A stretch of 64,000 nt of DNA. Origin: Leucobacter sp. PH1c (GTDB lineage Bacteria; Actinomycetota; Actinomycetes; Actinomycetales; Microbacteriaceae). The translations under genes and the position numbers were made by a program. Shown in pieces: positions 1 to 64,000 of this stretch. How positions within the stretch are numbered: position 1 is the first letter of the stretch; every line of letters begins with the position of its first letter. The DNA lies in the NCBI RefSeq assembly GCF_000633415.1, contig NZ_AYMV01000001.1:1-64000 (forward strand). The letters run 5' to 3'. Below the pieces are notes generated by a model. It searched no databases and was not told the origin of the DNA. It saw only the letters and a program-made list of their open reading frames with translations.

Positions 1-1032
1 GCTGCTGCTGCTGCTGCTGCGCCCGCCCCTGCCGCGCCCGCCCCTGCCGCGCCCGCCGCTGCTGCGCCCGCTGCTGCTGCGCCCGCCGCTGCTGAGGCGC
101 GCGAGCCCGGTGCGCGGGTCTTCGTGAGCCCGCTCGTGCGGAAGCTCGCGCGCGAGCGCGGGCTCGACCTGTCGGCCGTGCGCGGCACGGGCCCCGGCGG
201 GCGCATCGTGCGCCGCGACATCGAGGCGCTGGGGGCCGCGGAGCACGCCGCGGGAACGGCGCCCGCTCCTGCTGCCGCACCGGCTCCCGCGGCCGCGGGA
301 TCTCCCGTCGGGGGATCTGCCGTCGCGGGATCCGCGGTCGCCGGATCCGCCGCCTTCGAGGACGTGCCCCACACGGGGATGCGCCGGGCCATCGCCCGCC
401 GCCTCACCGAGAGCAAGAGCACTGTTCCCCACTTCTACCTCGTGGCGCACTGCCGCGTGGACGCCCTCCTGGCGCTCCGCGCGCAGATCATCGAGACGAC
501 GGGCACCCGCGTCTCGGTGAACGACCTCGTGGTGAAGGCGGTCGGCGCGGCGCTCCGCGACGTCCCCGAGGCGAACGCGATCTGGACCGACGAGGCCACC
601 CGGCGCTTCACCGGCGTCGATATCTCGGTCGCGGTGTCGGTGCCGGGCGGGCTCCTCACACCCGTGGTGCGCGGTGTCGAGCGGCTCTCGGTGGGCGAGC
701 TCGGGGCCGCGATCCGCGACCTCGCCGAGCGCGCCCGCGCGGGCAAGCTCCGGCAGCAGGAGCTCGAGGGCGGATCCTTCTCCGTGTCGAACCTCGGGAT
801 GACCGGCACGAGCGAGTTCGCTGCGATCCTGAACCCGCCGCAGTCGGGGATCCTCGCCGTCGGTGCCGCCGAGCCGCGCCCCGTGGTTGAGGCCGACGGC
901 AGCCTCGGCGTCGCGACCATGATGACCGTGACGCTCTCCGCCGACCACCGCGTGCTCGACGGCGTGCTCGCCGCCGAGTGGCTCGCGGCGTTCACGAAGC
1001 GGATCGAGCAGCCCCTGTCGCTGCTAGTCTAG
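1..1032 (+). CDS. Dihydrolipoamide acyltransferase (E2) of a 2-oxoacid dehydrogenase, 3' part
   Basis: The frame is open from the first base, so the start and the lipoyl domain(s) lie outside the window. Visible in order: an Ala/Pro linker (bases 1-110), an E1/E3-binding domain (about 124-230, with GTGPGGRIVRRDI), a second linker made of 15-bp repeats (301-345), and the catalytic acyltransferase domain ending in the active-site motif DHRVLDG (943-963). E2 forms the core of pyruvate or branched-chain 2-oxoacid dehydrogenase and passes acyl groups from lipoyl-lysine to CoA. The catalytic core alone does not decide between pyruvate and branched-chain substrates. It converges on the TetR gene with a 4-bp overlap. 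A lipoate ligase gene lies 9 kb away. Confidence 0.93.
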   Translation, partial: AAAAAAAPAPAAPAPAAPAAAAPAAAAPAAAEAREPGARVFVSPLVRKLARERGLDLSAVRGTGPGGRIVRRDIEALGAAEHAAGTAPAPAAAPAPAAAGSPVGGSAVAGSAVAGSAAFEDVPHTGMRRAIARRLTESKSTVPHFYLVAHCRVDALLALRAQIIETTGTRVSVNDLVVKAVGAALRDVPEANAIWTDEATRRFTGVDISVAVSVPGGLLTPVVRGVERLSVGELGAAIRDLAERARAGKLRQQELEGGSFSVSNLGMTGTSEFAAILNPPQSGILAVGAAEPRPVVEADGSLGVATMMTVTLSADHRVLDGVLAAEWLAAFTKRIEQPLSLLV

Positions 1033-1802
1033 GCGGGGTCCGCGTGCGCGCGGCGGGGGCGGTGCGCGCCCTCGCCGCCGTCCGCGTGCGGCTCGATCTC
1101 CTCGGTGAGGGCGAAGAGCAGCTCCGCGAGGCGATCGCCGAGCGCGTCGAGGGCGCTCGACGGGTCGGCGCCCTGCAGCGCCGCCGCGCGGAGCGCCTGC
1201 TCGTACACGCCGCTCAGCACGGGCATGGCCCGCTCCGCCGGGATCACGAAGCGGCGACCCGCCGCGGCGAGCACGCGCTCCACGACGCCGGAGATGCTCG
1301 CGTAGAAGTCGTCCATGAAGTCGTGGTGGCCGGGTGCGAGCGAGGGGTCGCGCATCGCGAGCAGCAGGAACTCGGCCTCGAGCACGAACCATGCCGTCGC
1401 GTCGTCCGAGGGGGCGAAGAACTGCACGATGTAGCCGGCGGCCTCCGTCGGTGAGACGCAGCCGTTGCGCTCGCGCAGGGTCGGCTCGAGCTCGATCGCC
1501 TTGTCCGCGAGGTCGACCGCCCGGCGCTCGAACTCCCGGGTGAGCAGCTCGAGGAACAGCTGCTCCTTGCTCTCGAAGTTCGAGTAGAACGCGCCTCGGG
1601 TGAACCCGGCGCGGGCGCAGATCGCCTCGACCGCCGCGCCCTGGAGCCCCTCCTCGGCGAAGACCTCGACCGCCGCGTCGAGCAGGCGGGTGCGGGTCTC
1701 CTGCCTGCGGGCGCTCGGCGCAGCCTCGCCCGGGGCCGGTGTCGGAGCCGCGGCCGCCGTGCGACCGGGGGTGGTCGCGGTGTGCTCGGGTGCGTGGGTC
1801 AT
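1029..1802 (-). CDS. TetR family transcriptional regulator
   Basis: A 257-residue protein with an N-terminal TetR helix-turn-helix (GFTRGAFYSNFESKEQLF) after a roughly 40-residue Ala/Pro-rich lead. I chose the ATG at 1802; a longer reading to 1874 would run through the operator-like palindromes. The C-terminal ligand domain gives no substrate clue. It is divergent from the MMPL/YhgE pair, and two palindromes lie in the shared spacer. The usual model for this layout, a repressor of the adjacent membrane genes and of itself, is an inference. Confidence 0.88.
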   Translation of the reverse strand: MTHAPEHTATTPGRTAAAAPTPAPGEAAPSARRQETRTRLLDAAVEVFAEEGLQGAAVEAICARAGFTRGAFYSNFESKEQLFLELLTREFERRAVDLADKAIELEPTLRERNGCVSPTEAAGYIVQFFAPSDDATAWFVLEAEFLLLAMRDPSLAPGHHDFMDDFYASISGVVERVLAAAGRRFVIPAERAMPVLSGVYEQALRAAALQGADPSSALDALGDRLAELLFALTEEIEPHADGGEGAHRPRRAHADPA

Positions 1803-1845
1803 GGAGGCTATTTTCTCACGTTCAGGATGCTTCAAGCGGGGTACG

Positions 1846-1883
1846 GATACATTAGTGTATCGAAACGGATGCACTCGTGTATC
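1846..1883. promoter_or_regulatory. Two tandem TetR-type operator palindromes
   Basis: Two related 16-bp inverted repeats, GATACATTAGTGTATC (1846-1861) and GATGCACTCGTGTATC (1868-1883), start 22 bp apart, so both sit on the same DNA face. They lie in the spacer between the divergent TetR and MMPL genes. Pairing them with this TetR protein is an inference. Confidence 0.6.
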
Positions 1884-1918
1884 GAACCCCGTCAGCGACC
1901 GGAAGGCCCCTCCCGCTC

Positions 1919-4789
1919 ATGTCGACCCTCCTGTACGCGATCGGCCGGTGGGCCACTCGCGCGCGCAAGCTCGTGCTCATCCTGTGGATCGCGCTGCTCG
2001 CACTGCTCGGGGCGGGCGCCGCCGTCTTCGGGCAGGGCGCGAACGCGCCCATCACGATCCCCGGCACCGAGTCGCAGGAGGCCATCGACGCGCTCGGCCG
2101 CACCTTCCCCGAGGTGAGCGGCACGAGCGCGACGATCATCGTCGTCGCAGCCGACGGCGCGAGCGTCGCCGACGCGCCCTACCGCGACCTCATCACCGAC
2201 GCCGCGGATGCGCTCGCCGACGTCCCCACCGTGATCGCCGTGCAGACCCCGTTCAGCGAGCAGGCGAGCGGCGGCCTCGCCGAGGACGAGAGCGCCGCAC
2301 TCATCCGGGTCCAGCTCGACGCGCCGTCCGGCAGCATCCCCGACGCGACCGTCGAGGGGATCGAGGACGCCACCGCCGACATCCGCGCGGCCCTGCCCGA
2401 GGGCGCCGAGACGTCCTACGGCGGCGACGCGTTCTCCGCCGCGATCCCTGGGATCTCGCCGACCGAGGCGATCGGCGTCGTGATCGCGTTCATCGTGCTC
2501 GTGCTCACCCTCGGCTCGCTGATCGCCGCGGGCATGCCGCTCCTCATCGCGATCATCGGCGTGGGCGTCTCGATCGCCGGTCTCTTCTTCGTGACCGCCT
2601 TTGTCGACCTCACCTCCACGACGCCGATGCTCGCGCTCATGCTCGGCCTCGCCGTCGGCATCGACTACACGCTCTTCATCGTGAGCCGCCACCAGGAGCA
2701 GCTGCGCTCCGGGGTGCCCGTCGAGGAGTCGATCGCGCGCGCCACCGCGACCTCCGGTTCCGCCGTCGTATTCGCCGGCCTCACCGTCATCATCGCGCTC
2801 GTCGGCCTGTCGGTCGCCGGGATCCCCTTCCTCACGGCCCTCGGTGTCGCCGCGGCTGCAGCCGTCGCCGTCGCCGTGCTCATCGCCGTGACGCTCACGC
2901 CCGCCGTGCTCGCGATGGCCGGCACCAGGATCCTCCCGAAGCGGCACCGCCGCGCACTCGCGGAGGGCGCCGGCGGAGGAGCAGACGCCGAGTCCGTCGC
3001 GCCCCCGAAGGCGTCGCGCGCCGACCGCTTCTTCGCCGGGTGGGTGCGCGCCGTCACGCGGCGCCCCATCGTTACGATCCTCGGCGTGCTCGTGGTGCTC
3101 GGCCTCGCCGCCGTGCCCGCCCTGCAGCTGCGCCTCGCCCTGCCGAACGCCACCTCGCTCGCCGTCGACGACCCCGCCCGCGTCACCTACGAGCTGACGG
3201 GCGAGCACTTCGGCGAGGGCGCGAACGGCCCGCTGCTGCTCACCGGATCCATCATCTCGAGCACCGATCCGCTCGGGCTCATGGAAGACCTCGCCGACGA
3301 GGTGCGCGCCGTCCCCGGCGTCGCGGAGGTGCCGCTCGCCACCCCGAACCAGGGGGCCGACACCGGCATCATCCAGGTCGTCCCCGAGGAGGGCCCCCAC
3401 GCGGCCAGTACCGCCGACCTCGTGCACGAGCTCCGGGAGCACCACGACGAGTGGCAGGAGAAGTACGGCGTGAGCCTCGCCGTGACGGGCTTCACCGCCG
3501 TCGGCATCGACGTCTCCGAGATGCTGCTGCAGGCGCTCGTGCCGTTCGGGATCCTCGTCGTCGGGCTCTCCCTCATCCTGCTCGCCATGGTGTTCCGCTC
3601 CGTCTGGGTGCCGATCAAGGCGACGCTCGGCTACCTCCTCTCCGTCGGCGTGGCCTTCGGCGCGGTCGTCGCCGTGTTCCAGCTCGGCTGGTTCGCCGAT
3701 CTGCTCCACGTGCCCTCCGCGGGCCCCGTGCTCAGCTTTATGCCGATCATCCTGATGGGCGTGCTCTTCGGCCTCGCGATGGACTACGAGGTCTTCCTCG
3801 TCGCCCGCATCCGCGAGGAGTACGTGCACGGCGCCGATGCGCAAACCGCGATCCAGCGCGGCTTCGTGGGAAGCGCGAAGGTCGTCACCGCGGCCGCGCT
3901 CATCATGTTCGCCGTGTTCGCCGCGTTCGTGCCCGAGGGCGACCCCAGCATCAAGGTGATCGCGCTCGGCCTCGCCGTCGGCGTCTTCGTCGACGCGTTC
4001 GTGGTGCGCATGACCCTCGTCCCCGCCGTCCTCGCGCTCCTCGGCGACCGCGCCTGGCAGATGCCGCGCTGGCTCGCGAAGGTGCTCCCCTCCTTCGACG
4101 TGGAGGGTGAGGGCCTCGCCCGCGAGCTCGCGCACGCCGAGTGGCCGGCCGACCGGCCCGACGCCGTGATCGCGACCGAGCGCGTCCAGCTCGCCGGCGG
4201 CCGCGCCGTGCCGGATCTCCGTGTCGCCGCGGGCGACGTGCTGCTCCTCGACCCGCGGGATCCCGCGAGCCTTCCGCTCGCCGAGGCGATCGCCGGCCGC
4301 GCCCCCGTCGTGCTCGGCACGGCGAAGGTGACGGGGCTCCTCCTCCCCGAGCGCGCCGGATCGGTGCGGGCCCGCTCCGGCTGGGCCGAGCCCGGCACGC
4401 TCCGAGACACGCTCCGCGACCGCCCGGCGCTCGTCGTCCTCGACCTCCGCTCGGCCGCGGAGGGCCCGATCCCGCTCGACACGGTCGACGGGATGCGCTC
4501 CGCCCTCGCGGCCCGCGCCTCCGAGACCGCCCGCGGCAGCATCTCCGAACTCGTGCTCGTCGTGCTCGGCGAGCGGGAACTCGCGGAGCGCGTGCTCCCC
4601 GACGGGGCCCGCCTGCTGCGGCCCGCCGATGCGGGACCCGCTGAGCCTGGGATCGCTGGTGCTGGTCCCGCTGGTGCTGGTCCCGCTGGTGCCGGGTCCG
4701 CTGGTGCCCCGCCCGCACCGGTGCCGCCGTCCCCGACAGATCCGGCCGCCGCCCCCACCACCACGATCCTCGAAGGAGGCGCGCGATGA
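1919..4789 (+). CDS. MMPL family RND-type membrane transporter with unusual C-terminal tail
   Basis: A 956-residue protein with two MMPL/RND halves. Each has a leading membrane helix, a periplasm-facing loop and a helix bundle, for about 12 helices in all. The family moves lipids, siderophores or hydrophobic drugs across the inner membrane using the proton gradient. I start at ATG 1919 (MSTLLYAIGRW), where the first helix follows normally; a GTG at 1877 overlaps an operator. Residues from about 745 form a soluble tail that is not part of MMPL, ending in 15-bp repeats that encode Gly/Ala/Pro. The stop overlaps the next ATG (ATGA), so the two genes are translationally coupled. The substrate is unknown. 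Confidence 0.88.
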   Translation: MSTLLYAIGRWATRARKLVLILWIALLALLGAGAAVFGQGANAPITIPGTESQEAIDALGRTFPEVSGTSATIIVVAADGASVADAPYRDLITDAADALADVPTVIAVQTPFSEQASGGLAEDESAALIRVQLDAPSGSIPDATVEGIEDATADIRAALPEGAETSYGGDAFSAAIPGISPTEAIGVVIAFIVLVLTLGSLIAAGMPLLIAIIGVGVSIAGLFFVTAFVDLTSTTPMLALMLGLAVGIDYTLFIVSRHQEQLRSGVPVEESIARATATSGSAVVFAGLTVIIALVGLSVAGIPFLTALGVAAAAAVAVAVLIAVTLTPAVLAMAGTRILPKRHRRALAEGAGGGADAESVAPPKASRADRFFAGWVRAVTRRPIVTILGVLVVLGLAAVPALQLRLALPNATSLAVDDPARVTYELTGEHFGEGANGPLLLTGSIISSTDPLGLMEDLADEVRAVPGVAEVPLATPNQGADTGIIQVVPEEGPHAASTADLVHELREHHDEWQEKYGVSLAVTGFTAVGIDVSEMLLQALVPFGILVVGLSLILLAMVFRSVWVPIKATLGYLLSVGVAFGAVVAVFQLGWFADLLHVPSAGPVLSFMPIILMGVLFGLAMDYEVFLVARIREEYVHGADAQTAIQRGFVGSAKVVTAAALIMFAVFAAFVPEGDPSIKVIALGLAVGVFVDAFVVRMTLVPAVLALLGDRAWQMPRWLAKVLPSFDVEGEGLARELAHAEWPADRPDAVIATERVQLAGGRAVPDLRVAAGDVLLLDPRDPASLPLAEAIAGRAPVVLGTAKVTGLLLPERAGSVRARSGWAEPGTLRDTLRDRPALVVLDLRSAAEGPIPLDTVDGMRSALAARASETARGSISELVLVVLGERELAERVLPDGARLLRPADAGPAEPGIAGAGPAGAGPAGAGSAGAPPAPVPPSPTDPAAAPTTTILEGGAR
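4651..4710 (+). repeat. 15-bp tandem repeat (4 copies) inside the MMPL gene
   Basis: Four copies of a unit like TCCCGCTGGTGCTGG encode a Pro-Ala-Gly-Ala-Gly pattern near the C-terminus. The period is a multiple of three, so copy-number change would keep the frame. Confidence 0.85.
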
Positions 4790-6924
4790 GCGCCGCACTC
4801 GCTCGGCTCTCCGGGCGCAAGCCCGTCCGCTGGACCACCCTACTCGGGCTGATCCTCGTGCCCCTCACCGTCGCCGGCGTGCTGCTATGGGGGCTCTGGA
4901 ACCCCACCGAGCGCCTCGACTCCGTGACGGCCGCCGTCGTCAACCACGACGAACCCGTCGAGGTGAACGGGCAGCTCGTGCCGCTCGGCCGGCTCCTCGC
5001 GGGCGAGCTGATCGACGCGGGCGGCGGCGCCGGCGCGGCAGAGGGCACGAGCGACTCGGGATCGACGGCGGACGACGCCGATGATCCCGCGCAGAACTTC
5101 ACCTGGGTGCTCACGGACGAGGACGACGCCGACGCGGGGCTGCGGGACGGCCGCTACACCACGGTCGTGACGATCCCCGAGAACTTCTCCGCCGCCGCGA
5201 CCTCGACCTCCGGGGACCCCGATGACGCCGAGACCGCGACGATCGACATCCAGGAGAGCGAGCGCGGCCGCCTCATCGACACCGCGCTCTCGCAGGCGGT
5301 CACCCAGACCGCGACGAGCCTGCTCAACCAGCAGCTCGGCGAGCAGTTCGTTGGCGGCGTGTTCGTCGGCATGACCGAGCTGCACCGCGGCATCGGAGAC
5401 GCGGCCGACGGTGCCGAGCAGCTCGCCGACGGCGGCACGCAGCTTGCGGGCGGCGCGAAGGAACTCGCGGACGGCACCCAGCAGCTCGCGGACGGCACCC
5501 AGCAGCTCTCGAGCGGTGCGCAGCAGCTCGCGGGCGGCGCGGGCGAGCTCGCCGGCGGGGCCGGGCAGCTCGCGAGCGGCGTGGGCGAGCTCTCGGCGGG
5601 CCTCCGCAGCTTCGCGACCGGCGATGGCACGGCCGAGAACCCCGGCGCCGCGGGCTACGCTGCCGGAGTGCGGCAGTTCGTATCGGGTGACGGCACCGCG
5701 CCCGGCCTCACGAACTACCTCGCCGATGTCGACGCGTACTCGACCGGGATCGGCAGCCAGCTCGGCCTCGTGCGAGACAGCATCGAGCAGCTCGCCACGA
5801 TCGACGTCAACGCGCTCGTCGCCGGCCTGCCGCTGCCCGAGGGCGTCGACCCCGCCGTCGTCGCCGCGGCGCTGCAGCAGGCGCTCGGCGCGCTCGATAC
5901 GGAAGAGGTCAAGAACGGGCTCACCTCTCTCGACCAGCTCATCGCCGCGAGCGACGGGATCGCCCAGGGCGCCCGCGGCTACGGCGCTGCGGGTGAAGGC
6001 ATCGCCTCCGGCGCTGAGAGCCTCGCCGGCGGTGCTGCAGGGCTCGCCTCCGGCGCCGAGCAGCTCTCGGCCGGCGCGTCCGCACTGGCCGGCGGCGCGT
6101 CCGAGCTTGCGGGCGGCGCGAACGGCCTCGCCTCGGGCACCGCCGCGCTCGCGGAGAACACCCCCGCGCTCGCGGAGGGCGCTGGCAAGCTCGCCGAGGG
6201 CGCCGACCAGTCGGCGCAGGGCAGCGCGGAGCTCGCGAAGGGCCTGGGCGAGGCCGCCAGCGGGATCCCGAACTACACCGAATCCCAGCGCGACAAGCTC
6301 GCCGAGGCCGCTATCGCCCCGGTGCAGTCGAAGGGCGGGAGCGACGAACTGTTCAACGCCTCGGGCGTTCCGCTCTTCGCGGGCATCGCCCTGTGGGCGG
6401 GCGCGCTCGCCTCGTTCCTCGTGCTCGCACCGCTCTGGCGCCGCACCCGGGAGGCCGCGCGCGGCATCGGCTTCATCACGCTGCGCAGCGCGCTGCCCGC
6501 GCTCGGGCTCGGCGCCGCTCAGGGCGCGATCGCCGGGCTGATCCTGCCGATCGCGCTCGGCTACGACTTCGCGCAGGGCGCCGGCTTCTTCGGACTCGCG
6601 CTGCTCGCGGGCATCGCCTTCGCGCTCCTGGTGCAGGGGCTCTCGGCGCTGCTCGGCGGATTCGGGCGCTTCATCGCCTTCGTGCTGCTCGTCGTCGCCT
6701 TCGCGGTCGGGATCGTCTCCACCGTGCCGGCGCCGCTCGCCGCAGTGGGCGACCTCAGCCCGATCGGGGCCGCGCTCGGAGGATTCCAGGCGATCGCGAC
6801 CGGCGCCGCCGGGGCCGGTGGTGCTGCGGCGATGCTCATCCTCTGGGCGCTCGCCGGGCTCGCGCTCACCGCGTTCGCCGTGCATCGCGCGCGGAAGGCC
6901 GAGCGGGAGGGCGCTGCGGGGTAG
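4786..6924 (+). CDS. YhgE/Pip-type membrane protein
   Basis: A 712-residue protein with one N-terminal membrane helix, a long extracytoplasmic region and about five C-terminal helices (from about residue 525). The middle holds runs of a heptad-like repeat of the form LADGTQQ / LAGGAGE in two blocks (around residues 205-280 and 400-490), as in YhgE/Pip proteins. Relatives include phage infection protein Pip and ESX-linked YueB. It is coupled to the MMPL gene by a 4-bp overlap and is probably under the same TetR control, so the two products may work together in the envelope. The exact function is unknown. Confidence 0.87.
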   Translation: MSAALARLSGRKPVRWTTLLGLILVPLTVAGVLLWGLWNPTERLDSVTAAVVNHDEPVEVNGQLVPLGRLLAGELIDAGGGAGAAEGTSDSGSTADDADDPAQNFTWVLTDEDDADAGLRDGRYTTVVTIPENFSAAATSTSGDPDDAETATIDIQESERGRLIDTALSQAVTQTATSLLNQQLGEQFVGGVFVGMTELHRGIGDAADGAEQLADGGTQLAGGAKELADGTQQLADGTQQLSSGAQQLAGGAGELAGGAGQLASGVGELSAGLRSFATGDGTAENPGAAGYAAGVRQFVSGDGTAPGLTNYLADVDAYSTGIGSQLGLVRDSIEQLATIDVNALVAGLPLPEGVDPAVVAAALQQALGALDTEEVKNGLTSLDQLIAASDGIAQGARGYGAAGEGIASGAESLAGGAAGLASGAEQLSAGASALAGGASELAGGANGLASGTAALAENTPALAEGAGKLAEGADQSAQGSAELAKGLGEAASGIPNYTESQRDKLAEAAIAPVQSKGGSDELFNASGVPLFAGIALWAGALASFLVLAPLWRRTREAARGIGFITLRSALPALGLGAAQGAIAGLILPIALGYDFAQGAGFFGLALLAGIAFALLVQGLSALLGGFGRFIAFVLLVVAFAVGIVSTVPAPLAAVGDLSPIGAALGGFQAIATGAAGAGGAAAMLILWALAGLALTAFAVHRARKAEREGAAG

Positions 6925-6950
6925 GTGCGGGGTGGTTTCGGGGCGGACGC

Positions 6951-7003
6951 GGGCCGCAGTGAGGAGCTGCGGGGTGGTCGCGGGTCGCAGTGAGGAGCTG
7001 CGG
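6951..7003 (+). repeat. Tandem hairpin repeats after yhgE-like gene
   Basis: Two copies of a unit containing CCGCAG-TGAGGAG-CTGCGG (6954-6972) or its TCGCAG variant (to 7003) lie 31 bp apart, with a weaker third copy downstream. Each can fold into a 5-6-bp stem with a 7-nt loop. They follow the yhgE-like stop and may act as a transcription terminator, though there is no T tract. Confidence 0.5.
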
Positions 7004-7156
7004 CGCGGCCGCGGGCGTCGCGGGGAGCCGCGGAGCGGCCGCCGGTCGCCGGTCCGCATGGGCGTCCCGGCCGGGTGCCTCCGAGTGTTTCGGCCTGTTG
7101 CGCCCCGGATCGATGGTGCCTGGTCCCGCTGACCGACGGGGCGTATCCTCGGGAGC

Positions 7157-8122
7157 ATGACGCGCGCGATCGTTGCCCAGGCTACCGGCGGACCCGAGGT
7201 GCTCACCCTCGAAGAGGTGACCCCTCCCGAGGCGGGAGCCGGCGAACTGCTCGTCGAGACCGCGGCGGTGGGGGTCAACTTCATCGAGACCTACCAGCGC
7301 TCCGGGCTCTACCGCGTCCCGTTCCCGTTCACGCCGGGGGCGGAGGCCGCTGGGCGGGTCATCGCCATCGGGGCCGGGGTGGCCGGCTTCGCCGAGGGCG
7401 ACCTGATCGCCACCGCCGAGGCCCATGCAAGCTACGCCGAGCGCTTCGTGGTGGCGGCTGAGCGCGCGGTCCGTGTTCCCGAGGGCATCGCGCCCGAGAC
7501 CGCGGCTGCCCTGCCCCTCCAGGGCCTCACCGCGCACTACCTCGCAACGTCGGCGGCGCGTCCCGAGCCCGGGGACACCGTTCTGGTGCACGCGGGGGCC
7601 GGTGGTGTGGGGCTGCTCCTCACCCAACTCCTCACCGCCCGCGGCGTGCGCGTGCTCACCACGGCCTCGACTCCCGAGAAGCAAGCGCTGAGCCGCGAGG
7701 CGGGCGCCGCCGAGGTGCTCGACTACGCGGGCTTCGCAGAGCGCGCTCGCGAGCTCACCGACGGGGCGGGCGTGGCCGTCGTCTACGACGGGGTCGGGAA
7801 GGACACCTTCGACGACTCGCTGCGCGCCCTCCGCGTGCGCGGCACGCTCGTGCTCTTCGGCGCGGCCAGCGGACCCGTGCCCCCGTTCGACCTGCAGCGG
7901 CTGAACGCCGGCGGCTCGCTCTCCGTGACGCGCCCCTCGCTCGGGCACTTCCTGCGTACCGCTGAGGAGCGTGCCTGGCGCTATGGCGAGCTGTTCTCGG
8001 CGATCGCGGCGGGGACGCTCGACGTCCGGATCGGCGCGCGCTTCCCGCTCGCGGAGGCCGCGGATGCTCACCGTGCGCTCGAGGGGCGCGCGACCACGGG
8101 CAAGGTGATCCTGCTGCCGTAG
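7157..8122 (+). CDS. NADPH:quinone oxidoreductase, zinc-independent MDR family
   Basis: A 321-residue medium-chain dehydrogenase of the quinone oxidoreductase (zeta-crystallin) type. The N-terminal GroES-like domain has FIETYQRSGLY, and the cofactor-binding Rossmann fold has VHAGAGGVGLLLTQL (about residues 149-163). The zinc-binding cysteines of alcohol dehydrogenases are absent, as expected for the family. It is predicted to reduce quinones or related carbonyl compounds with NADPH in the cytoplasm. It is preceded by GGGAG just before the ATG and appears monocistronic. Confidence 0.9.
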   Translation: MTRAIVAQATGGPEVLTLEEVTPPEAGAGELLVETAAVGVNFIETYQRSGLYRVPFPFTPGAEAAGRVIAIGAGVAGFAEGDLIATAEAHASYAERFVVAAERAVRVPEGIAPETAAALPLQGLTAHYLATSAARPEPGDTVLVHAGAGGVGLLLTQLLTARGVRVLTTASTPEKQALSREAGAAEVLDYAGFAERARELTDGAGVAVVYDGVGKDTFDDSLRALRVRGTLVLFGAASGPVPPFDLQRLNAGGSLSVTRPSLGHFLRTAEERAWRYGELFSAIAAGTLDVRIGARFPLAEAADAHRALEGRATTGKVILLP

Positions 8123-8311
8123 TGTGCGGGGGCGTGGTGCTGGTGCTGTTGCTCTTTTTGTTGTTGCTGGGCTGATCTGGTTCGTTCCGGTTCGTGCTCG
8201 GCGCCTCCGCGCCCCGCTCACAGGAGAGGGTTCGTAGGAACTGGCGGGGTGGGCCCGCGCAGCCTGTGGAGAGTGGCGGTGGGGGCCTGGGAGGTGTGGC
8301 TTACTCCTGGG

Positions 8312-9865
8312 ATGGAACTGTTTGATCGTGCTGCAGCCTCTGGCCCCGCTCCCGCGCTGGCCGGGGCGGTCGTGGGCGCGGGCATGGCCGCCCCCGGGAG
8401 CGATCCAGCCGCACGCTCGGCGCGAATCGACCAACGCAGTGCTGCACTGAGCGAACTCGAGGAGATCGAGCGCGAACGGCGTCGGCTGGACGCCCGTCAG
8501 TTGCGCGTGCTGGCGGCGGCCCTCGATGCGGCGGTCGGAGCAACTCGTGATCCGGATCCGGAGGGGGCCGCCGGGTCAGAGGGAGCCGATGCTGCGGCTG
8601 GTGCGGTGCCCGGCGCGGTGCCCGTCGACCGAGAGATCGCGTTCCGCTCGCTCCGCCTCGAGATCTCCGTCGCGTTGCGACTGAGCGAACGGGCCGTCGA
8701 GCGCCTGCTCGACACGGCGCAGCGCATGACCACCCAGTACCCCGCCGGCACGCGGGCGCTCGAGAACGCGGAGGTCGCGCTCGCCCACCTGCACGTGATC
8801 GCCGAGGAGGGGCGGATCATCAACTCCGGTGAGCCCGAGGCCGATGCAGATCGGCGGGATCGCTACGCTGCGGAAGTCCTCACCATTGCGCCGCACGAGA
8901 CTCCGAACCGGTTGCGCCCCATCGCGCGGCGCCTTGCCGCGGAGGTCGCGGGCGCGGATCTGACGGCCCAGCACACGCACGCGGTGCGCCAGCGCAGGGT
9001 CTGGCTCGTGGCGCGAGACGCCGGAATGGCCGATCTCACGGCCTATCTGCCGGCGGTTGAGGCTTCGGCCATCATGGACCGCTTGAACCAGCTCGCCCGC
9101 GAAACTGTGGTGGCCGAAGCGGAGGGGAGCGCGCCCCGCGCGTCCGGAGGAGGGCCGCAGACCTCCGGAGTTGCCGAGGCATCCGGCGCTGCGGCGGCTG
9201 TCGCGGCAGCCGGAGCTGCTGCGGACGCGGGTGCGGTAGGTCCGGCGGGTGGGCATGAGGCCGGGATCGCGACCCTGCCGCGACGGACGAGGGACGAGGT
9301 CCGCGCCGATGCGCTCGTCGACCTGCTCCTCGGGCGCCCGGGCGACACCGCCGAGCTCGCTACTCGTGTGCAGGGTCGCGTGCAGATCATCGTTCCCGGG
9401 AAGCTCGTGGGATTCCCCGGCGCTGGAAACGTTGCCGAACTCGTCGGGCACGGCCCCATCGATACGGACACCGCAGCTGAGGCGATCGCGTCCGCGACCT
9501 CAACGGAACGCATCCTGGTCGACGAAACGGGTGGCGTCCTCGCCGTCGACCGATACCGTCCGAGCCCTCGCATGAAACGGCTCCTCGCCGCCCGAGACCT
9601 CCACTGCCGCGCGCCCGGCTGCCGAGCCCCCGCATTCCGCTGCGATCTCGACCACACCATCGACGCCGCGCTCGGCGGCGCGACGAGCACCGACAACCTC
9701 GCCCACCTCTGCCGCGGTCATCACCTCGTGAAGCACCATGGCGGGTGGACGGTCACTCAGGATCCCGACGGAACCCTGCACTGGAAGAGCCCGACCGGCA
9801 GAGTCGACACCGACGTACCGCCGAGCCGGCTCAGATTCCGACGATCAGCGGGGCCGCCGGAATGA
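8312..9865 (+). CDS. DUF222 / HNH endonuclease domain protein (13E12-type)
   Basis: A 517-residue protein of the DUF222-HNH family common in many copies in actinobacteria. The N-terminal two thirds is the alpha-helical DUF222 region, interrupted by an Ala/Gly-rich insert near residues 270-310. The C-terminus carries the HNH core: CRAPGCRAP with paired cysteines, DLDHTIDAALGG, NLAHLCRGHHLVKH. The first strong start is ATG 8312 (MELFDRAAASG); an upstream in-frame extension to 8249 looks non-native. A true Shine-Dalgarno is not obvious. The role is unproven; mobility or DNA-processing roles have been proposed for the family. No mobile-element ends were seen around it. Confidence 0.85.
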   Translation: MELFDRAAASGPAPALAGAVVGAGMAAPGSDPAARSARIDQRSAALSELEEIERERRRLDARQLRVLAAALDAAVGATRDPDPEGAAGSEGADAAAGAVPGAVPVDREIAFRSLRLEISVALRLSERAVERLLDTAQRMTTQYPAGTRALENAEVALAHLHVIAEEGRIINSGEPEADADRRDRYAAEVLTIAPHETPNRLRPIARRLAAEVAGADLTAQHTHAVRQRRVWLVARDAGMADLTAYLPAVEASAIMDRLNQLARETVVAEAEGSAPRASGGGPQTSGVAEASGAAAAVAAAGAAADAGAVGPAGGHEAGIATLPRRTRDEVRADALVDLLLGRPGDTAELATRVQGRVQIIVPGKLVGFPGAGNVAELVGHGPIDTDTAAEAIASATSTERILVDETGGVLAVDRYRPSPRMKRLLAARDLHCRAPGCRAPAFRCDLDHTIDAALGGATSTDNLAHLCRGHHLVKHHGGWTVTQDPDGTLHWKSPTGRVDTDVPPSRLRFRRSAGPPE

Positions 9866-9908
9866 CGCGTCGGCGTGGGAAGCCGGTCCCGTTCTCAGCC
9901 CCAGGAGC

Positions 9909-10964
9909 CTAGGGCACCCGGCGCACCCACTCCTCGGTCTCGAACTTCTGCTCCACCAAGCGTTCCGCCGCGTCCCACTCGCCCTCGGTGACCGCGCTCT
10001 CGGTGCCGCCGTGGCGGCGCTTGAACACATCGATCATCTTCGAGATGATCTCCTCGCGCGGAAGCCCGGTCTGGCTCCTGAGCGGATCGACGCGCTTCTG
10101 CGCACTCGTGGTCCCCTTGTCGGAGAGCTTCTCCCGCCCGATCCGAAGCACCTGGGTCATCGCCTCGGCATCCATGTCGTACGCCATGGTGACGTGGTGC
10201 AGCACTGCTCCGGAACCGAGCCGCTTCTGTGCCGCGCCGCCGATCTTGCCCTGCGGGCTCGTGATGTCGTTCAGCGGCTTGTACTGCGCATCGATGCCGA
10301 GCGACTGGAGCGCTTCGAGTACCCACTCGTCCAGGTAGGCATAGGAATCGGCGAAGCTCATCCCGCGGACGAGCTCGCCCGGCACGTACAGCGCGTAGGT
10401 GATGCTCGCCGCTGGCTCCATGTACATTGCGCCGCCGCCCGAGATGCGGCGTACGATCTGAGCGCCGTGCGCCGCCGCCTGCTCCTCGTCGACCTCGTTC
10501 TGCACCGACTGGAAGCTGCCGATGATCACTGCCGGTTCGTTCCACTCCCAGATGCGCAGAGTCGGGCCGCGCAGGCCCTCGCCAACGGCCGTCGTGAGCA
10601 CCTCATCGAGTGCTGCGTTGAGCACTGGGGTGATCGGACGCTCATGCACGATCTGCCAGTCGTAGTCGCGCCAGTGCGCGGCGCCGGTGATCGCGCGACG
10701 GATCGCGACGCCCACAGACGCGGGGGTGAAGCCGAGGAGGTGGACCTCGCTCGGAAGCGCGTTCTGAATGGCCTCGCCGAACTGCTCGATCGTGCCATTC
10801 GGGCTCATCCCCTCGACCGCGCCATTGATGCACGCCAGCGCATCATCGGGCTCGAGGAAGAAATCGCCGGACAGGCGGAAGTCGCTGATCTGGCCGTCAT
10901 TCAGTTCGAAGTCGACGACAACGAGTTTGCCGCCGGGGACCTTGTACTCGCCGTGCATGCTCAT
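9909..10964 (-). CDS. lplA: Lipoate-protein ligase A with N-terminal accessory domain
   Basis: A 351-residue enzyme that attaches lipoate to E2 and GcvH proteins. Residues 1-85 (KVPGGKLVVVDFEL, SGDFFLEPDDAL) match the accessory domain that sits at the C-terminus in E. coli LplA. Here it comes first, so the domain order is swapped. The catalytic domain follows, with RRISGGGAMYMEP (lipoate-binding loop) and QGKIGGAAQKR containing the expected catalytic lysine. It ends 43 bp from the stop of the HNH gene, on the opposite strand. It likely serves lipoylated complexes such as the E2 encoded at the window start. Ligase rather than octanoyltransferase activity is inferred from the accessory domain. 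Confidence 0.88.
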   Translation of the reverse strand: MSMHGEYKVPGGKLVVVDFELNDGQISDFRLSGDFFLEPDDALACINGAVEGMSPNGTIEQFGEAIQNALPSEVHLLGFTPASVGVAIRRAITGAAHWRDYDWQIVHERPITPVLNAALDEVLTTAVGEGLRGPTLRIWEWNEPAVIIGSFQSVQNEVDEEQAAAHGAQIVRRISGGGAMYMEPAASITYALYVPGELVRGMSFADSYAYLDEWVLEALQSLGIDAQYKPLNDITSPQGKIGGAAQKRLGSGAVLHHVTMAYDMDAEAMTQVLRIGREKLSDKGTTSAQKRVDPLRSQTGLPREEIISKMIDVFKRRHGGTESAVTEGEWDAAERLVEQKFETEEWVRRVP

Positions 10965-11055
10965 GCTCTCAGAGTACGCCTCCCGCGGGGTTCCGGCGAG
11001 GGCTTCCGAGGGGAGAAGCGCAGGACGGAAGCCTCAGAGTGGAACAGCGCGCAGG

Positions 11056-11718
11056 TCAGCTCGTGGAGGTGACAGCGCTCGCGCGCTCGGCGACCAGCTC
11101 GTCGAGGCGGTCTCGAAGGCCGGTCACGAGCACCTCGAGCCCGAGGTTGAAGGTGCGCCGGGCTCGACCGGAGTCTCCGCTGGATTCGGCGAGCAACTCG
11201 CGCAGGAGCGGCGTGTCCTGGTCCACATGTGGCTGCACCATCTGCACCGGCGCGACGAGGTCGAGCACGGAGCCCATGATGAAGCTCTCGATGATTGTGA
11301 GGACGGCGAGGATCTCGGTGCGCGGCCAACCGACCTCGAGCAGGGCCGCGGTGATTGTCTCGTACTGGGCGATCAGTTCGGGAGCCTGGACCGGATTGGT
11401 GGTGAGTAGCGGGATCGTCTCGGGGTGCTTCACGAACGCGTCTGCGTATGACCGGGCCCACGCCGTGAGTGCTTCGTCCCAGGGCTGGTCGTCGAATGCG
11501 CTGCAGTCGATCTCCGCAACGACGCGCGAGCGCACGCGTTCGATGATGTACTGCTTGCTCGGCACGTGGCTGTAGAGCGAGGGTGCGCTGATGCCGAGCT
11601 TCTTCGCGAGCTTCGCAAGCGTGAACGTGCCCGAGGGCTCATCGTGGATCAGGGCCAGCGCGGCCTCGATGATGCGCTCCTCGGTGACGTGCTGGCGCAC
11701 CCGGCGGGGGCTCGTCAT
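11056..11718 (-). CDS. TetR family transcriptional regulator
   Basis: A 220-residue TetR protein with the helix-turn-helix FTLAKLAKKLGISAPSLYSHVPSK at about residues 31-54. The ATG at 11718 is chosen because AGAAGG lies 5 nt before it; a GTG 6 nt further upstream is less well placed. It is divergent from the amidohydrolase operon, separated by a 443-bp region holding a promoter whose spacer is an inverted repeat. It is the best candidate for the repressor of that promoter. Confidence 0.86.
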   Translation of the reverse strand: MTSPRRVRQHVTEERIIEAALALIHDEPSGTFTLAKLAKKLGISAPSLYSHVPSKQYIIERVRSRVVAEIDCSAFDDQPWDEALTAWARSYADAFVKHPETIPLLTTNPVQAPELIAQYETITAALLEVGWPRTEILAVLTIIESFIMGSVLDLVAPVQMVQPHVDQDTPLLRELLAESSGDSGRARRTFNLGLEVLVTGLRDRLDELVAERASAVTSTS

Positions 11719-11962
11719 GGACACCTTCTTCGTCGATCGCTTCGGTCGCGTCCCACGCTAGCACCCGGTTCGGGCGGAGGATCCTTCCCCCGCAACCGGG
11801 GACTGCCGGGTTCCGGCCGTCGGGCGCGGCTGCTGCGGTGCCAAGCCCGCAGGACACTGCGATGCCCGACTCCGAGAGTTCTCCGGAGCGGGGCGGGGAG
11901 CAACTGCCAGAGCCCATCACGCTCCAGTCCACGCACCGTGTCGCACCCCGCAGCCACAAAGA

Positions 11963-12003
11963 ACCTAACGACATTTGGAAAACCTAATCACGTTAGGTAC
12001 ACT
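11963..12003 (+). promoter_or_regulatory. Promoter with palindromic operator in its spacer
   Basis: A -35 like TTGGAA (11975-11980), a 17-bp spacer and a -10 like TACACT (11998-12003) form a good promoter in an AT-rich island. The palindrome ACCTAATCACGTTAGGT (11982-11998; 6-bp arms, 5-bp centre) fills the spacer, and another half-site AACCTAACG begins at 11963. A repressor bound here would block RNA polymerase. Assigning it to the adjacent TetR protein is an inference. Confidence 0.6.
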
Positions 12004-12024
12004 GGCTCCCGACGCAACGCGCGG

Positions 12025-12148
12025 GAGCGCACGAGCGCACGAGCGCACGAGCGCACAAGCGCACGAGCGCACAAACGCACAAGCACAACCGCGCAGCGGT
12101 CCCGCAGCGCAAGAACACATCAACGCAACAACGCAATGACGCAACAAG
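12025..12148 (+). repeat. 8-bp tandem repeats in the amidohydrolase leader
   Basis: Seven copies of an octamer close to GAGCGCAC run from 12025 to 12080. After a gap, the same 8-bp spacing returns with units such as GCAACAAC, GCAATGAC and GCAACAAG up to 12148. The array lies between the promoter and the ATG at 12162, so it should be transcribed as leader. The period is not a multiple of three, which fits non-coding DNA. Confidence 0.8.
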
Positions 12149-12161
12149 AGAGCTGGGTGCG

Positions 12162-13883
12162 ATGACGCAAACACATCGTGTGGTGACGGGTGGCCGAGTG
12201 TGGGACGGAACAGCGTTCGCACCCGCGACCCTGGTCCTGGAGGGCGCGCGCATCGCGCGCATCGTCCCCGCAGGGGAACCGTTGCCGCTGAGCCCTGAGA
12301 CCCGGCAGCACGATGCCGCCGGTGCCGCGATCTTCCCCGGCTTCGTCGATGCCCACGCTCACCCGCTCATCGGCGGGACGGAGTTCGCGGGGGCGCCGGT
12401 GCGCGCGGCGGGGTCGGTCGATGAGGCCCTCGAGATCGTCGCGGCCTTCGCGGACGCGCACCCGGAGTTGCCGTGGATCGTCGGCGAGGGGTTCGACTTG
12501 AGTATCGCGGAGGGCGGCCTGTTTCTCGCGAGCGACCTCGATCGGGTCGTCCCGGATCGGCCGGTGGCGCTCCGATCGAGTGACATCCACACGATGTGGG
12601 CGAACTCGCGCGCACTGGCGGCGGCCGGAATCGATGCGGCGACCCCGGACCCGGAGGACGGGGTGATTGAGCGCGACGCGTCGGGCGCCCCCTCGGGCAC
12701 GCTCCGTGAGTGGGGCGCGTTCATGCCCCTGTACCGCGCGCTCCCGCGCCGCACCCCGGAGGAGACTGCGGAGGCGCTGCTGCGCGGGCTGCGCGTGCTC
12801 AGCGCGGAGGGGGTCACCACGGCGCAGGACGCGTGGGTCGAGCTCGAGGATCTGGACGGCTACCTGCTCGCCGCGCGGCGAGGTCTCCCGCTCCGGCTCA
12901 ACCTCGCGTTCCGCGCGACGCCGGAGGGGTGGCGCGAGCAGCTCGCGCACTTCGCGGAGGCCCGCGCGGTGATCGAGGAGCTCGGGGTGCCGGATCTGAC
13001 CGCGCGCACGGTGAAGTTCTTCGCCGACGGGATCATCGAGGGCGGCACCGCCCACGTCTCCGAGGCGTACCACGGCACGTCGTGCTGCGGCCTCCCGGCC
13101 TGGGACCCCGAGACGCTGGCTGAGGCGGCCGCCGCCTTCGATCGGCTCGGATTCCAGCTCCACATCCACGCGATCGGGGACGCCGGGCTCACGAGCGCGG
13201 TGGATGCGATTCTCCGCGCGGACGAGGAGAACGGTGCGCGGGATCGCCGCCCGGTCATCGCGCACGCGCAGCTCGTGGAGGCGGCGGATCTCGCCCGGCT
13301 GCGAGAGGCGGAGATCACCGTCGCGATCCAGCCCTACTGGGCGAAGCTCGATTCCGTCGTGCGCCGGCTCACGAACGGCCGGCTGCGCGGGGAGCGCGAG
13401 CAGCGGCAGTACCCGTTCGAGACGATGCGTCGGGCGGGGGTGCGCCTCGCCTCCTCGAGCGATTACCCGATCACCACGCCGAGCCCGCTGCACGCTCTCG
13501 CCGTCGGAATGAGCCGGGACGAGCGGGGGGATCTCGCCGCGTCCTGGCTTCCCGCGGAGCGGCTGAGTTTCGACGACGCGCTCCGGGCGGCGACCGTCGA
13601 TGCCGCCTACACCCAGTTCGCGGACGGGGTCCGCGGGCGCCTCGCCGCGGGATTCGACGCCGACTTCGTACTGGTGGCGGGGGTGTCGGATCAGCCGACT
13701 CCCGCGGAGCTCCTGTCCGCCCGCGTCGTCGCCACGTGGCGGGGCGGGATCCCGGAGACAGCCTCGCAGTCAGGGATCCCGGAGACAGCCTCGCAGCGAG
13801 GGATCCCGGAGCCCACCACCCCGCCCGTCCACCCCGTTCCCCCGGCGCTGCTCCCGCAGCCCGCCACCCTGCCGCAGCACTAA
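12162..13883 (+). CDS. YtcJ-type metal-dependent amidohydrolase
   Basis: A 573-residue amidohydrolase of the YtcJ/AepA-like group, first gene of an operon with a permease and a peptidase. Metal-site motifs are present: GFVDAHAHPL (about residue 66), KFFADGIIEGG, HIHAIGDAGL, IAHAQL and SSDYPITTPSPL. Such enzymes hydrolyse amide or ester-like bonds of small molecules in the cytoplasm. About 50 C-terminal residues are a Pro-rich tail that includes a 27-bp DNA repeat. Start ATG 12162 is preceded by GAGAG. It is probably controlled by the palindromic promoter upstream. The substrate is unknown; the neighbouring permease suggests an imported amino acid derivative. Confidence 0.85.
   Translation: MTQTHRVVTGGRVWDGTAFAPATLVLEGARIARIVPAGEPLPLSPETRQHDAAGAAIFPGFVDAHAHPLIGGTEFAGAPVRAAGSVDEALEIVAAFADAHPELPWIVGEGFDLSIAEGGLFLASDLDRVVPDRPVALRSSDIHTMWANSRALAAAGIDAATPDPEDGVIERDASGAPSGTLREWGAFMPLYRALPRRTPEETAEALLRGLRVLSAEGVTTAQDAWVELEDLDGYLLAARRGLPLRLNLAFRATPEGWREQLAHFAEARAVIEELGVPDLTARTVKFFADGIIEGGTAHVSEAYHGTSCCGLPAWDPETLAEAAAAFDRLGFQLHIHAIGDAGLTSAVDAILRADEENGARDRRPVIAHAQLVEAADLARLREAEITVAIQPYWAKLDSVVRRLTNGRLRGEREQRQYPFETMRRAGVRLASSSDYPITTPSPLHALAVGMSRDERGDLAASWLPAERLSFDDALRAATVDAAYTQFADGVRGRLAAGFDADFVLVAGVSDQPTPAELLSARVVATWRGGIPETASQSGIPETASQRGIPEPTTPPVHPVPPALLPQPATLPQH
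13746..13811 (+). repeat. 27-bp tandem repeat in the 3' end of the amidohydrolase gene
   Basis: About 2.4 copies of a 27-bp unit starting GGGATCCCGGAGACAGCCTC encode a nine-residue repeat beginning GIPETASQ. Copies start at 13746, 13773 and 13800. Confidence 0.85.
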
Positions 13884-13903
13884 CGGTCTCGAAGGAGAGC
13901 CCC

Positions 13904-15412
13904 ATGTCCACATCAGTCGATGTCCACCGCAGTGATCCGGCGACCGCGTCGCCGCCCGAGGGGATGAAGCGAGAGTTCACCCTCTGGTCGGCGTTCTCGC
14001 TCGCGTTCGTCTTCGTCTCGCCGATCGTCGCGATGTACGGCATCTTCGGGCTCGGGCTCGAGACGGTCGGGCCGGCGTTCTGGTGGGGGTGGGTGGTTAC
14101 CCTCACGGGCCAGCTCACCGTCGCGATCGCGCTCGGCGTGCTCGCTTCGCGCTGGCCGCTCGCGGGCGGCGTGTACCAGTGGTCGCGTCGCCTGGTCAGT
14201 CAGAAGTACGGCTGGTTCGCCGGGTGGGCCTACACCTGGGCGCTCCTGATCGCGCTCAGCTCGGTGTCATACTCGGGCTCGGTGTTCATCGCGATCCTGT
14301 TCGGGCTCGACGCGAGCTCGCCCGCGGTGCTCGTGCCGTTGTCGGTGGCCTTCCTCGTGGTGACCACGCTCGTGAATATCTCGGGCCGCGCCGTGGTCAA
14401 GGCGGTCGCTACGGCCTGCATCGTTGCGGAGATCGTCGGTTCGGTGGGTGTCGCGGTGTACCTGCTGCTGTTCGGGCGGGAGCAGGATCCGAGCTTCCTG
14501 ACCGAGGGGCTCGCCGCCGCGCCGGAGACGCCGTTCATGATGACCCCGTTCGTGCTCCTCGTCGCGATCGCGGGCTGGTCGTTCCTCGGCTTCGAGAGCG
14601 CGAGCAGCATTGCGGAGGAGGTGAAGAATCCGCGCCACGCGGTGCCGCGGGCGATCGTGTTCTCCCTGCTGGGGGTCGGCCTCGTGATCCTCTTCACGAG
14701 CTTCGCGATCCTGCTCGCGATCCCGGATCTGCCGCAGATCCTCGCCGCGTCCGAGGGGGATCCGATCATCGCGGTGCTCGCGTACCATTTCCCGCCCGTG
14801 GTCGTCGATGTGATCCTCGTGCTCTTCATCATCGCCTTCCTCGCGAGCCTCGTGGGGATCCAGGCCGCGGCCTCGCGGCTCGTCTGGGCGAATGCCCGCG
14901 AGGATGAGCTCCCGGCGGCGGCGTGGCTGAAGCGGCTCCGTGGCGAGGGCGGGCTGCCGGTCAACGCGATTCTCGTGACGGGGCTGGCCGCGATCGGGGT
15001 GCTCCTCGTGCTGCAGAACGACTACGCGAACACGCTGCTCGTCTCGTTCACGACGGTCGGCTTCTACGTCGCGTTCGCCTTCCCGGTGGTCGGCCTCGCC
15101 TACGCGCGGATCCGCGGCACCTGGCACCCGGGCGAGCGCCTGTTCATGGGGCGCGCGGGCACGGTGATCTCCTGGATCGCGCTCGTGTGGCTCGCCCTCG
15201 AGATCACGAACGTCCTCTGGCCGCGCGAGGCGCCCGAGCTCTGGTGGGTCAACTTCGCGCCGCTGATCGCCTCGGTGGTGGTCGCGGGAGCGGGGGTGCT
15301 CGTGTACCGGCTCTCCCCGGTCGGCCGCGGCCACGTCGCGCCGTCGTCGGAGCTCTCCGCGCGCACCGATTTCACGCCGACCGTCCCGAACACCTCACGA
15401 GAAGGAGAATGA
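13904..15412 (+). CDS. APC superfamily amino acid permease
   Basis: A 502-residue membrane protein with about 12 helices, typical of the amino acid-polyamine-organocation superfamily. Near the start it has the conserved stretch FSLAFVFVSPIVAMYGIFG, and later GFESASSIAEEVKNPRHAVPRA, characteristic of amine/choline-type APC members. It is likely an importer of an amino acid or amine for the hydrolases encoded on either side. Start ATG 13904 has a good GAAGGAG 6 nt before it, 20 bp after the amidohydrolase stop. An identical GAAGGAG precedes the next gene. Confidence 0.88.
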   Translation: MSTSVDVHRSDPATASPPEGMKREFTLWSAFSLAFVFVSPIVAMYGIFGLGLETVGPAFWWGWVVTLTGQLTVAIALGVLASRWPLAGGVYQWSRRLVSQKYGWFAGWAYTWALLIALSSVSYSGSVFIAILFGLDASSPAVLVPLSVAFLVVTTLVNISGRAVVKAVATACIVAEIVGSVGVAVYLLLFGREQDPSFLTEGLAAAPETPFMMTPFVLLVAIAGWSFLGFESASSIAEEVKNPRHAVPRAIVFSLLGVGLVILFTSFAILLAIPDLPQILAASEGDPIIAVLAYHFPPVVVDVILVLFIIAFLASLVGIQAAASRLVWANAREDELPAAAWLKRLRGEGGLPVNAILVTGLAAIGVLLVLQNDYANTLLVSFTTVGFYVAFAFPVVGLAYARIRGTWHPGERLFMGRAGTVISWIALVWLALEITNVLWPREAPELWWVNFAPLIASVVVAGAGVLVYRLSPVGRGHVAPSSELSARTDFTPTVPNTSREGE

Positions 15413-15414
15413 CC

Positions 15415-16605
15415 ATGAGCCGTCTGTACCGCTGGCCGGAGTACGATGCCGTCGCCCTGCACCGGGCACGGTTCGCGCGGGTGGAGTCCGTCATGCGGGA
15501 GCAGCGCGTCGATGCGCTGCTTCTCGTCGGGCCGGATCACATCCGCTACGCGACCGATTTCCGCGCGCACCTCACGAACGAGTCCGAGTGGTTCGCGGCG
15601 CTCGTCCACAGCGATGGCGAGGCGGAGCTCTTCCTCCCCTACATCGATGAGACGGCGAGTGCGCCGTACCCGGATCTGCCCTGGATCTCCCGGGTGCACG
15701 CGATCGCCTCGTGGTCGGCCGCGACGGCGAATCCGCGCACGTGGGTGCGGGTCGTCGCGGGCGCGCTCGCGGCGCTCGGCGGCGCTCGACGCATCGGCGT
15801 CGACGGGGTGGATCAGACGCTGCTCGCGGGGCTCTGCGAGGCGCACCCCGATCACGAGTTCGTGTCGGTGACGACGGCGCTCCACCGCGTGCGACGGGAG
15901 AAGCACCCGATCGAGGTGGAGCTCCTCGAAGCGGCGTCGCGGGTGAACGCGGGCGCGATGGAGGCGGCGCTCGGGGCCGCCCACGTCGGCGGGACGGATC
16001 ACGATGTGCTCGCCGCGGCGATGAACTACCAGCAGGCCGCTGGCGTCGAGTTCGTCACCCACTCCGTCTGTAACCTGCGCAACGGCAGCGGCGACTGGTT
16101 CGCGGCCGGCCGCCGCTTCGCGGAGGGCGACCCGTTCTTCTTCGACATCGGCTGCTACGGCGCGGGCGGCTACGCCTCGGACGCCGGGCGGAGCGGCTTC
16201 GTGGGGGAGGGGCGGGAGGAGCACCTCGCCGCCTACGAGCACCTGCTCACGGCGCACCGGATCGCTCAGAGTCTCGCGGTCCCCGGCGCGAAGGCCTCGA
16301 CCCTTCTGGCCGCCTGCAACGAGTACCTCGAGGGGCACGGCCTCGGGCGCACGCCGTACGCGATCGGGCACGGGGTGGGGCTGCGGATCTGCGAGCTGCC
16401 GACGCTCTTCTCCCCGGGGCTCATGGATGAGGACGTCGAGCTGATCGAGGGCGAGGTCATCGCGCTCGAGCCGGAGACCACCGTCGTGGTCGACGGGGTC
16501 GAGACGGTCCTGAAGATCGAGGACAACTTCGTCGTCGAGGCCGCGGGGCTGCGACAGCTGACGAACGTTCCGGACGCGAGCGAGTTCGTCGGCGCGGACG
16601 GCTGA
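15415..16605 (+). CDS. M24 family metallopeptidase (Xaa-Pro aminopeptidase / creatinase type)
   Basis: A 396-residue protein with a creatinase-like N-terminal domain (to about residue 165) and the pita-bread M24 domain. The five expected metal ligands are visible: Asp in FFFDIGCYG and in ASDAGRSG, His in GHGVGL, and Glu in CELPTLF and in ALEPETTV. The family cleaves X-Pro peptides or C-N bonds in creatine-like compounds. ATG 15415 is chosen because GAAGGAG (15401-15407) is correctly spaced; the ATG at 15409 overlaps the permease stop. As the third gene of the operon, it probably processes the compound taken up by the permease. Confidence 0.9.
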   Translation: MSRLYRWPEYDAVALHRARFARVESVMREQRVDALLLVGPDHIRYATDFRAHLTNESEWFAALVHSDGEAELFLPYIDETASAPYPDLPWISRVHAIASWSAATANPRTWVRVVAGALAALGGARRIGVDGVDQTLLAGLCEAHPDHEFVSVTTALHRVRREKHPIEVELLEAASRVNAGAMEAALGAAHVGGTDHDVLAAAMNYQQAAGVEFVTHSVCNLRNGSGDWFAAGRRFAEGDPFFFDIGCYGAGGYASDAGRSGFVGEGREEHLAAYEHLLTAHRIAQSLAVPGAKASTLLAACNEYLEGHGLGRTPYAIGHGVGLRICELPTLFSPGLMDEDVELIEGEVIALEPETTVVVDGVETVLKIEDNFVVEAAGLRQLTNVPDASEFVGADG

Positions 16606-16626
16606 CCGACCGGGTCGCGGCGCGAG

Positions 16627-17496
16627 CTATTCCGCCGCGACCCGCTCGAGCATCCAGGTGGTGATATCCGCGATGATCTCGTCGCGGTTGGTCTCGTTGA
16701 TGATCTCGTGCCGCGCCTCGGGGTACAGCCGCAGGGTGACGTCGCGAAGGCCGCGCGCCCGGTAGGCGGCGGCGAGGCGCTGCAGGCCGTCGGCGCGGCT
16801 CAGCGGGTCGGCCGCGCCCGCGGTGATGAGGAGCGGCAGATCGGGATCGAGTCCGGCCGCGGGGGTGCCGAAGAGCCGGAGCCCGTCGGCGATCCCGAAC
16901 AGCTTGATGATGTCGGCCTCGAAGCACAGCGGGTCGGCGATGAAGGCGTGGGCCACGGCGGGCTCGCGGCTGAGCCACTCGAAACCGTTCGCGGTGGCGC
17001 CGGCCCAGGAGGCGTTGAGGTCGCCGCTCTCCATGAACCGCGGCGTGCGGTACGCGGAGCCGGAGAGCACGAGGGCGTCCCAGGCGCGCGGGTGGGCGTT
17101 GAGGATCCGCTGCGCCATCAGGGAGCCCCAGGAGTGGGCGAACATGATGAGCGGCACGCCGGGGGTGCGCTCGCGCGCGAGGTCGGTGAGCTGGAGGATC
17201 TCGGCCTCGGTCGCGCGGAGGCCGCCGGGCCCGAGCTTGCCGAGGCGGCTGAGGTCGCCGCCGTGCTGGCGGCGCCCGGTCTCGCCGTGGCCGCGGTGAT
17301 CGTCGGCGACGACGGTGAAGCCAGCCTGCGTGAGGTGGCGGGCGAAGGCGTCGTAGCGCAGCGCGTGCTCGCCGATGCCGTGGGCGATCTGCACGATGCC
17401 GATCGGCTCGGCGGCCGCCCACTCGTAGGCGCTGATGGTCACGCCGTGCGCGTCGTCGTAGCTGAACTCGGTGGGGCCACTCGCTGCTGCGCTCAT
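16627..17496 (-). CDS. Alpha/beta hydrolase, monoacylglycerol lipase-like
   Basis: A 289-residue serine hydrolase of the Hydrolase_4/S33 group. The nucleophile elbow is FAHSWGSL (Ser at about residue 117), the oxyanion-side motif is IAHGIGEHALRYD, and the acidic and His residues fall near TAGAADPLS and YPEARHEIINE, as in bacterial monoacylglycerol lipases. Start ATG 17496 (MSAAASGPTEF) gives the normal length; the in-frame extension upstream has arginine-rich shadow composition. It lies 118 bp behind the second amidohydrolase on the same strand, across a structured GC-rich spacer. It converges on the M24 gene with a 21-bp gap. Confidence 0.88.
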   Translation of the reverse strand: MSAAASGPTEFSYDDAHGVTISAYEWAAAEPIGIVQIAHGIGEHALRYDAFARHLTQAGFTVVADDHRGHGETGRRQHGGDLSRLGKLGPGGLRATEAEILQLTDLARERTPGVPLIMFAHSWGSLMAQRILNAHPRAWDALVLSGSAYRTPRFMESGDLNASWAGATANGFEWLSREPAVAHAFIADPLCFEADIIKLFGIADGLRLFGTPAAGLDPDLPLLITAGAADPLSRADGLQRLAAAYRARGLRDVTLRLYPEARHEIINETNRDEIIADITTWMLERVAAE

Positions 17497-17522
17497 GCCC
17501 CCATTCTGCCCCGCGCGGGCGC

Positions 17523-17600
17523 GGTGCGCACCCCGGGATCTCCCGTGCGCGCGCCCCGGAAACCCCGGGGTGCGTGCCCCGGAACCCCCGGGTGCGCACC
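17523..17600. repeat. GC-rich inverted repeat between hydrolase genes
   Basis: Arms GGTGCGCACCCCGGG (17523-17537) and CCCGGGTGCGCACC (17587-17600) are complementary apart from one extra G. Between them, a near-duplicate unit like GTGCGTGCCCCGGAACCCC occurs twice. The spacer could fold into a strong structure that attenuates or protects the operon transcript. Confidence 0.5.
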
Positions 17601-17614
17601 CGCCCGAGTACCCC

Positions 17615-19255
17615 CTACCGCTGGTGCGCGACCGCGCCGTCGACGAGCGTGAGCGTCGCCCCGGTGCCGAGGAGTTCGGCGGGCGCTCCGACGAGCGGGT
17701 CCGCCGCCCACACCGCGATGTTGGCCCGGTACCCGGAGGCGATGCGGCCGAGCTCGTCGGCACGGCCGGTCGCGGCTGCGGCCCCGAGCGTCAGCGCTTC
17801 GAGCGCCTGCGCCGGGGTGAACACGCGCTCGGGCTGGTAGGCGGCGCGGCTGCGGTCGAGGGCGGATTCCGCGGTGAGCGCGATGAACAGGTTGTCGGGG
17901 GCGACGTGCGGCGCGGTCGGGGCGTCGGTGCCGAGCGCGAGCGCGACGCCGGCCTCGCGGAACTTGTGCCACGGGAAGCCGGTGTGCGCGCGCTCGTCGC
18001 CGAGCACGGCCTGCCAGTTGTCGAGCACGGCGGGATCGCAGTGCACGGGCTGCATCGACGCGGTCACGCCGAGTGCGGCCATGCGGGCGATCGTGTCGTC
18101 CGCGACGTACTCGAGGTGCTCGACGCGCGCGCGGCGGTCGGCGCGCGGCCCGTTGACGCGGATGCACTCCTGCACCATGTCGAGGGCGATCGTGCTGGCC
18201 TCGTCGCCGATGGCGTGGAGCGCGAGCTGGAGCCCGGCGGCGTCGGCGGCCACGGCGACGGGGAGGGCGAACTCTCGCTCCCAGATCGGGCGGGGCAGCG
18301 CGCCGTTGGCGTACGGGGCGCGCATGCTGGCCGTGCACGCATCGATCACGCCGTCGAGGATGAACTTCACGCCGACGATGCGCAGCCAGGTGTCGCCGTA
18401 GGCGGCCGAGATCTCGTCGCGGATGCGGGCGATCTCGGCGATCTGCGCGACGTCGGTCTCGAGGTCGCCGGAGGCGGTGAGCAGCCAGTGCGCGTTCACG
18501 GGGAAGGGGAGCCGCCCGTCGCGGTCGAGCAGGCGGCGGTAAGTGACGACCTCGGCTTCGCCGAAGGACATCTCGGTCGCGCCGGTCACGCCGGTTTCGA
18601 GGTACGCGTCGAAGGCGGCGGCGAGGTAGGTGTCGCTGTCCTCCTGGCTGCGGACCGCGTCGAGGTAGCCCCAGGCGTAGGTCATGGCTGCGGTCTCGAG
18701 GAGGAACCCGGTGGCGTCGCCGTTCGCGTCGCGCACGATCTCGCCGCCGACGGGGTCGGGGGTCTCGCGCGTGATCCCCATGGCCTCGAGCGCGGCGGAG
18801 TTCACCCAGACCGAGTGGAGGTCGTTCGCGTCGAGGATCACGGGCACGTCGGAGACGACGGCGTCGATCATCGCGGCGGTGGGCTGGGCGCCGTCGGTGA
18901 AGATGTCGAAGAGCCAGCTGGTGCCGAGCAGGCGCGGGGCGTCGGGGGCGGCGGCGCGGGCCGCGGCGAGGCGCTGCTGCACCTCTTCCAGGGTCTTCGC
19001 GTCGCGCAGCTGCACCTTCGAGAGCGATTCGCCGAGCATGAGCATGTGCGCGTGGCCCTCGACGATGCCGGGCGTCACGACCGCGCCGCCGAGGTCGACC
19101 TCGGCGGCCTCGGGGCCGGCGGCGAGCCGCACGGAGGCGAGGTCGCCCGCCGCGAGCACCCGGTCGCCGCGCACGGCGAAGCACTCGCGCGGCGCGACCG
19201 CGGCGTCCCCCGTGAAGACGGTGGCGTTGCGGTAGATGGTGGTCTCGGAGCTCAT
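17615..19255 (-). CDS. YtcJ-type metal-dependent amidohydrolase
   Basis: A 546-residue amidohydrolase related in fold to the one at 12162. Its metal and catalytic motifs are GIVEGHAHMLMLGESL (about residue 62), KFILDGVIDACTASM, ALHAIGDEAS, RVEHLEYV and GTDAPTAPH. It hydrolyses an unidentified small amide or imide. It sits between an MFS transporter gene upstream and an alpha/beta hydrolase downstream, all on the minus strand, and is probably part of one uptake-and-hydrolysis operon regulated by the TetR gene at 20694. The ribosome site before ATG 19255 is weak. Confidence 0.87.
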   Translation of the reverse strand: MSSETTIYRNATVFTGDAAVAPRECFAVRGDRVLAAGDLASVRLAAGPEAAEVDLGGAVVTPGIVEGHAHMLMLGESLSKVQLRDAKTLEEVQQRLAAARAAAPDAPRLLGTSWLFDIFTDGAQPTAAMIDAVVSDVPVILDANDLHSVWVNSAALEAMGITRETPDPVGGEIVRDANGDATGFLLETAAMTYAWGYLDAVRSQEDSDTYLAAAFDAYLETGVTGATEMSFGEAEVVTYRRLLDRDGRLPFPVNAHWLLTASGDLETDVAQIAEIARIRDEISAAYGDTWLRIVGVKFILDGVIDACTASMRAPYANGALPRPIWEREFALPVAVAADAAGLQLALHAIGDEASTIALDMVQECIRVNGPRADRRARVEHLEYVADDTIARMAALGVTASMQPVHCDPAVLDNWQAVLGDERAHTGFPWHKFREAGVALALGTDAPTAPHVAPDNLFIALTAESALDRSRAAYQPERVFTPAQALEALTLGAAAATGRADELGRIASGYRANIAVWAADPLVGAPAELLGTGATLTLVDGAVAHQR

Positions 19256-19359
19256 GTGTCTCGCTTTCGTTCGATCGGGATCGGGCGGGCGCCGGGGTGC
19301 GGCGCGTCCGCGGGTGAGGAAGGGCCTGCTGCGATCGTACGCGGTACGGCCGTGCGCGG

Positions 19360-20565
19360 TCAGGCCGCGCGCTCAGCGGCGCGGGCGAGCGCCTGCTCCG
19401 CGCCCACGGACACGCGGGCGATGAGCACGGTGGGCACGATGACGAGGAAGCTCACGAGCCCGGTGATGAGCGTGAAGCCGGGGATCCCGATCCCCTCGAT
19501 GAGCGCGCCGCCGATGAGCGGCGCGAAGCTCGAGCCGACGAGGTAGGCGCCGAGTAGCGGCCCGGACCAGCGGCCGCGCGCGTCGAGCCCGGCCGCGGTC
19601 GCGATGAAGAGCGCGAACGCGAAGGCGTAGATCGTGTTCACGGCGATGATGAGCGCGGCGAGGAGCAGGGGGTCCGTGGCGAAGCCGATGGCGATCTTGC
19701 AGGTGCCGCCGAGCGCCAGGGCGACCGCGAGGGGCACGGCGCGGCCGATCCGGGCGCCGAAGATGGACACGATGAGCATGCCGAGGATGCCCCCGGCGGC
19801 CGCGAGGCTGAGGGCGAAGCCGAGGGGCTGCTCGCCGAGGCCGACCGCATCGCCGAGCACGGGGGCCATGGTCCAGATGGCGTCCTCGCTCGTGCCCCAG
19901 AGCGGGAACACGACAAGCACGGCGATGCCCGCGATCGTGATGCGTCGGGGCTCGGCGATCTGGAGGCTCGTGGTCACGTCGACGGGGGCGGCGTGCTCGG
20001 GGGAGTCGGGGAGCCAGGCGGCGAGGGCGAGGCCCGCGAGCGAGATGAGGGCGAGCGTGCCGAAGACGCTGCCCTGCGAGATGCCGATGATCGGCACGAG
20101 GGCGAGGATCACCGTGATGAGGATGCGGTTGACGAGGCCGCTCGTCGCGGAGACCCGGTTGGGGTTGCGGAGCGCGGCGATCGCGGCGCCCGAGGTGGAG
20201 ATCGCGGCGCCCACGCCGGCGCCGCCGACGATGAGCCCCGCGACGGCGGGCCCCGCGGCGGGGACGAGCGCGGCGACGCCGAACGCGAGCGCGGCGACGG
20301 CGAGGCCGGCGATCGCGAGCGGGCGGCGCGCACGGCCGGCCGCGAGACGGGAGGTGCCGAGCCCGACGATGGCGGAGGCGAGGAGCGCCCAGGTGAGGAT
20401 GTTGCCGCTCGCGATGACGTCGAAGCCGAGGCCGCCGAGCGCGGTCATGACGAAGGGCGCGAGGTTCGCCATCATGAGGCTCGCGAGGGCGATGATGAAG
20501 GTCGCGCTCCCGTTGCGGAGGGTGAGCGGGTGGCGCGGGTCTGCCGCGATGGGGGTGGTGGTCAC
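19360..20565 (-). CDS. MFS transporter
   Basis: A 401-residue major facilitator with about 12 hydrophobic helices. I start at GTG 20565 (TTTPIAADPRHP follows), which has GGAGAAG about 8 nt upstream; the reading to 20670 would cross the operator and the divergent promoter. It is likely an importer or exporter of the substrate handled by the two hydrolases downstream. It is divergent from a TetR regulator, with the palindrome CGAAACGGTTTCG between them. Substrate not deducible. Confidence 0.85.
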   Translation of the reverse strand: MTTTPIAADPRHPLTLRNGSATFIIALASLMMANLAPFVMTALGGLGFDVIASGNILTWALLASAIVGLGTSRLAAGRARRPLAIAGLAVAALAFGVAALVPAAGPAVAGLIVGGAGVGAAISTSGAAIAALRNPNRVSATSGLVNRILITVILALVPIIGISQGSVFGTLALISLAGLALAAWLPDSPEHAAPVDVTTSLQIAEPRRITIAGIAVLVVFPLWGTSEDAIWTMAPVLGDAVGLGEQPLGFALSLAAAGGILGMLIVSIFGARIGRAVPLAVALALGGTCKIAIGFATDPLLLAALIIAVNTIYAFAFALFIATAAGLDARGRWSGPLLGAYLVGSSFAPLIGGALIEGIGIPGFTLITGLVSFLVIVPTVLIARVSVGAEQALARAAERAA

Positions 20566-20616
20566 GAGGGTTCTTCTCCGGCTGCACTGGCGGTGAGTCG
20601 TGTCGATGCAATTAAT

Positions 20617-20629
20617 CGAAACGGTTTCG
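20617..20629. promoter_or_regulatory. Operator-like palindrome between MFS and TetR genes
   Basis: CGAAACGGTTTCG is a 13-bp inverted repeat with a single central base, lying 52 bp before the MFS start and 65 bp before the TetR start in an otherwise AT-rich patch. It fits an operator for the TetR protein encoded alongside. Confidence 0.55.
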
Positions 20630-20693
20630 GTTTTCGTGAACATCGTGCCCCGTGTGCGAGGATCTGTCAAGCAGCACCGACGAAGGGACCCCC

Positions 20694-21305
20694 GTGGCGA
20701 GACCCCGCACCGCCCGGCTCAGCCGGGAGATCATCGGGCGTGCCGCGCTCGAGTACGTCGAAGCGGGGCACGAGCTCCAGCTCGTGCCGCTCGCGCGGCG
20801 GCTGGGGGTGAGCGTGTCCTCGCTCTACCATCACGTCGACGGACGCGACGGTGTGATCCGCGCGATGCGCCAGGTGCTCGTCACCGAGTACATCGCGGTC
20901 GCCCCGGAGCACACCGACTGGGAGAGCCGGATCCGCAGCGAGGTCGAGCTCACCTGGCGCATGTACGCGGACCACCCGCGGGCCCTCGAACTCATGCTCA
21001 CGGTCGTGATCGATGAGCCCGATGTCCTGCGCTTCTACAGCGCGCTCGCCGCAGCGCTCGGCGACGCGGGCCTCCCCGAGGACGAGATCCTCACGACGAT
21101 CGAGGTGATCGACGCGTTCACCTTCGGGGCCGCGCTCGACGCCCTGTCGCCCGAGGCGATCCTCGACCCCGAGCGCTCGGGGGAGCTGCTCGGGCCGCTG
21201 CTGCGTGCGCACCCGAGCGGCGCGGAGCGCAACCGCCGCGTGTTCGATCGAGGGCTCGATTTCATCATCGCCGGAGTACGCTCGCGCGCCGCGGCGCGCG
21301 GCTGA
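20694..21305 (+). CDS. TetR family transcriptional regulator
   Basis: A 203-residue regulator with an N-terminal helix-turn-helix (LVPLARRLGVSVSSLYHHVDG, about residues 27-47) and a C-terminal domain like that of TetR class regulators. GTG 20694 is chosen because GAAGGGA lies 5 nt before it. It is divergent from the MFS-amidohydrolase-hydrolase operon and likely represses it and itself through the palindrome at 20617. It converges on the flavin reductase gene with a 14-bp gap. Confidence 0.87.
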   Translation: MARPRTARLSREIIGRAALEYVEAGHELQLVPLARRLGVSVSSLYHHVDGRDGVIRAMRQVLVTEYIAVAPEHTDWESRIRSEVELTWRMYADHPRALELMLTVVIDEPDVLRFYSALAAALGDAGLPEDEILTTIEVIDAFTFGAALDALSPEAILDPERSGELLGPLLRAHPSGAERNRRVFDRGLDFIIAGVRSRAAARG

Positions 21306-21319
21306 GGGTCGTGCGCGGC

Positions 21320-21850
21320 TCAGATCATGTACTCGAGCTCGTGGTACGCCCCGCGGTAAAAGAGCAGTGGCGCACGGCTCGGATCCGTCGAGATCCCGCT
21401 CACGCGCACGAGGAAGATGAGGTGGTCGCCCGCCTCGACCTCGCGCTCGATCTCGCCGGCGACCCACCCGGTGACCCCGTCGATCGTCGGCGCGCCGTTG
21501 CTCGGCGAGGGCGACCAGGCGACGCCGCGCCACTTGTCGGTTCCGGAGCGCGCGAACTGGCCGCTCAGGTGCTGCTGCTCGGCGCTCAGGAAGTTCACGA
21601 CGAGGCGCCCGTGCGCGCGCACCGCGGCGAGGCTCCGGGAGGTGCGGGCGATCGAGAAGGTGATGAGCGGCGGATCGATCGAGACGCTGAAGAACGACTG
21701 GCAGGTGAAGCCGACCGGCCCGTCCGCGCCGTGCGTGGTGATCACGGTGACGCCCGATGCGAAGCCGCCCATCGCGTCGCGGTAGCTGCGCTCGTCGAAG
21801 GCGGGCGCGGCCTCCACCGCAGGCGCGCCCGGCGCCGCTGCGGCGCTCAT
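21320..21850 (-). CDS. Flavin reductase domain protein (HpaC-like)
   Basis: A 176-residue flavin reductase with the FMN-binding split-barrel fold. The sequence has MGGFASGVTVITTHG, TCQSFFSVSIDPPLITFSIA and GDHLIFLVRV, all typical of small NAD(P)H:flavin reductases that feed reduced FMN to two-component monooxygenases. Its ATG overlaps the stop of the FMN reductase gene (ATGA). Together the two genes form a reductase operon divergent from two luciferase-like monooxygenases. Supplying those monooxygenases with FMNH2 is the likely role. Confidence 0.9.
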   Translation of the reverse strand: MSAAAAPGAPAVEAAPAFDERSYRDAMGGFASGVTVITTHGADGPVGFTCQSFFSVSIDPPLITFSIARTSRSLAAVRAHGRLVVNFLSAEQQHLSGQFARSGTDKWRGVAWSPSPSNGAPTIDGVTGWVAGEIEREVEAGDHLIFLVRVSGISTDPSRAPLLFYRGAYHELEYMI

Positions 21851-22353
21851 GCCGCGCTCCCGGAGCCGAGGAGGGGCAGCTGGGTCTCCGACCAGGCGTC
21901 GAGTATCTCGTCTCGGCGGTCGAAGCGCGGGGTGGGGAAGGCCAGGCCGCGGGTGGGCACGCTCGCGCCGAGCTCGACGAGCAGGGGGCGCAGCGTGAAC
22001 TCGACCGCGAGCGCGTGCTCGTCCGAGGCGGTGGTGAAGACCGGCACGGCGGTGACCCCGGTGAGCGCGCCCGCGGGGGAGCGGTCGAGGAACGCCTTGA
22101 GGAGACCCGTGTAGCTCGCCTTGTAGGTCGGCGAGGCGATCACCGCGAAGCGGGAGGCCCGCAGCTGGTCGAGGAGCGGGTCGAGTTCGGGCGAGGGCCA
22201 GGCGAAGAGTGAGCCCGCGTGTTCGATGAGGTCGACGGTGGGGAGCGGGGCTGCTCCCGTGCGGGCCGCGATGCGCGCGGCGAGGTCCTCGGCGATGCGC
22301 CGAGTGCGGGATCGCGGCTTGGGGTTGCCGACGATCACGGAGATGGTGGACAC
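21847..22353 (-). CDS. NADPH-dependent FMN reductase (SsuE/MsuE-like)
   Basis: A 168-residue flavodoxin-like FMN reductase. It has the N-terminal ISVIVGNPKPRSRT phosphate-binding loop and SPTYKASYTGLLKAFLDR, a motif shared with SsuE and MsuE, which supply reduced FMN for sulfonate monooxygenases. I start at GTG 22353, after GGAAAGGGA at suitable spacing; the much longer reading upstream lies antisense to the monooxygenase gene and is not coding. It is first gene of the minus-strand pair, divergent from the monooxygenase operon over a 255-bp spacer. Confidence 0.9.
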   Translation of the reverse strand: MSTISVIVGNPKPRSRTRRIAEDLAARIAARTGAAPLPTVDLIEHAGSLFAWPSPELDPLLDQLRASRFAVIASPTYKASYTGLLKAFLDRSPAGALTGVTAVPVFTTASDEHALAVEFTLRPLLVELGASVPTRGLAFPTPRFDRRDEILDAWSETQLPLLGSGSAA

Positions 22354-22571
22354 GATGATCCCTTTCCGGCGTCGTCCGCGCGGTAGCGCGAGCGGCGCCC
22401 GTGCGTGGGCGGCGCGGAGGGCGCCGCGGCAGACGGGGGCATGATCCACGGTGTGATGTCGCGGAGCGGCCGGGGATCTCATCCCGCGGAACTGGTGCCA
22501 GTGTAGGTCGCTCGGCGGCGGGCCCCCGCGGCCGCGCAACACGGCGTAATGGTCATTTTTCGTCACAGAGG

Positions 22572-22608
22572 TGGACAGCCACCCGGGCCGTAAACATAAG
22601 CTCCCTGC
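22572..22608 (+). promoter_or_regulatory. Promoter giving a probably leaderless transcript
   Basis: TGGACA (22572-22577), a 17-bp spacer and CATAAG (22595-22600) form a -35/-10 pair that ends 8 nt before ATG 22609. No Shine-Dalgarno is visible before that ATG. Transcription would begin at or next to the start codon. Confidence 0.5.
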
Positions 22609-23862
22609 ATGTCTCCCATAACTACAGCTGCTGGATTCACGGTCGGCGTCGAGCTCGACGGCGCGGGATCGCACCCCGCCGCCTGGCGTGAGCCCGACGC
22701 GCGCCCCGACGCGCTCTTCTCGGCCGGCTACTGGACCGAGCTGCTCCGGATCGCCGACGACGCGGGGCTCGACTACGCCACCTTCGCGGACGCCCTGAGC
22801 CTCCCCGCGCCCCCGCGCGCCGACCGGGTCGCCGGACGCCTCGACGCGCTCCTCACGGCGAGCTGGGTCGCCCCGCGCACGACGGGGATCGGCCTGATCC
22901 CCACCGTCACGACCACGCACACCGAGCCCTTCCACGTGGCCACGAGCCTGCAGACCCTCGATCACATCTCCGAGGGCCGCGGGGGCTGGCAGCTCCGCGT
23001 CTCCGCCGAGCCCGAGGCCGCCGCCGCGTTCGGCCGGCGCACCGCTCCCGACATCGATGCGCGCCGGGTCGGCGCGGGGGAGTCGGATCCCGGCCTGGAC
23101 GAACTGCTCGCCGAGGCCGCCGAGGTCGCCGAGGTGGCGCGGCTGCTGTGGGCGAGCTGGGACGCCGACGCGGAGATCCGCGACGCCGAGACCGGCCGCT
23201 TCCTCGACCGCGATCGGGTGCACCACGTCCGCTACGCGGGCGAGCGCTTCTCCGTCGCGGGGCCGTCGATCGTGCCGCGCTCCCCGCAGGGACAGCTCCC
23301 GATCACGGTGCTCTCGCACTCGCCCCGCGTCCACGAGCTCGCGGCCGACGCCGCCGACGTCGTGTTCATCACCCCGGAGAGCGCCTCCGCGCGCGCCGGG
23401 GCCTCGCGGGGCCGCACTGCCGCCGAGCTCGTCGCCCAGGTGCGCGAGGCCGAGACCGCCCGTGAGCGCGCCGCGAGCGGTCGGGCGCCGCTCCGGATCG
23501 TCGCCGACCTTATCGTCGCGCTCGACGCCCCGGAGGAGACGGGGGCCGCCCGCCTGGCCCGCCTCGACGCCGCCGACGGGGAGGTCTACGAGAGCGACGC
23601 CCGCATCGCCTCGGGAACCGCGGCGGAGCTCGCCGAGCTCATCGCCGCGTGGCGCGACGCGGGAGTCGACGGGGTCCGGCTGCGGCCGCTCACCCTGCCG
23701 GGCGACCTGACCGCGATCGCCGACGAGCTGCTGCCCCTGCTCCGCGAGCGCGGCCTCGCCCCCGCGCCGGGCCGCCGCTCGCTGCGCGAGCGCTTCGGCC
23801 TCGCCCCCGCGCCCCTGCGCGGACCACTCACCCGCACCGCACCCGAGGAGAACGCCGCATGA
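22609..23862 (+). CDS. Luciferase-like FMN-dependent monooxygenase
   Basis: A 417-residue member of the bacterial luciferase-like (LLM) family. It uses FMNH2 and oxygen to oxidise and cleave organosulfur or related compounds. Typical features are TVTTTHTEPFHVATSLQTLDHISEGRGGW (about residues 101-129), the tail-side pattern IVPRSPQGQLPITVLS, and a short C-terminal segment ending the barrel. It is coupled by ATGA to a second LLM enzyme. No ribosome binding site precedes ATG 22609, which fits a leaderless message. It resembles CmoO/YtmO-class enzymes in context; the exact substrate is not shown by the sequence. Confidence 0.87.
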   Translation: MSPITTAAGFTVGVELDGAGSHPAAWREPDARPDALFSAGYWTELLRIADDAGLDYATFADALSLPAPPRADRVAGRLDALLTASWVAPRTTGIGLIPTVTTTHTEPFHVATSLQTLDHISEGRGGWQLRVSAEPEAAAAFGRRTAPDIDARRVGAGESDPGLDELLAEAAEVAEVARLLWASWDADAEIRDAETGRFLDRDRVHHVRYAGERFSVAGPSIVPRSPQGQLPITVLSHSPRVHELAADAADVVFITPESASARAGASRGRTAAELVAQVREAETARERAASGRAPLRIVADLIVALDAPEETGAARLARLDAADGEVYESDARIASGTAAELAELIAAWRDAGVDGVRLRPLTLPGDLTAIADELLPLLRERGLAPAPGRRSLRERFGLAPAPLRGPLTRTAPEENAA

Positions 23863-25313
23863 GCACCGCATCGCACCGCGCCGGGGACGCCGCCAAGCGG
23901 CAGGTCCACCTGGTCGCGCACTTTCCCGGCGTGAACAGCGCCACCGTGTGGAGCGACCCGGCATCGGGCAGCCAGATCGACTTCGCGTCGTTCCGCCACT
24001 TCGCCCAGACCGCCGAGCGCGGCCTCTTCGACTACGTCTTCCTCGCGGAGGGGCTCCGCCTCCGCGAGCACGGCGGGCGGATCCACGATCTCGATGTCGC
24101 CGGGCGCCCCGCGACCCTCGCCGTGATCACGGCCATGGCCGCGGTGACCCGGAGCATCGGCGTCGTCGGCACGCTGACGAGCACCTTCAACGAGCCCTAC
24201 GAGCTCGCCCGCCAGCTCGCCACGATCGACCACCTCTCGGGCGGCCGCGTCGGCTGGAACGTGGTCACCTCGCCCGATGCGTTCCACGGGGGCAACTTCC
24301 GCCGCGGCGGCTTCCTCCCCTACGCCGAGCGCTACACGCGGGCGGAGGAGTTCGTCGCGCTCGCGAAGGAGCTCTGGAACTCCTGGGATGCCGACGCGGT
24401 CCTCGCCGACCGGGCCGCGGGCCGCTTCATCGATCCCGAGCGCGTGCGCGCCGTGCATCACAGCGGCCCCCAGTTCACGGTCTCCGCGACGAGCACGGTG
24501 CCGCGCAGTCCGCAGGGCTTCCCCGTGATCGTGCAGGCCGGCGACTCTCCCGCGGGGCGGGACTTCGCGGCCGCTAACGCCGAGATCATCTTCTCGCGGC
24601 ACACGAGCTTCGCCGAGGGCCAGGCCTTCTACCGCGACGTGAAGGGCCGGCTCCCCGGGGTGGGCCGCAGCGAGGACTCGCTCCTCATCCTCCCCGGCGC
24701 CAGCTTTGCGCTCGGCGACACCGATGGGGATGCGCGCGAGCGCGCACGAGAGATCTCGCTCGCCCAGACGAGCCCGCAGACCGCGATCGCCTGGGTCGAG
24801 GCGATCTGGGGGCACGAGCTCCCCGGCCTCGACCCGGACGGAGCGCTGCCCGAGTCCGAGCCGAGCGCGGGAGCGCAGCGGCAGGGACAGGTCTCCACGC
24901 AGGTCGCGGATCGGGTGGCGCGCGCGGCGCAGCTGCGTGACCGCGCGCGCCGCGAGGGGCTCACGCTGCGCGAGCTCGTCGCCGCGGAGACCGCCTCGCA
25001 CACCTTCGTGGGCTCCCCGTCGAGCGTGGCCGCGCAGATCGACCGCGCCGTGCAGGAGCGCGCATCGGACGGTTTCGTCCTCGTGCCGCACCTCACGCCG
25101 GGCGGGCTCGACGAGTTCGTCGACCGGGTGGTGCCGCTGCTGCAGGAGCGCGGCGTGTTCCGCACCGGCTACGACGCGGATCCCGAGACCGGCGCGGGCC
25201 CCACGCTGCGCCGCACCCTCGGCCTGCCGCGCCCGCCGCACGTGCCCTGGCGCGCGCCCGCGGAGCCAGCTCCGGCGGCGGAGGCCGAGCCCCGCGCGGA
25301 GGTCCTGGCATGA
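23859..25313 (+). CDS. NtaA/SnaA/DszA family FMN-dependent monooxygenase
   Basis: A 484-residue monooxygenase of the NtaA/SnaA/DszA branch of the luciferase family. Diagnostic stretches are HFAQTAERGLFDYVFLAEG, HLSGGRVGWNVVTSPD, NFRRGGFLPYAERY, VPRSPQGFPVIVQAGDSPAGRDFAA and LTPGGLDEFVDRVVPLLQERG. This branch includes CmoJ/YtnJ and YxeK, which cleave C-S bonds of N-acetyl S-substituted cysteines in Bacillus subtilis. The start follows GAGGAG and overlaps the previous stop. The adjacent reductases and acetyltransferase support a two-component oxygenase acting on an acetylated substrate. Confidence 0.9.
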   Translation: MSTASHRAGDAAKRQVHLVAHFPGVNSATVWSDPASGSQIDFASFRHFAQTAERGLFDYVFLAEGLRLREHGGRIHDLDVAGRPATLAVITAMAAVTRSIGVVGTLTSTFNEPYELARQLATIDHLSGGRVGWNVVTSPDAFHGGNFRRGGFLPYAERYTRAEEFVALAKELWNSWDADAVLADRAAGRFIDPERVRAVHHSGPQFTVSATSTVPRSPQGFPVIVQAGDSPAGRDFAAANAEIIFSRHTSFAEGQAFYRDVKGRLPGVGRSEDSLLILPGASFALGDTDGDARERAREISLAQTSPQTAIAWVEAIWGHELPGLDPDGALPESEPSAGAQRQGQVSTQVADRVARAAQLRDRARREGLTLRELVAAETASHTFVGSPSSVAAQIDRAVQERASDGFVLVPHLTPGGLDEFVDRVVPLLQERGVFRTGYDADPETGAGPTLRRTLGLPRPPHVPWRAPAEPAPAAEAEPRAEVLA

Positions 25314-25969
25314 GTGCGCCGCAGCCCGCGGTGCCCGCCGCGCAGTCCGCGGCGCAGCCCGCCGCGCAGTCCGCCGCGCAGTCCGCCGCGCGGTCCGCGG
25401 GACCCACCGTCGAGCCCGCGGATGGCGAGCTCGTGCCGCGCATCGTCCACCCGAGCGACCCGCTCGCCGCCCCGCTGCTCGCCGACCTCGAGCGCGAGTA
25501 CGACGCGCGCTACGGCGTCGAGGTGTTCGGCGAGCCGGCCTCGGTCGAGCTGAACCGCTACCCCGCGGAGGCCTTCACGGCGCCCGAGGGCGCGTTCCTC
25601 CTGCTCCTCTCGGGCGGCGAGGCGGTCTCGGGCGGCGCGTTCATGCGCTTCGACGAGCGCACCGCGGAGTTCAAGCGGATTTGGACCCGCGCCGACGTGC
25701 GCGGGCGAGGCCTTGCGAAGCGCGTGCTGGCGGCTCTCGAGCGCGAGGCCGGACGCCTCGGCTACGAGCGCATCTACCTCACCACGGGGCCGCGCCAGCC
25801 CGAGGCGGTCGCCCTGTACCTGAGCACGGGCTACACGCCGCGCTTCGATCCCGCACGCCCCGCCGCGGAGGTGGGGGTGCACCCGTTCACGAAGGAGTTG
25901 GGGCCGGGGATCCGCCGCCCCGCCGCCCGCGCTCGCGCGGGGACGACGAGCAAGGAGACCCGATCATGA
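25310..25969 (+). CDS. GNAT family N-acetyltransferase
   Basis: A 219-residue protein. Residues 1-40 are an Ala/Gln-rich lead encoded by 12-bp repeats, followed by a GNAT domain with the acetyl-CoA loop IWTRADVRGRGLAKRVLAALE (about residues 123-143) and YERIYLTTGPRQPEAVALYLSTGY. It overlaps both neighbours by ATGA, so it is in the same operon as the monooxygenases and the importer. In Bacillus ytm and yxe operons an acetyltransferase of this kind blocks the amine of S-substituted cysteine before flavin-dependent cleavage; the same role is proposed here. The ribosome-exposed repeat lead is unusual. Confidence 0.88.
   Translation: MSAPQPAVPAAQSAAQPAAQSAAQSAARSAGPTVEPADGELVPRIVHPSDPLAAPLLADLEREYDARYGVEVFGEPASVELNRYPAEAFTAPEGAFLLLLSGGEAVSGGAFMRFDERTAEFKRIWTRADVRGRGLAKRVLAALEREAGRLGYERIYLTTGPRQPEAVALYLSTGYTPRFDPARPAAEVGVHPFTKELGPGIRRPAARARAGTTSKETRS
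25341..25400 (+). repeat. 12-bp tandem repeat (5 copies) in the GNAT gene
   Basis: Five copies of a unit like CGCAGTCCGCCG encode a four-residue pattern rich in Ala, Gln and Ser near the N-terminus of the acetyltransferase. Confidence 0.85.
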
Positions 25970-27033
25970 CGACGAACACCGAGACCGCGAGCCCGGAAAC
26001 CGTGAGCTCAGAGACCGCGAGCCCGGAGACCGCGAGCCCGGAGACTGCGAGCCCCCCGCCCGTCGTCGTGGCGCGCGCGGCTCCCGCCCCGCACTCCGCG
26101 GAGCACGTCGTCCCGCTGCGGCACTGGTGGCGATGGGCGTTCAGCGCGATCGCCGTGTTCGTGCTCGCGCAGCTCGTGTGGACCTTCTTCTCGAATCCGC
26201 AGTGGCGCTGGCCGGTGTTCGCCGAGTACTTCTTCAACGAGGCGGTGCTCCGCGGGCTGTGGCTCACGCTCTGGCTCACGGCGGTGTCCGCGGTGATCGG
26301 CTTCGCCCTCGGGGGCCTCCTCGCCCTCGCCCGGCTCTCGGGGTCGGGCCTGCTCAGCTCCTTCGCATGGGGGTTCATTTGGTTCTTCCGCTCGGTGCCC
26401 CTCGTCGTGCAGCTCGTGATCTGGTACAACCTCGGCTACCTCTTCCCCACGCTCGGGATCGGCTGGCCGTTCAGCTACGACTTCTGGCTCGTCGAGTTCG
26501 ACACGGTGCGCCTGCTCTCCTCGACGGTCGCGGCGATCCTCGGCCTGTCGCTGCACCAGGCGGCCTACTCCGCCGAGATCATCCGCGGCGGACTGCTCTC
26601 CGTCGACCAGGGGCAGATCGAGGCGGCGAAGGCGCTCGGGATCCCGCGCGGCCGGCGCTTCTTCCGGATCGTGCTGCCGCAGGCGGCCCGCGCGATCCTG
26701 CCGAACGCGTTCAACGAGGTGATCGGGCTGCTGAAGGGCACCTCGGTCGTGTTCATCGTCGCGCTGCCCGAGCTGTTCTACACGGTGCAGGTGATTTACA
26801 ACCGCAACCAGCAGGTGATCCCGCTGCTGCTCGTCGCCGCCGTCTGGTACACGATCTTCACCACGGTGCTGAGCATCGCCCAGTACGGGATCGAGCGCCG
26901 CTTCGCCCGGGGCACGGCGCGCGAGCTGCCGCCCACCCCGCTCCAGCGGATCCGCCGCGCGCTCAAGGCCCGCCCGCAGTCGCGCCCGCCGGCGGCCCAC
27001 ACCGTCGCGGCGCTGAACACGAGCGCTCACTGA
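25966..27033 (+). CDS. Amino acid ABC transporter permease (HisM/ArtM type)
   Basis: A 355-residue polar amino acid ABC permease. About 50 N-terminal residues are a Thr/Glu/Pro-rich lead with five 15-bp repeats. The membrane domain follows, with the permease signature EAAKALGIPRGRRFFRIVLPQA (the EAA loop that docks the ATPase, about residues 222-243). It probably acts as a homodimer, since no second permease gene is present. AAGGAG lies 8 nt before ATG 25966, which overlaps the acetyltransferase stop. It belongs with the ATPase at 27112 and the two binding proteins downstream. Confidence 0.92.
   Translation: MTTNTETASPETVSSETASPETASPETASPPPVVVARAAPAPHSAEHVVPLRHWWRWAFSAIAVFVLAQLVWTFFSNPQWRWPVFAEYFFNEAVLRGLWLTLWLTAVSAVIGFALGGLLALARLSGSGLLSSFAWGFIWFFRSVPLVVQLVIWYNLGYLFPTLGIGWPFSYDFWLVEFDTVRLLSSTVAAILGLSLHQAAYSAEIIRGGLLSVDQGQIEAAKALGIPRGRRFFRIVLPQAARAILPNAFNEVIGLLKGTSVVFIVALPELFYTVQVIYNRNQQVIPLLLVAAVWYTIFTTVLSIAQYGIERRFARGTARELPPTPLQRIRRALKARPQSRPPAAHTVAALNTSAH
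25981..26055 (+). repeat. 15-bp tandem repeat (5 copies) in the permease gene
   Basis: Five copies of a unit like GAGACCGCGAGCCCG encode a Glu-Thr-Ala-Ser-Pro pattern in the cytoplasmic N-terminal lead of the permease. Confidence 0.88.
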
Positions 27034-27111
27034 GCCGCTGATCCCGCTGCGCCCGCCGGGCACGGCACCGCCGCACCCCGCAGACTTTCGATCCCATCAG
27101 AGGAGACCGCC

Positions 27112-27939
27112 ATGACCACCGCGCCACTCGCGCCACCCGCGCCAGCGCCCACGCCACCCCCAGCAGGAACCCCCGCCCGCCCGGGCCTCGTCGAGATCAC
27201 CGAGGTCTCGAAGTCGTACGGCGCCCACGAGGTGCTCCACGGTATCTCGCTGCGCATCGAACCGGGCCAGGTGGTCACCCTCCTCGGCCCCTCGGGATCG
27301 GGGAAGTCGACGCTGCTCCGCGCGATCAACCACCTCGAGACGATCGACTCCGGATCGATCACGATTGACGGCGACTACATCGGCTACGAGCTGCGCGGCG
27401 GGCGGCTGCACGAGCTCCCGGAGAAGCAGGTGCTGGAGCGGCGCACCCGCGTCGGCATGGTGTTCCAGAACTTCAACCTCTTCCCGCACCTCACGGCGCT
27501 CGAGAACATCATCGAGGCACCCATCGGGCTGAAGCGCGCGAGCCGCTCCGAGGCGATCGCGCAGGCGCGCGAACTCCTCGCCCGGGTGGGGCTCGCCGAC
27601 CGCGCCGACCACTTCCCCCGCCAGCTCTCGGGCGGGCAGCAGCAGCGCGTCGCGATCGCCCGCGCGCTCGCCCTGCAGCCCGACGTGCTCCTCTTCGACG
27701 AACCGACGAGCGCGCTCGATCCCGAGCTCGTTGCGGAGGTGCTGAGCGTGATCCGAGACCTCGCGCAGAGCGGCACGACGCTCGTCATCGTGACCCACGA
27801 GATCGGCTTCGCCGCCGAGATCGCCGACCACGTCGTGTTCCTTGACGCGGGCCGCGTGGTCGAGGAGGGCCCGCCCGAGCGCGTGCTCCGCGAGCCCGAG
27901 CAGGCCCGCACGCAGGAGTTCCTCGACTGGGTCATCTGA
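27112..27939 (+). CDS. Amino acid ABC transporter ATP-binding protein
   Basis: A 275-residue ATPase of the GlnQ/HisP type. Walker A is GPSGSGKST (about residue 60), the Q-loop is VFQNFNLFPHLTALEN, the signature is LSGGQQQRVAIARAL, Walker B is VLLFDEPTSALDPE and the switch is VTHEIGFA. The first 22 residues are a Pro-rich lead. AGGAG is 6 nt before ATG 27112. It energises uptake through the permease encoded just upstream. Confidence 0.95.
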   Translation: MTTAPLAPPAPAPTPPPAGTPARPGLVEITEVSKSYGAHEVLHGISLRIEPGQVVTLLGPSGSGKSTLLRAINHLETIDSGSITIDGDYIGYELRGGRLHELPEKQVLERRTRVGMVFQNFNLFPHLTALENIIEAPIGLKRASRSEAIAQARELLARVGLADRADHFPRQLSGGQQQRVAIARALALQPDVLLFDEPTSALDPELVAEVLSVIRDLAQSGTTLVIVTHEIGFAAEIADHVVFLDAGRVVEEGPPERVLREPEQARTQEFLDWVI

Positions 27940-28041
27940 CCCCACGATCGTTCTTCCCCGAGCTGTCCCGCACGTCCCTCCCCCCCTCCCGCACGTCCCT
28001 CCCGTACCTCCCGTACCCGTCACTCACCGAAAGTCACCATC

Positions 28042-29049
28042 ATGATCCGCTCTTCCCGCCGCCGCTCCGGCGTCGCTCTCACCGCCTTCGCCGCGCTCGC
28101 CCTCACGGGGCTGGCCGCGTGCAGCTCCGCCGCCCCCGGCACGGGGGACGGCGCCGACGGCGCCGTCGCGCCCGGCGTCGCCGAGTCGCCCTTCGACCTC
28201 TCGAGCGCCAACGCCGACGCGCGGCCGCGGATCGACCCGATCCCCGAGGCGGTCGCCGCGCTCGAGCGCAGCGGCTTCACCCCGATCCAGGAGGGCAAGC
28301 TCACGGTCGCGCACTCGGCCTACGAGGCGCCGCTCAGCTTCCTCGCCGAGGACGACAACCGCACGCTGCTCGGGGTCGAACCCGACATCGCCCAGCTCGT
28401 GGCCGACGGCCTCGGCCTCGAGTACGCGCCCGAGAACGTCGCCTGGGCCGACTGGCCGCTCGGCGTCGAGTCGGGCAAGTACGACGTCGTCGTGTCGAAC
28501 GTCACCGTCACCGAGGAGCGCAAGGACCTCTTCGACTTCGCCACCCACCGCAACGACGTGCTCGCGTTCTCCGTGCAGCGGGACAGCGAGATCGAGCAGA
28601 TCAGCGAGGCGAAGGACGTGGCCGGCCTGAAGGTCGTGGTCGGCAGCGGCACGAACCAGGAGAAGATCCTGCTCGATTGGTTCGCGCAGAACGAGGCGGC
28701 CGGGCTGCCCGCCGGCGAGCCCGTCTACTTCGACGACAACGCGGCGGCCCAGCTCGCCCTCGCCTCCGGCCGCGTCGACGCGCTCTTCGGGCCGAACCCG
28801 ACCGCGGCCTTCGCGGCGGCGGTCGGCGGCGAATCGAAGGTCGTCGGCACGCTGAACGGCGGCTTCCCGGAGAACGCGCAGATCGGCGTGACCACGGCGA
28901 AGGGCAACGGCCTCATCGAGCCGGTGGCCATCGTGCTGAACGCGATCATCGCCGATGGCACCTACGCGACGGCGCTCGACCGCTGGGACCTCAGCGACGA
29001 GGCCGTCGACGAGTCGCTCGTGAACCCGCCGGGGCTTCCGCGCCCGTAG
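28042..29049 (+). CDS. Amino acid-type ABC substrate-binding lipoprotein (copy 1)
   Basis: A 335-residue family 3 solute-binding protein. The signal peptide ends in a lipobox (LTGLAACSS), so it is a membrane-anchored lipoprotein on the outside of the cell. The mature part shares long near-identical stretches with the next gene, including EYAPENVAWADWPLG, SGTNQEK and TAKGNGLIEP. The two are tandem paralogs serving the same permease and ATPase. Ligand binding is expected for an amino acid, here plausibly an S-substituted cysteine. The ribosome site (GAAAG) is weak. Confidence 0.92.
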   Translation: MIRSSRRRSGVALTAFAALALTGLAACSSAAPGTGDGADGAVAPGVAESPFDLSSANADARPRIDPIPEAVAALERSGFTPIQEGKLTVAHSAYEAPLSFLAEDDNRTLLGVEPDIAQLVADGLGLEYAPENVAWADWPLGVESGKYDVVVSNVTVTEERKDLFDFATHRNDVLAFSVQRDSEIEQISEAKDVAGLKVVVGSGTNQEKILLDWFAQNEAAGLPAGEPVYFDDNAAAQLALASGRVDALFGPNPTAAFAAAVGGESKVVGTLNGGFPENAQIGVTTAKGNGLIEPVAIVLNAIIADGTYATALDRWDLSDEAVDESLVNPPGLPRP

Positions 29050-29090
29050 TTCCCGCGCCACCCCGCCCAGCCACTCTCGAAAGGACACCC

Positions 29091-30185
29091 ATGCCCGCGC
29101 CCCAGGCCCCTGCGGCCCCCGCGACTCCGTTCCCTACTCCGCCCGCGTCCCCGGCCCGCCCGCTCGCCCGCACTCGCCCGCTCCGCCGCTCCCGATCGCG
29201 CCTCGCCGCGGCGGCCACCGCGGCAACACTCACCGCGGCGCTCGCGGCCGGGCTGGCCGGCTGCAGCGCGGCGGCGGCCCCTGCGGCCCCCGCCCCCGCG
29301 GGCGGGGAGACCTCCGGCGCGGTGTTCGACCTCACCACGGGGAACCTGGAGACGCGGCCGCACATCGAGGCCGTCGCCGACGCGGTGGCCGAGCTCGAGG
29401 CCAGCGGCTTCACCCCCGTGCAGCCGGGCAAGCTCACGGTCGCCCTCGGTGGTGCGGGATCCCCGCCCACCTCCTTCTTCGCGGAGGACGATGCGCAGAC
29501 GATCATCGGCAGCGATGCCGACTTCGCCTCGCTCATCGCGGAGGGCCTCGGCCTGGAGTACGCGCCCGAGAACGTCGCCTGGGCCGACTGGCCGCTCGGC
29601 ATCGAATCGGGCAAGTACGATCTCGCGCTCACCAACGTGGGCGTCACCGAGGAGCGGAAGGAGCTGTTCGACTTCGCGAGCTACCGCGACGCCGTCATGG
29701 GCTTCTCGGTCGCCGCGGGCTCCGACATCACCGAGATCGCAGAGCCCGCGGATGTCTCCGGGCTCCGCGTCATCGTGGGGAGCGGCACGAACCAGGAGAA
29801 GTTCCTGCTCGACTGGTTCGCGCAGAACGAGGCGGCCGGGCTGCCTCCGGGGGAGCCCGTCTACTACGAGGACTCGGCTGCCGGATCCCTCGCCCTCGCC
29901 TCCGGGCGCGCCGACGCGAGTATCGACCCGCACGCGCTCGCCGCGTTCCGCGCCGCGACGCTCGGGGAGACCCGTGTGGTGGGCAGTTTCAACAGCGCCT
30001 ACCCGGTCGACGGGCAGGTGGGCGCGGTGACGGCGAAGGGCAACGGGCTCATCGAGCCCGTGCGCACCGTGATCCAGTCGCTCATCGACTCGGGCGTCTA
30101 CTCCGAGGTGCTCGGCCGCTGGGGGCAGGAGGAGGAAGCCGTCACCGAGTCGCGCGTCAACCCGCCCGGGCTGCCGAAGCCATGA
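29091..30185 (+). CDS. Amino acid-type ABC substrate-binding lipoprotein (copy 2)
   Basis: A 364-residue paralog of the previous gene with a longer Pro-rich N-terminus. Its signal peptide ends at LAGLAGCSA, again a lipobox. It shares EYAPENVAWADWPLG, VGSGTNQEK and the C-terminal NPPGLPKP with copy 1, but the ligand-pocket region before residue 150 differs. The start follows AAAGGACACCC. A pair of divergent binding proteins on one importer is also seen as TcyJ/TcyK in the Bacillus ytm operon. The stop overlaps the next start. Confidence 0.92.
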   Translation: MPAPQAPAAPATPFPTPPASPARPLARTRPLRRSRSRLAAAATAATLTAALAAGLAGCSAAAAPAAPAPAGGETSGAVFDLTTGNLETRPHIEAVADAVAELEASGFTPVQPGKLTVALGGAGSPPTSFFAEDDAQTIIGSDADFASLIAEGLGLEYAPENVAWADWPLGIESGKYDLALTNVGVTEERKELFDFASYRDAVMGFSVAAGSDITEIAEPADVSGLRVIVGSGTNQEKFLLDWFAQNEAAGLPPGEPVYYEDSAAGSLALASGRADASIDPHALAAFRAATLGETRVVGSFNSAYPVDGQVGAVTAKGNGLIEPVRTVIQSLIDSGVYSEVLGRWGQEEEAVTESRVNPPGLPKP

Positions 30186-32353
30186 CGGCGACCGCCGCCG
30201 CTCCCCGCGATCCGGGGGCACCGGTCGAGATCGTGACCGTCGGGGCGGGGCCCGCGGCCGCGATGGTCCTCGAGCGGATCGTCGCGAACCACGCGCGGGA
30301 CACGCCGGAGCTGCCGCTGCGGATCCGGCTCGTCGACCCGTACCCGCCGGGCGGCGGGCGGATCTGGCGGCGGGATCAGTCCCCGCTGCTGAAGCTGAAC
30401 TCGATGCTGCGCGACGTCGCGTTCTTCACCGACCCGTCCTGCGCGTTCGAGGGGCCCGTGGCGCCCGGGCTCTCGCTCGCCGAGTGGGTGCGCGCGGTGC
30501 GAGCGGGGAGCGTCCCCGCGCCCGAGTGGGCCGACGCGCGGCTCCGCCGCGAGATCGCGGAGATCGCGGACGACGGCTTCCCCACGCGCCGCCTCAACAA
30601 CGCCTACCTGGAGTGGGCGTTCGCGGAGACGCTGCGGCGGGCGGCGCCCGCCGTGCGGGTGAGCTGGGAGGAGGATCGCGTCGTCGCGGTCGAGGACCCC
30701 GCGCACTCGGTGGCTTCGGGCGCGCGCCCCGGCCCGGCTCCCGGCCCCGAGCAGCACCTCGTGCGTCTCGCGTCCGGGGGCGTGCTCGCGGCGGACATCG
30801 TCGTGTACGCGGTGGGCCACACCGGCGCCGAGCCCTCGGCGGACGCGGCGCAGCAGGCGGCGTTCGCCGAGCGGCACGGGCTGCGCTACGTCGCCCCGGC
30901 CTTCACCGCCGACGTCGACCTCGCGGACGTGCCCGCGGGCGCCGACGTGATCGTGCGGGGCATGGGCCTCGCGGCGATCGACCTGGGGGTACTCCTCGCG
31001 GAGGGGCGCGGCGGCCTGTTCGTTCCGCGCGCCGACGGCTCGCTCCGCTACGCGCCGAGCGGGCGGGAGCCGATCCTCCACTTCGGGTCCCGGCGCGGGG
31101 TGCCCTACCGCTCGAAGATCACGAGCCAGGTGGTGGGCGACCCGGTCGAGCTCGCCTACCTGGGCGCCGGATTCCAGGCGGAGACGGCCGTCCGTGCGGA
31201 GCCGCTCGACTTCGAGCGCGATGCCTGGCCGCTCGTCGCCGCCGAGCTGGTCACGGGCTACTACCGGGAGCTCTGCACGGGGCACCGGGATCGTGTGCGC
31301 AGCTCGTGGACGGCGTTCGCGCCGCGGCTGCGGGAGGCGCTCGCCGAGCCCGATCCGGCGGTGCTCGCCCGCCTCATCGCGGAGCAGGTGCCCGATCCCC
31401 AGGATCGCTTCGACCTCCCGGCCTTCGACCGCCCGCTGGCAGCGGCCCCTGCCGGGTCCGATCCTGCCGGTTCCGATCCCGTGGGATCCGATCCCGCCGG
31501 TTCCGATCCCGCCGCGCCGGATCGCGCGGGACCCGTGCACGAGCGCGTGCTCGCGCACATCGCGGAGGACCTCCGGCTCCGCACGAGCCCGGAGCACAGC
31601 GCCACGCAAGCGCTCTTCCTCACGGGCCTCTACGCGTTCCTCGCGCTCGCCGAGATCCCGCCCGAGCGCTGGAACGCGCGCAGCCGCACCCGCGCGCTGC
31701 CCCGCCGCTGGTTCAGCTTCTTCAGCTACCTCGCGAGCGGTCCGCCCGGCCACCGGCTGCACGAGCTCCTCGCACTCGCCGAGGCCGGCGTCGTCCGCTT
31801 CCTGGGCGGCGACCTCGTGCTCGAGCGCGACGAGCGGGCCGGCCTCTTTCGCGCCACGGGCTCGGCCGTCACGGGAATTTCTGCCACGGGCGCCGTGACG
31901 TTGCCCACGGCCACCGCGAGCGTGAGCGCCCGGATCCTGATCGATGCCTGGCTGCCGGAGGCGCGCGCGGCCGAGAGTGACAACCCGCTCCTCCGCCAGC
32001 TCGTGGCGAGTGGGCGGGCGCGCGAGCTCGCCGTCGCGGATCCCGAGCGCGGCACGATCGCCACGACCGGGCAGATCGAGGCGGAGCGGGACGGGAGCCT
32101 GCCCGGGGCGCCCCGCCAGTTCGCCGTCGGCCCGTTCGTCGCCGGCCTCACCGGCGGGGCGTTCACGCGGCCCGGGCTCAACTCGCTCCCCTTCCGCACG
32201 CACGACCGCTGCGCGCGCGCGATCCTCGCGGCCGCGGCGGAGCTCGCCGCACACCGCGATTCGGCGCGAGTCGCGGCCGCGGGTGGTGCCGCGCCGGTGC
32301 CGGGAGCGGTGGATCCGGTGCGCCCGCCGGAGCGCGGCCGAGTGCACCGCTGA
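30182..32353 (+). CDS. FAD/NAD(P)-binding protein (YdhS/COG4529-like)
   Basis: A 723-residue protein with an N-terminal FAD-binding fold (IVTVGAGPAAAMVLERI, about residues 17-33), the region GGGRIWRRDQSPLLKLNSM, and a second dinucleotide motif around GADVIVRGMGLAAID. This pattern is that of the uncharacterised NAD(P)/FAD-binding proteins including E. coli YdhS. A low-complexity insert (about residues 423-445) is made of 15-bp repeats. It is coupled to the binding protein gene (ATGA), so it belongs to the sulfur-type operon. A redox step on the imported compound is likely, but its reaction is unknown. Confidence 0.8.
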   Translation: MTATAAAPRDPGAPVEIVTVGAGPAAAMVLERIVANHARDTPELPLRIRLVDPYPPGGGRIWRRDQSPLLKLNSMLRDVAFFTDPSCAFEGPVAPGLSLAEWVRAVRAGSVPAPEWADARLRREIAEIADDGFPTRRLNNAYLEWAFAETLRRAAPAVRVSWEEDRVVAVEDPAHSVASGARPGPAPGPEQHLVRLASGGVLAADIVVYAVGHTGAEPSADAAQQAAFAERHGLRYVAPAFTADVDLADVPAGADVIVRGMGLAAIDLGVLLAEGRGGLFVPRADGSLRYAPSGREPILHFGSRRGVPYRSKITSQVVGDPVELAYLGAGFQAETAVRAEPLDFERDAWPLVAAELVTGYYRELCTGHRDRVRSSWTAFAPRLREALAEPDPAVLARLIAEQVPDPQDRFDLPAFDRPLAAAPAGSDPAGSDPVGSDPAGSDPAAPDRAGPVHERVLAHIAEDLRLRTSPEHSATQALFLTGLYAFLALAEIPPERWNARSRTRALPRRWFSFFSYLASGPPGHRLHELLALAEAGVVRFLGGDLVLERDERAGLFRATGSAVTGISATGAVTLPTATASVSARILIDAWLPEARAAESDNPLLRQLVASGRARELAVADPERGTIATTGQIEAERDGSLPGAPRQFAVGPFVAGLTGGAFTRPGLNSLPFRTHDRCARAILAAAAELAAHRDSARVAAAGGAAPVPGAVDPVRPPERGRVHR
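31451..31510 (+). repeat. 15-bp tandem repeat (4 copies) in the FAD protein gene
   Basis: Four copies of a unit like GCCGGTTCCGATCCC encode an Ala-Gly-Ser-Asp-Pro pattern in a linker. Confidence 0.88.
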
Positions 32354-33010
32354 TCAGGGCGCGTAGAAGCGGAACTGCAGCGCGCGCACGACGAGCTGGG
32401 CGAGGTTGTCCGCGACGAGCTTGTCGCGGAGATTCTTCGTGTGCGACCTCGCAGTCCACACCGAGATCCCGAGCCGGTGCGCGATCTCGTCGTAGCCGCG
32501 GCCCTCGCAGACGAGTGTGAGCACTTCGAGTTCCCGGCGAGCGAGCCGGGGCGCGACGGCGGGGGCGCCCGGCAGCGGGTCGCCGCTGATCACGATGTCC
32601 TGGGCGAGACGTCGGAGCGCGCGGGGATCCTCGCCGCGGGCGAGCCGGGTGATGCTCGCGCGCAGCTCGCCGGGCGGCGCGCCCTTGGAGCAGACCGCCA
32701 GCGCCCCGGCCTCCAGGGCGCGGGCGATCCCCGGCCCGGGCGCCAGCGTGGTGAGCACGACGACGCGCACCTCCGGGAGGAGCAGGCGGAGCTGCGCGAT
32801 GGCCTCGATCCCGGACATGCCGGGCGGCATCGTGATGTCCATCAGGACGAGCTGCGGTGCGACCCGCGGCGCGAGCTCCAGCGCACGGTCCCCCGAGTGC
32901 GCGATCCCGACGACGGAGATCTCGGGATCCGGATCGAGCGCGTGTGCGAGCGCGGTGGTGGTCCACGGGTCGTCGTCGACGATCATCACCCGCACGGGCT
33001 GCGCGATCAT
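32354..33010 (-). CDS. Response regulator, NarL/LuxR type
   Basis: A 218-residue two-component regulator. The receiver domain keeps the acidic pair (IVDDDPW), the phosphorylated Asp (VLMDITMPPGMSG, about residue 54), Thr (VLTTLA) and Lys (CSKGAPPGEL). The C-terminal LuxR helix-turn-helix reads ARRELEVLTLVCEGRGYDEIAHRLGIS. It is coupled to the sensor kinase gene by ATGA. Its stop directly abuts the stop of the FAD protein gene, leaving no terminator between the convergent units. Confidence 0.93.
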   Translation of the reverse strand: MIAQPVRVMIVDDDPWTTTALAHALDPDPEISVVGIAHSGDRALELAPRVAPQLVLMDITMPPGMSGIEAIAQLRLLLPEVRVVVLTTLAPGPGIARALEAGALAVCSKGAPPGELRASITRLARGEDPRALRRLAQDIVISGDPLPGAPAVAPRLARRELEVLTLVCEGRGYDEIAHRLGISVWTARSHTKNLRDKLVADNLAQLVVRALQFRFYAP

Positions 33011-33924
33011 GCGGGGATCCCGTGCGGCGAGTGAGCGCCGCCGCACTGCGCGAGCGGCAGCAGGACGTCGATGGCGACGCGCTCGTCACGCTCCCGTACG
33101 GTGCACGTTCCCCCGCTCGTGCGTGCGCGGAGCGCGAGGCTGCGGGGTGGTCCGTCCGCACGGAACGTGCCGGGATTCCTGCTGCTCAGGTGCAGCGCGG
33201 TGCGGTGCTGCACGGGGACGGAATCCACGGCGATCAGGCAGCTCGACCGAGCGGCCGAGTGCTTCACGATGTTCGTCGCGAGCTCTTGGAACAGGAACAG
33301 GCTCGTTTCGAGGTCCCGGGAACTCGCCCGCTGGGGGAGCCGCTCGAGGCGGAGCTCGACCTCGAAACCGCCCGCGCCGAGGATCGCCGCGCGGGCCTCC
33401 ACCGCGGTGCGGAACTCGATATCGAAGGCGACATCGGTGTCCGGGTGCCGGGCGGACCCCGAGAGCCGCGCGAGGAGCGCGCGCAGTTGCTGCTGCGTGT
33501 GCGCGGTGACGAGAGCCAGCTCGGTGAGCTGTGCCGGGCGGGATCCGTCCCGGGCGGTGAGCACGCTCACGATCGCCGCCTGCGTGGTGAGCCCGTGCGC
33601 GATCGTGTCGTGCGTGTCGAGCGCGAAGCTCCTGCGCAGCTCCTCGATCGCCCGTCGGTGCTCCTGCGCTGAGCGCAGCCGCCTCGCCGCTTCACGACGG
33701 GCCCGGCGCTCCGAGGCCACAGCCGTGAGCCCGAGCACCGCGGCCAGCGCCCAGCCCGCGACGTGCCCGGGTTCCGGGCCCGCGACCGTGGAATGGAGCA
33801 GCCCGGCGAGCGCGACAAGGAGGAGCGCGGCCCGAAGGAGCGGCGCGATCCAGCGCGGCCCTCTGAATCGGGCCAGGCCGGTTCGGCTCCGGGAAGCGTT
33901 CGGAACCGGATGCGTGCGGTTCAT
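33007..33924 (-). CDS. Sensor histidine kinase (HisKA_3 type) with atypical ATP domain
   Basis: A 305-residue membrane sensor with two N-terminal membrane helices (about residues 28-47 and 54-70), very little extracellular sequence, and a HisKA_3-type dimerisation helix containing THDTIAHGL, whose His is the expected phosphate acceptor. The N-box FQELATNIVKHSAA is present. The G1 box, normally DNGxG, is replaced by a degenerate stretch around SSRNPGTF, and only a late Gly-Gly remains. ATP binding may be weak or altered. It is paired with the response regulator downstream; the trigger is unknown. Confidence 0.85.
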   Translation of the reverse strand: MNRTHPVPNASRSRTGLARFRGPRWIAPLLRAALLLVALAGLLHSTVAGPEPGHVAGWALAAVLGLTAVASERRARREAARRLRSAQEHRRAIEELRRSFALDTHDTIAHGLTTQAAIVSVLTARDGSRPAQLTELALVTAHTQQQLRALLARLSGSARHPDTDVAFDIEFRTAVEARAAILGAGGFEVELRLERLPQRASSRDLETSLFLFQELATNIVKHSAARSSCLIAVDSVPVQHRTALHLSSRNPGTFRADGPPRSLALRARTSGGTCTVRERDERVAIDVLLPLAQCGGAHSPHGIPA

Positions 33925-33992
33925 GGCGTCGACCTGCTCTCGTTCGCCCCCCTGTGTACGGTACGTGCCCCGGGCGACTTCGCGTCGCTACC

Positions 33993-34014
33993 CACTCCCT
34001 CAGATGAGTGAGTG
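33993..34014. promoter_or_regulatory. Inverted repeat upstream of the sensor kinase gene
   Basis: CACTC-C-CTCA-GA-TGAG-T-GAGTG is a 22-bp palindrome with one mismatched pair, lying 69 bp before the kinase start and 81 bp before the divergent secreted hydrolase start. It may be a regulator site for either unit. Confidence 0.45.
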
Positions 34015-34094
34015 CTCCGGGGCCGTGATGGGTCAGGCTGGGGGCGTCGGACGGACCGACCCGCCACGCGGCGGAGCACGGAGAAGGGCCTGTC

Positions 34095-34835
34095 ATGAAA
34101 CGAGTTACTGGAATCCTGGCGGCGGCGGTCGCTGCGGCATTCGTGTTCGCCGGTGCGGCGCCCGCGCTCGCCGCCGGGCCGGAGGATCCGGCCGAGGTGA
34201 TGCGCGAGCTCGTCGCGCTGAACCCCGGTGCGACCGAGGCGCAGCTGCACGCGGCCGCGGAGGAGGCCGCGCGGGAGAGCGGCCTGAGCACGGAGGAGAC
34301 GCTCCTGCGGGCCCTCGAGGAGGCGAAAGCCTCGGTCGAGGCCGCGAGCGCCGCGGAAGTCGAGTCCGCGCCGCGCAGCTCGGGCAACAAGACTGTCAGA
34401 CTGGGCGCAGCGAGGCACGCAGGCGACATCTTTGTCTCGCCATCGGCGACGCTCTTCGTGCAGCACGGCCACACAGGGATTTACCATACAACGACGAGTG
34501 TTGTAGATGCTCCGGGGGTCGGGCAGCGGAGCCGAGCGAGTGATGCTCGCTGGTTCAAGGTGGGGCGCGGCGCCGTGAAGCAGTCTGTGTCCGTGAGCAC
34601 CGCGAAGCGGAACGCCGCGGCGCGCTACGCGTACAACCGGCTGCGCGGGAAGGAGTACAACATGAACTTCGTGTTCAATAAGAGCACCACCGGTGCACAG
34701 ATGAACTGCTCCCAGCTCGTGTGGGCCGCCTACAAAGCCGGGGCCGGGATCGATCTCGACTCCAACGGCGGTGGGGGCGTCTACCCGTACGACATCAAGC
34801 ACTCACCGCTGACCCGGACGTACCAGACGCTGTGA
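34095..34835 (+). CDS. Secreted permuted NlpC/P60-like (YiiX/YebB-type) hydrolase
   Basis: A 246-residue protein with a signal peptide ending AAPALAA (residues about 1-27), a helical spacer, and a C-terminal papain-like domain. The catalytic His lies in VQHGHTGIYH and the nucleophilic Cys in MNCSQLVWAAYKAG. This His-before-Cys order marks the circularly permuted YiiX/YebB group. Such enzymes cleave peptide or ester bonds in cell-wall material or lipids outside the cell. The third catalytic residue is not certain. The next gene, a lipoprotein, starts just after it and is probably cotranscribed. Confidence 0.8.
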   Translation: MKRVTGILAAAVAAAFVFAGAAPALAAGPEDPAEVMRELVALNPGATEAQLHAAAEEAARESGLSTEETLLRALEEAKASVEAASAAEVESAPRSSGNKTVRLGAARHAGDIFVSPSATLFVQHGHTGIYHTTTSVVDAPGVGQRSRASDARWFKVGRGAVKQSVSVSTAKRNAAARYAYNRLRGKEYNMNFVFNKSTTGAQMNCSQLVWAAYKAGAGIDLDSNGGGGVYPYDIKHSPLTRTYQTL

Positions 34836-34846
34836 GGGCGAGCGCG

Positions 34847-36061
34847 ATGCGGGCCACGGCGGTGGCCGTGCTCCTCGCGGGCGCGCTCGCCCTCTCGGCG
34901 TGCAGTGCGGTCGCAGACTGGTTCCGCACGATCGAGATCGTGCCGCACGACGCTGCGGCGCTCGGTGACACGGAGGTCGCGGTCTACCTGAGCGAGCAGT
35001 GGCGCGATTTTGACGCGCGCGGCCTCGGCACGGGATACGTCGTGCTCATCGACGGGGACGGGGGCGTCCGCGCGATCCGGACCGCTGGGATGGATGAGGG
35101 CCTGCTCCTCTGGACCGAGCGGGGGCTCGCGTTCTCCGATGTCGAGAGCGACTTCCTGCTCGCCGACTCGCTGCGCGTCACCGCCTCCCCGAAGCGGGGC
35201 TCGCAGCAGGCGCTCATCTCCGGCCCGGACGACTCGATGATCGGCCTCTACAACGAGGGCTTCACGGAGACGGGCTACCTGGAGCACGCCGTGACGACGA
35301 CGGACACGGGTGCGATCTCGCGCGAGGTCGAGGGCTACTACCAGGTCACCGGAAGCTGCGACGGCACCCTGTTCGGGCTCGCTGAGCCGATGGGCGAGTA
35401 CGCCGAGGCCGCCGCCCGGCTCGGTCCGCTCCAGGCTGACGCACAGTACGGCTACCCCACGCTCATGCTGTCGCAGCTGAGCGGCACGAGCGACGGGCGG
35501 GAGCGCGTCGTCGACATGGAGGCCGTGAAGGAGTCGAATCAGTGGGGCTCCGACGCGCCGTGCCGCGACGGCGAGCTCGTGTACCTCGCCATCACGTACG
35601 ACACCGACGGCACGCAGCGGGCGAGCCTTCGGGTGTGGAGCACGCGCACCGGCGAGCAGGTCGAGCGGACCCTCGTGACGCCGGACGGCGAGCCGATCCC
35701 GGTCGATGAGTTCGCCGGCTTCGATCTGCGCCCGACCGCCCTGGCGCTGCGGGGCGAGCAGCTCGATTGGCTCGGCGTGGACGGGGTGCTCTCCTCGACG
35801 AACCTGGCGACGGGCGTTACGGAGGCGTTGTTCGCGGTCGAGACGTTCGGCCTCACACCCACGTACTACTCGCCGTCACACACCTTCACCGAGGACACGC
35901 TCGCGATCCTCACCTGGGAGCCGGAGAACGTGCACTTCGCCGAGTACGACCGGCTCACCGGCGAACTCCTCCGCGAGATGCAGCTGCCCGAAGTGCACGC
36001 GATGCTGCACGACGGCTCGCAGGTTATGCGAGGGATGGCGACGCGGCCTCCTCAGGAGTGA
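34847..36061 (+). CDS. Predicted lipoprotein of unknown function
   Basis: A 404-residue protein with a clear lipoprotein signal (ATAVAVLLAGALALSACSA; lipobox Cys at about residue 20). The rest resembles a beta-rich sensor or propeller-like extracellular domain with repeated Asp/Gly turns, but I do not recognise a family. I prefer ATG 34847 with GAGGG about 8 nt upstream; a GTG at 34832 overlapping the hydrolase stop is an alternative and would not change the lipobox. It overlaps the convergent DUF1684 gene by 38 bp. Cotranscription with the secreted hydrolase suggests a joint envelope role. Confidence 0.75.
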   Translation: MRATAVAVLLAGALALSACSAVADWFRTIEIVPHDAAALGDTEVAVYLSEQWRDFDARGLGTGYVVLIDGDGGVRAIRTAGMDEGLLLWTERGLAFSDVESDFLLADSLRVTASPKRGSQQALISGPDDSMIGLYNEGFTETGYLEHAVTTTDTGAISREVEGYYQVTGSCDGTLFGLAEPMGEYAEAAARLGPLQADAQYGYPTLMLSQLSGTSDGRERVVDMEAVKESNQWGSDAPCRDGELVYLAITYDTDGTQRASLRVWSTRTGEQVERTLVTPDGEPIPVDEFAGFDLRPTALALRGEQLDWLGVDGVLSSTNLATGVTEALFAVETFGLTPTYYSPSHTFTEDTLAILTWEPENVHFAEYDRLTGELLREMQLPEVHAMLHDGSQVMRGMATRPPQE

Positions 36062-36863
36062 GCGATACCCCGGGCCGCAGCTCGCCGGCCTCGATGCGCA
36101 CGGGCAGGCGGTTCTCGGGCGGAGGGAACGGGCAGGTCGCGCTCGCGGAGTACGCGCACGGCGGGTTCGTGGTCCGCGTGAAGTCGATCCGCACCGTCTC
36201 CGGGTCGAGGAGCCGCACATCGACGAAGCGGGCCGAGGGGAACGTGAGATCGGTTCCCGTCGCATCGGCGAAGACGGCGCGGAGATCGCCCGCCTCCGCG
36301 GAACCGAAGAGGGTGAGCGCGAGATCCTGCCCCGCGATCGTGAACTCGGCCGTGCCGGGCGACGCATACTCCTGCGTGCGATCGGCGCCGGCGGCGGACG
36401 CGACCTCGACGGCCGCACGGGGCGCGGGCACGAAGCGGCCCGTCACAACCCAGGACTCGTCCGCGGGGAACGTCGCCGTGCCCGCATAGCCCGTGCGATC
36501 CGTGGAAGCGGGATCCCGGGGCCGCACGATGATGCCGCCGCTGCGCGCCGCGACCTCGATCTGGATCTCGCCCCACGCGAGCGCGGTGCCCGCCGTGCCG
36601 CTCAGCGGCCCCAGTTCGACCGTGCCCGAGACGGGGGATCCGCCGCGGGTCACCCCGTCCTCCGCGGCGAGCTCGACCGTGACCAGACCGTCAGCGCCAG
36701 CGGACCACGTGCCCGGCAGATCGGGGAGGCGCTGCGGCTCCGCGCCCAGCCAGTGCAGCGCGGTCGCGCTCAGCGGGCCGTACGGCGCGGTGCGCGCCGC
36801 CTCGACCTCGGCGTGCCAGGCAGCGTGCGCATCGGTGAACGGGGTCGAATCGTGCTGAGACAT
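36024..36863 (-). CDS. DUF1684 domain protein
   Basis: A 279-residue protein matching the DUF1684 family, with the typical features AAWHAEVEAARTAPYGPLSATALHWL near the N-terminus, the middle FADATGTDLTFPSARF and the Cys-containing end NPPCAYSASATCPFPPPENRLPV. The family is of unknown function, widespread in actinobacteria and probably cytoplasmic; no signal peptide is seen. ATG 36863 follows GGAGGGAGC-type sequence. Its 3' end overlaps the lipoprotein gene tail-to-tail by 38 bp. Confidence 0.85.
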   Translation of the reverse strand: MSQHDSTPFTDAHAAWHAEVEAARTAPYGPLSATALHWLGAEPQRLPDLPGTWSAGADGLVTVELAAEDGVTRGGSPVSGTVELGPLSGTAGTALAWGEIQIEVAARSGGIIVRPRDPASTDRTGYAGTATFPADESWVVTGRFVPAPRAAVEVASAAGADRTQEYASPGTAEFTIAGQDLALTLFGSAEAGDLRAVFADATGTDLTFPSARFVDVRLLDPETVRIDFTRTTNPPCAYSASATCPFPPPENRLPVRIEAGELRPGVSLTPEEAASPSLA

Positions 36864-36970
36864 GGGGCTCCCTCCGTCAGGTGGTGCGTCCACTCCATCA
36901 CGTGCGGGTGGGAAACGGGTCAATGTGACCGGAGGTTTCGCTGCGGGCTGCACCGCGGCACAATGGGGCC

Positions 36971-37600
36971 ATGAGTCTTGCGCACCCCGGAACCCTGAGC
37001 GGCCGCCTCGTCACGCTCGAGCCGCTCTCGCCCGAGCACCACGACGGCCTCGTCGATGCCGTGCGCGACGGGGAGCTGTGGCACCTCTGGTACACGCTCG
37101 TGCCGCAGCCGGAGCAGATGGCCGCGGAGATCCGGCGCCGCCTCGAACTGCAGGAGCAGGGCAGCATGCTGCCCTTCACCGCGCGCCGCACGGACACCGG
37201 GCGGATCATCGGGATGACCACCTTCATGAACATCGAGGCGGAGGTGCCGCGCGTCGAGATCGGTTCCACGTGGAACGCCGCGAGCGCGCAGGGCAGCGGG
37301 ACGAACGCCGAATCGAAGCTGCTGCTGCTCACGCACGCCTTCGAAGTCTGGGAGTGCCCCGCCGTGGAGTTCCGCACCGACTTCCACAACCACCAGTCGC
37401 GCGCCGCGATCGCCCGGCTCGGCGCGAAGCAGGATGGCATCCTCCGTGCCCACCGGCGCGCCCCCGGCTATCTGCGCGACACCGTCGTGTTCTCGATCAC
37501 GCAGCCCGAGTGGCCCGGCGTGCGGCGCGGCCTCGAGCACCGCCTCACCCGCGCCTATGCGCGCCTGAACAGCCCCGACGCGGGCTTGCGGTTGGGGTGA
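36971..37600 (+). CDS. GNAT family N-acetyltransferase (RimJ/RimL type)
   Basis: A 209-residue acetyltransferase of the RimJ/RimL type that modifies an N-terminal amine or small molecule. The core runs from SGRLVTLEPLSPEHHDGLV (about residue 10) to ECPAVEFRTDFHNHQSRAAIARLGAK, where the Asn and following residues are family features. The acetyl-CoA loop is divergent. It precedes the cytidine deaminase gene by 4 bp and is likely cotranscribed with it, though the functions are not obviously connected. Confidence 0.87.
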   Translation: MSLAHPGTLSGRLVTLEPLSPEHHDGLVDAVRDGELWHLWYTLVPQPEQMAAEIRRRLELQEQGSMLPFTARRTDTGRIIGMTTFMNIEAEVPRVEIGSTWNAASAQGSGTNAESKLLLLTHAFEVWECPAVEFRTDFHNHQSRAAIARLGAKQDGILRAHRRAPGYLRDTVVFSITQPEWPGVRRGLEHRLTRAYARLNSPDAGLRLG

Positions 37601-37604
37601 TCGC

Positions 37605-38009
37605 ATGAGCAGCGAGCACACGATCGACTGGGAGGCCCTGCGCGCGGCGGCGCTCGCCGCGACCGAGCACTCGTACGCCCCCTACTCCGGCCTCGCCGTC
37701 GGGTGCGCGGCGCTCGTCGACGACGGCCGCGTCGTCGTCGGCTGCAACGTCGAGAACGCGAGCTACGGACTCACGCTCTGCGCCGAGTGCACGATGCTCG
37801 GCGCGCTCCACCTCGGCGGCGGGGGCCGACTGCGCGCCTTCGTGTGCGTCGACGGCGCGGGCGCCCCGCTCACCCCGTGCGGGCGGTGCCGGCAGCTCCT
37901 CTTCGAGGCGGCGGCGCCCGGCATGCTGCTCGCCACGGCGAGCGGGCCGCGCACCATCGACGAACTGCTCCCCGACGCGTTCGGGCCGAGCGCGCTCCCC
38001 GCGCGCTGA
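37605..38009 (+). CDS. cdd: Cytidine deaminase
   Basis: A 134-residue cytidine deaminase, about the usual length. Zinc ligands and the proton-shuttling Glu are visible in LCAECTML (Cys-Ala-Glu, about residue 58) and TPCGRCRQLL. NVENASYG just before is the nucleoside-binding motif. It converts cytidine or deoxycytidine to uridine forms for pyrimidine salvage in the cytoplasm. It starts 4 bp after the preceding acetyltransferase stop. Confidence 0.95.
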   Translation: MSSEHTIDWEALRAAALAATEHSYAPYSGLAVGCAALVDDGRVVVGCNVENASYGLTLCAECTMLGALHLGGGGRLRAFVCVDGAGAPLTPCGRCRQLLFEAAAPGMLLATASGPRTIDELLPDAFGPSALPAR

Positions 38010-38076
38010 TCCCGCGCGGCCCGCGCTCCGGGGTGGGTATCCCGCCGCTGTCGGAGGCCGGGAGTAGGCTGTCCGG

Positions 38077-39579
38077 GTGAGTACCGAGCAGGCGAAGCAG
38101 ACCCCACCGATCCGCCCCTGGGCCGCACTCTGGTCGATGGTGCTCGGCTTCTTCATGATCCTTGTGGACACGACGATCGTGTCGGTCGCGAACCCCTCGA
38201 TCATGCAGAGCTTCGAGACCACGATGGTCGCGACGCTCTGGGCCACGAGCGCGTACCTCCTCGCCTACGCCGTCCCGCTCCTCATCACGGGACGCCTGGG
38301 CGATCGCTTCGGCACGCGCCGCATCTACCTCTCGGGCCTTGCGGTGTTCACGATCTCGTCGCTCGCCTGCGGGCTCGCGCACAGCATCGAGATGCTCATC
38401 CTCGCGCGCGTCTTCCAGGGGCTCGGCGCGGCCCTCATGACGCCGCAGACGATGGCCGTCATCACGCGCATCTTCGCGCCGCGCGAGCGCGGATCCGCCA
38501 TGGCCGTGTGGGGCGTCACCGCGGGTGTCGCCACCCTCGTCGGCCCGATCCTCGGCGGCTTCCTCCTCGATGCCTGGGGCTGGGAGTGGATCTTCTTCAT
38601 CAACGTGCCCGTCGGCGTGATCGGCTTCGTGCTCGCCCTGCGTTTCGTGCCGAAGCTGCCCACGAACGCGCACCGCTTCGACTGGCTCGGCGTGATCCTG
38701 AGCGCGCTCGGCATGTTCCTCCTCGTCTTCGGCATCCAGGAGGGCCAGAGCTACGAGTGGGGCACGATCTGGGGGCCGATCAGCGTCTGGGGGCTCATCA
38801 TCGCGGGCGTCGTGATCCTCGCGCTCTTCGTGGTGTGGCAGCGCGTGCAGCGCGGTGAACCCCTGATCCCGCTCCAGATCTTCCGCGATAGGAACTTCTC
38901 CGTCGGCTCGGCCGCGATCGTGATGGTCGGGTTCAGTATCACCAGCATGAACCTGCCGCTCATGTTCTTCCTGCAGCTCGTCATGGGGCTCACGCCCACG
39001 CAGTCGGCGCTGCTCATGATCCCGATGGCCGTGCTCTCGATCGCGCTCGCACGCCCCGTCGGCCTCCTCATCGACCGACGTGACCCCCGCCGCATCCCCG
39101 TGATCGGTCTGCTCCTCGTGGGCATCGGCGTGCTCGGCTACGCCCTCCTGCTGAAGCCGGACACCCCGATCCTGCTCTTCCTGGTCCCGAGCGCGATCCT
39201 CGGCGTCGGCAACGCCTTCATGTGGGGCCCGCTCTCGTCGATCACCACGTTCAGCCTGGACCCGCGCCTCGCGGGAGCGGGATCCGGTGTCTACAACACC
39301 AGCCGCCAGGTGGGCGCCGTGCTCGGTTCCGCCGCGATGGCCGTGCTCATGGAGTCGCGGCTCACCGCGTTGCTCGGTGAGCAAGGCGCATCGCACTCGA
39401 TGGGTGGCGCCGGGGGACTCACACAGCTTCCCGAGCCCGCACGCGAGGCGTTCAGCCAGGCCATGATGCAGTCGCTCATCATGCCGATGTGCGTCATCCT
39501 CGTGGGCGCGTTCATCGCCGTGTTGTTCGGGCCCCGGCCCACGCGCACCGGCGAGGTGCGCGTCGTGGCGGCAGACTAG
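38077..39579 (+). CDS. DHA2 family drug-type MFS transporter (EmrB/QacA-like)
   Basis: A 500-residue exporter with about 14 membrane helices. The N-terminal FFMILVDTTIVSVANPSI and GRLGDRFGTRRIYLSGL motif A, and the motif-C-like TPQTMAVITRIFAPRERG, are typical of EmrB/QacA drug/H+ antiporters. Substrate not deducible. GTG 38077 is the start. A 7-bp stem hairpin follows the stop at 39585-39603, probably a terminator. Confidence 0.92.
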   Translation: MSTEQAKQTPPIRPWAALWSMVLGFFMILVDTTIVSVANPSIMQSFETTMVATLWATSAYLLAYAVPLLITGRLGDRFGTRRIYLSGLAVFTISSLACGLAHSIEMLILARVFQGLGAALMTPQTMAVITRIFAPRERGSAMAVWGVTAGVATLVGPILGGFLLDAWGWEWIFFINVPVGVIGFVLALRFVPKLPTNAHRFDWLGVILSALGMFLLVFGIQEGQSYEWGTIWGPISVWGLIIAGVVILALFVVWQRVQRGEPLIPLQIFRDRNFSVGSAAIVMVGFSITSMNLPLMFFLQLVMGLTPTQSALLMIPMAVLSIALARPVGLLIDRRDPRRIPVIGLLLVGIGVLGYALLLKPDTPILLFLVPSAILGVGNAFMWGPLSSITTFSLDPRLAGAGSGVYNTSRQVGAVLGSAAMAVLMESRLTALLGEQGASHSMGGAGGLTQLPEPAREAFSQAMMQSLIMPMCVILVGAFIAVLFGPRPTRTGEVRVVAAD

Positions 39580-39584
39580 CCTCC

Positions 39585-39603
39585 GAGCCCGTGCCGCGGG
39601 CTC
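39585..39603 (+). terminator. Hairpin after the MFS gene
   Basis: GAGCCCG-TGCCG-CGGGCTC is a perfect 7-bp stem with a 5-nt loop just past the stop codon. There is no T tract, as is common in GC-rich actinobacteria. Confidence 0.5.
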
Positions 39604-39629
39604 GCCCACCGCACCCGAAAGGACCCCTC

Positions 39630-39953
39630 ATGATCCTCGCGTTCTCCGTCGCTCCGAGCGGCGTGGGCCCGGCCGGCCCCGCTATGAGCGAGACCGGCTC
39701 CGTGTCCGAGGCCGTCGCCGCGGCGATCCGCGTCGTGCGCGCCTCCGGTTTGCCGCACCGCACCTCCTCGATGTTCACCGAGATCGAGGGCGAGTGGGAC
39801 GAGGTCTTCGACGTCGTGAAGCGCGCGACCGAGGCCGTGCTGCCGTTCGGCTCGCGGGTGTCGCTCGTGATGAAGGCTGACATCCGTCCGGGCTTCGAGG
39901 GTGAGCTCGACGGGAAGCTTGAGCGGCTGGAGCGGGCGGTGGAGGGGGCGTAG
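39630..39953 (+). CDS. MTH1187/YkoF-type thiamine-binding protein
   Basis: A 107-residue protein matching the MTH1187 (DUF77) ferredoxin-like fold family, whose structures bind thiamine or its pyrimidine part. Diagnostic features are LAFSVAPSGVG at the start, AAIRVVRASGLPHRTSSMFTEIEGEW and the end SLVMKADIRPGFEG. ATG 39630 is preceded by AAAGGA at suitable spacing. It lies alone, not next to a thiamine transporter in this window. Confidence 0.85.
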   Translation: MILAFSVAPSGVGPAGPAMSETGSVSEAVAAAIRVVRASGLPHRTSSMFTEIEGEWDEVFDVVKRATEAVLPFGSRVSLVMKADIRPGFEGELDGKLERLERAVEGA

Positions 39954-39976
39954 CCACCCGCCAGCGCCGATGCCCC

Positions 39977-40008
39977 GGGCCCGGCGTGCCGCGGGCTGCG
40001 CCGGGCCC
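39977..40008. terminator. Bidirectional hairpin terminator
   Basis: Perfect 10-bp inverted arms GGGCCCGGCG / CGCCGGGCCC with a 12-nt loop lie between the convergent thiamine-binding protein and oxidoreductase genes. Confidence 0.6.
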
Positions 40009-40013
40009 GCGGC

Positions 40014-41036
40014 CTACGCCTCGGGGGCCACTCGCACGAGCATCTTGCCGGTGTTCGCGCCGCGCATCATGTCAAGGAACGCGTCGACGGTGTGCTCGAT
40101 TCCGTCCACGATGGTCTCGTCGTAGGCGATGCGGCCCTCCGAGAACCACTCGCTCATGCGCGCCTGGAACTCGGGGGCGAGGTGCCAGTGCGCGCCGATC
40201 GTGAAGCCGCGCAGCGTGAGCGCGCGGGTGATGAGGTTCGCCATGTTGTCGGGCCCCACGGGCGCCGCGGCGGAGTTGTAGCTCTCGATCGCGCCGCAGA
40301 GCGCCGCGCGCCCGCCGTCCCGGAACGCGTCGAGCGCGGCCTCCAGGTGGCTGCCTCCGACGTTGTCGAAGAACACGTCGATGCCCTCGGGGGCGGCTTC
40401 GGCGAGCAGCTCGCGCACGTTGCCGCGCTTGTAGTTGAACGCCGCGTCGTAGCCGTACTTCGAGGTGAGGAGTGCGACTTTCTCGTCGGACCCGGCGGAG
40501 CCGATCACGCGCTTCGCGCCCAGGAGCTTCGCGATCTGCCCGGCCGCGGTGCCCACGGCGCCGGCGGCGCCGGAGATGAACACGGTGTCCCCCTCCCGCA
40601 TGCGCGCGATCTCGGTGAGGCCGACGTAGGCGGTGAGCCCGGTCATCCCGAGCACGTGGAGGTGCAGCGAGAGCGGCACGCCGGGAAGCTCGGGGAGCAG
40701 GCGGAAGGTCGCGGCGTCGCCCTGCGCGAGGTCGCTCCAGCCGTGCTGGTGGAGCACGGCGGCGCCGACGGGCAGCTCCGCGACCGTCGAGGCGACGACG
40801 CGGCCGACGGCCCCGCCGGTGATGGTCTCGCCCAGCGCGTACGGTGCAACGTAGCTGCGCACATCGTTCATGCGGCCGCGCATGTAGGGGTCGACGGAGA
40901 CGAACTCGTTGCGCACGCGGACCTCGCCGGGTGCGAGCTCCGGGAGGACCTCGGTGACGGTGCGGAAGTTCTCCGCGCTCGGCCACTCGGCGGGGCGCGA
41001 GACGAGCTGGATCTGGGTGCGTGACGGTGCGGTCAT
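40014..41036 (-). CDS. NADP-dependent oxidoreductase, MDR family (CurA/leukotriene B4 reductase type)
   Basis: A 340-residue medium-chain reductase. It has SVDPYMRGRMNDVRSYVAP near the N-terminus, a Rossmann motif SGAAGAVGTAAGQIAK, and the NADP-side GSAGSDEKVALL. These features are shared with prostaglandin/leukotriene and CurA-type NADPH-dependent double-bond reductases that reduce alpha,beta-unsaturated carbonyls. It is downstream of the DUF1304 gene and divergent from a TetR regulator, consistent with a stress or detoxification module. GAAAGG precedes ATG 41036. Confidence 0.9.
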   Translation of the reverse strand: MTAPSRTQIQLVSRPAEWPSAENFRTVTEVLPELAPGEVRVRNEFVSVDPYMRGRMNDVRSYVAPYALGETITGGAVGRVVASTVAELPVGAAVLHQHGWSDLAQGDAATFRLLPELPGVPLSLHLHVLGMTGLTAYVGLTEIARMREGDTVFISGAAGAVGTAAGQIAKLLGAKRVIGSAGSDEKVALLTSKYGYDAAFNYKRGNVRELLAEAAPEGIDVFFDNVGGSHLEAALDAFRDGGRAALCGAIESYNSAAAPVGPDNMANLITRALTLRGFTIGAHWHLAPEFQARMSEWFSEGRIAYDETIVDGIEHTVDAFLDMMRGANTGKMLVRVAPEA

Positions 41037-41093
41037 GGCGTGCGGGCCTTTCGGTGCGTGACGGTGCGGTGCGGTGCTGTTGTGGGTGGTGGG

Positions 41094-41480
41094 TCAGAAC
41101 GCGAGGCTGAGCGCGAGCGCGAGGACGCTGAGCAGCGGGAGCGCGCCCTGCTTGGTGGCGGCGGAGCGCTTGTCGGGGCTGGAGAGCGCGAGCACGAGCG
41201 CGGCGGCGAGCATGGATCCGACCCCCGTGAAGACGAGCGTGAGGCCGACCGCGGTGTGGTCGAGCGCGGCGAGCAGCACGCCGAGGAGCGCGGCGATGGC
41301 GAGGAACAGGTTGTAGAAGCCCTGGTTGAAGGCGAGCTCGCGGGTGGCGTGCGCCCCCTCCTCGGTGGTGCCGAACACGGCGCGAGCGCGGGCCGAGGTC
41401 CACGCGATGGACTCGAGATAGAAGATGAAGACGTGCAGGAGCGCGGCTGCTCCCGCGAGTACCAGTCCGGCGATGAGCAT
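41094..41480 (-). CDS. DUF1304 membrane protein
   Basis: A 128-residue integral membrane protein of the DUF1304 family with about four helices. The sequence ESIAWTSARARAVFGTTEE after the first helix and NQGFYNLFLAI are family hallmarks. Function unknown; often found near stress and detoxification genes. It lies 57 bp upstream of the oxidoreductase gene on the same strand, and its start is 56 bp from the TetR operator. Confidence 0.9.
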   Translation of the reverse strand: MLIAGLVLAGAAALLHVFIFYLESIAWTSARARAVFGTTEEGAHATRELAFNQGFYNLFLAIAALLGVLLAALDHTAVGLTLVFTGVGSMLAAALVLALSSPDKRSAATKQGALPLLSVLALALSLAF

Positions 41481-41536
41481 GTGCGAGTCCTCTCGGGGTC
41501 GAGCGCCGAGCGTTCCTCCGCGCTATTCCGTAACGA

Positions 41537-41560
41537 TCGTTCCAATATATACTGGAACGA
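41537..41560. promoter_or_regulatory. TetR operator overlapping a promoter
   Basis: Perfect 8-bp arms TCGTTCCA / TGGAACGA flank an 8-bp AT centre. The centre contains TATACT (41548-41553), which matches a -10 for the TetR gene, so repressor binding would cover it. A second 10-bp palindrome AACGATCGTT (41532-41541) overlaps the left arm. It lies midway between the divergent DUF1304 and TetR genes. Confidence 0.75.
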
Positions 41561-41581
41561 CCATTCTGGAAAGGGGCGGTG

Positions 41582-42340
41582 ATGGCGAGGACTCCGAGCT
41601 TCGATCGCGCGGCCGTCGTGCGCGCTGCGCGGGCGGTGTTCTGGCGCGACGGCTACGAGTCGGCGGCCGTGCCCCGGTTGGAGGAGGCGACGGGCCTCAG
41701 CCGTTCGAGCCTGTACGGCGCGTTCGGCTCGAAGCGGGGCCTCTTCGACGCCGCGGTGCAGAGCTACCTCGACGAGGTGGTGCGTCCGCGGCTCGCCCCG
41801 CTCGAGGCGCCCGAGGTCGCGCGCGATGCGCTGCGCGACTACCTCTCCGGGCTGCGCGCGGCGTTCGTGGGCGTCGACGCGAGTGCGCCCACTCCCGGCT
41901 GCCTGCTGATCAACACCGCGGCCGGCCCCGTGGGCGCCGATCCCGAGGTGGCGCGGGTCATCGCCGAGTACCGCGCGGAGCTGCACGCGGCGATCCGCCG
42001 GGGCGTCGACGCGCGGACGGCGGTCTCTCGCGATCCCGCGCACGCGGCACGATCAGCGCACGCAGCTCACGCAGCGCACACCGATTCCGCCGATTCTGCC
42101 GAACAGCTGGCCACCGTGATCGCGGGGCTTGTGGTCTCCGCGTTCGCGCTCGTGCGCGTGGACCCGGCGGCGGCCGTGGCGAGCCTCGACGCGGCGCTGC
42201 ACGCGATCGACACCGAGCCGGCGGGCAGCGACTCGGCGGGCAGCGACTTGGAGGGCAGCGACTCGGCAGCCACTACCCCGAATCCCGCGGGCGCGCCCAG
42301 CGCGCCCGGCGCCCCCGTGCCACACTGGCACCGTGACTGA
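41582..42340 (+). CDS. TetR family transcriptional regulator
   Basis: A 252-residue regulator with the helix-turn-helix EEATGLSRSSLYGAFGSKRGLF (about residues 35-57) and the stretch PTPGCLLINTAAGP characteristic of one TetR subfamily whose C-terminus senses small electrophiles. The C-terminal tail contains 15-bp repeats encoding Ala-Gly-Ser-Asp patterns. ATG 41582 follows AAGGGG. It likely represses the divergent DUF1304-oxidoreductase pair and itself through the operator at 41537. The 3' end overlaps the epimerase gene by 8 bp. Confidence 0.87.
   Translation: MARTPSFDRAAVVRAARAVFWRDGYESAAVPRLEEATGLSRSSLYGAFGSKRGLFDAAVQSYLDEVVRPRLAPLEAPEVARDALRDYLSGLRAAFVGVDASAPTPGCLLINTAAGPVGADPEVARVIAEYRAELHAAIRRGVDARTAVSRDPAHAARSAHAAHAAHTDSADSAEQLATVIAGLVVSAFALVRVDPAAAVASLDAALHAIDTEPAGSDSAGSDLEGSDSAATTPNPAGAPSAPGAPVPHWHRD
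42221..42265 (+). repeat. 15-bp tandem repeat (3 copies) in the TetR gene
   Basis: Three copies of a unit like GCGGGCAGCGACTCG encode Ala-Gly-Ser-Asp-Ser patterns in the C-terminal tail. Confidence 0.85.
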
Positions 42341-43328
42341 CGCGCGGGGTACGGACAACCGGGGTACGGGCAAGCGGAGTACGGACAAGCGGAGTGCGGA
42401 CAAGCGGGGTGCTGGCGCAGAGGGTGATGCGCGGGGAGCGCCGGACGCGGCGCGGGATCGACCGGGGCTCGAACTCCGCGCGGGGGCGTCTCGCGCGGTG
42501 GTGGACCCCGAGCGCGGTGGGCGCCTCGCCTCGCTCCGTATCGGCGGGGTCGAGATCCTTGGCCGCGGCGTGCCGGGCGGCGGTGCGCCCGAGGCCTGGT
42601 TCGACGGATGCTTCCCGATGGCTCCGTTCGCTGGCCGCCTGACGGGCGATCGCGTGACGTACGGCGGGGTGTCGCACGCGCTGCCGCGCCCGTCGGCCGG
42701 GGTCGAGGCGGCCCACGGCGTCGTCGACCGTGTCCCCTGGGAGGTGCGCGAGGCCTCGCCGCGGCGCGTGCGGCTGCGCGCCGAGCTGGCCCGGCCGTGG
42801 CCTTTCGGGGGCTGGGCCGAGCAGGAGATCGAGCTGCGCGAGACGGGGATCGAGCTCGTTCTGCGCTGCGGCAACGAGGAGCGCGAGATGCCCGTGTCGC
42901 TCGGCTATCACCCGTGGTTCGCGCGCGAGGCGGCGGGGGAGCGGGCGCGGCTGCGCTTCGCCCCGGAGGCCCGCTTTGCCCCGCTCGCGCCCGGGCTCTT
43001 CGGCGAGCCGGTGCCCGGCCGAACCTCCGCAGACGCCTCCCGCCGAACCGCCGCGGACGCCTCCGGCCGCGCCGCGTCCCCCGATCCCGCCCCGGGGTCT
43101 CGCGACGACTCGTTCCTCCATACGGGGGATCCCGAGATCGCGTGGGGCGCCCTGCGGGTGACCCTCGTGTCGTCGAGCGACGTGTGGCACGTGTTCGACG
43201 CGCAGGAGCCGGCGTTCTGCGTCGAGCCGCTCACGGCGGCCCCCGACGGCCTCCGGCCGGAGCGGACGCGCATCGTGGGCCCGGGCGCGCCCGCCGAGCT
43301 CCGCTTCGGGCTGCGCTGGGACTCGTGA
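42333..43328 (+). CDS. Aldose 1-epimerase-like protein
   Basis: A 331-residue beta-sandwich protein of the galactose mutarotase superfamily. The stretches CFPMAPFAGRLTGDRVTYGG and AAHGVVDRVPWEV carry the conserved Arg and His of the group, and MPVSLGYHPWFAR matches the later catalytic region. About 45 N-terminal residues are an Arg/Lys/Asp-rich lead encoded by 15-bp repeats. GTG 42333 overlaps the TetR 3' end. It lies just upstream of the GntR-controlled sugar-acid cluster and may supply the correct sugar anomer, though it precedes the palindrome at 43347 and may be separately transcribed. Confidence 0.82.
   Translation: MTDARGTDNRGTGKRSTDKRSADKRGAGAEGDARGAPDAARDRPGLELRAGASRAVVDPERGGRLASLRIGGVEILGRGVPGGGAPEAWFDGCFPMAPFAGRLTGDRVTYGGVSHALPRPSAGVEAAHGVVDRVPWEVREASPRRVRLRAELARPWPFGGWAEQEIELRETGIELVLRCGNEEREMPVSLGYHPWFAREAAGERARLRFAPEARFAPLAPGLFGEPVPGRTSADASRRTAADASGRAASPDPAPGSRDDSFLHTGDPEIAWGALRVTLVSSSDVWHVFDAQEPAFCVEPLTAAPDGLRPERTRIVGPGAPAELRFGLRWDS
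42345..42404 (+). repeat. 15-bp tandem repeat (4 copies) in the epimerase gene
   Basis: Four copies of a unit like CGGAGTACGGACAAG, with a weaker fifth to 42419, encode the charged five-residue repeat at the N-terminus. Confidence 0.87.
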
Positions 43329-43346
43329 TCCCCGGTCAGCGCGCGT

Positions 43347-43354
43347 GCTATAGC
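43347..43354. promoter_or_regulatory. GCTATAGC palindrome upstream of the GntR gene
   Basis: The palindrome GCTATAGC lies 85 bp before the GntR start in the 111-bp gap after the epimerase gene, within the AT-rich context TGCTATAGCGATGGGGTAAA. It is site 1 of four in this region and fits autoregulation by the GntR protein. Confidence 0.6.
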
Positions 43355-43439
43355 GATGGGGTAAACTGGGCGCTCGGGCTGCGCGTCCTGTGACCCGCCA
43401 CCCCTGGGATGGTCACCGTTGACCCACGATTGGACCTAC

Positions 43440-44111
43440 ATGTCGCTGAGCAATCTGAAGAGTTCGAGCATCTCGGACACGGTGACCACCGAGCTGCGCG
43501 AGGCGATCCTCGCCGGCGATTTCGAGCCGGGGGCCCGGCTCGTCGAGCGCCACCTGGCCGAGCAGCTGGGGGTGAGTCACATCCCCGTGCGCGAGGCCCT
43601 CGCCCGGCTCACGGAGGAAGGGCTCGTGGAGCGCGAGCCGCGTCGGGGCGCACGCGTCGCCGAGCTCGGCGAGACCGAGCTCGAGGAGGTCTCCAGCCTC
43701 CGTTCGGTGCTCGAGCGCTTCGTCGTCGAGCGGGTGCAGGCGCGCTGGCAGCCCGAGCACGAGGCCGAGCTCCGCGCCATCGTCGACCGCATGGCCGAGG
43801 CGGCCGCGGCGGGCGACGTCGATCTGCTCTTCACGCAGGACCGGCGCTTCCACGAGGCGCTCTGGACGCTCGCCGAGCACTCGGTCCTCGCCGACATCGC
43901 GTCGCAGCTCCGCGGGCGCATCAACAGCTTCCTGAAGGCCGCGAACTCCGCTCTCGCGCGCGACGAGCTCGAACGCCACGTGCAGGCGCACGAGGACCTC
44001 ATCGCGGCGATCGCGAGCGGCGATCTGGCTCGCGCACAGGACTCGATGACGCAGCACATCGAGGACGCCGTGACCCGCGTCTCGGCGACCGGCCGCGACG
44101 ACGCGAGCTAG
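43440..44111 (+). CDS. GntR family (FCD/FadR type) transcriptional regulator
   Basis: A 223-residue GntR regulator. The winged helix has EAILAGDFEPGARLVERHLAEQLGVSHIPVREALARL (about residues 21-57), and the C-terminal FCD domain has metal-type ligand residues in TQDRRFHEALWTLAEHS and ERHVQAHEDLIAAI. FCD domains commonly sense sugar acids, keto acids or related metabolites. It sits at the head of the sugar-acid cluster and the GCTATAGC palindromes recur at its own promoter and those of the importer and downstream enzymes, so it is the likely regulator. ATG 43440 is preceded by no strong Shine-Dalgarno. Confidence 0.88.
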   Translation: MSLSNLKSSSISDTVTTELREAILAGDFEPGARLVERHLAEQLGVSHIPVREALARLTEEGLVEREPRRGARVAELGETELEEVSSLRSVLERFVVERVQARWQPEHEAELRAIVDRMAEAAAAGDVDLLFTQDRRFHEALWTLAEHSVLADIASQLRGRINSFLKAANSALARDELERHVQAHEDLIAAIASGDLARAQDSMTQHIEDAVTRVSATGRDDAS

Positions 44112-44112
44112 C

Positions 44113-45045
44113 GTGCGCACCGAGTGGCCCACCGCGGCCGAGGCCGTCGCGGAGGACCTCCCGGGACCCGCCGGGCTGCGGCTCGCGGAGTCTCCGCGCG
44201 TCTCCGTGGACGGGCGCACGCTCTGGTTCGTCGACATCTCGGATCGGCGGCTCTGGCGCGCACCGATCGCGCGGCTGCATGATCGCGCCGCCTACGTGTC
44301 GCGCGAGCTCCCCGCCGAGCCTGGTTTCGTCGCGCCGGATCCCGCCGCCCCCGAGTCGCCGCTCGTCGGCTTCCCGGACGGGCTCTTCCGCGTCGACTGG
44401 GCGACCGGGGAGCGCGAGCTCGTGTGCGCCGTGCCCCCGGCCGAAGCCCCCGTGCGCATCAACGACGGCGCCGTCGCGCCCGACGGGTCCGTGTGGTTCG
44501 GCACGATGAACCTCGGCGCGGAGGACGCGCCGGCGGGCACCCTCTTCCGGGTCGCGGCGGGGGGTGGTGCCGCCAGTGCCGAGGCTGCCACCGGAGCCGG
44601 TGCCGAGGCCGTGGCGCAGGCCCTCGACGGTCCTGCCGCCTGCTGGAACGGGATCGGCTGGAGCCCCGACGGCGCGGTGGCGTACGCCACGGACACGCTC
44701 GGCGGCGAGATCCGCAGCTACACGGCTCAGGGGGAGCCCCTCGGGCGGATCCCGGTGCCCGGGGCGGGCGCCGAGGCCCTGCCCGACGGCCTGCTCGTCG
44801 ATCGCAGCGGCGCGCTGTGGAGCGCGATCTGGGGCGGGAGCGTCGTGCTGCGGCTCCGCCCGGAATCGGCGCACGCGGTGCGGTGCGTCGGGGCGATCCG
44901 GGTCGCGGGCGCCCGGCCGACGGCGCTCGCCGAACTGCCCGACGGCGGGCTCGTGATCACCCGGGCCGCCGACGCGGCGGGGAGCGGGGCGCTCGCGCAC
45001 GTTCCCGCGGCCGCCGTTGCCCGCCTGCGCGAAGCGGAGGAGTAG
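44113..45045 (+). CDS. SMP-30/gluconolactonase family lactonase
   Basis: A 310-residue six-bladed propeller lactonase. Metal ligands of the family are visible: Glu in LAESPRV (about residue 26), Asn in RINDGAV, Asn in CWNGIGWSPDG and Asp in LPDGLLVD. It hydrolyses sugar lactones, such as those formed by a dehydrogenase, to the sugar acid. GTG 44113 starts 1 bp after the GntR stop, so the two are cotranscribed. It is the second step of the proposed pathway. The specific sugar is not shown by the sequence. Confidence 0.88.
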   Translation: MRTEWPTAAEAVAEDLPGPAGLRLAESPRVSVDGRTLWFVDISDRRLWRAPIARLHDRAAYVSRELPAEPGFVAPDPAAPESPLVGFPDGLFRVDWATGERELVCAVPPAEAPVRINDGAVAPDGSVWFGTMNLGAEDAPAGTLFRVAAGGGAASAEAATGAGAEAVAQALDGPAACWNGIGWSPDGAVAYATDTLGGEIRSYTAQGEPLGRIPVPGAGAEALPDGLLVDRSGALWSAIWGGSVVLRLRPESAHAVRCVGAIRVAGARPTALAELPDGGLVITRAADAAGSGALAHVPAAAVARLREAEE

Positions 45046-45385
45046 CGGAAGGCTCGGGCAGCAGCAGCAGCAGCAGCAGCCGCAGCGGCCGGCAGCGGCC
45101 CGGAGCCTCGCGCGGCAGCGGTCCAGAGCCTCGCGCGGCAGCGGCGGGACGCTGCGCGCTCCGGATCCGCCCCCGAGGATCCGGTCGGGCCGGCCGACGC
45201 TCACCCCGCGCGATCCCCCCAGGCCCCGCGCGATCCCGCCAGGCCCCGCCTGATCCGGCCCGATCCCGCCGCGCGCGGGAAGATTTCACCCGCTGTTCCG
45301 GTCCGCGGATGGACACCGGAGGGCTTATGCTAGATACTATAGCGACGGCATGCAGTTGAGTGCCGGCCATCATCTTGGAGGAACA
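45046..45385. other. 340-bp repeat-rich non-coding region before the importer operon
   Basis: I see no gene here. It begins with about seven GCA triplets (45058-45079), then a 19-bp unit starting GAGCCTCGCGCGG twice, 23 bp apart (45103 and 45126), then repeated AGGCCCCGC-type blocks near 45217-45260. The last 80 bp turn AT-rich and hold an ACTATAGC site (45336-45343) and the ribosome site of the binding protein. Confidence 0.65.
45310..45343 (+). promoter_or_regulatory. Promoter region with ACTATAGC operator for the importer operon
   Basis: A TGGACA hexamer (45310-45315) and GCTAGATACTATAGC (45329-45343) lie about 45-75 bp before the binding-protein start. The same GCTAGAT-CTATAGC arrangement occurs at 56206-56220, with one base different. 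The exact -10 is uncertain. Confidence 0.55.
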
Positions 45386-46933
45386 ATGTTGTTGCGAAAG
45401 AAGCTTGCGACGGGCGCCCTGGCCCTCGCCACCCTGTTCACCCTGACCTCCTGTGCCGGCACTGGCGGCGGCACGCTCGGGTCGGGCTCAGGCGGGGACG
45501 CCCCCGCGGAGATCACCGTCGCGGCTGCGCAGGGGATCCCCCAGCTCAACCCCGCGATCCGCACCTTCGCGTGGGAGGAAGTGCTCTTCCCCCTGCTCTG
45601 GAACGGCCTCACGGAGACGAGCGAAAGCGGCGAGATCGAGGGCGATCTGGCCGAGAAGTGGACCGTCAGCGACGACCAGAAGACCTGGACCTTCTCGCTC
45701 CGCGACGGCGTCACGTTCTCCAACGGCAAGGCACTCACGGCCGACGACGTCGTCGCCTCGTTCGAGTACTACCTCGCGCCCGAGACCTCCACGCAGGAGA
45801 AGACGAAGATCGAGGCGATCACGAGCGTGACCGCCGTCGACGAGCGCACGGTCGAGTTCCAGCTCGACGCCCCCACCGCCACCTTCCCGGCCGGAATCGT
45901 GTGGGTCAAGGTGATGGACATGGACGCGCTCGACCAGATCGACAAGAACCCGATCGGCACCGGCCCGTACACCGTGAAGTCGTTCACCCCGGACAACTCC
46001 GTCACCCTCGTGCGCAACGACGACTACTTCGGCGATGCGCCCGCGCTCGAGACGATCACGATCGAGAAGGCCGCCGAGTCGACCGCCGCGGTCACCGGGC
46101 TGCGCTCGGGCGACATCGACGTGCTCTGGTCGGTGCCCCAGGGCGACGTCGCCCAGTTCGAGGGCGACTCGGCCGTCTCGCTCGTGCGCCCCGAGAACCC
46201 GAGCCAGTGGCCGAGCTGGGAGATGGACACCACCTCCGCCCCGTTCAACGACGTGCGCGCCCGCCAGGCGCTCGCCTACGCGATCGACCGCGACGCGATC
46301 CTCGAGGCCGCCTACGCGGAGCAGGGGCACCTCGCCCCGACAAACAACGCGCTCGGCGAGAACAACCCCTGGTACGGCGGCGACCTCACCGACTACAGCT
46401 ACGACCTCGACAAGGCCAAGGAGCTCTTCGCGGCCGCGGGCGTCACGGAGGGCACCACGCTCACCTGGTGGGGCGTCGCCGGGCAGTACCCCGAGTGGAA
46501 CACGAGCGCCGAGATCCTCCAGGCCAGCCTGAAGGAGATCGGGATCACGCTGAAGATCGAGAACAACGACATCGGCACCTGGGTCGAGAAGTTCTACCCC
46601 GCGGGGAAGAGCTACCCGGCGACGATCGTGCCGAACTTCCAGTCGACGCCGCCGGAGCCGGCGTACTCGCTGAACTTCTACCGCGAGGGCCGCTGCGAGT
46701 GCAACTGGGCGAACCCCGACTTCGAGAGCGCCTTCGACGCGGCCGTCGGCGAGCCCGACGAGGCGGCGCGCAAGACCAAGTGGGGTGAGGTGCAGACCAT
46801 CATCAACCGCGAGGTGCCGCTCATCGTTCCGATCCAGGCCACCGTGGTGACCGCGACCGACAGCGCGCTCGGCGGGGTCTGGGTCGAGGGCGGCGGCCAG
46901 CTCCACCTCGAGAACGCCAGCTTCAAGGGATAA
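45386..46933 (+). CDS. Peptide/opine-type ABC substrate-binding lipoprotein (family 5)
   Basis: A 515-residue solute-binding protein of the DppA/OppA family. The signal ends in a lipobox (FTLTSCAGTG). Typical motifs are EEVLFPLLWNGLTE, KWTVSDDQKTWTFSLRDGVTFSNGK and IDKNPIGTGPYTVKSF. TTGGAGGAAC precedes ATG 45386. Family members carry peptides, opines, or sugars and oligosaccharides. The sugar-acid enzymes downstream suggest a glycoside, sugar or modified sugar ligand. Expression is probably GntR-controlled via the site at 45336. Confidence 0.93.
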   Translation: MLLRKKLATGALALATLFTLTSCAGTGGGTLGSGSGGDAPAEITVAAAQGIPQLNPAIRTFAWEEVLFPLLWNGLTETSESGEIEGDLAEKWTVSDDQKTWTFSLRDGVTFSNGKALTADDVVASFEYYLAPETSTQEKTKIEAITSVTAVDERTVEFQLDAPTATFPAGIVWVKVMDMDALDQIDKNPIGTGPYTVKSFTPDNSVTLVRNDDYFGDAPALETITIEKAAESTAAVTGLRSGDIDVLWSVPQGDVAQFEGDSAVSLVRPENPSQWPSWEMDTTSAPFNDVRARQALAYAIDRDAILEAAYAEQGHLAPTNNALGENNPWYGGDLTDYSYDLDKAKELFAAAGVTEGTTLTWWGVAGQYPEWNTSAEILQASLKEIGITLKIENNDIGTWVEKFYPAGKSYPATIVPNFQSTPPEPAYSLNFYREGRCECNWANPDFESAFDAAVGEPDEAARKTKWGEVQTIINREVPLIVPIQATVVTATDSALGGVWVEGGGQLHLENASFKG

Positions 46934-46934
46934 C

Positions 46935-47897
46935 GTGACCAGATTCATCCTTCGGCGGGTGGCGATCAGCATCCTCATGCTGATCGCCACCTCGCTCCTC
47001 GTCTTCATCGTCCTCCGGCTCCTGCCGGGCGACCCGGTGATCACTCGTCTCGGCTCCACCCCCGGCGTCGACGCGGAGATGATCGAGCGGCTTCGCGCCG
47101 AAGCGGGGCTCGACGCCCCGATCTGGCAGCAGTACCTGAACTGGGTGGGCGGCATGTTCCGCGGCGACTTCGGCCAGTCGTACTTCAACCAGTTCTCCGT
47201 GAACGAGCTCATCGCGCAGCGCCTGCCCGCCACGCTCGAGCTCACGCTGATCGCGGTGCTGCTCGCGCTCGTGATCGCCGTCCCCACCGCGGTGTTCGCG
47301 TCGCTCAAGCCGCTCGGCTGGCTCGACCGGGTGCTCACCGCGATCTCCACCGCCGGCATGGCGCTCCCGCAGTTCCTCATCGGCATCGTGCTGATCGTGG
47401 TCTTCGCGGTGACGCTGCGCTGGCTCCCCGCCCGCGGTTACGTGCCCTTCTCGGAGGATCCCGCGCTCAATATCGTGGGCATGATCCTCCCGTCGATCAC
47501 GCTCGCGCTCGCCTCCGCGCCGCTCCTCATCCGCTTCCTGCGGGCCTCGATGATCGAGACGCTCGCCGCGCCGTTCATCCGCACGGCGCGCGGCAAGGGC
47601 GTCGACCGGGCCGGTGTGGTCGTGGGGCACGCCCTGCGCAACGCGTTGATCCCGGGCCTCACGATGCTCGGCCTGATCGTCGGGTACACGCTCGGCGGCG
47701 TCGTCATCATCGAGTACGTGTTCGGCATCCCCGGGCTCGGCTCGCTCGCGATCGACTCAGTGTTCAAGCGCGACTACGCCGTGCTGCAGTCCGTCGTGCT
47801 CCTCATCAGTGCGATGTTCATCCTGACGTCGCTGATCGTCGACCTGCTGTACGGGGTCCTGGACCCGCGTCTGCGAGTGGGGAAGAACCGTGGCTAA
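46935..47897 (+). CDS. Peptide/opine-type ABC permease, DppB-like
   Basis: A 320-residue permease with six membrane helices and the DppB-type N-terminus FILRRVAISILMLIATSLLVF. The EAA-like loop is RTARGKGVDRAGVVVGHALRNALIP. GTG 46935 starts 1 bp after the binding-protein stop. Its 3' end overlaps the second permease by 8 bp. Confidence 0.94.
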   Translation: MTRFILRRVAISILMLIATSLLVFIVLRLLPGDPVITRLGSTPGVDAEMIERLRAEAGLDAPIWQQYLNWVGGMFRGDFGQSYFNQFSVNELIAQRLPATLELTLIAVLLALVIAVPTAVFASLKPLGWLDRVLTAISTAGMALPQFLIGIVLIVVFAVTLRWLPARGYVPFSEDPALNIVGMILPSITLALASAPLLIRFLRASMIETLAAPFIRTARGKGVDRAGVVVGHALRNALIPGLTMLGLIVGYTLGGVVIIEYVFGIPGLGSLAIDSVFKRDYAVLQSVVLLISAMFILTSLIVDLLYGVLDPRLRVGKNRG

Positions 47898-48759
47898 TCT
47901 CACCACCCAGAAACTGCTCCTGCCCATCATGCGCCGCGGGGGCGCCCTCCGCCGCACGCCGTGGCAGACCTGGGTCGCCGTCGGCGTGCTCGGCGTCATT
48001 GCGATCGCCTGCATCGCCGCCCCGCTCGTGGCCCCCTACGACCCGACCGCGCAGTCCTCCGACCGCTTCGCCGGGATGAGCGCCGCCCACTGGTTCGGCA
48101 CCGACGAGCTCGGCCGCGACCTGCTGAGCCGCGTGCTCCACGGTGGACAGCTCACTCTCTTCATCGTGCTCGGCGCGACCGCCGTCGCGATGGTCATCGG
48201 CACGATCTGGGGTATGGCCGCCGCGTTCCTGCGCGGCTGGCTCGACGAGGTACTCATGCGCCTCGCCGACACGGTCATGGCGATCCCGCAGATGCTCTTC
48301 GCGCTCGTGTTCATCTCCGCGTTCGGGGCGACCCCCGTGAAGCTCGCGGTGATCATCGGCGTGCTCCTCACCCCGACGACGGCGCGCCTCGTGCGCTCCT
48401 CCGTGCTGGGCGAGATCCAGGCCGACTACTTCACGGCCGCCGTCTCGTACGGCGCCTCGAAGGGCCGCCTCCTCACCCGCGAGGTGCTCCCGAACGTCGC
48501 CGGCCCCATCACGGTGCAGGCCGCGATCAATGCGGCCAACGCGCTGCTGCTCGAGGCCTCGATGAGCTTCGTGGGGCTCGGGATCCAGCCGCCCGAGGCG
48601 ACCTGGGGCACGCTCGTGCAGCAGGGCTACCAGAAGATGTACCAGTCGACGGGCTACGTGCTGTTCCCGGCCATCTTCATCTTCATCACCATCTGGATGC
48701 TCAACCTGCTGGCCGACCAGCTGGGCGAGACCGCGCAATCGAAGGGACGGAAGCGATGA
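47890..48759 (+). CDS. Peptide/opine-type ABC permease, DppC-like
   Basis: A 289-residue permease of the DppC type. It has the N-terminal LVAPYDPTAQSS, HWFGTDELGRDLLSRVLHG and FVGLGIQPPEATWGTL motifs diagnostic of this subunit, with about six helices. GTG 47890 is the start. It pairs with the DppB-like permease and overlaps the ATPase gene by ATGA. Confidence 0.95.
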   Translation: MANLTTQKLLLPIMRRGGALRRTPWQTWVAVGVLGVIAIACIAAPLVAPYDPTAQSSDRFAGMSAAHWFGTDELGRDLLSRVLHGGQLTLFIVLGATAVAMVIGTIWGMAAAFLRGWLDEVLMRLADTVMAIPQMLFALVFISAFGATPVKLAVIIGVLLTPTTARLVRSSVLGEIQADYFTAAVSYGASKGRLLTREVLPNVAGPITVQAAINAANALLLEASMSFVGLGIQPPEATWGTLVQQGYQKMYQSTGYVLFPAIFIFITIWMLNLLADQLGETAQSKGRKR

Positions 48760-50486
48760 GCCGCGCAGCAGCCCCCGACGCACCCGTGCTGACCGTGACC
48801 GACCTCACCGTGGGCTACGGGGAGGCGCAGCCCGTGCAGGGCATCAGCTTCGAACTGCGCCGCGGCGCGAAGATCGGCATCGTGGGCGAGTCCGGATCCG
48901 GCAAGTCGCTCACGGCGCTGTCGATCATGCGCCTCACCGACGGCGCCACGCTCGGCGGCAGCATCCGCCTCGGCGAGACCGAGCTCACCGAGCTCAGCCA
49001 GCGCCAGATGGAGAAGCTGCGCGGCGGCCGCGTCGCGATGGTCTACCAGGACCCGATGAGCTCGCTGAACCCGGTCATGACGATCGGCGCGCAGCTCATC
49101 GAGGCGATCCGCCTCCACAGCGCCGTGAGCAAGCGCGCGGCGCACGCGCGCGGGGTCGAACTGCTTACCGAGGTCGGCGTGCCGCTCCCCGAGCAGCGCA
49201 TGAGCCAGTACCCGCACGAGTTCTCGGGCGGCATGCGCCAGCGGGTGATGATCGCGATGGCGATGTCCGGCAACCCCGAGGTGCTCATCGCCGACGAGCC
49301 GACGACCGCGCTCGACGTCACCACGCAGGCGCGCATCATCGACCTCCTCGACCGCCTCGCCGAGGAGCACGGCACGGCCGTGATCCTCATCACGCACGAC
49401 CTCGGCGTCGCCGCGGGCTTCTGCGAGGAGATCCACGTGATGCGGCACGGCCGCATCATCGAGTCCGCGCCCGCCCCCGAGCTGTACGCGAACCCGCAGC
49501 ACGACTACTCGCGCTCGCTGCTCGGCGCGGTCGTCGATCTCACCGTCGACGTGAACACGCCCATCCCCACGAGCGCCGACATCCTCGCCGCGGAGGGCGT
49601 GGCGCCGCGCCGGCTCGCCGCGCAGGCCGAGGTGGCCGGTCGTGGCGAGGTGCTCGTGAGCGTGCGCAAGCTGCAGAAGACGTTCCACCTGGGCGGCGGC
49701 CAGTCGGTCACGGCGATCAACGACGTCTCCTTCGACATCCGCCGCGGCGAGACCTTCGGCCTCGTGGGCGAGTCGGGCAGCGGGAAGTCGACCGTGTCGC
49801 GGGCCGTGCTGGCGCTCCAGGACGTCGACGCGGGCACCGTGACGATCGGGGGCCGCGACGTGCACGCGCTCCGCGGGAAGGAGCTGCGCAGCGCGCGGCG
49901 CGACATGCAGATGGTCTTCCAGGACCCCTTCTCGGCGCTCAACCGGCGCCAGACGGTCGCGCAGATCGTGGCGTCGCCGCTCGAGGCCCACGGCATCGGA
50001 TCCCCGCAGGAGCGCCGCGAGAAGGTCGCCGAGACGCTCGAGCTCGTGGGGCTCGGTCAGGGCTTCAACGACCGGCTGCCCGGCACGATGTCCGGCGGGC
50101 AGTGCCAGCGCGTGGCGATCGCGCGCTCGCTCGTGCTCGACCCCGAGTTCATGGTGCTCGACGAGTCGGTCTCGGCGCTCGACGTGTCGATCCAGGCGCA
50201 GGTGCTCAACCTGCTCCGGGATCTGCAGGCTCGCCTCGGCCTCACGTACCTGTTCATCAGCCATGATCTGGCGGTGATCCGCTACATGTCGAGCACGGTG
50301 GCGGTGATGCGCCGCGGCACGATCGTCGAGCAGGCGAGCCGCGACGAGCTGTTCGCGAACCCGCAGCACGCCTACACGCGCTCGCTCATGGCGGCGATCC
50401 CCGTCGCCGATCCGACGATCGAGCGCGAGCGCCGCAGGGAGGCTGCGCGACTCGCGGCCGAGCTCCAGGCGGAGGCGGCGGCGTGA
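48756..50486 (+). CDS. Peptide/opine-type ABC ATPase, fused double nucleotide-binding protein
   Basis: A 576-residue protein with two ATPase domains (DppD- and DppF-like) in one chain. Both have Walker A GESGSGKS, at about residues 43 and 343. The signatures are FSGGMRQRVMIAMAM and MSGGQCQRVAIARSL, and the Walker B motifs are VLIADEPTTALDV and FMVLDESVSALDV. Many bacteria encode these as separate genes; here they are fused. The stop overlaps the next GTG (GTGA). Confidence 0.95.
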   Translation: MSRAAAPDAPVLTVTDLTVGYGEAQPVQGISFELRRGAKIGIVGESGSGKSLTALSIMRLTDGATLGGSIRLGETELTELSQRQMEKLRGGRVAMVYQDPMSSLNPVMTIGAQLIEAIRLHSAVSKRAAHARGVELLTEVGVPLPEQRMSQYPHEFSGGMRQRVMIAMAMSGNPEVLIADEPTTALDVTTQARIIDLLDRLAEEHGTAVILITHDLGVAAGFCEEIHVMRHGRIIESAPAPELYANPQHDYSRSLLGAVVDLTVDVNTPIPTSADILAAEGVAPRRLAAQAEVAGRGEVLVSVRKLQKTFHLGGGQSVTAINDVSFDIRRGETFGLVGESGSGKSTVSRAVLALQDVDAGTVTIGGRDVHALRGKELRSARRDMQMVFQDPFSALNRRQTVAQIVASPLEAHGIGSPQERREKVAETLELVGLGQGFNDRLPGTMSGGQCQRVAIARSLVLDPEFMVLDESVSALDVSIQAQVLNLLRDLQARLGLTYLFISHDLAVIRYMSSTVAVMRRGTIVEQASRDELFANPQHAYTRSLMAAIPVADPTIERERRREAARLAAELQAEAAA

Positions 50487-51934
50487 GCGCCGAGGTGGGC
50501 GCTGGCGTGAGCGCCGAGGTGAGCGCCGGGGTGCAGCCCGGGTCGACGCGGCTGGGGGATCGCCTGCGCGTGCCCCGCACGAGCGCGAGCCTCGGCATCG
50601 CGACGCGCGACATCACCCCGCCCGTGGGGATCCGTGCGAAGAACTGGGGCCCGGCCGATTGGGAGCGCGCCGAGGGCGCGCACCGCGAGATGACGCTGAC
50701 GGCGCTCGCGATCGTCGCGCGTGACGGCGCCACCGCGCCGCGCGTGCTCATCACCGCCGATGGCACCTGGTGGCGTCGCGTGGCCGACGAGTGGGGCGTG
50801 CGCGGCCGGGTGCTGGCCGAGCTCGGGCTTCCCGCCGACGCGCTGACGCTCTCGCTCTCGCACACCCACGCCGGGCCCGTGCTGTGCGCGGCCGACGCGC
50901 ACCTCGACGGCGGCGAGCTGATCCCCGGCTACCTCGACGCGCTCGCCGATGCCGCGATCGCGGCCGCGCGCGAGGCGATCGCGAACGCCGCACCCGGCCG
51001 GATCGAGTGGGCGACGGGACGCTGCGGGCTCGCCGCGAACCGCGAGCTCGACGTCGACGGCCGCGCCCTCGTCGGGTACAACCCCGAGGAGACCGCGGAC
51101 GACACCGTGCTCGTGGGCCGGATCACCGCGGAGGACGGGGACGTGCTCGGCACGATCGTCAACTACGCCTGCCACCCCACGACGCTGTCGTGGCAGAACC
51201 GGCTCGTCTCGCCCGACTACGTGGGCGGCATGCGCGCCCTCGTCGCGGAGGCGACGGGCGCCCCCGTGCTCTTCCTGCAGGGGGCCTCGGGCGAGCTCGC
51301 GCCCCGTGAGCAGTACACGGGCGACCTCGACGTGGCCGACCGGCACGGGCGCTCGCTGGGGCATGCCGTGCTCGCCGCGCTCGACTCGCTGCCCGTTCCC
51401 GGCGCGGAGCTCGCACTCGGCGGCATCGTCGAATCGGGCGCCCCGCTCGCCGTGTGGGCGCCCGCGCCCGCGACGGGCGGCGCGGAGATCGCCGGCGTGA
51501 CGGCCTCGGCCGAGCTTGAGCTCGTCGATCTCCCGAGCCTCGACGAGCTCGCCGCGAGCTGGGCCGACATCGACCCCCGCAGCCGCGAGGAACGGCTCGG
51601 CCGGGCACGCAACCTTCGCGACGGCTACATCGACGGCCCCACCGTGCAGCACCCCGTGTGGGCCTGGCGGCTCGGCGATGCCGTGCTCGTCGCGCACCCC
51701 GGCGAGGCCTACTCGCGCCTGCAGACCACGCTCCGCGCCCGCTTCCCGGGCACCCCGATCCTCGTCGCGAACCTCACGAACGGACCCGGCTTCGTGTACC
51801 TGCCCACGCAGGACGCGTACGATCGCGGGGCGTACCAGGCCTGGCAGACGCCGCTCCGCGCGGGATCCCTCGACCGGCTCGAGGAGCACGCCGCAGCGCT
51901 CGTGGCCGAGCTGCTCGACCGGCCAGCGGGCTAG
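50483..51934 (+). CDS. Neutral/alkaline ceramidase N-terminal-like hydrolase
   Basis: A 483-residue protein of the neutral/alkaline non-lysosomal ceramidase N-terminal family. Zinc-type residues are in LSLSHTHAGPVL (about residue 133) and VNYACHPTTLSW (about residue 232). It lacks a signal peptide, so it is probably cytoplasmic. The family hydrolyses N-acyl amides in eukaryotic ceramidases, but many bacterial members, coded in sugar and amino-sugar operons, have unknown substrates. It is coupled by GTGA to the ATPase gene, so it acts on something imported. Deacylation of an N-acyl or sugar-linked substrate is a proposal, not proven. Confidence 0.75.
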   Translation: MSAEVGAGVSAEVSAGVQPGSTRLGDRLRVPRTSASLGIATRDITPPVGIRAKNWGPADWERAEGAHREMTLTALAIVARDGATAPRVLITADGTWWRRVADEWGVRGRVLAELGLPADALTLSLSHTHAGPVLCAADAHLDGGELIPGYLDALADAAIAAAREAIANAAPGRIEWATGRCGLAANRELDVDGRALVGYNPEETADDTVLVGRITAEDGDVLGTIVNYACHPTTLSWQNRLVSPDYVGGMRALVAEATGAPVLFLQGASGELAPREQYTGDLDVADRHGRSLGHAVLAALDSLPVPGAELALGGIVESGAPLAVWAPAPATGGAEIAGVTASAELELVDLPSLDELAASWADIDPRSREERLGRARNLRDGYIDGPTVQHPVWAWRLGDAVLVAHPGEAYSRLQTTLRARFPGTPILVANLTNGPGFVYLPTQDAYDRGAYQAWQTPLRAGSLDRLEEHAAALVAELLDRPAG

Positions 51935-51965
51935 CCGCCGCGCGCTTCTCGCACCACGGGTTCTC

Positions 51966-52013
51966 GCATCACCGCACCACCGCACCACCGCATCACCGCA
52001 TCACCGCACCACC
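51966..52013 (+). repeat. 8-bp tandem repeat upstream of the first SDR gene
   Basis: Six copies of GCAYCACC (Y = T or C) run without interruption 17 bp before the SDR start. This is a second non-coding octamer array in the window, besides the one at 12025. Confidence 0.85.
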
Positions 52014-52029
52014 ACCTCGAAAGGGCATC

Positions 52030-52872
52030 ATGACGCAGCCGTCCGCTTCTCCCGCACCCCACACCGCCCCGGCGGGCCGCGCGCCCGTGGCGATCGTCAC
52101 CGGCGGCTCCGGCGGGATCGGCTGGGAGATCGGCCGCCGCCTCGTCGCCGACGGCTACACGGTGATCGCCTGCGACATGGTGCCCGGGCTCACCGCCGAG
52201 CCGCTGCCCGCGGAGGACGCCGCCGCAGGGACCCCGGCCGCGGGCCGCCCCACGCTCTGGCGCGAGCTGAACGTCACCGACCACGCCGCCGTCGCGCGCG
52301 TTTTCGGCGATATCGCGGCCGAGTTCGGCGGGATCGACGTGCTCGTGAACAACGCGGGGATCCAGCGCCATCGCGGCATCGAGGATCTCAGCTGGGGCGA
52401 GTGGGAGGCCGTGGTCAACGTCAACCTGCACGGCGTCTTCAACGCGCTCCAGGCCGCGGGACGGCAGATGCTCGGGCAGGAGGCGGGCGGCCGGATCGTC
52501 AACATCTCCTCGGTGTCGGCACGCGGCTCGGCGGGCCGGGCCCCCTACTCGACCACGAAGGCCGCGGTGATCGGACTCACCTCCACGGCGGGAGCCGAGT
52601 GGGCCGCGCGCGGCGTGCGCGTCAACGCGGTCGCCCCGGGCTACGTCGACACGGGCGTGTTCCGGCAGGGCGTCGAGGCGGGCACGCTCAGCCTCGACAC
52701 GATCCTCAGCCGCATCCCCGCGAAGCGCCTCGCTCAGGCGAGCGAGATCGCGAACGCGGTCAGCTTCCTCGTCTCCGACCAGGCCTCCTATATGAACGGC
52801 CAGACCCTCTACGTCGACGGCGGATTCATGATCGACTACGGGGTGCCGCTCGCGAAGAAGCCGACGCCGTGA
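52030..52872 (+). CDS. SDR family dehydrogenase
   Basis: A 280-residue classical short-chain dehydrogenase. It has the cofactor motif VTGGSGGIGWEI (about residues 24-35), NNAGI, the catalytic Ser in NISSVSARG and Tyr-Lys in YSTTKAA, and the C-terminal YVDGGFMIDYG. A 25-residue insert after VPGL is unusual. It is coupled to the enolase-superfamily gene (GTGA). Candidate roles are oxidation of a sugar to its lactone or of a 2-keto-3-deoxy acid to a 2,4-diketo acid. GAAAGGGC precedes ATG 52030. Confidence 0.9.
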   Translation: MTQPSASPAPHTAPAGRAPVAIVTGGSGGIGWEIGRRLVADGYTVIACDMVPGLTAEPLPAEDAAAGTPAAGRPTLWRELNVTDHAAVARVFGDIAAEFGGIDVLVNNAGIQRHRGIEDLSWGEWEAVVNVNLHGVFNALQAAGRQMLGQEAGGRIVNISSVSARGSAGRAPYSTTKAAVIGLTSTAGAEWAARGVRVNAVAPGYVDTGVFRQGVEAGTLSLDTILSRIPAKRLAQASEIANAVSFLVSDQASYMNGQTLYVDGGFMIDYGVPLAKKPTP

Positions 52873-53969
52873 GCGAGACGCCTGCACGCCGCGTGACCGC
52901 GGTGCGCACGGCCAACGCCGTGCTGCCGCTGCCTGCCCCGCTGCACCTCGGTGCGATGACGGTCACCCGGCGCGAGTACGCGGGCGTGCGGCTCGAAACG
53001 GCCGATGGCCTCGTCGGCTCGGCGTACTGCCTGAGCCGCGAGGCGCCCATGACCGAGATCGTCGACCGCCTCGTCGCGCCGCACGCGCTCGGCTCCGACA
53101 GCTCGGAGCCCGAAGCGGTGTGGGAGCGCATGCTCCGCGGATCGGCCATCGTCGGGCGGGTGGGCCTCGTGCGCCGCGCGATCGGGCTCGTCGACATCGC
53201 GCTCTGGGACGTCGCGGCGCAGCGCGCCGGCCGCCCCGTGCGCGAGCTGCTCGGCGCCGACGCGCGCCCGCGGGAGACCATGCTCGTCGCCGCCTACCCG
53301 ACCCCCGAGCGGCCCGTCGCCGAGGTGGTCGCCGAGGTCGTGGAGCAGGCCGCCGAGGGCTGGCCGCTCGTCAAGATCTCGCGGGCGGCCGATCCCGCCT
53401 ACATGGGTGAGCTGATCCGCGCGCTGAACCGCGCGCTGCCCGCCACCTGCGGGCTCGTCGTCGACGTCGGCTTCGGCTGGCGCGACGCCGACGCGGCCCT
53501 CGCCGAGATCCGCGCCTGGGGCGACATCGAGCTCGCCTGGCTCGAGGACCCGCTGCTGCCCGAGGACGTCGCGGGCTGCGCGCGCATCCGCCGGGAGACG
53601 GGGCTCACCGTGTCGGTCGGCGACGAGGTGACCGATCCGGCCGTGCTCCGCGCGCTCGTCACGGGCGGCGCCGTCGACGTGCTCAGGATCGACGTCGTCG
53701 CCGTGGGCGGGCTCACCCCCGCGCGCGAGCTGCGCGACTGGTGCGCCGAGCGCGGCGTGCCCGTCTCCTGCCACGTGTACCCGGAGATCAGCGTGCACCT
53801 GGGCGCGGGCGTCGAGACCTTCAACCGGCGCCCCGAGGGGAACCCCTACGACCCCTCGCCGCTGCTCACGACGGGCGGCCCGACGTTCGCGGGCGGCCGC
53901 GCCACGCCGCCGTCGGCCCCCGGGCTCGGCTTTGCCCTCCGCCCCGAGCACTTCGCCTTCGGGGCGTAG
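52869..53969 (+). CDS. Enolase superfamily acid-sugar dehydratase (mandelate racemase subgroup)
   Basis: A 366-residue enolase-superfamily protein with an N-terminal capping domain and a barrel carrying the catalytic set: Lys in LVKISR (about residue 167), metal ligands in VVDVGFGW, WLEDPLL and SVGDEVTD, and the His-Asp dyad from SCHVYPEIS and LRIDVV. This is the mandelate racemase subgroup, whose sugar-acid dehydratases remove water to give a 2-keto-3-deoxy acid. GTG 52869 overlaps the SDR stop. Sugar specificity is not decided by the visible residues. Confidence 0.88.
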   Translation: MSETPARRVTAVRTANAVLPLPAPLHLGAMTVTRREYAGVRLETADGLVGSAYCLSREAPMTEIVDRLVAPHALGSDSSEPEAVWERMLRGSAIVGRVGLVRRAIGLVDIALWDVAAQRAGRPVRELLGADARPRETMLVAAYPTPERPVAEVVAEVVEQAAEGWPLVKISRAADPAYMGELIRALNRALPATCGLVVDVGFGWRDADAALAEIRAWGDIELAWLEDPLLPEDVAGCARIRRETGLTVSVGDEVTDPAVLRALVTGGAVDVLRIDVVAVGGLTPARELRDWCAERGVPVSCHVYPEISVHLGAGVETFNRRPEGNPYDPSPLLTTGGPTFAGGRATPPSAPGLGFALRPEHFAFGA

Positions 53970-54068
53970 GCTCGGCGGCACGCGCCCCGATCCCTCACCC
54001 CGATTCCGCAGTTCTGCCCCACCCGCCACCCCTCCACCCAGTCACCAGCCACCCTTGAGGAGCCCCCG

Positions 54069-54887
54069 ATGACCCCCACCACTCCGGCGCGCAGCGCCGT
54101 CGTCACCGGCAGCGGCAAGGGCATCGGCCGGGCGGTCGCCGAGCGGCTCACCGCCGACGGCTGGCTCGTCGTCGGCCTCGAGCGGAGCCCCGGATCCGGC
54201 ACCCTCGAAGCGGGGATCTGCGCCGCAGTGGTGCTCGGCGACTCCCGGGAACGCTCCGCGCACGCCGAGGCTGCGGCCCGCGCCCGTGAGCTCGCGCCGC
54301 TCGGCGGCTGGGTGAACAACGCGGGGATCACGAAGACGACGCCCCTGCACCGCCTCGACGAGGCCACGGTGCGCGAGGTGATCGACATCAACGGCCTCGG
54401 CACCCTCTGGGGCGCGACGGCCGCCGTCGAGGCCTTCACGGCGCAGCGCTCGGGCGGCTCGATCGTCAACATCGGCTCGGTCCACGGGCGGGCGGCGTTC
54501 GCGGATCACGCCGCCTACGAGTTCACGAAGGCCGGGATCGACGCGCTGAGCCGCAGCATCGCCGTCACCTACGGGCCGCTCGGCATCCGGGCGAACACGG
54601 TCGCCCCGGGCGGCGTGCGCACCCCGCACCTCGAGGCGCAGATCGCGCGCGCGGCCGATCCCGAGGCGGAGGAGCGCGGGCTCGCCGAGGGGCCGCCGAT
54701 GCGCCGGATCGCGCGCGCGGAGGAGGTCGCGGCGGTGACCGCGTTCCTGCTCGGCGACGAGGCGCCGTACATCAGCGGCCAGTCGATCGCGGTCGATGGG
54801 GCGTGGACGGCGTCGTTCGGGCGCCCGCAGGTCGATCCCGCGCTGCTCGAGGCCTACGGACTGGTGCGGGAGCGCCGCGACGCGTGA
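54069..54887 (+). CDS. SDR family dehydrogenase
   Basis: A 272-residue short-chain dehydrogenase with VTGSGKGIGRAV (about residues 12-23), NNAGI, the catalytic Ser in NIGSVHGRA and Tyr-Lys in YEFTKAG, and C-terminal SGQSIAVDGAW. TTGAGGAG lies 7 nt before ATG 54069, 99 bp after the dehydratase stop. It is likely a sugar or 2-keto-3-deoxy-acid dehydrogenase of the pathway. It converges on the NTF2-like gene across a strong terminator hairpin. Confidence 0.9.
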   Translation: MTPTTPARSAVVTGSGKGIGRAVAERLTADGWLVVGLERSPGSGTLEAGICAAVVLGDSRERSAHAEAAARARELAPLGGWVNNAGITKTTPLHRLDEATVREVIDINGLGTLWGATAAVEAFTAQRSGGSIVNIGSVHGRAAFADHAAYEFTKAGIDALSRSIAVTYGPLGIRANTVAPGGVRTPHLEAQIARAADPEAEERGLAEGPPMRRIARAEEVAAVTAFLLGDEAPYISGQSIAVDGAWTASFGRPQVDPALLEAYGLVRERRDA

Positions 54888-54932
54888 GCGCCCGGCAGCG
54901 CAGCGCCCGGCAGCGCAGTGCCCGGCAGCGCC
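54888..54932 (+). repeat. 15-bp tandem repeat (3 copies), non-coding
   Basis: Three copies of a unit like GCGCCCGGCAGCGCA directly follow the SDR stop and lead into the terminator hairpin. Confidence 0.8.
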
Positions 54933-54964
54933 GTGCCCCCGGTGTCCGCGGACGCCGGGGGCAC
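54933..54964. terminator. Strong bidirectional terminator hairpin
   Basis: A long inverted repeat with outer arms GTGCCCCCGG / CCGGGGGCAC and an inner palindrome GTCCGCGGAC. It lies between the convergent SDR (54887) and NTF2-like (54978) genes. Confidence 0.7.
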
Positions 54965-54977
54965 TGCGCTTCGCGCC

Positions 54978-55319
54978 CTACGCCTTCAGCATCGAGGCGC
55001 GCGCGATGAGCCCGTCGACGACGTCGAACGTGGCGATCGTCTCGGTCGCGACGCCCGCGTTGATGACGCGCTCCTGCGCGACGACCCAGCGCTCGCCGAA
55101 CAGCACGGTCGTGTCGATCTCGCAGCGGAGCTCGGGGTTCTCGAGCCGCGGCGCGTAGAAGGCGCGGATGGCCTCGCGGCCGACGATCGGCTCGGGGCCG
55201 ACGCCGGTGATCACGGCGTCCTTCGCGTAGGTGCCGACGAAGGTGTCGAGGTCGTGGTCGTTGAACGCGTCGACCTGGGCGGTCACCGTGGCGAGCGCGG
55301 TCTGGCTGGGGACGGGCAT
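54978..55319 (-). CDS. NTF2-like / SnoaL-type small protein
   Basis: A 113-residue nuclear transport factor 2-like protein with the typical start AQVDAFNDHDLDTFVGTYAKDAVI and the end FDVVDGLIARASMLKA. The fold serves as isomerase, cyclase or dehydratase in many contexts. GAAGGAG is 7 nt before ATG 55319. It follows an SDR on the minus strand, whose promoter holds site 3 of the GCTATAGC palindromes, and is probably cotranscribed with it. An isomerase role in the sugar-acid pathway is a guess. Confidence 0.83.
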   Translation of the reverse strand: MPVPSQTALATVTAQVDAFNDHDLDTFVGTYAKDAVITGVGPEPIVGREAIRAFYAPRLENPELRCEIDTTVLFGERWVVAQERVINAGVATETIATFDVVDGLIARASMLKA

Positions 55320-55384
55320 GGCATGCTCCTTCGCAGTCGGGGAAAGTGGGGGAGGCGGGGGCGGGATCGGGCCCCGCGCCGCAA

Positions 55385-56152
55385 CTAGTCGATCCGGACG
55401 CCGCCGTTGACGTCGTAGGTGGCCCCCGTGGTGAAGGCCGCCTTGGGGGAGGCGAGCGCCGCGATGATCCAGGCGACGTCCTCGGGCTGGCCGAAGTCGC
55501 CGAGCGGGATCGACGCCGTGAGCGCGTCGCGCGCGGGGCCCTGGAGGTGGTTCGTGATCGCGGAGACCACGGGGCCGGGGGTGACGGCGTTGACGCGGAT
55601 CCCCTCGCCAGCGAGGTGGCGGGCGAAGGAGCGCGTGAGGGCGAGGATCGCGCCCTTGCTCGCGGCGTAGTGCATGCCGGTCTTGAGCGCGCCCTGCTGG
55701 CCGGCGATGGACGAGAGGTTCACGACCGCGCGGTCGACGGGCGCCTCGGGGGTGCCCGCGGCGGCGCGCAGCAGGGGGAGTGCGGCGCGCGTGAGCAGGA
55801 AGGTGCCGCGCCCGTTCGTCTCCATGACGGCGTCCCACTCGTCGATCGTGATGTCGTCGAAGGCGCGGTAGGGGCACACGCCGCCGTTGTTCACGAGCAC
55901 GTGGAGCCGGCCCCACGTGGCCTCCACCTCCGCGACGAGGGCGTCGATCGAGGCGGGATCGCGCAGGTCGAGGCGGGAGACGCGGGCCTCGGGGGCGCCC
56001 GCGGCGATGCAGGCGTCCGCGGCTTCGCGGGCGGCGGCCTCGCCGCCCGTGTACGTGAGCCAGACGGCGTTCCCGTCGGCGGCGAGTGCGAGCGCGGCGG
56101 CGGTGCCGATGCCCGAGCTCGCCCCGGTGATGAGTGCGTATCGGAGAGTCAT
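55385..56152 (-). CDS. SDR family dehydrogenase
   Basis: A 255-residue short-chain dehydrogenase: ITGASSGIGTAAAL near the N-terminus, NNGGVCPYRAF (an unusual NNGG in place of NNAG), the catalytic Ser in NLSSIAGQQ, Tyr-Lys in YAASKGA, and the C-terminal TYDVNGGVRID. ATG 56152 has no Shine-Dalgarno, and the GCTATAGC site ends 9 nt upstream, so the message may be leaderless. It is divergent from the D-2-hydroxyacid dehydrogenase gene over 77 bp that hold two palindromes. Confidence 0.87.
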   Translation of the reverse strand: MTLRYALITGASSGIGTAAALALAADGNAVWLTYTGGEAAAREAADACIAAGAPEARVSRLDLRDPASIDALVAEVEATWGRLHVLVNNGGVCPYRAFDDITIDEWDAVMETNGRGTFLLTRAALPLLRAAAGTPEAPVDRAVVNLSSIAGQQGALKTGMHYAASKGAILALTRSFARHLAGEGIRVNAVTPGPVVSAITNHLQGPARDALTASIPLGDFGQPEDVAWIIAALASPKAAFTTGATYDVNGGVRID

Positions 56153-56159
56153 ACTCAGA

Positions 56160-56222
56160 ACGCTATAGCATTTTCGGGCCCGGCGCACCGGAGTGGCGCG
56201 TGTTTGCTAGATGCTATAGCAT
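56160..56222. promoter_or_regulatory. Divergent promoter region with two GCTATAGC palindromes
   Basis: Two palindromes, GCTATAGC at 56162-56169 and ATGCTATAGCAT at 56211-56222 (core 56213-56220), lie 51 bp apart. Each core ends 9 nt before the nearest start codon: 56152 on the minus strand and 56230 on the plus strand. This mirror layout suggests one regulator controls both genes at promoters giving very short or no leaders. Confidence 0.7.
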
Positions 56223-56229
56223 TCGATGC

Positions 56230-57222
56230 ATGAACTCTGATCTCGTACTCCTCACGGACAGCGATCTCCCCGGCACCGCCGCCCGGGACACGCTGGCCGC
56301 GGCCGGCCTCCGCGTCGAGGCCGCCCAGACCCGCGATCCCGCGCAGCTCATCGCCGCCGGGCGCGACGCGACGGCGCTCGTCGTGCAGTGGGCCCCCATC
56401 ACCGCCGAGGTGATGGACGGCATGCCGCGGCTGCGCCTCATCAGCCGGCTCGGGATCGGCGTCGACATGGTGGATCTCGCCGCGGCGACGGAGCGCGGCA
56501 TCGCCGTCGCGAACACCCCCACCTACTGCGTCGAGGAGGTGGCCACGCACACGATCGCCATGGTGCTCGCGCAGGCCCGCGGTCTCGCCGGCTACGACGC
56601 CGCCGTCCGCGCCGGGCGCTGGGCCGCGGTCGACGCGCAGCCCATGTCGATCCGCCCCTCCGCGAGCACCGTCGCCGTGATCGGCTACGGCCGCATCGGC
56701 CGCATGGTCGCCGCCTCGCTCACCGCGATCGGCTTCCGCGTGCTCGTCTCGGATCCGTTCCTCGACGCCGCCGCAGCGACCGCGGCGGGCGTCGTCCCCG
56801 CCACGCTCGACGAGGCGCTCGCGGGCGCCGACATCGTGACGCTCCACGCGCCGCTCACCGAGGAGACCCGCCACCTCCTCAACGCGCGCAGCATCGCGGG
56901 CATGCGCCCCGGCGCGGTCGTGGTGAACACGTGCCGCGGCCCCCTCATCGACGAGGAGGCGCTCGCCGACGCGATCGAGTCCGGTCACCTCGGCGGAGCC
57001 GCGCTCGACGTGTTCGCCGCCGAGCCGCTCCCCGCGGACAGCCGCCTGCGCGCGAGCGACCGCGTGCTGCTCACCCCTCACGCCGCCTGGTACTCGCCGG
57101 AGGCGCTCGCCGACCTCCCGGTGCACGCTGCGCGCAACGTCGTCGACTTCGTCGCGGGCCGCCCGGTGCCCGCGATTCTCAACCCGGAGGCGCTGACGCG
57201 CCGCGAGGAGGTAGGTGCCTGA
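56230..57222 (+). CDS. D-2-hydroxyacid dehydrogenase
   Basis: A 330-residue D-isomer-specific 2-hydroxyacid dehydrogenase. The cofactor motif is VAVIGYGRIGRMVA (about residues 155-168). The catalytic Arg is in VVNTCRGPLID, Glu in the EAL region and His in LLTPHAAWYSPE. Family members reduce glyoxylate, hydroxypyruvate or related keto acids with NAD(P)H. ATG 56230 has no Shine-Dalgarno; the palindrome core ends 9 nt before it. The stop overlaps the next ATG (TGATG), so it is coupled to the FAH-family gene. Confidence 0.9.
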   Translation: MNSDLVLLTDSDLPGTAARDTLAAAGLRVEAAQTRDPAQLIAAGRDATALVVQWAPITAEVMDGMPRLRLISRLGIGVDMVDLAAATERGIAVANTPTYCVEEVATHTIAMVLAQARGLAGYDAAVRAGRWAAVDAQPMSIRPSASTVAVIGYGRIGRMVAASLTAIGFRVLVSDPFLDAAAATAAGVVPATLDEALAGADIVTLHAPLTEETRHLLNARSIAGMRPGAVVVNTCRGPLIDEEALADAIESGHLGGAALDVFAAEPLPADSRLRASDRVLLTPHAAWYSPEALADLPVHAARNVVDFVAGRPVPAILNPEALTRREEVGA

Positions 57223-58085
57223 TGGAACTCATGCGACTCGGCCAGCCCGGCCAGGAGCGCCCCGTCGTCCGCGACGGCGAGCGCGTCTACGAGCTGAGCT
57301 CCCTGACCGCCGATATCGACGGCGCCTTCCTCGCCGCGGACGGCATCGCGCGGGTCCGCGCCGCCCTCGCCGAGGGCGCGCTGCCCGAGCTCGCCGACTG
57401 GCGCTCGTTCCGCGTGGGCGCCCCGATCGCGCGGCCCTCCGCGGTGATCTGCATCGGCATGAACTACGCGGCACACGCCGCCGAGTCCGGGTCGCTGCCG
57501 CCCGAGCAGCCCGTCGTCTTCCTGAAGACCCCGAACACCGTCGTCGGTCCGTTCGACGACGTGTTCCTGCCGCCCACCGCCCAGACGGTCGACTGGGAGG
57601 TCGAGCTCGCCGTCGTGATCGGGCAGCGCGCACGCTACCTCGCGAGCCCCGCCGAGGCGCGCGCCCACATCGCCGGCTTCACGATCTCGAACGACGTCTC
57701 CGAGCGCGACTTCCAGCTCGAGCAGTCGGGCGGCCAGTGGTCGAAGGGCAAGTGCTCGGAGACGTTCAACCCGCTCGGCCCGGCGCTCGTGCCCACCGCG
57801 GAGGTGGACTACCAGAACCTCCGCCTCGGCTCGCGCGTGAACGGCGAGACTCGGCAGGACTCCACGACCGCCGACATGATCTTCCCGGTCGACGGGCTCG
57901 TGTACCACCTGAGCCAGTACCTCGTGCTTGAGCCGGGCGACGTGATCAACACGGGCACCCCGAAGGGCGTCGCGCTCTCCGGGAACTTCCCCTACCTCGG
58001 GGACGGCGACGAGATGACGATGTGGATCGAGGGGCTCGGCGAGCAGACGCAGCGCCTGCGCCCCGCGGTGCTGCCCGCCGCCTGA
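57222..58085 (+). CDS. Fumarylacetoacetate hydrolase-family 2,4-diketo acid hydrolase
   Basis: A 287-residue FAH-family protein. Conserved parts are ICIGMNYAAHAAESG, DWEVELAVVIGQRARYL (metal ligands Glu), FTISNDVSERDFQLE, and PGDVINTGTPKGV. The length and sequence fit 2,4-diketo-3-deoxy sugar acid hydrolases of the fucose and rhamnose diketo-hydrolase pathways, which cut to pyruvate plus a hydroxy acid. GAGGAGGT is placed well before ATG 57222. As the last enzyme of the cluster it marks a non-phosphorylative route. The same family includes ureidoglycolate lyase-like members, so the exact substrate is inferred from context. Confidence 0.88.
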   Translation: MELMRLGQPGQERPVVRDGERVYELSSLTADIDGAFLAADGIARVRAALAEGALPELADWRSFRVGAPIARPSAVICIGMNYAAHAAESGSLPPEQPVVFLKTPNTVVGPFDDVFLPPTAQTVDWEVELAVVIGQRARYLASPAEARAHIAGFTISNDVSERDFQLEQSGGQWSKGKCSETFNPLGPALVPTAEVDYQNLRLGSRVNGETRQDSTTADMIFPVDGLVYHLSQYLVLEPGDVINTGTPKGVALSGNFPYLGDGDEMTMWIEGLGEQTQRLRPAVLPAA

Positions 58086-58131
58086 GCGCGGGCTCCCGGG
58101 CCCTGGCCGCCGGCCGTGGGACACTGAACGG

Positions 58132-58812
58132 GTGAGCAGACCGAGCGCCGATCCGCGGGACCCCGCGCACCCCGAGAGCCCCGGAACTCCCGCGCGCCCC
58201 AGAGTTCCCGCGAGCCGCGTGGGGCGCGATACCGTCGCGACCATCGGCATCGTCGTCGCCCTGCTCATCTTCTTCGCGACCGTGCCGCTCTCCGCGCAGG
58301 ACGGCACCGCGTGGTGGCTCATCACCCTGGCGATCGGCTCCTCGCTGCTCCTCGCGGCAGTGCTCGTGCGCATGTTCATGCGCGGGTCGAATCTGTTCCG
58401 GCTCCTCGCGCTCCTCCTCGTGGTGGCGGTCGCGTGCGCGCTCGGCATCTTCACGGTGGCGCGGGAGATGCCCGGGCAGTTCTCGGGCATCGAGACCCGC
58501 ATCGACGCGCTCTACTTCACGCTCACCACGATGACCACGACCGGCTACGGCGACATCCACGCGGTCGGCCAGTTCGCGCGCGCCCTCGTGTCGCTCATCC
58601 TCGTCTTTGATCTCGTCTTCCTCGGCCTGTTCGGCGCGGAGCTCTCGCGGATCGCGCAGCGCACGCTCGTGCGGGTGCGGGGCGGGGGCGCCGATCACTG
58701 GCCCGCGGGCGCGTCGGGCGCGGCGGGCGCGGCACCCGAGCGGCGCGCTGAGCGGCGTGCCGAGCCAGCGGAGCCCCGGCCCGCAGCACCCGAGCGGCCG
58801 GAGGCCGAGTGA
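58132..58812 (+). CDS. Two-helix potassium channel protein
   Basis: A 226-residue membrane protein with a short Pro-rich lead, about four N-terminal helices, and the pore region TLTTMTTTGYGDIHAVG (filter TGYGD at about residue 137) between the last two helices. The pore marks an ion-channel-2 potassium channel. The C-terminal tail is charged and Ala/Arg-rich. GTG 58132 is the start. The stop overlaps the ClC gene start (GTGA). It may release or balance K+ together with that chloride channel. Confidence 0.88.
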   Translation: MSRPSADPRDPAHPESPGTPARPRVPASRVGRDTVATIGIVVALLIFFATVPLSAQDGTAWWLITLAIGSSLLLAAVLVRMFMRGSNLFRLLALLLVVAVACALGIFTVAREMPGQFSGIETRIDALYFTLTTMTTTGYGDIHAVGQFARALVSLILVFDLVFLGLFGAELSRIAQRTLVRVRGGGADHWPAGASGAAGAAPERRAERRAEPAEPRPAAPERPEAE

Positions 58813-60122
58813 CCCCCGGCGAACTTCCCGGACCGCCCTCGCGCGCCGCGCGCCTCCGCGCCACCGCGAAGCCGCTCATCACCGCGATCCTGATGGGCGG
58901 CTTCGCCGGGCTCATCGCGATCCTCACGTTCCAGGGGATGATGGCGCTCCAACACCTCGTCTGGGGCGACGAGGCGGCGGGCCCGGCGCGGATCGCCCTC
59001 ACGATCCTGCTCGGCGGGGCCCTGCTGATCCTGCTCGCGCGCATCGCGCCCACCGAGACTATGGACGAGCTCCTCCGCGACACCGAGCGGCCCTGGCAGC
59101 GCTCCCGCCGCACGATCATCGTGACGGCGCTCAGCGCGATCGTCGCCGTCGCGTTCGGCGGAGCGATCGGGCCGGAGGCGGGGCTGCTCGCGGTCGTCGC
59201 CCAGTGTTCGGCGATCGTGTCCCGGCTCATCGCCCGCGACGAGGCCGGAGCCCGCGCGATCTCCGAGGCCGGGGCGGCCGGCACGCTCGGCGGGCTCTAC
59301 GCCTCGCCGCCCGCGGCGGCGGCGCTCGACGGGGATCGCCTCACGCCGAGCCGCTTCGCCTCGCTCGTGGCGGCGGTGTCCGGCTTCGTGGTGTTCCTCT
59401 GGGTCGCGCGCAACGTGTTCGGCGGCGAGGGCGTCACCGCCGTCCCGCTGCCCGCGCCGAGCCCGGGCGCCGACTGGCTGCTCGTCATCCCCGTGCTCGC
59501 CGGCCTCGCGCTCGGCGTGCTGTTCCGGATCCTGCTCCCCGCCGCTCAGCGGCTCGCAGCCCGGCTGCGCCGCCCCTGGCTCGCGACCGTGGCCGGCACC
59601 GTGCTGTTCGCGCTCCTCGCCGCCGCCGTGCCGCTCGTGCGCTTCTCCGGGCACCACGACCTCGGCACCGTGAACGCGCTCGCTGCGGACGATGCCTGGA
59701 TGCCGCTCGCGCTCGTCGCCGTGGCGAAGCTCGTCGCGCTCGTGCTCTGCCTCGCCTCCGGCTGGCGCGGCGGCGAGATCTTCCCGCTCATCTTCATCGG
59801 GGCGGCCGCGGGCGCGGCGTGCGCGGCGCTCCTCCCCGGGCTCGATCCGGCCTCGGCCGTGATGATCGCGATGGCCGCGACGGTTACCGTGGGTTGGCGC
59901 CGCCCGCTCGCCGCCTTCCTGCTGCTCGTACTCGTGGTCGACGGCCCGGTGATCGTGCCGCTGCTCGTCGGGATCGGCTGCGGGATCGTGGTGGACAAGC
60001 TCTGCTTCCCGCCCCGCGCGGAGCCGGAGGCCCCGGCCGGAGCGGCGCCCGATGCGGCGCCGGGCACGCCGCCGGGCACGCCGCCCGGCACGCCGCCCGG
60101 TTCCTCGTCGCGCGCGCGGTGA
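58809..60122 (+). CDS. ClC family chloride channel/transporter
   Basis: A 437-residue ClC-type membrane protein with about ten helices. The conserved FGGAIGPEAGLLAV (gating Glu) and GWRGGEIFPLIFIGAAAG are present. The first selectivity motif, usually GSGIP, is not clear. The C-terminus carries 12-bp repeats encoding Gly-Thr-Pro-Pro. It is coupled by GTGA to the K+ channel gene. Confidence 0.85.
   Translation: MTPGELPGPPSRAARLRATAKPLITAILMGGFAGLIAILTFQGMMALQHLVWGDEAAGPARIALTILLGGALLILLARIAPTETMDELLRDTERPWQRSRRTIIVTALSAIVAVAFGGAIGPEAGLLAVVAQCSAIVSRLIARDEAGARAISEAGAAGTLGGLYASPPAAAALDGDRLTPSRFASLVAAVSGFVVFLWVARNVFGGEGVTAVPLPAPSPGADWLLVIPVLAGLALGVLFRILLPAAQRLAARLRRPWLATVAGTVLFALLAAAVPLVRFSGHHDLGTVNALAADDAWMPLALVAVAKLVALVLCLASGWRGGEIFPLIFIGAAAGAACAALLPGLDPASAVMIAMAATVTVGWRRPLAAFLLLVLVVDGPVIVPLLVGIGCGIVVDKLCFPPRAEPEAPAGAAPDAAPGTPPGTPPGTPPGSSSRAR
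60060..60095 (+). repeat. 12-bp tandem repeat (3 copies) in the ClC gene
   Basis: Three copies of a unit like CCGGGCACGCCG encode Pro-Gly-Thr-Pro patterns just before the C-terminus. Confidence 0.83.
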
Positions 60123-60180
60123 ATCGGCCGCACCCCGGAACCGCCCCCACCCCGCGCCCCATCGCCGCTATGCTCCGAGC

Positions 60181-62058
60181 ATGAGCATGGGTGGCGGAAT
60201 GGGCGGTGGCCGGGGCTCGCGCGTCTCGGGCGGCGACGCCGCGCGGCAGCGCGAGCTGAACAGCCAGGCGCCGAAGGTGGCGGGCCTCGGCAAGCGGATC
60301 GCGGAGCTCTTCCGCCCGTACCGCGGCCCGCTCGCGGTGATCATCGCGCTCGTGATCGTCTCGGCCGCGCTCGCGATCCTGCCGCCGCTCATCACGCAGC
60401 GGGTGTTCGACGACGGCTTGTTCCCGGTCGACGGCTCCGGGCCGAACCTCCCGATCCTCACCTGGCTCGTCGTGGCGATGATCGTCGTGTTCGTGGTCTC
60501 GTCGGGGCTCGGCATCATCCAGACCTACTTCACCGCGCGCGTGGGCAACCGCGTCATGGGCGACCTGCGCGTCCGGCTGTTCTCCCATCTGCAGCGCATG
60601 GAGCTCGGCTTCTTCACCCGCACGAAGACGGGCGTCATCCAGTCCCGCCTGCAGAACGACGTCGGCGGCGTCGCGAACGTTCTCACGAACACGGTGTCGA
60701 ACATTATCGGCAACACGGTCACGGTGATCGCCGCGGCGGTCGCGATGATCCTGCTCAGCTGGCAGCTCACGATCGTCGCGCTCGTGCTGATGCCCGTCCT
60801 GGTCTTCGCACAGCGTCGGGTGGGGCAGGTGCGGGCGCGGATCGCGGGCCGCACCCAGGAATCGCTGTCCGAGATGACGGCGATCACGCAGGAGGCGCTC
60901 TCGGTCTCGGGCGTGCTCCTCGCGAAGACCTACTCGCGGCAGCAGGCGGAGACCGAGCGCTACGCCGACGAGAACCGCAACCAGATCGCGCTGCAGGTGC
61001 AGCAGACGATGAGCGGGCAGGTGTTCTTCGCGCTCGTGCAGGTGTTCCTGTCGGCGGTGCCGGCGATCGTGTACCTGGTTTCGGGCTGGCTGCTCGCGGA
61101 GGCGCAGGGCACGGGCTTCGACCCGGGCATCACGGCGGGCACGATCGTCGCGTTCACGACGGTGCAGTCGCGGCTGCTCTTCCCGCTCATGGCGCTCATG
61201 CGGATCGCGCTCGACCTGCAGACCTCGAGCGCGCTGTTCGCGCGCATCTTCGAGTACCTGGATCTCGCCCCGGCGATCGTCGACGCCCCCGATGCGGCGC
61301 AGCCCTCGGACGCTGCGGGGCGGGCGGGCCGGATCGAGTTCGCCGACGTGACGTTCCGCTACCCGGACGCGGGGCCGGAGGACCGCCCCACGCTCGACGG
61401 CATCTCGTTCACCGTGGCGCCGGGCGAGTTCGTGGCGTTCGTCGGCGCATCGGGCTCGGGCAAGACGACGATCGGGAACCTGATCCCGCGCCTGTACGAC
61501 GCCTCCTCGGGCACCGTGAGCTACGGGGGCGACGACGTGCGCAGTCTCGCGCAGGAGGCCCTCATGGACCGGATCGGCGTGGTCACCCAGGAGCCGTACC
61601 TGTTCCACGCGTCGATCGCGGCGAACCTGCGCTACGCGAAGCCGGACGCGAGCCAGGAGGAGCTCGAGCGGGCGGCGCGGCTCGCGAACATCCACGACAC
61701 GATCGCGGGCTTCGCCGAGGGCTACGACACGATCGTCGGCGAGCGCGGCTACCGCCTCTCGGGCGGCGAGAAGCAGCGGATCGCGATCGCGCGCGTGCTG
61801 CTCAAGAACCCCCGCGTGCTCGTGCTCGACGAGGCGACGAGCGCGCTCGACACCGTGAACGAGCGGGTTGTGCAGCACGCGCTCGAGGACGCGCGGAGCG
61901 GGCGCACGACGATCGCGATCGCGCACCGGCTTTCGACCGTGGTCGACGCGGACCGGATCTACGTCGTCGGGGCCGGGCGGATCCTCGAGGCGGGCACGCA
62001 CGAGGAACTGCTCGCAAGCGCCGGCGCGTACGCGGAGCTCTACTCGCAGCAGCAGTAG
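60181..62058 (+). CDS. ABC exporter, fused permease and ATPase
   Basis: A 625-residue type-1 exporter. A Gly/Met-rich lead precedes a six-helix membrane domain (about residues 50-350), then an ATPase with Walker A GASGSGKTT (about residue 424), Q-loop GVVTQEPYLFH, signature LSGGEKQRIAIARVL and Walker B VLVLDEATSALD. These proteins usually work as homo- or heterodimers exporting lipids, drugs or peptides. It is followed by an AlaA-like aminotransferase gene 30 bp downstream. Confidence 0.93.
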   Translation: MSMGGGMGGGRGSRVSGGDAARQRELNSQAPKVAGLGKRIAELFRPYRGPLAVIIALVIVSAALAILPPLITQRVFDDGLFPVDGSGPNLPILTWLVVAMIVVFVVSSGLGIIQTYFTARVGNRVMGDLRVRLFSHLQRMELGFFTRTKTGVIQSRLQNDVGGVANVLTNTVSNIIGNTVTVIAAAVAMILLSWQLTIVALVLMPVLVFAQRRVGQVRARIAGRTQESLSEMTAITQEALSVSGVLLAKTYSRQQAETERYADENRNQIALQVQQTMSGQVFFALVQVFLSAVPAIVYLVSGWLLAEAQGTGFDPGITAGTIVAFTTVQSRLLFPLMALMRIALDLQTSSALFARIFEYLDLAPAIVDAPDAAQPSDAAGRAGRIEFADVTFRYPDAGPEDRPTLDGISFTVAPGEFVAFVGASGSGKTTIGNLIPRLYDASSGTVSYGGDDVRSLAQEALMDRIGVVTQEPYLFHASIAANLRYAKPDASQEELERAARLANIHDTIAGFAEGYDTIVGERGYRLSGGEKQRIAIARVLLKNPRVLVLDEATSALDTVNERVVQHALEDARSGRTTIAIAHRLSTVVDADRIYVVGAGRILEAGTHEELLASAGAYAELYSQQQ

Positions 62059-62088
62059 GGCGCGGCCGCCGCGGAGTAGGATCTTCCC

Positions 62089-63315
62089 GTGCGTCCGATC
62101 ACCCAGTCCCGCAAGCTCGCCGGTGTGCGCTACGACGTGCGGGGCCCGATCCTGCAGGAGGCCGAGCGCCTCGAGCGCGCGGGGCAGCAGATCCTGAAGC
62201 TCAACATCGGCAACCCGGCGCCGTTCGGCTTCGCGGCGCCGCCCGAGATCGTCGAGGCGGTCGAGCGCGCGCTGCCGATCGCGCAGGGGTACACCGACTC
62301 GCGGGGGATCCTCCCCGCGCGCGAGGCCGTCGCCGCCGCCTACACGGCCGCGGGGGTGCCCGGGGTCGGGCCGGACGACGTGCTGATCGGCAACGGCGTG
62401 AGCGAGCTCATCTCGCTCGTGCTGCAGGCACTCGTCGACACGGGCGACGAGATCCTCGTCCCGGCACCCGACTACCCCCTGTGGACGGCGCAGGTGACGC
62501 TCGCGGGCGGCCGCGCGGTGCACTACCCGTGCGCCGAGGAGCAGGGCTGGCTGCCGGATCTCGCCGCTGTCGAGGCCCTGATCACTCCCGCGACCCGGGG
62601 CATCGTGCTGATCAACCCGAACAACCCGACGGGCGCGGTGTACCCGCCCGAACTCGTGCGCGGCTTCGCGGCGCTCGCCGAGCGGCACGGCGTCGTGCTC
62701 ATGGCGGACGAGATCTACGACCGCATCCTGTACGACGGCGCGCGGCACGAGCACGCGGCGCGGCACGTGGCGGACACCCTGTGCCTCACCTTCGGCGGCC
62801 TGTCGAAGGTGCAGCGCGTGGCGGGATACCGCGCGGGCTGGCTCGTCGCCTCCGGGAACCGGGCGCGGGCGCGCGACTTCCTGGAGGGGCTCACCCTCCT
62901 CGCCAACATGCGGATGTGCGCGAATGCGCCGGCTCAGCACGCGATCCCGGTGGCGCTCGCGCCCGGGGGCGACGGCTCGGGGATCGCGGAGCTCTGCGCG
63001 CCGGGCGGACGGCTGCGCGAGCAGCGCGACACCGCGCACGGGCTGCTCACCGAGATCCCGGGCGTGAGCTGCGTGCTGCCGGGCGGCGCGATGTACCTCT
63101 TCCCGCGGCTCGACCCCGAGCGCTTCCCGATCGAGGACGATCAGGCCTTCGTGATCGAGCTGCTGCGCGCCACGCGCGTGCTCGTGACGAACGGGCGGGG
63201 CTTCAACCTCCCGACGCCCGATCACCTGCGCTTCGTCACGCTGCCGAGCGTCCCCGTGCTGACGGAGGCGATCGGGCGGATCGCGGAGCACCTCGCCGAG
63301 ATCCGGCGGGACTGA
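62089..63315 (+). CDS. AlaA-like pyridoxal-phosphate aminotransferase
   Basis: A 408-residue class I aminotransferase matching the AlaA alanine aminotransferase group. It has RGPILQEAERLERAGQQILKLNIGNPAPFGF near the N-terminus, LINPNNPTGAVY, and the PLP Lys in FGGLSKVQRVAGYRAGW (about residue 245). It transfers amino groups between glutamate and pyruvate or branched keto acids. GTG 62089 is the start, following AGGATCTTCCC. Confidence 0.92.
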   Translation: MRPITQSRKLAGVRYDVRGPILQEAERLERAGQQILKLNIGNPAPFGFAAPPEIVEAVERALPIAQGYTDSRGILPAREAVAAAYTAAGVPGVGPDDVLIGNGVSELISLVLQALVDTGDEILVPAPDYPLWTAQVTLAGGRAVHYPCAEEQGWLPDLAAVEALITPATRGIVLINPNNPTGAVYPPELVRGFAALAERHGVVLMADEIYDRILYDGARHEHAARHVADTLCLTFGGLSKVQRVAGYRAGWLVASGNRARARDFLEGLTLLANMRMCANAPAQHAIPVALAPGGDGSGIAELCAPGGRLREQRDTAHGLLTEIPGVSCVLPGGAMYLFPRLDPERFPIEDDQAFVIELLRATRVLVTNGRGFNLPTPDHLRFVTLPSVPVLTEAIGRIAEHLAEIRRD

Positions 63316-63337
63316 GCGTGGAGCGGACGGAGCGCGC

Positions 63338-63796
63338 GTGAGCATCAGGATTCTGGCGGTCGGGAAGAAGCACGAGGCCTGGGTGACCGAGGGGATCGGG
63401 CGCTACGAGCAGCGCCTGCGCAAGCCCTTCGACACGGCGTGGCAGCTGCTGCCGCACTCCGCGCGCGACGGCGAGGCCGCGCGGGCGGAGGAATCGGAGC
63501 GGATCCTCGCGAAGCTCGACCGCGACGCCTTCGTGGTGCTCCTCGATGAGCGCGGGCGCAACGTCGATTCGCCCGAGCTCGCGCGGCGGGTGCGCGCGGA
63601 GCTCGACGCGGGACGGCAGATCGTCGTGGTGATCGGCGGCGCCTACGGGGTGTCCGACGCCGTGCGGCAGCGCGCGAACTTCGTGTGGAGCCTGTCCGCT
63701 CTCGTCTTCCCGCATCAGCTCGTGCGGCTCATCCTCGTGGAGCAGCTCTACCGCGCCCAGGAGATCTCCGCGGGGCGGTCCTACCACCACGTCTGA
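63338..63796 (+). CDS. rlmH: 23S rRNA (pseudouridine1915-N3)-methyltransferase
   Basis: A 152-residue SPOUT knot methyltransferase, the usual RlmH length. It has LDERGRNVDSPELARRVRAEL, VVVIGGAYGVSDAVRQRA (the knot SAM-binding loop) and the end LVEQLYRAQEISAGRSYHH that is diagnostic of RlmH. It methylates pseudouridine 1915 in helix 69 of 23S rRNA. GTG 63338 starts 22 bp after the aminotransferase stop. Confidence 0.96.
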   Translation: MSIRILAVGKKHEAWVTEGIGRYEQRLRKPFDTAWQLLPHSARDGEAARAEESERILAKLDRDAFVVLLDERGRNVDSPELARRVRAELDAGRQIVVVIGGAYGVSDAVRQRANFVWSLSALVFPHQLVRLILVEQLYRAQEISAGRSYHHV

Positions 63797-63837
63797 GCCT
63801 CGGCCACAGTGTCGGAGGCCGCCGGTATCCTCCCCGC

Positions 63838-64000
63838 ATGAACCCCTTCCGGCTCTCGACTCGGCGGCGGCCCCCGGCCGCGCGGGCGCGCTCAGCTCGG
63901 CCCGGTGCCGGCGCTGCGCCGCGCGCCGCGGCCCCGGTGCCGCCGCCCGGCGTGGTTGTGCCCTGGCGGGTCACGGAGCGCTCGCCCTCGGGGGTGATCG
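63838..64000 (+). CDS. Unidentified gene, 5' part
   Basis: An open frame from ATG 63838 to the window end encodes MNPFRLSTRRRPP, then an Ala/Pro/Arg-rich stretch, then VVVPWRVTERSPSGVI. No domain can be recognised from 54 residues. The ribosome site is weak (TATCCTCCCCGC). It follows rlmH by 41 bp. Confidence 0.5.
   Translation, partial: MNPFRLSTRRRPPAARARSARPGAGAAPRAAAPVPPPGVVVPWRVTERSPSGVI

Follow-up and report, generated by a model that had tools for sequence, protein, structure and literature searches.

The 64-kb stretch of DNA analysed here (the window) carries a gene for a GntR-type regulator, genes for an ABC importer and a set of putative catabolic enzymes, and four intergenic copies of a short palindrome, listed in Table 1 as predicted operators 1 to 4. 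The regulator contains a GntR helix-turn-helix domain (PF00392, 75.3 bits against a curated cut-off of 27) and an FCD domain (PF07729, 86.4 bits against 24.3), which places it in the FadR/FCD subfamily. Its recognition helix, SHIP(V/I)REAL, is unchanged in all 12 ortholog sequences, as are four residues in the FCD domain, one Asp and three His; in FCD proteins such conserved Asp and His residues bind metal and form the ligand site. Among 25 of 28 NCBIfam models for named GntR regulators (PhnR, CsiR, NanR, LldR, UxuR, ExuR and others) none passes, the best being TIGR03338 with 119 bits against a cut-off of 271.5.

Table 1. Genes and predicted regulatory features discussed in the text (window coordinates).
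Feature	Position	Strand	Evidence or remark
TetR-like gene	41579-42340		
Predicted operator 1	43347..43354	.	core GCTATAGC; ends 85 nt before regulator gene; conserved in Leucobacter chromiireducens
GntR/FCD regulator, 223 aa	43440..44111	+	PF00392, PF07729 above cut-off
SMP-30/gluconolactonase-like lactonase	44113..45045	+	PF08450
Predicted operator 2	45328..45343	+	TGCTAGATACTATAGC; before importer/catabolic operon; conserved in L. chromiireducens
ABC importer solute-binding protein, peptide/nickel type	45386..46933	+	PF00496
Two ABC permeases and double ATPase	46935..50486	+	named by eye from sequence; orthologs 96-99% in L. chromiireducens
Ceramidase-like protein (weak match)	50483..51934	+	PF04734 below cut-off; PDB 2zws, E 1.5e-4
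SDR 1	52030..52872	+	family search
Enolase-superfamily (MR/MLE) sugar-acid dehydratase candidate	52872..53969	+	PF13378, PF02746
SDR 2	54069..54887	+	PF13561
SnoaL-like protein, downstream of SDR 3	54978..55319	-	PF12680
SDR 3	55385..56152	-	PF13561
Predicted -10 box TAGCGT, SDR gene	56160..56165	-	inside operator 3 and flank; position inferred
Predicted operator 3	56162..56169	.	core GCTATAGC; ends 9 nt before ATG of minus-strand SDR gene
Predicted operator 4	56205..56220	+	TGCTAGATGCTATAGC; ends 9 nt before hydroxyacid dehydrogenase ATG
Predicted -10 box TAGCAT, dehydrogenase gene	56217..56222	+	inside operator 4 and flank; position inferred
D-2-hydroxyacid dehydrogenase	56230..57222	+	PF02826, PF00389
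FAH-fold hydrolase	57222..58085	+	PF01557

A sequence-only reading of this DNA had noted the palindrome GCTATAGC at 43347, 56162 and 56213, a copy with one change at 45336 and no others in the window, had expected fewer than one chance copy, and had pointed to an extended form common to 45329-45343 and 56206-56220 and to the promoter positions of all four sites. These observations hold throughout. The exact word occurs at the three positions named and nowhere else in the 64 kb, against 0.16 copies expected, and none of 100 shuffled windows contained three or more; the variant ACTATAGC lies at 45336-45343; the 16-bp TGCTAGATNCTATAGC is found exactly at both 45328 and 56205 (expected 0.09; 2 of 100 shuffles reach two), with no further match in the window at up to three mismatches; and each of the four lies in an intergenic region upstream of a gene. 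The palindrome observation in the window is confirmed. Taken as an 8-mer, site 45336 is unremarkable, since one-mismatch places in the window (six, against 7.09 expected) are at chance level, 68 of 100 shuffles reaching six; it is the extended form that makes it stand out.

Over the whole 3.12-Mb genome GCTATAGC occurs at seven places: three are the window sites, three fall within RNA genes (two tRNA, one 5S), and one is in the promoter of an MFS gene on another contig. The pattern read backwards occurs at 63. We rejected the bare 8-mer count as genome-wide evidence, because window shuffles scaled to the genome predict about eight places; the signal is the location of the copies and their conservation, not their number. 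The longer GCTAGATNCTATAGC is exact only at operators 2 and 4 (45328, 56205) in the whole genome, and at up to two mismatches it adds two further places, one of them the MFS promoter. A genome scan of the kind that the sequence-only reading had called for, run with ATGCTATAGCAT and up to two mismatches, finds five places, which include 56160, 56211 and the MFS promoter, the remaining two, each with two mismatches, being C7:226716 and C17:12949, and it misses 43347 and 45336 because those sites differ more.

Orthologs of the regulator (52-98% identity) are present in ten other actinobacterial genomes, and a comparison of the orthologous upstream regions, also proposed earlier, bore the prediction out, with exact copies at the regulator gene, its gene set or both in 10 of 10, although related genomes do not supply independent observations. 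In G684 the gntR gene itself lacks an exact copy and has only TGCTATGGCA; in G1034 and in Actinomadura the gene set is reduced and two sites stand directly before gntR. The gene finder was trained on the genes of the window and found few genes or none in the stretches of G080 and only a part of those in G181; positions there come from tblastn. In the 11 genomes together the 8-mer occurs at 80 places, 29 of which are the full 10-mer TGCTATAGCA; of these 29, 26 fall within the cluster regions or at the MFS locus. For this count we took as regulon every copy within the cluster regions retrieved, those at the MFS gene, and L100, which is a contig end in G657 carrying a gene similar to that at L069:1584. 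Neighbours are thereby taken in on position alone, among them genes for a Gfo/Idh oxidoreductase, for a GNAT protein and for a product with no Pfam match. Of the three remaining 10-mers, two stand before L-serine ammonia-lyase genes in sister genomes and one lies in G1034 at a place with no called gene.

The idea that the copies form a chance cluster draws on the near-expected genome-wide count and on the chance-level one-mismatch copies in the window, and it is refuted by conservation at matching promoters in the ten other genomes, so that we allow it virtually no probability. As the same word stands at matching switches in other bacteria with the same regulator gene, the palindrome is very probably the docking site of the co-occurring GntR regulator. 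Within the genus Leucobacter the full 10-mer is present in both genomes with the regulator and in one of 52 without it (G046, a single copy and no regulator ortholog), and in the order the regulator and the MR/MLE enzyme co-occur in the same 6 of 396 genomes, our own included. The 8-mer is absent from 40 loci of other GntR-like genes (28 in the genus and 12 further; 277,475 bases), which is weak evidence since about 0.7 copies are expected by scaling. No close plasmid-borne copy of the regulator was found: 2313 plasmid records match, all below 60% identity, the best at 38.6% among the matches listed.

A different regulator, encoded elsewhere, might read the sites, with the GntR gene merely one of its targets. 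Binding by the GntR protein is inferred from sequence, and a TetR-like gene lies nearby (its relatives were sought within the fetched stretches only), but among 17 proteins compared the GntR protein is the sole regulator with a relative in all ten genomes, the TetR-like protein is matched only in L046, and the paired sites of G1034 and Actinomadura directly adjoin gntR where the rest of the set is reduced. We hold a foreign regulator to be very improbable.

The predicted operator is longer than eight base pairs and reads TGCTATAGCA, often joined by a TGCTA half-site to give TGCTAnnTGCTATAGCA. In an alignment of 39 sites, which leaves out seven G657 sites as near copies of G697 sites and includes two ACTATAGC sites and one serine-lyase site (L098), the core is TGCT..AGCA, two sites having ACT for GCT. 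The half-site, its midpoint about 9.5 nt away from that of the operator, is perfect in 16 of the 39, and a second half-site with at least four of five letters is in place at 20 of the 39, against 0.6 at random flank positions. Within the long operon, the gaps at 51900-52060 and 53960-54070 contain no match to TGCTATAGCA with up to two mismatches. Strict helical phasing of operators 3 and 4 was considered and rejected: their spacings in eight genomes (51, 51, 53, 51, 49, 69, 63 and 64) vary from 49 to 69, leaving no constant phase.

At the divergent SDR and hydroxyacid-dehydrogenase genes the distance from the end of the core to the ATG is 8-10 nt, and in 18 of 18 cases there the core makes up a TANNNT -10 box; over all promoters inspected the figure is 19 of 19. 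The TAGC of that box is core by construction, and the free test is its final T, present in all 19. Operator 2 overlaps a predicted promoter, TGGACA-17-GATACT (45310-45338), a TAAACT box lies at 43362 after operator 1, and a sigma-70 pattern scan of 56050-56300 found no promoter. The closeness of the box to the ATG suggests leaderless promoters at the divergent pair that a repressor could block. The same overlap, at a fixed ATG distance in 19 of 19 promoters, speaks for the palindrome being a mere promoter element, a symmetric-looking -10 box read by no regulator. Outside the box, however, the remaining half of the palindrome varies no more than the half within it, the further half-site is conserved, the distance is a different one at gntR (85 nt) and at the MFS gene (37 nt), and the 10-mer is missing from 51 of the 52 genus genomes that lack the regulator; a mere promoter element thus appears a shade more improbable still than a foreign regulator.

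We consider it likely, as a whole, that the GntR/FCD protein encoded at 43440-44111 has TGCTATAGCA as its operator and acts as a repressor released by a sugar-acid-type intermediate. A dimer of this protein would bind its own promoter, the promoter of the importer/catabolic operon, those of the divergent SDR and hydroxyacid-dehydrogenase genes and that of the distant MFS transporter. At the divergent pair the operator would be the -10 box of apparently leaderless promoters, with the bound repressor shutting out RNA polymerase, and the intermediate, held at the conserved FCD Asp and His residues, would release the protein from DNA. From the observed placement of the sites, their conservation and their association with the regulator we infer binding, repression, leaderless starts and ligand, repression being predicted because the operator coincides with the -10 box at the divergent pair. 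Some FadR-subfamily proteins can activate, and the gntR and MFS sites do not lie over a leaderless start, as would suit a GntR protein that binds the sites mainly as an activator; yet the site covers the -10 box at the divergent pair and overlaps the predicted -10 at 45336, where bound protein would exclude polymerase, and we rate activation as the main role no higher than a foreign regulator.

The gene set looks like a sugar-acid breakdown pathway. Non-phosphorylative sugar-acid pathways of the L-rhamnose or L-fucose type end in a diketo-deoxy acid hydrolase, and the locus resembles them in its SDRs, SMP-30 lactonase, MR/MLE dehydratase candidate and FAH-fold hydrolase, whose second-best PDB match is 8gsr (L-2,4-diketo-3-deoxyrhamnonate hydrolase). 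It differs in that the best match of the hydrolase is 1gtt, an enzyme of the 4-hydroxyphenylacetate pathway, in its extra ceramidase-like, SnoaL-like and hydroxyacid-dehydrogenase genes, and in that the best models of both key enzymes fall below cut-off (hydrolase, NF053535 for the L-2,4-diketo-3-deoxyrhamnonate hydrolase pathway, 237.4 bits against 500; dehydratase candidate, NF047820 for L-talarate/galactarate dehydratase, 125 against 500). The MFS protein passes Pfam MFS_1 and is closest to D-galactonate transporters, failing TIGR00893 for that function (278.9 bits against 395). The earlier proposal that the GntR protein probably controls the whole cluster and itself gains from the sites in all ten ortholog genomes and needs widening: one site, conserved in L. 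chromiireducens, stands at a transporter gene of another contig, so that the regulon probably extends beyond the cluster.

What the conserved sites describe is a real local regulon, very probably governed by the FCD-type GntR protein, whose predicted operator core, TGCT..AGCA, is off-consensus. It assigns a predicted operator and gene set to a regulator that passes no named model among 25 of 28, ties the unusual operator to a recognition helix that is conserved, in a way that a few point mutants could test, and groups ceramidase-like, SnoaL-like and galactonate-type transporter proteins around one pathway, a lead to their function. A bolder proposal, possible though we do not lean towards it, is that FCD regulators with SHIP(V/I)REAL form a separate class reading TGCT..AGCA, in which the third half-site admits an extra subunit or dimer and the operator is fused with a leaderless -10 box into one 18-bp promoter-switch element. 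A literature search found no paper pairing GCTATAGC with a GntR protein, nothing on bacterial regulators among the matches listed for TGCTATAGCA, and no paper on a GntR operator in Leucobacter; an earlier motif prediction in RegPrecise or the supplements of PMC4494728 is possible.

In PMC4494728 the operator consensus of the FadR subfamily is given as TKGT/ACMA boxes with published exceptions, and the core found here departs from it. A further half-site, placed 7-12 nt from the centre of the operator, is described there as frequent but not obligatory, a range that holds the TGCTA half-site at about 9.5 nt. The same source lists GntR, HypR, UxuR and PrpR as local regulators with 2-nt spacing between half-site cores; as far as it describes them, our system is like these in its GntR helix-turn-helix and FCD domains, palindromes beside acid-catabolism genes of the same locus, a pair of sites between divergent genes and added half-sites, and unlike them in its core, TGCT..AGCA rather than TKGT..ACMA, with SHIP(V/I)REAL as the helix here. 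Among the exceptions named there are BioR (TTATMKATAA) and NanR (direct repeats), with which the predicted operator shares a place outside the GT/AC rule, whereas its sequence is another and its form combines a 10-bp palindrome with one more half-site in direct orientation.

Three exact copies of the 8-bp palindrome GCTATAGC lie in the window, a number beyond chance (0.16 expected, and 0 of 100 shuffles reach three), and together with a one-change copy at 45336 they are the copies that the sequence-only reading had named when it estimated fewer than one chance copy. With one mismatch allowed, the 8-mer falls at 6 places in the window against 7.09 expected; since this count is not above expectation, support for the 45336 site comes from the longer form TGCTAGATNCTATAGC, which, as claimed, is common to two sites and is exact nowhere else in the window (0.09 expected).

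Locations of features in the window and in compared genomes (G-numbers, genomes; L-numbers, stretches taken from them; C, contig)
Feature	Location	Strand	Remark
Site before gntR	43347		exact GCTATAGC
GntR/FCD regulator gene (gntR)	43440..44111	+	
Stretch between lactonase gene and operator 2	45055-45290		G+C-rich, CAG runs, repeated GCGCGATCCC-like units
Extended form TGCTAGATNCTATAGC	45328, 56205		exact
Site before importer/catabolic operon (operator 2)	45336		
Ceramidase-like protein	50483-51934		sub-threshold match only, to neutral ceramidase
Third SDR	55385..56152	-	
Sites between third SDR and dehydrogenase	56162, 56213		exact GCTATAGC
D-2-hydroxyacid dehydrogenase	56230..57222	+	
Tandem regulator genes, G080	L067:9651-11365		52% and 57% identity to window's regulator
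683-aa protein	L070:6328-8379		adjoins regulator in relatives
727-aa protein	L071:7546-9729		adjoins regulator in relatives
TGCTATAGCA, G657	L101:3001		43 nt ahead of L-serine ammonia-lyase gene, away from cluster
TGCTATAGCA, G697	L098:3001		43 nt ahead of L-serine ammonia-lyase gene, away from cluster
TGCTATAGCA, G046	G046:C61:2466		genus genome

In the whole 3.12-Mb genome GCTATAGC occurs at 7 places, about the chance number, and it is the location of the copies rather than their total that carries the information. One copy each lies in a tRNA-His, a tRNA-Ile and a 5S rRNA gene, and every other copy precedes gntR, catabolic genes or an MFS transporter gene on another contig, ending 37 nt ahead of the last. 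This MFS site is kept in Leucobacter chromiireducens, where the downstream protein has the same sequence (compared by eye), and the regulon is probably wider than the cluster by at least one gene. In a genome scan with ATGCTATAGCAT and up to 2 mismatches, three of the 5 places are regulon sites, and the sites at 43347 and 45336 are missed.

Ten other genomes carry orthologs of the regulator (52–98% identity): G007 (taken as L. chromiireducens), G080 (two copies), G181, G511, G643, G657, G684, G697, G1034 and Actinomadura roseirufa. Such orthologs are rare (3/398 family, 6/396 order and 4/394 class genomes, our own counted in each), and the MR/MLE enzyme occurs in the same six order genomes. 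Conservation of the sites in orthologous clusters was borne out: all 10 genomes carry exact GCTATAGC at gntR, at its gene set or at both. The third SDR and dehydrogenase are divergent with two sites in between in seven of them; in G080 they are separated, each with its own site, in G684 only the one-mismatch copy TGCTATGGCA precedes gntR, and in G1034 and Actinomadura the gene set is reduced and two sites lie ahead of gntR. A Pfam search with the 683- and 727-aa proteins gave zero matches, and in L070 TGCTATAGCA lies upstream of one large protein without a Pfam match.

Across the 11 genomes GCTATAGC falls at 80 places, sites sharing descent not being independent events in this or our other site counts. 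Cluster stretches and the MFS sites account for 42 of the 80, tRNA genes for 9, a 5S gene for 1 and other locations for 28. Each of the 42 regulon-class copies is extended by a matching T or A, on both sides in 26 (the full two-sided 10-mer TGCTATAGCA) and on one side in 16, as against matches on neither side in 32, one side in 3 and both sides in 3 of the other 38; the operator probably exceeds 8 bp. Of the three full copies outside the class, two stand in L-serine ammonia-lyase promoters, one each in the sister genomes G657 and G697; the third is in G1034, at a place where no gene was called. The G657 lyase passes TIGR00720, that of G697 starts with the same letters, and these genes are a possible extension of the regulon there. 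Within the genus the 10-mer is present in 2/2 genomes with an ortholog and 1/52 others; G046, whose assembly is about 80% complete, carries it and yielded no close regulator in the ortholog search. GCTATAGC is absent from 40 loci around other GntR-like genes, where just ~0.7 copies would be expected.

The gene set comprises, besides the regulator, a lactonase (SMP-30), an importer of the peptide type (two permeases and ATPase named by eye from sequence), the ceramidase-like protein, an SDR, the MR/MLE enzyme and a second SDR; next come two genes on the opposite strand, for a SnoaL-like protein and the third SDR; and, divergent from these, the dehydrogenase and an FAH-fold hydrolase. Because lactonase, dehydratase, SDRs and hydrolase occur together, non-phosphorylative sugar-acid breakdown appears the likeliest function. 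The closest NCBIfam models are talarate/galactarate dehydratase for the MR/MLE enzyme and a rhamnonate-pathway hydrolase for the FAH-fold protein, both scoring under cut-off. An aromatic-acid pathway is less likely. The first PDB match of the hydrolase is the 4-hydroxyphenylacetate-pathway enzyme 1gtt, followed by L-2,4-diketo-3-deoxyrhamnonate hydrolase 8gsr, and the closest NCBIfam models for the MFS protein are a D-galactonate transporter and the 4-hydroxyphenylacetate permease HpaX, neither reaching cut-off. In several relatives the ceramidase-like protein is consistently encoded next to the dehydratase, and it is an odd member of a sugar-acid gene set.

At the third SDR and dehydrogenase the core ends 8–10 nt before the ATG in 18/18 cases from nine genomes (19/19 with the G1034 gntR gene). 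TAGC(A/G/T)T is present in all 19 promoters and fits TANNNT at the -10 position, assuming that transcription starts at the A of the ATG; TAGC is part of the core, which leaves the final T, conserved in 19/19, as the free observation. In 8/9 genomes the SDR-side flank reads TAGCGT, the T being retained at the palindrome's cost, as would be expected if regulator and polymerase share one stretch. Leaderless actinobacterial genes with TANNNT boxes have been described (e.g. PMC3898074). A simple sigma-70 scan, whose rule requires a good -35 box, found no promoter in 56050–56300, which speaks mildly against this architecture; the 45336 operator overlaps the predicted promoter TGGACA-17-GATACT.

The palindrome is a real finding: the placement and conservation of its sites, their association with the regulator and their overlap with a -10-like box are observed, and the predicted GntR control of the cluster and of itself appears essentially right. 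Most likely a ligand-free FCD dimer would occupy the operators and exclude polymerase, a pathway acid would free it, and importer, MFS and catabolic genes would open jointly, with the regulator controlling its own gene.

A further half-site, a perfect TGCTA 7 bases upstream of the core TGCTA, accompanies 16/39 aligned sites (20/39 with at least 4/5 letters matching); 2000 draws of random flank positions gave means of 0.10 and 0.59 and maxima of 2 and 4. In our genome the sites at 45336 and 56213 have it, as does the MFS site with one change, and those at 43347 and 56162 lack it. Suvorova et al. 2015 (PMC4494728) describe for GntR proteins added half-sites 7–12 nt from the centre as well as divergent regions with two sites; both features are thus of a known kind. 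The cluster reads as an ordinary local FCD regulon. The FadR-subfamily consensus given there is TKGT/ACMA, with BioR and NanR as named exceptions, whereas the core here is TGCT/AGCA. The recognition helix reads SHIP(V/I)REAL in 12/12 ortholog sequences, whereas among the 20 helix-like matches listed for the 40 other GntR-like loci SR.P occurs in 15 and SHIP in 0, and we infer that the helix change accounts for the off-consensus core. It is this core, with its apparent fusion to leaderless -10 boxes, that makes the regulon a noteworthy variant.
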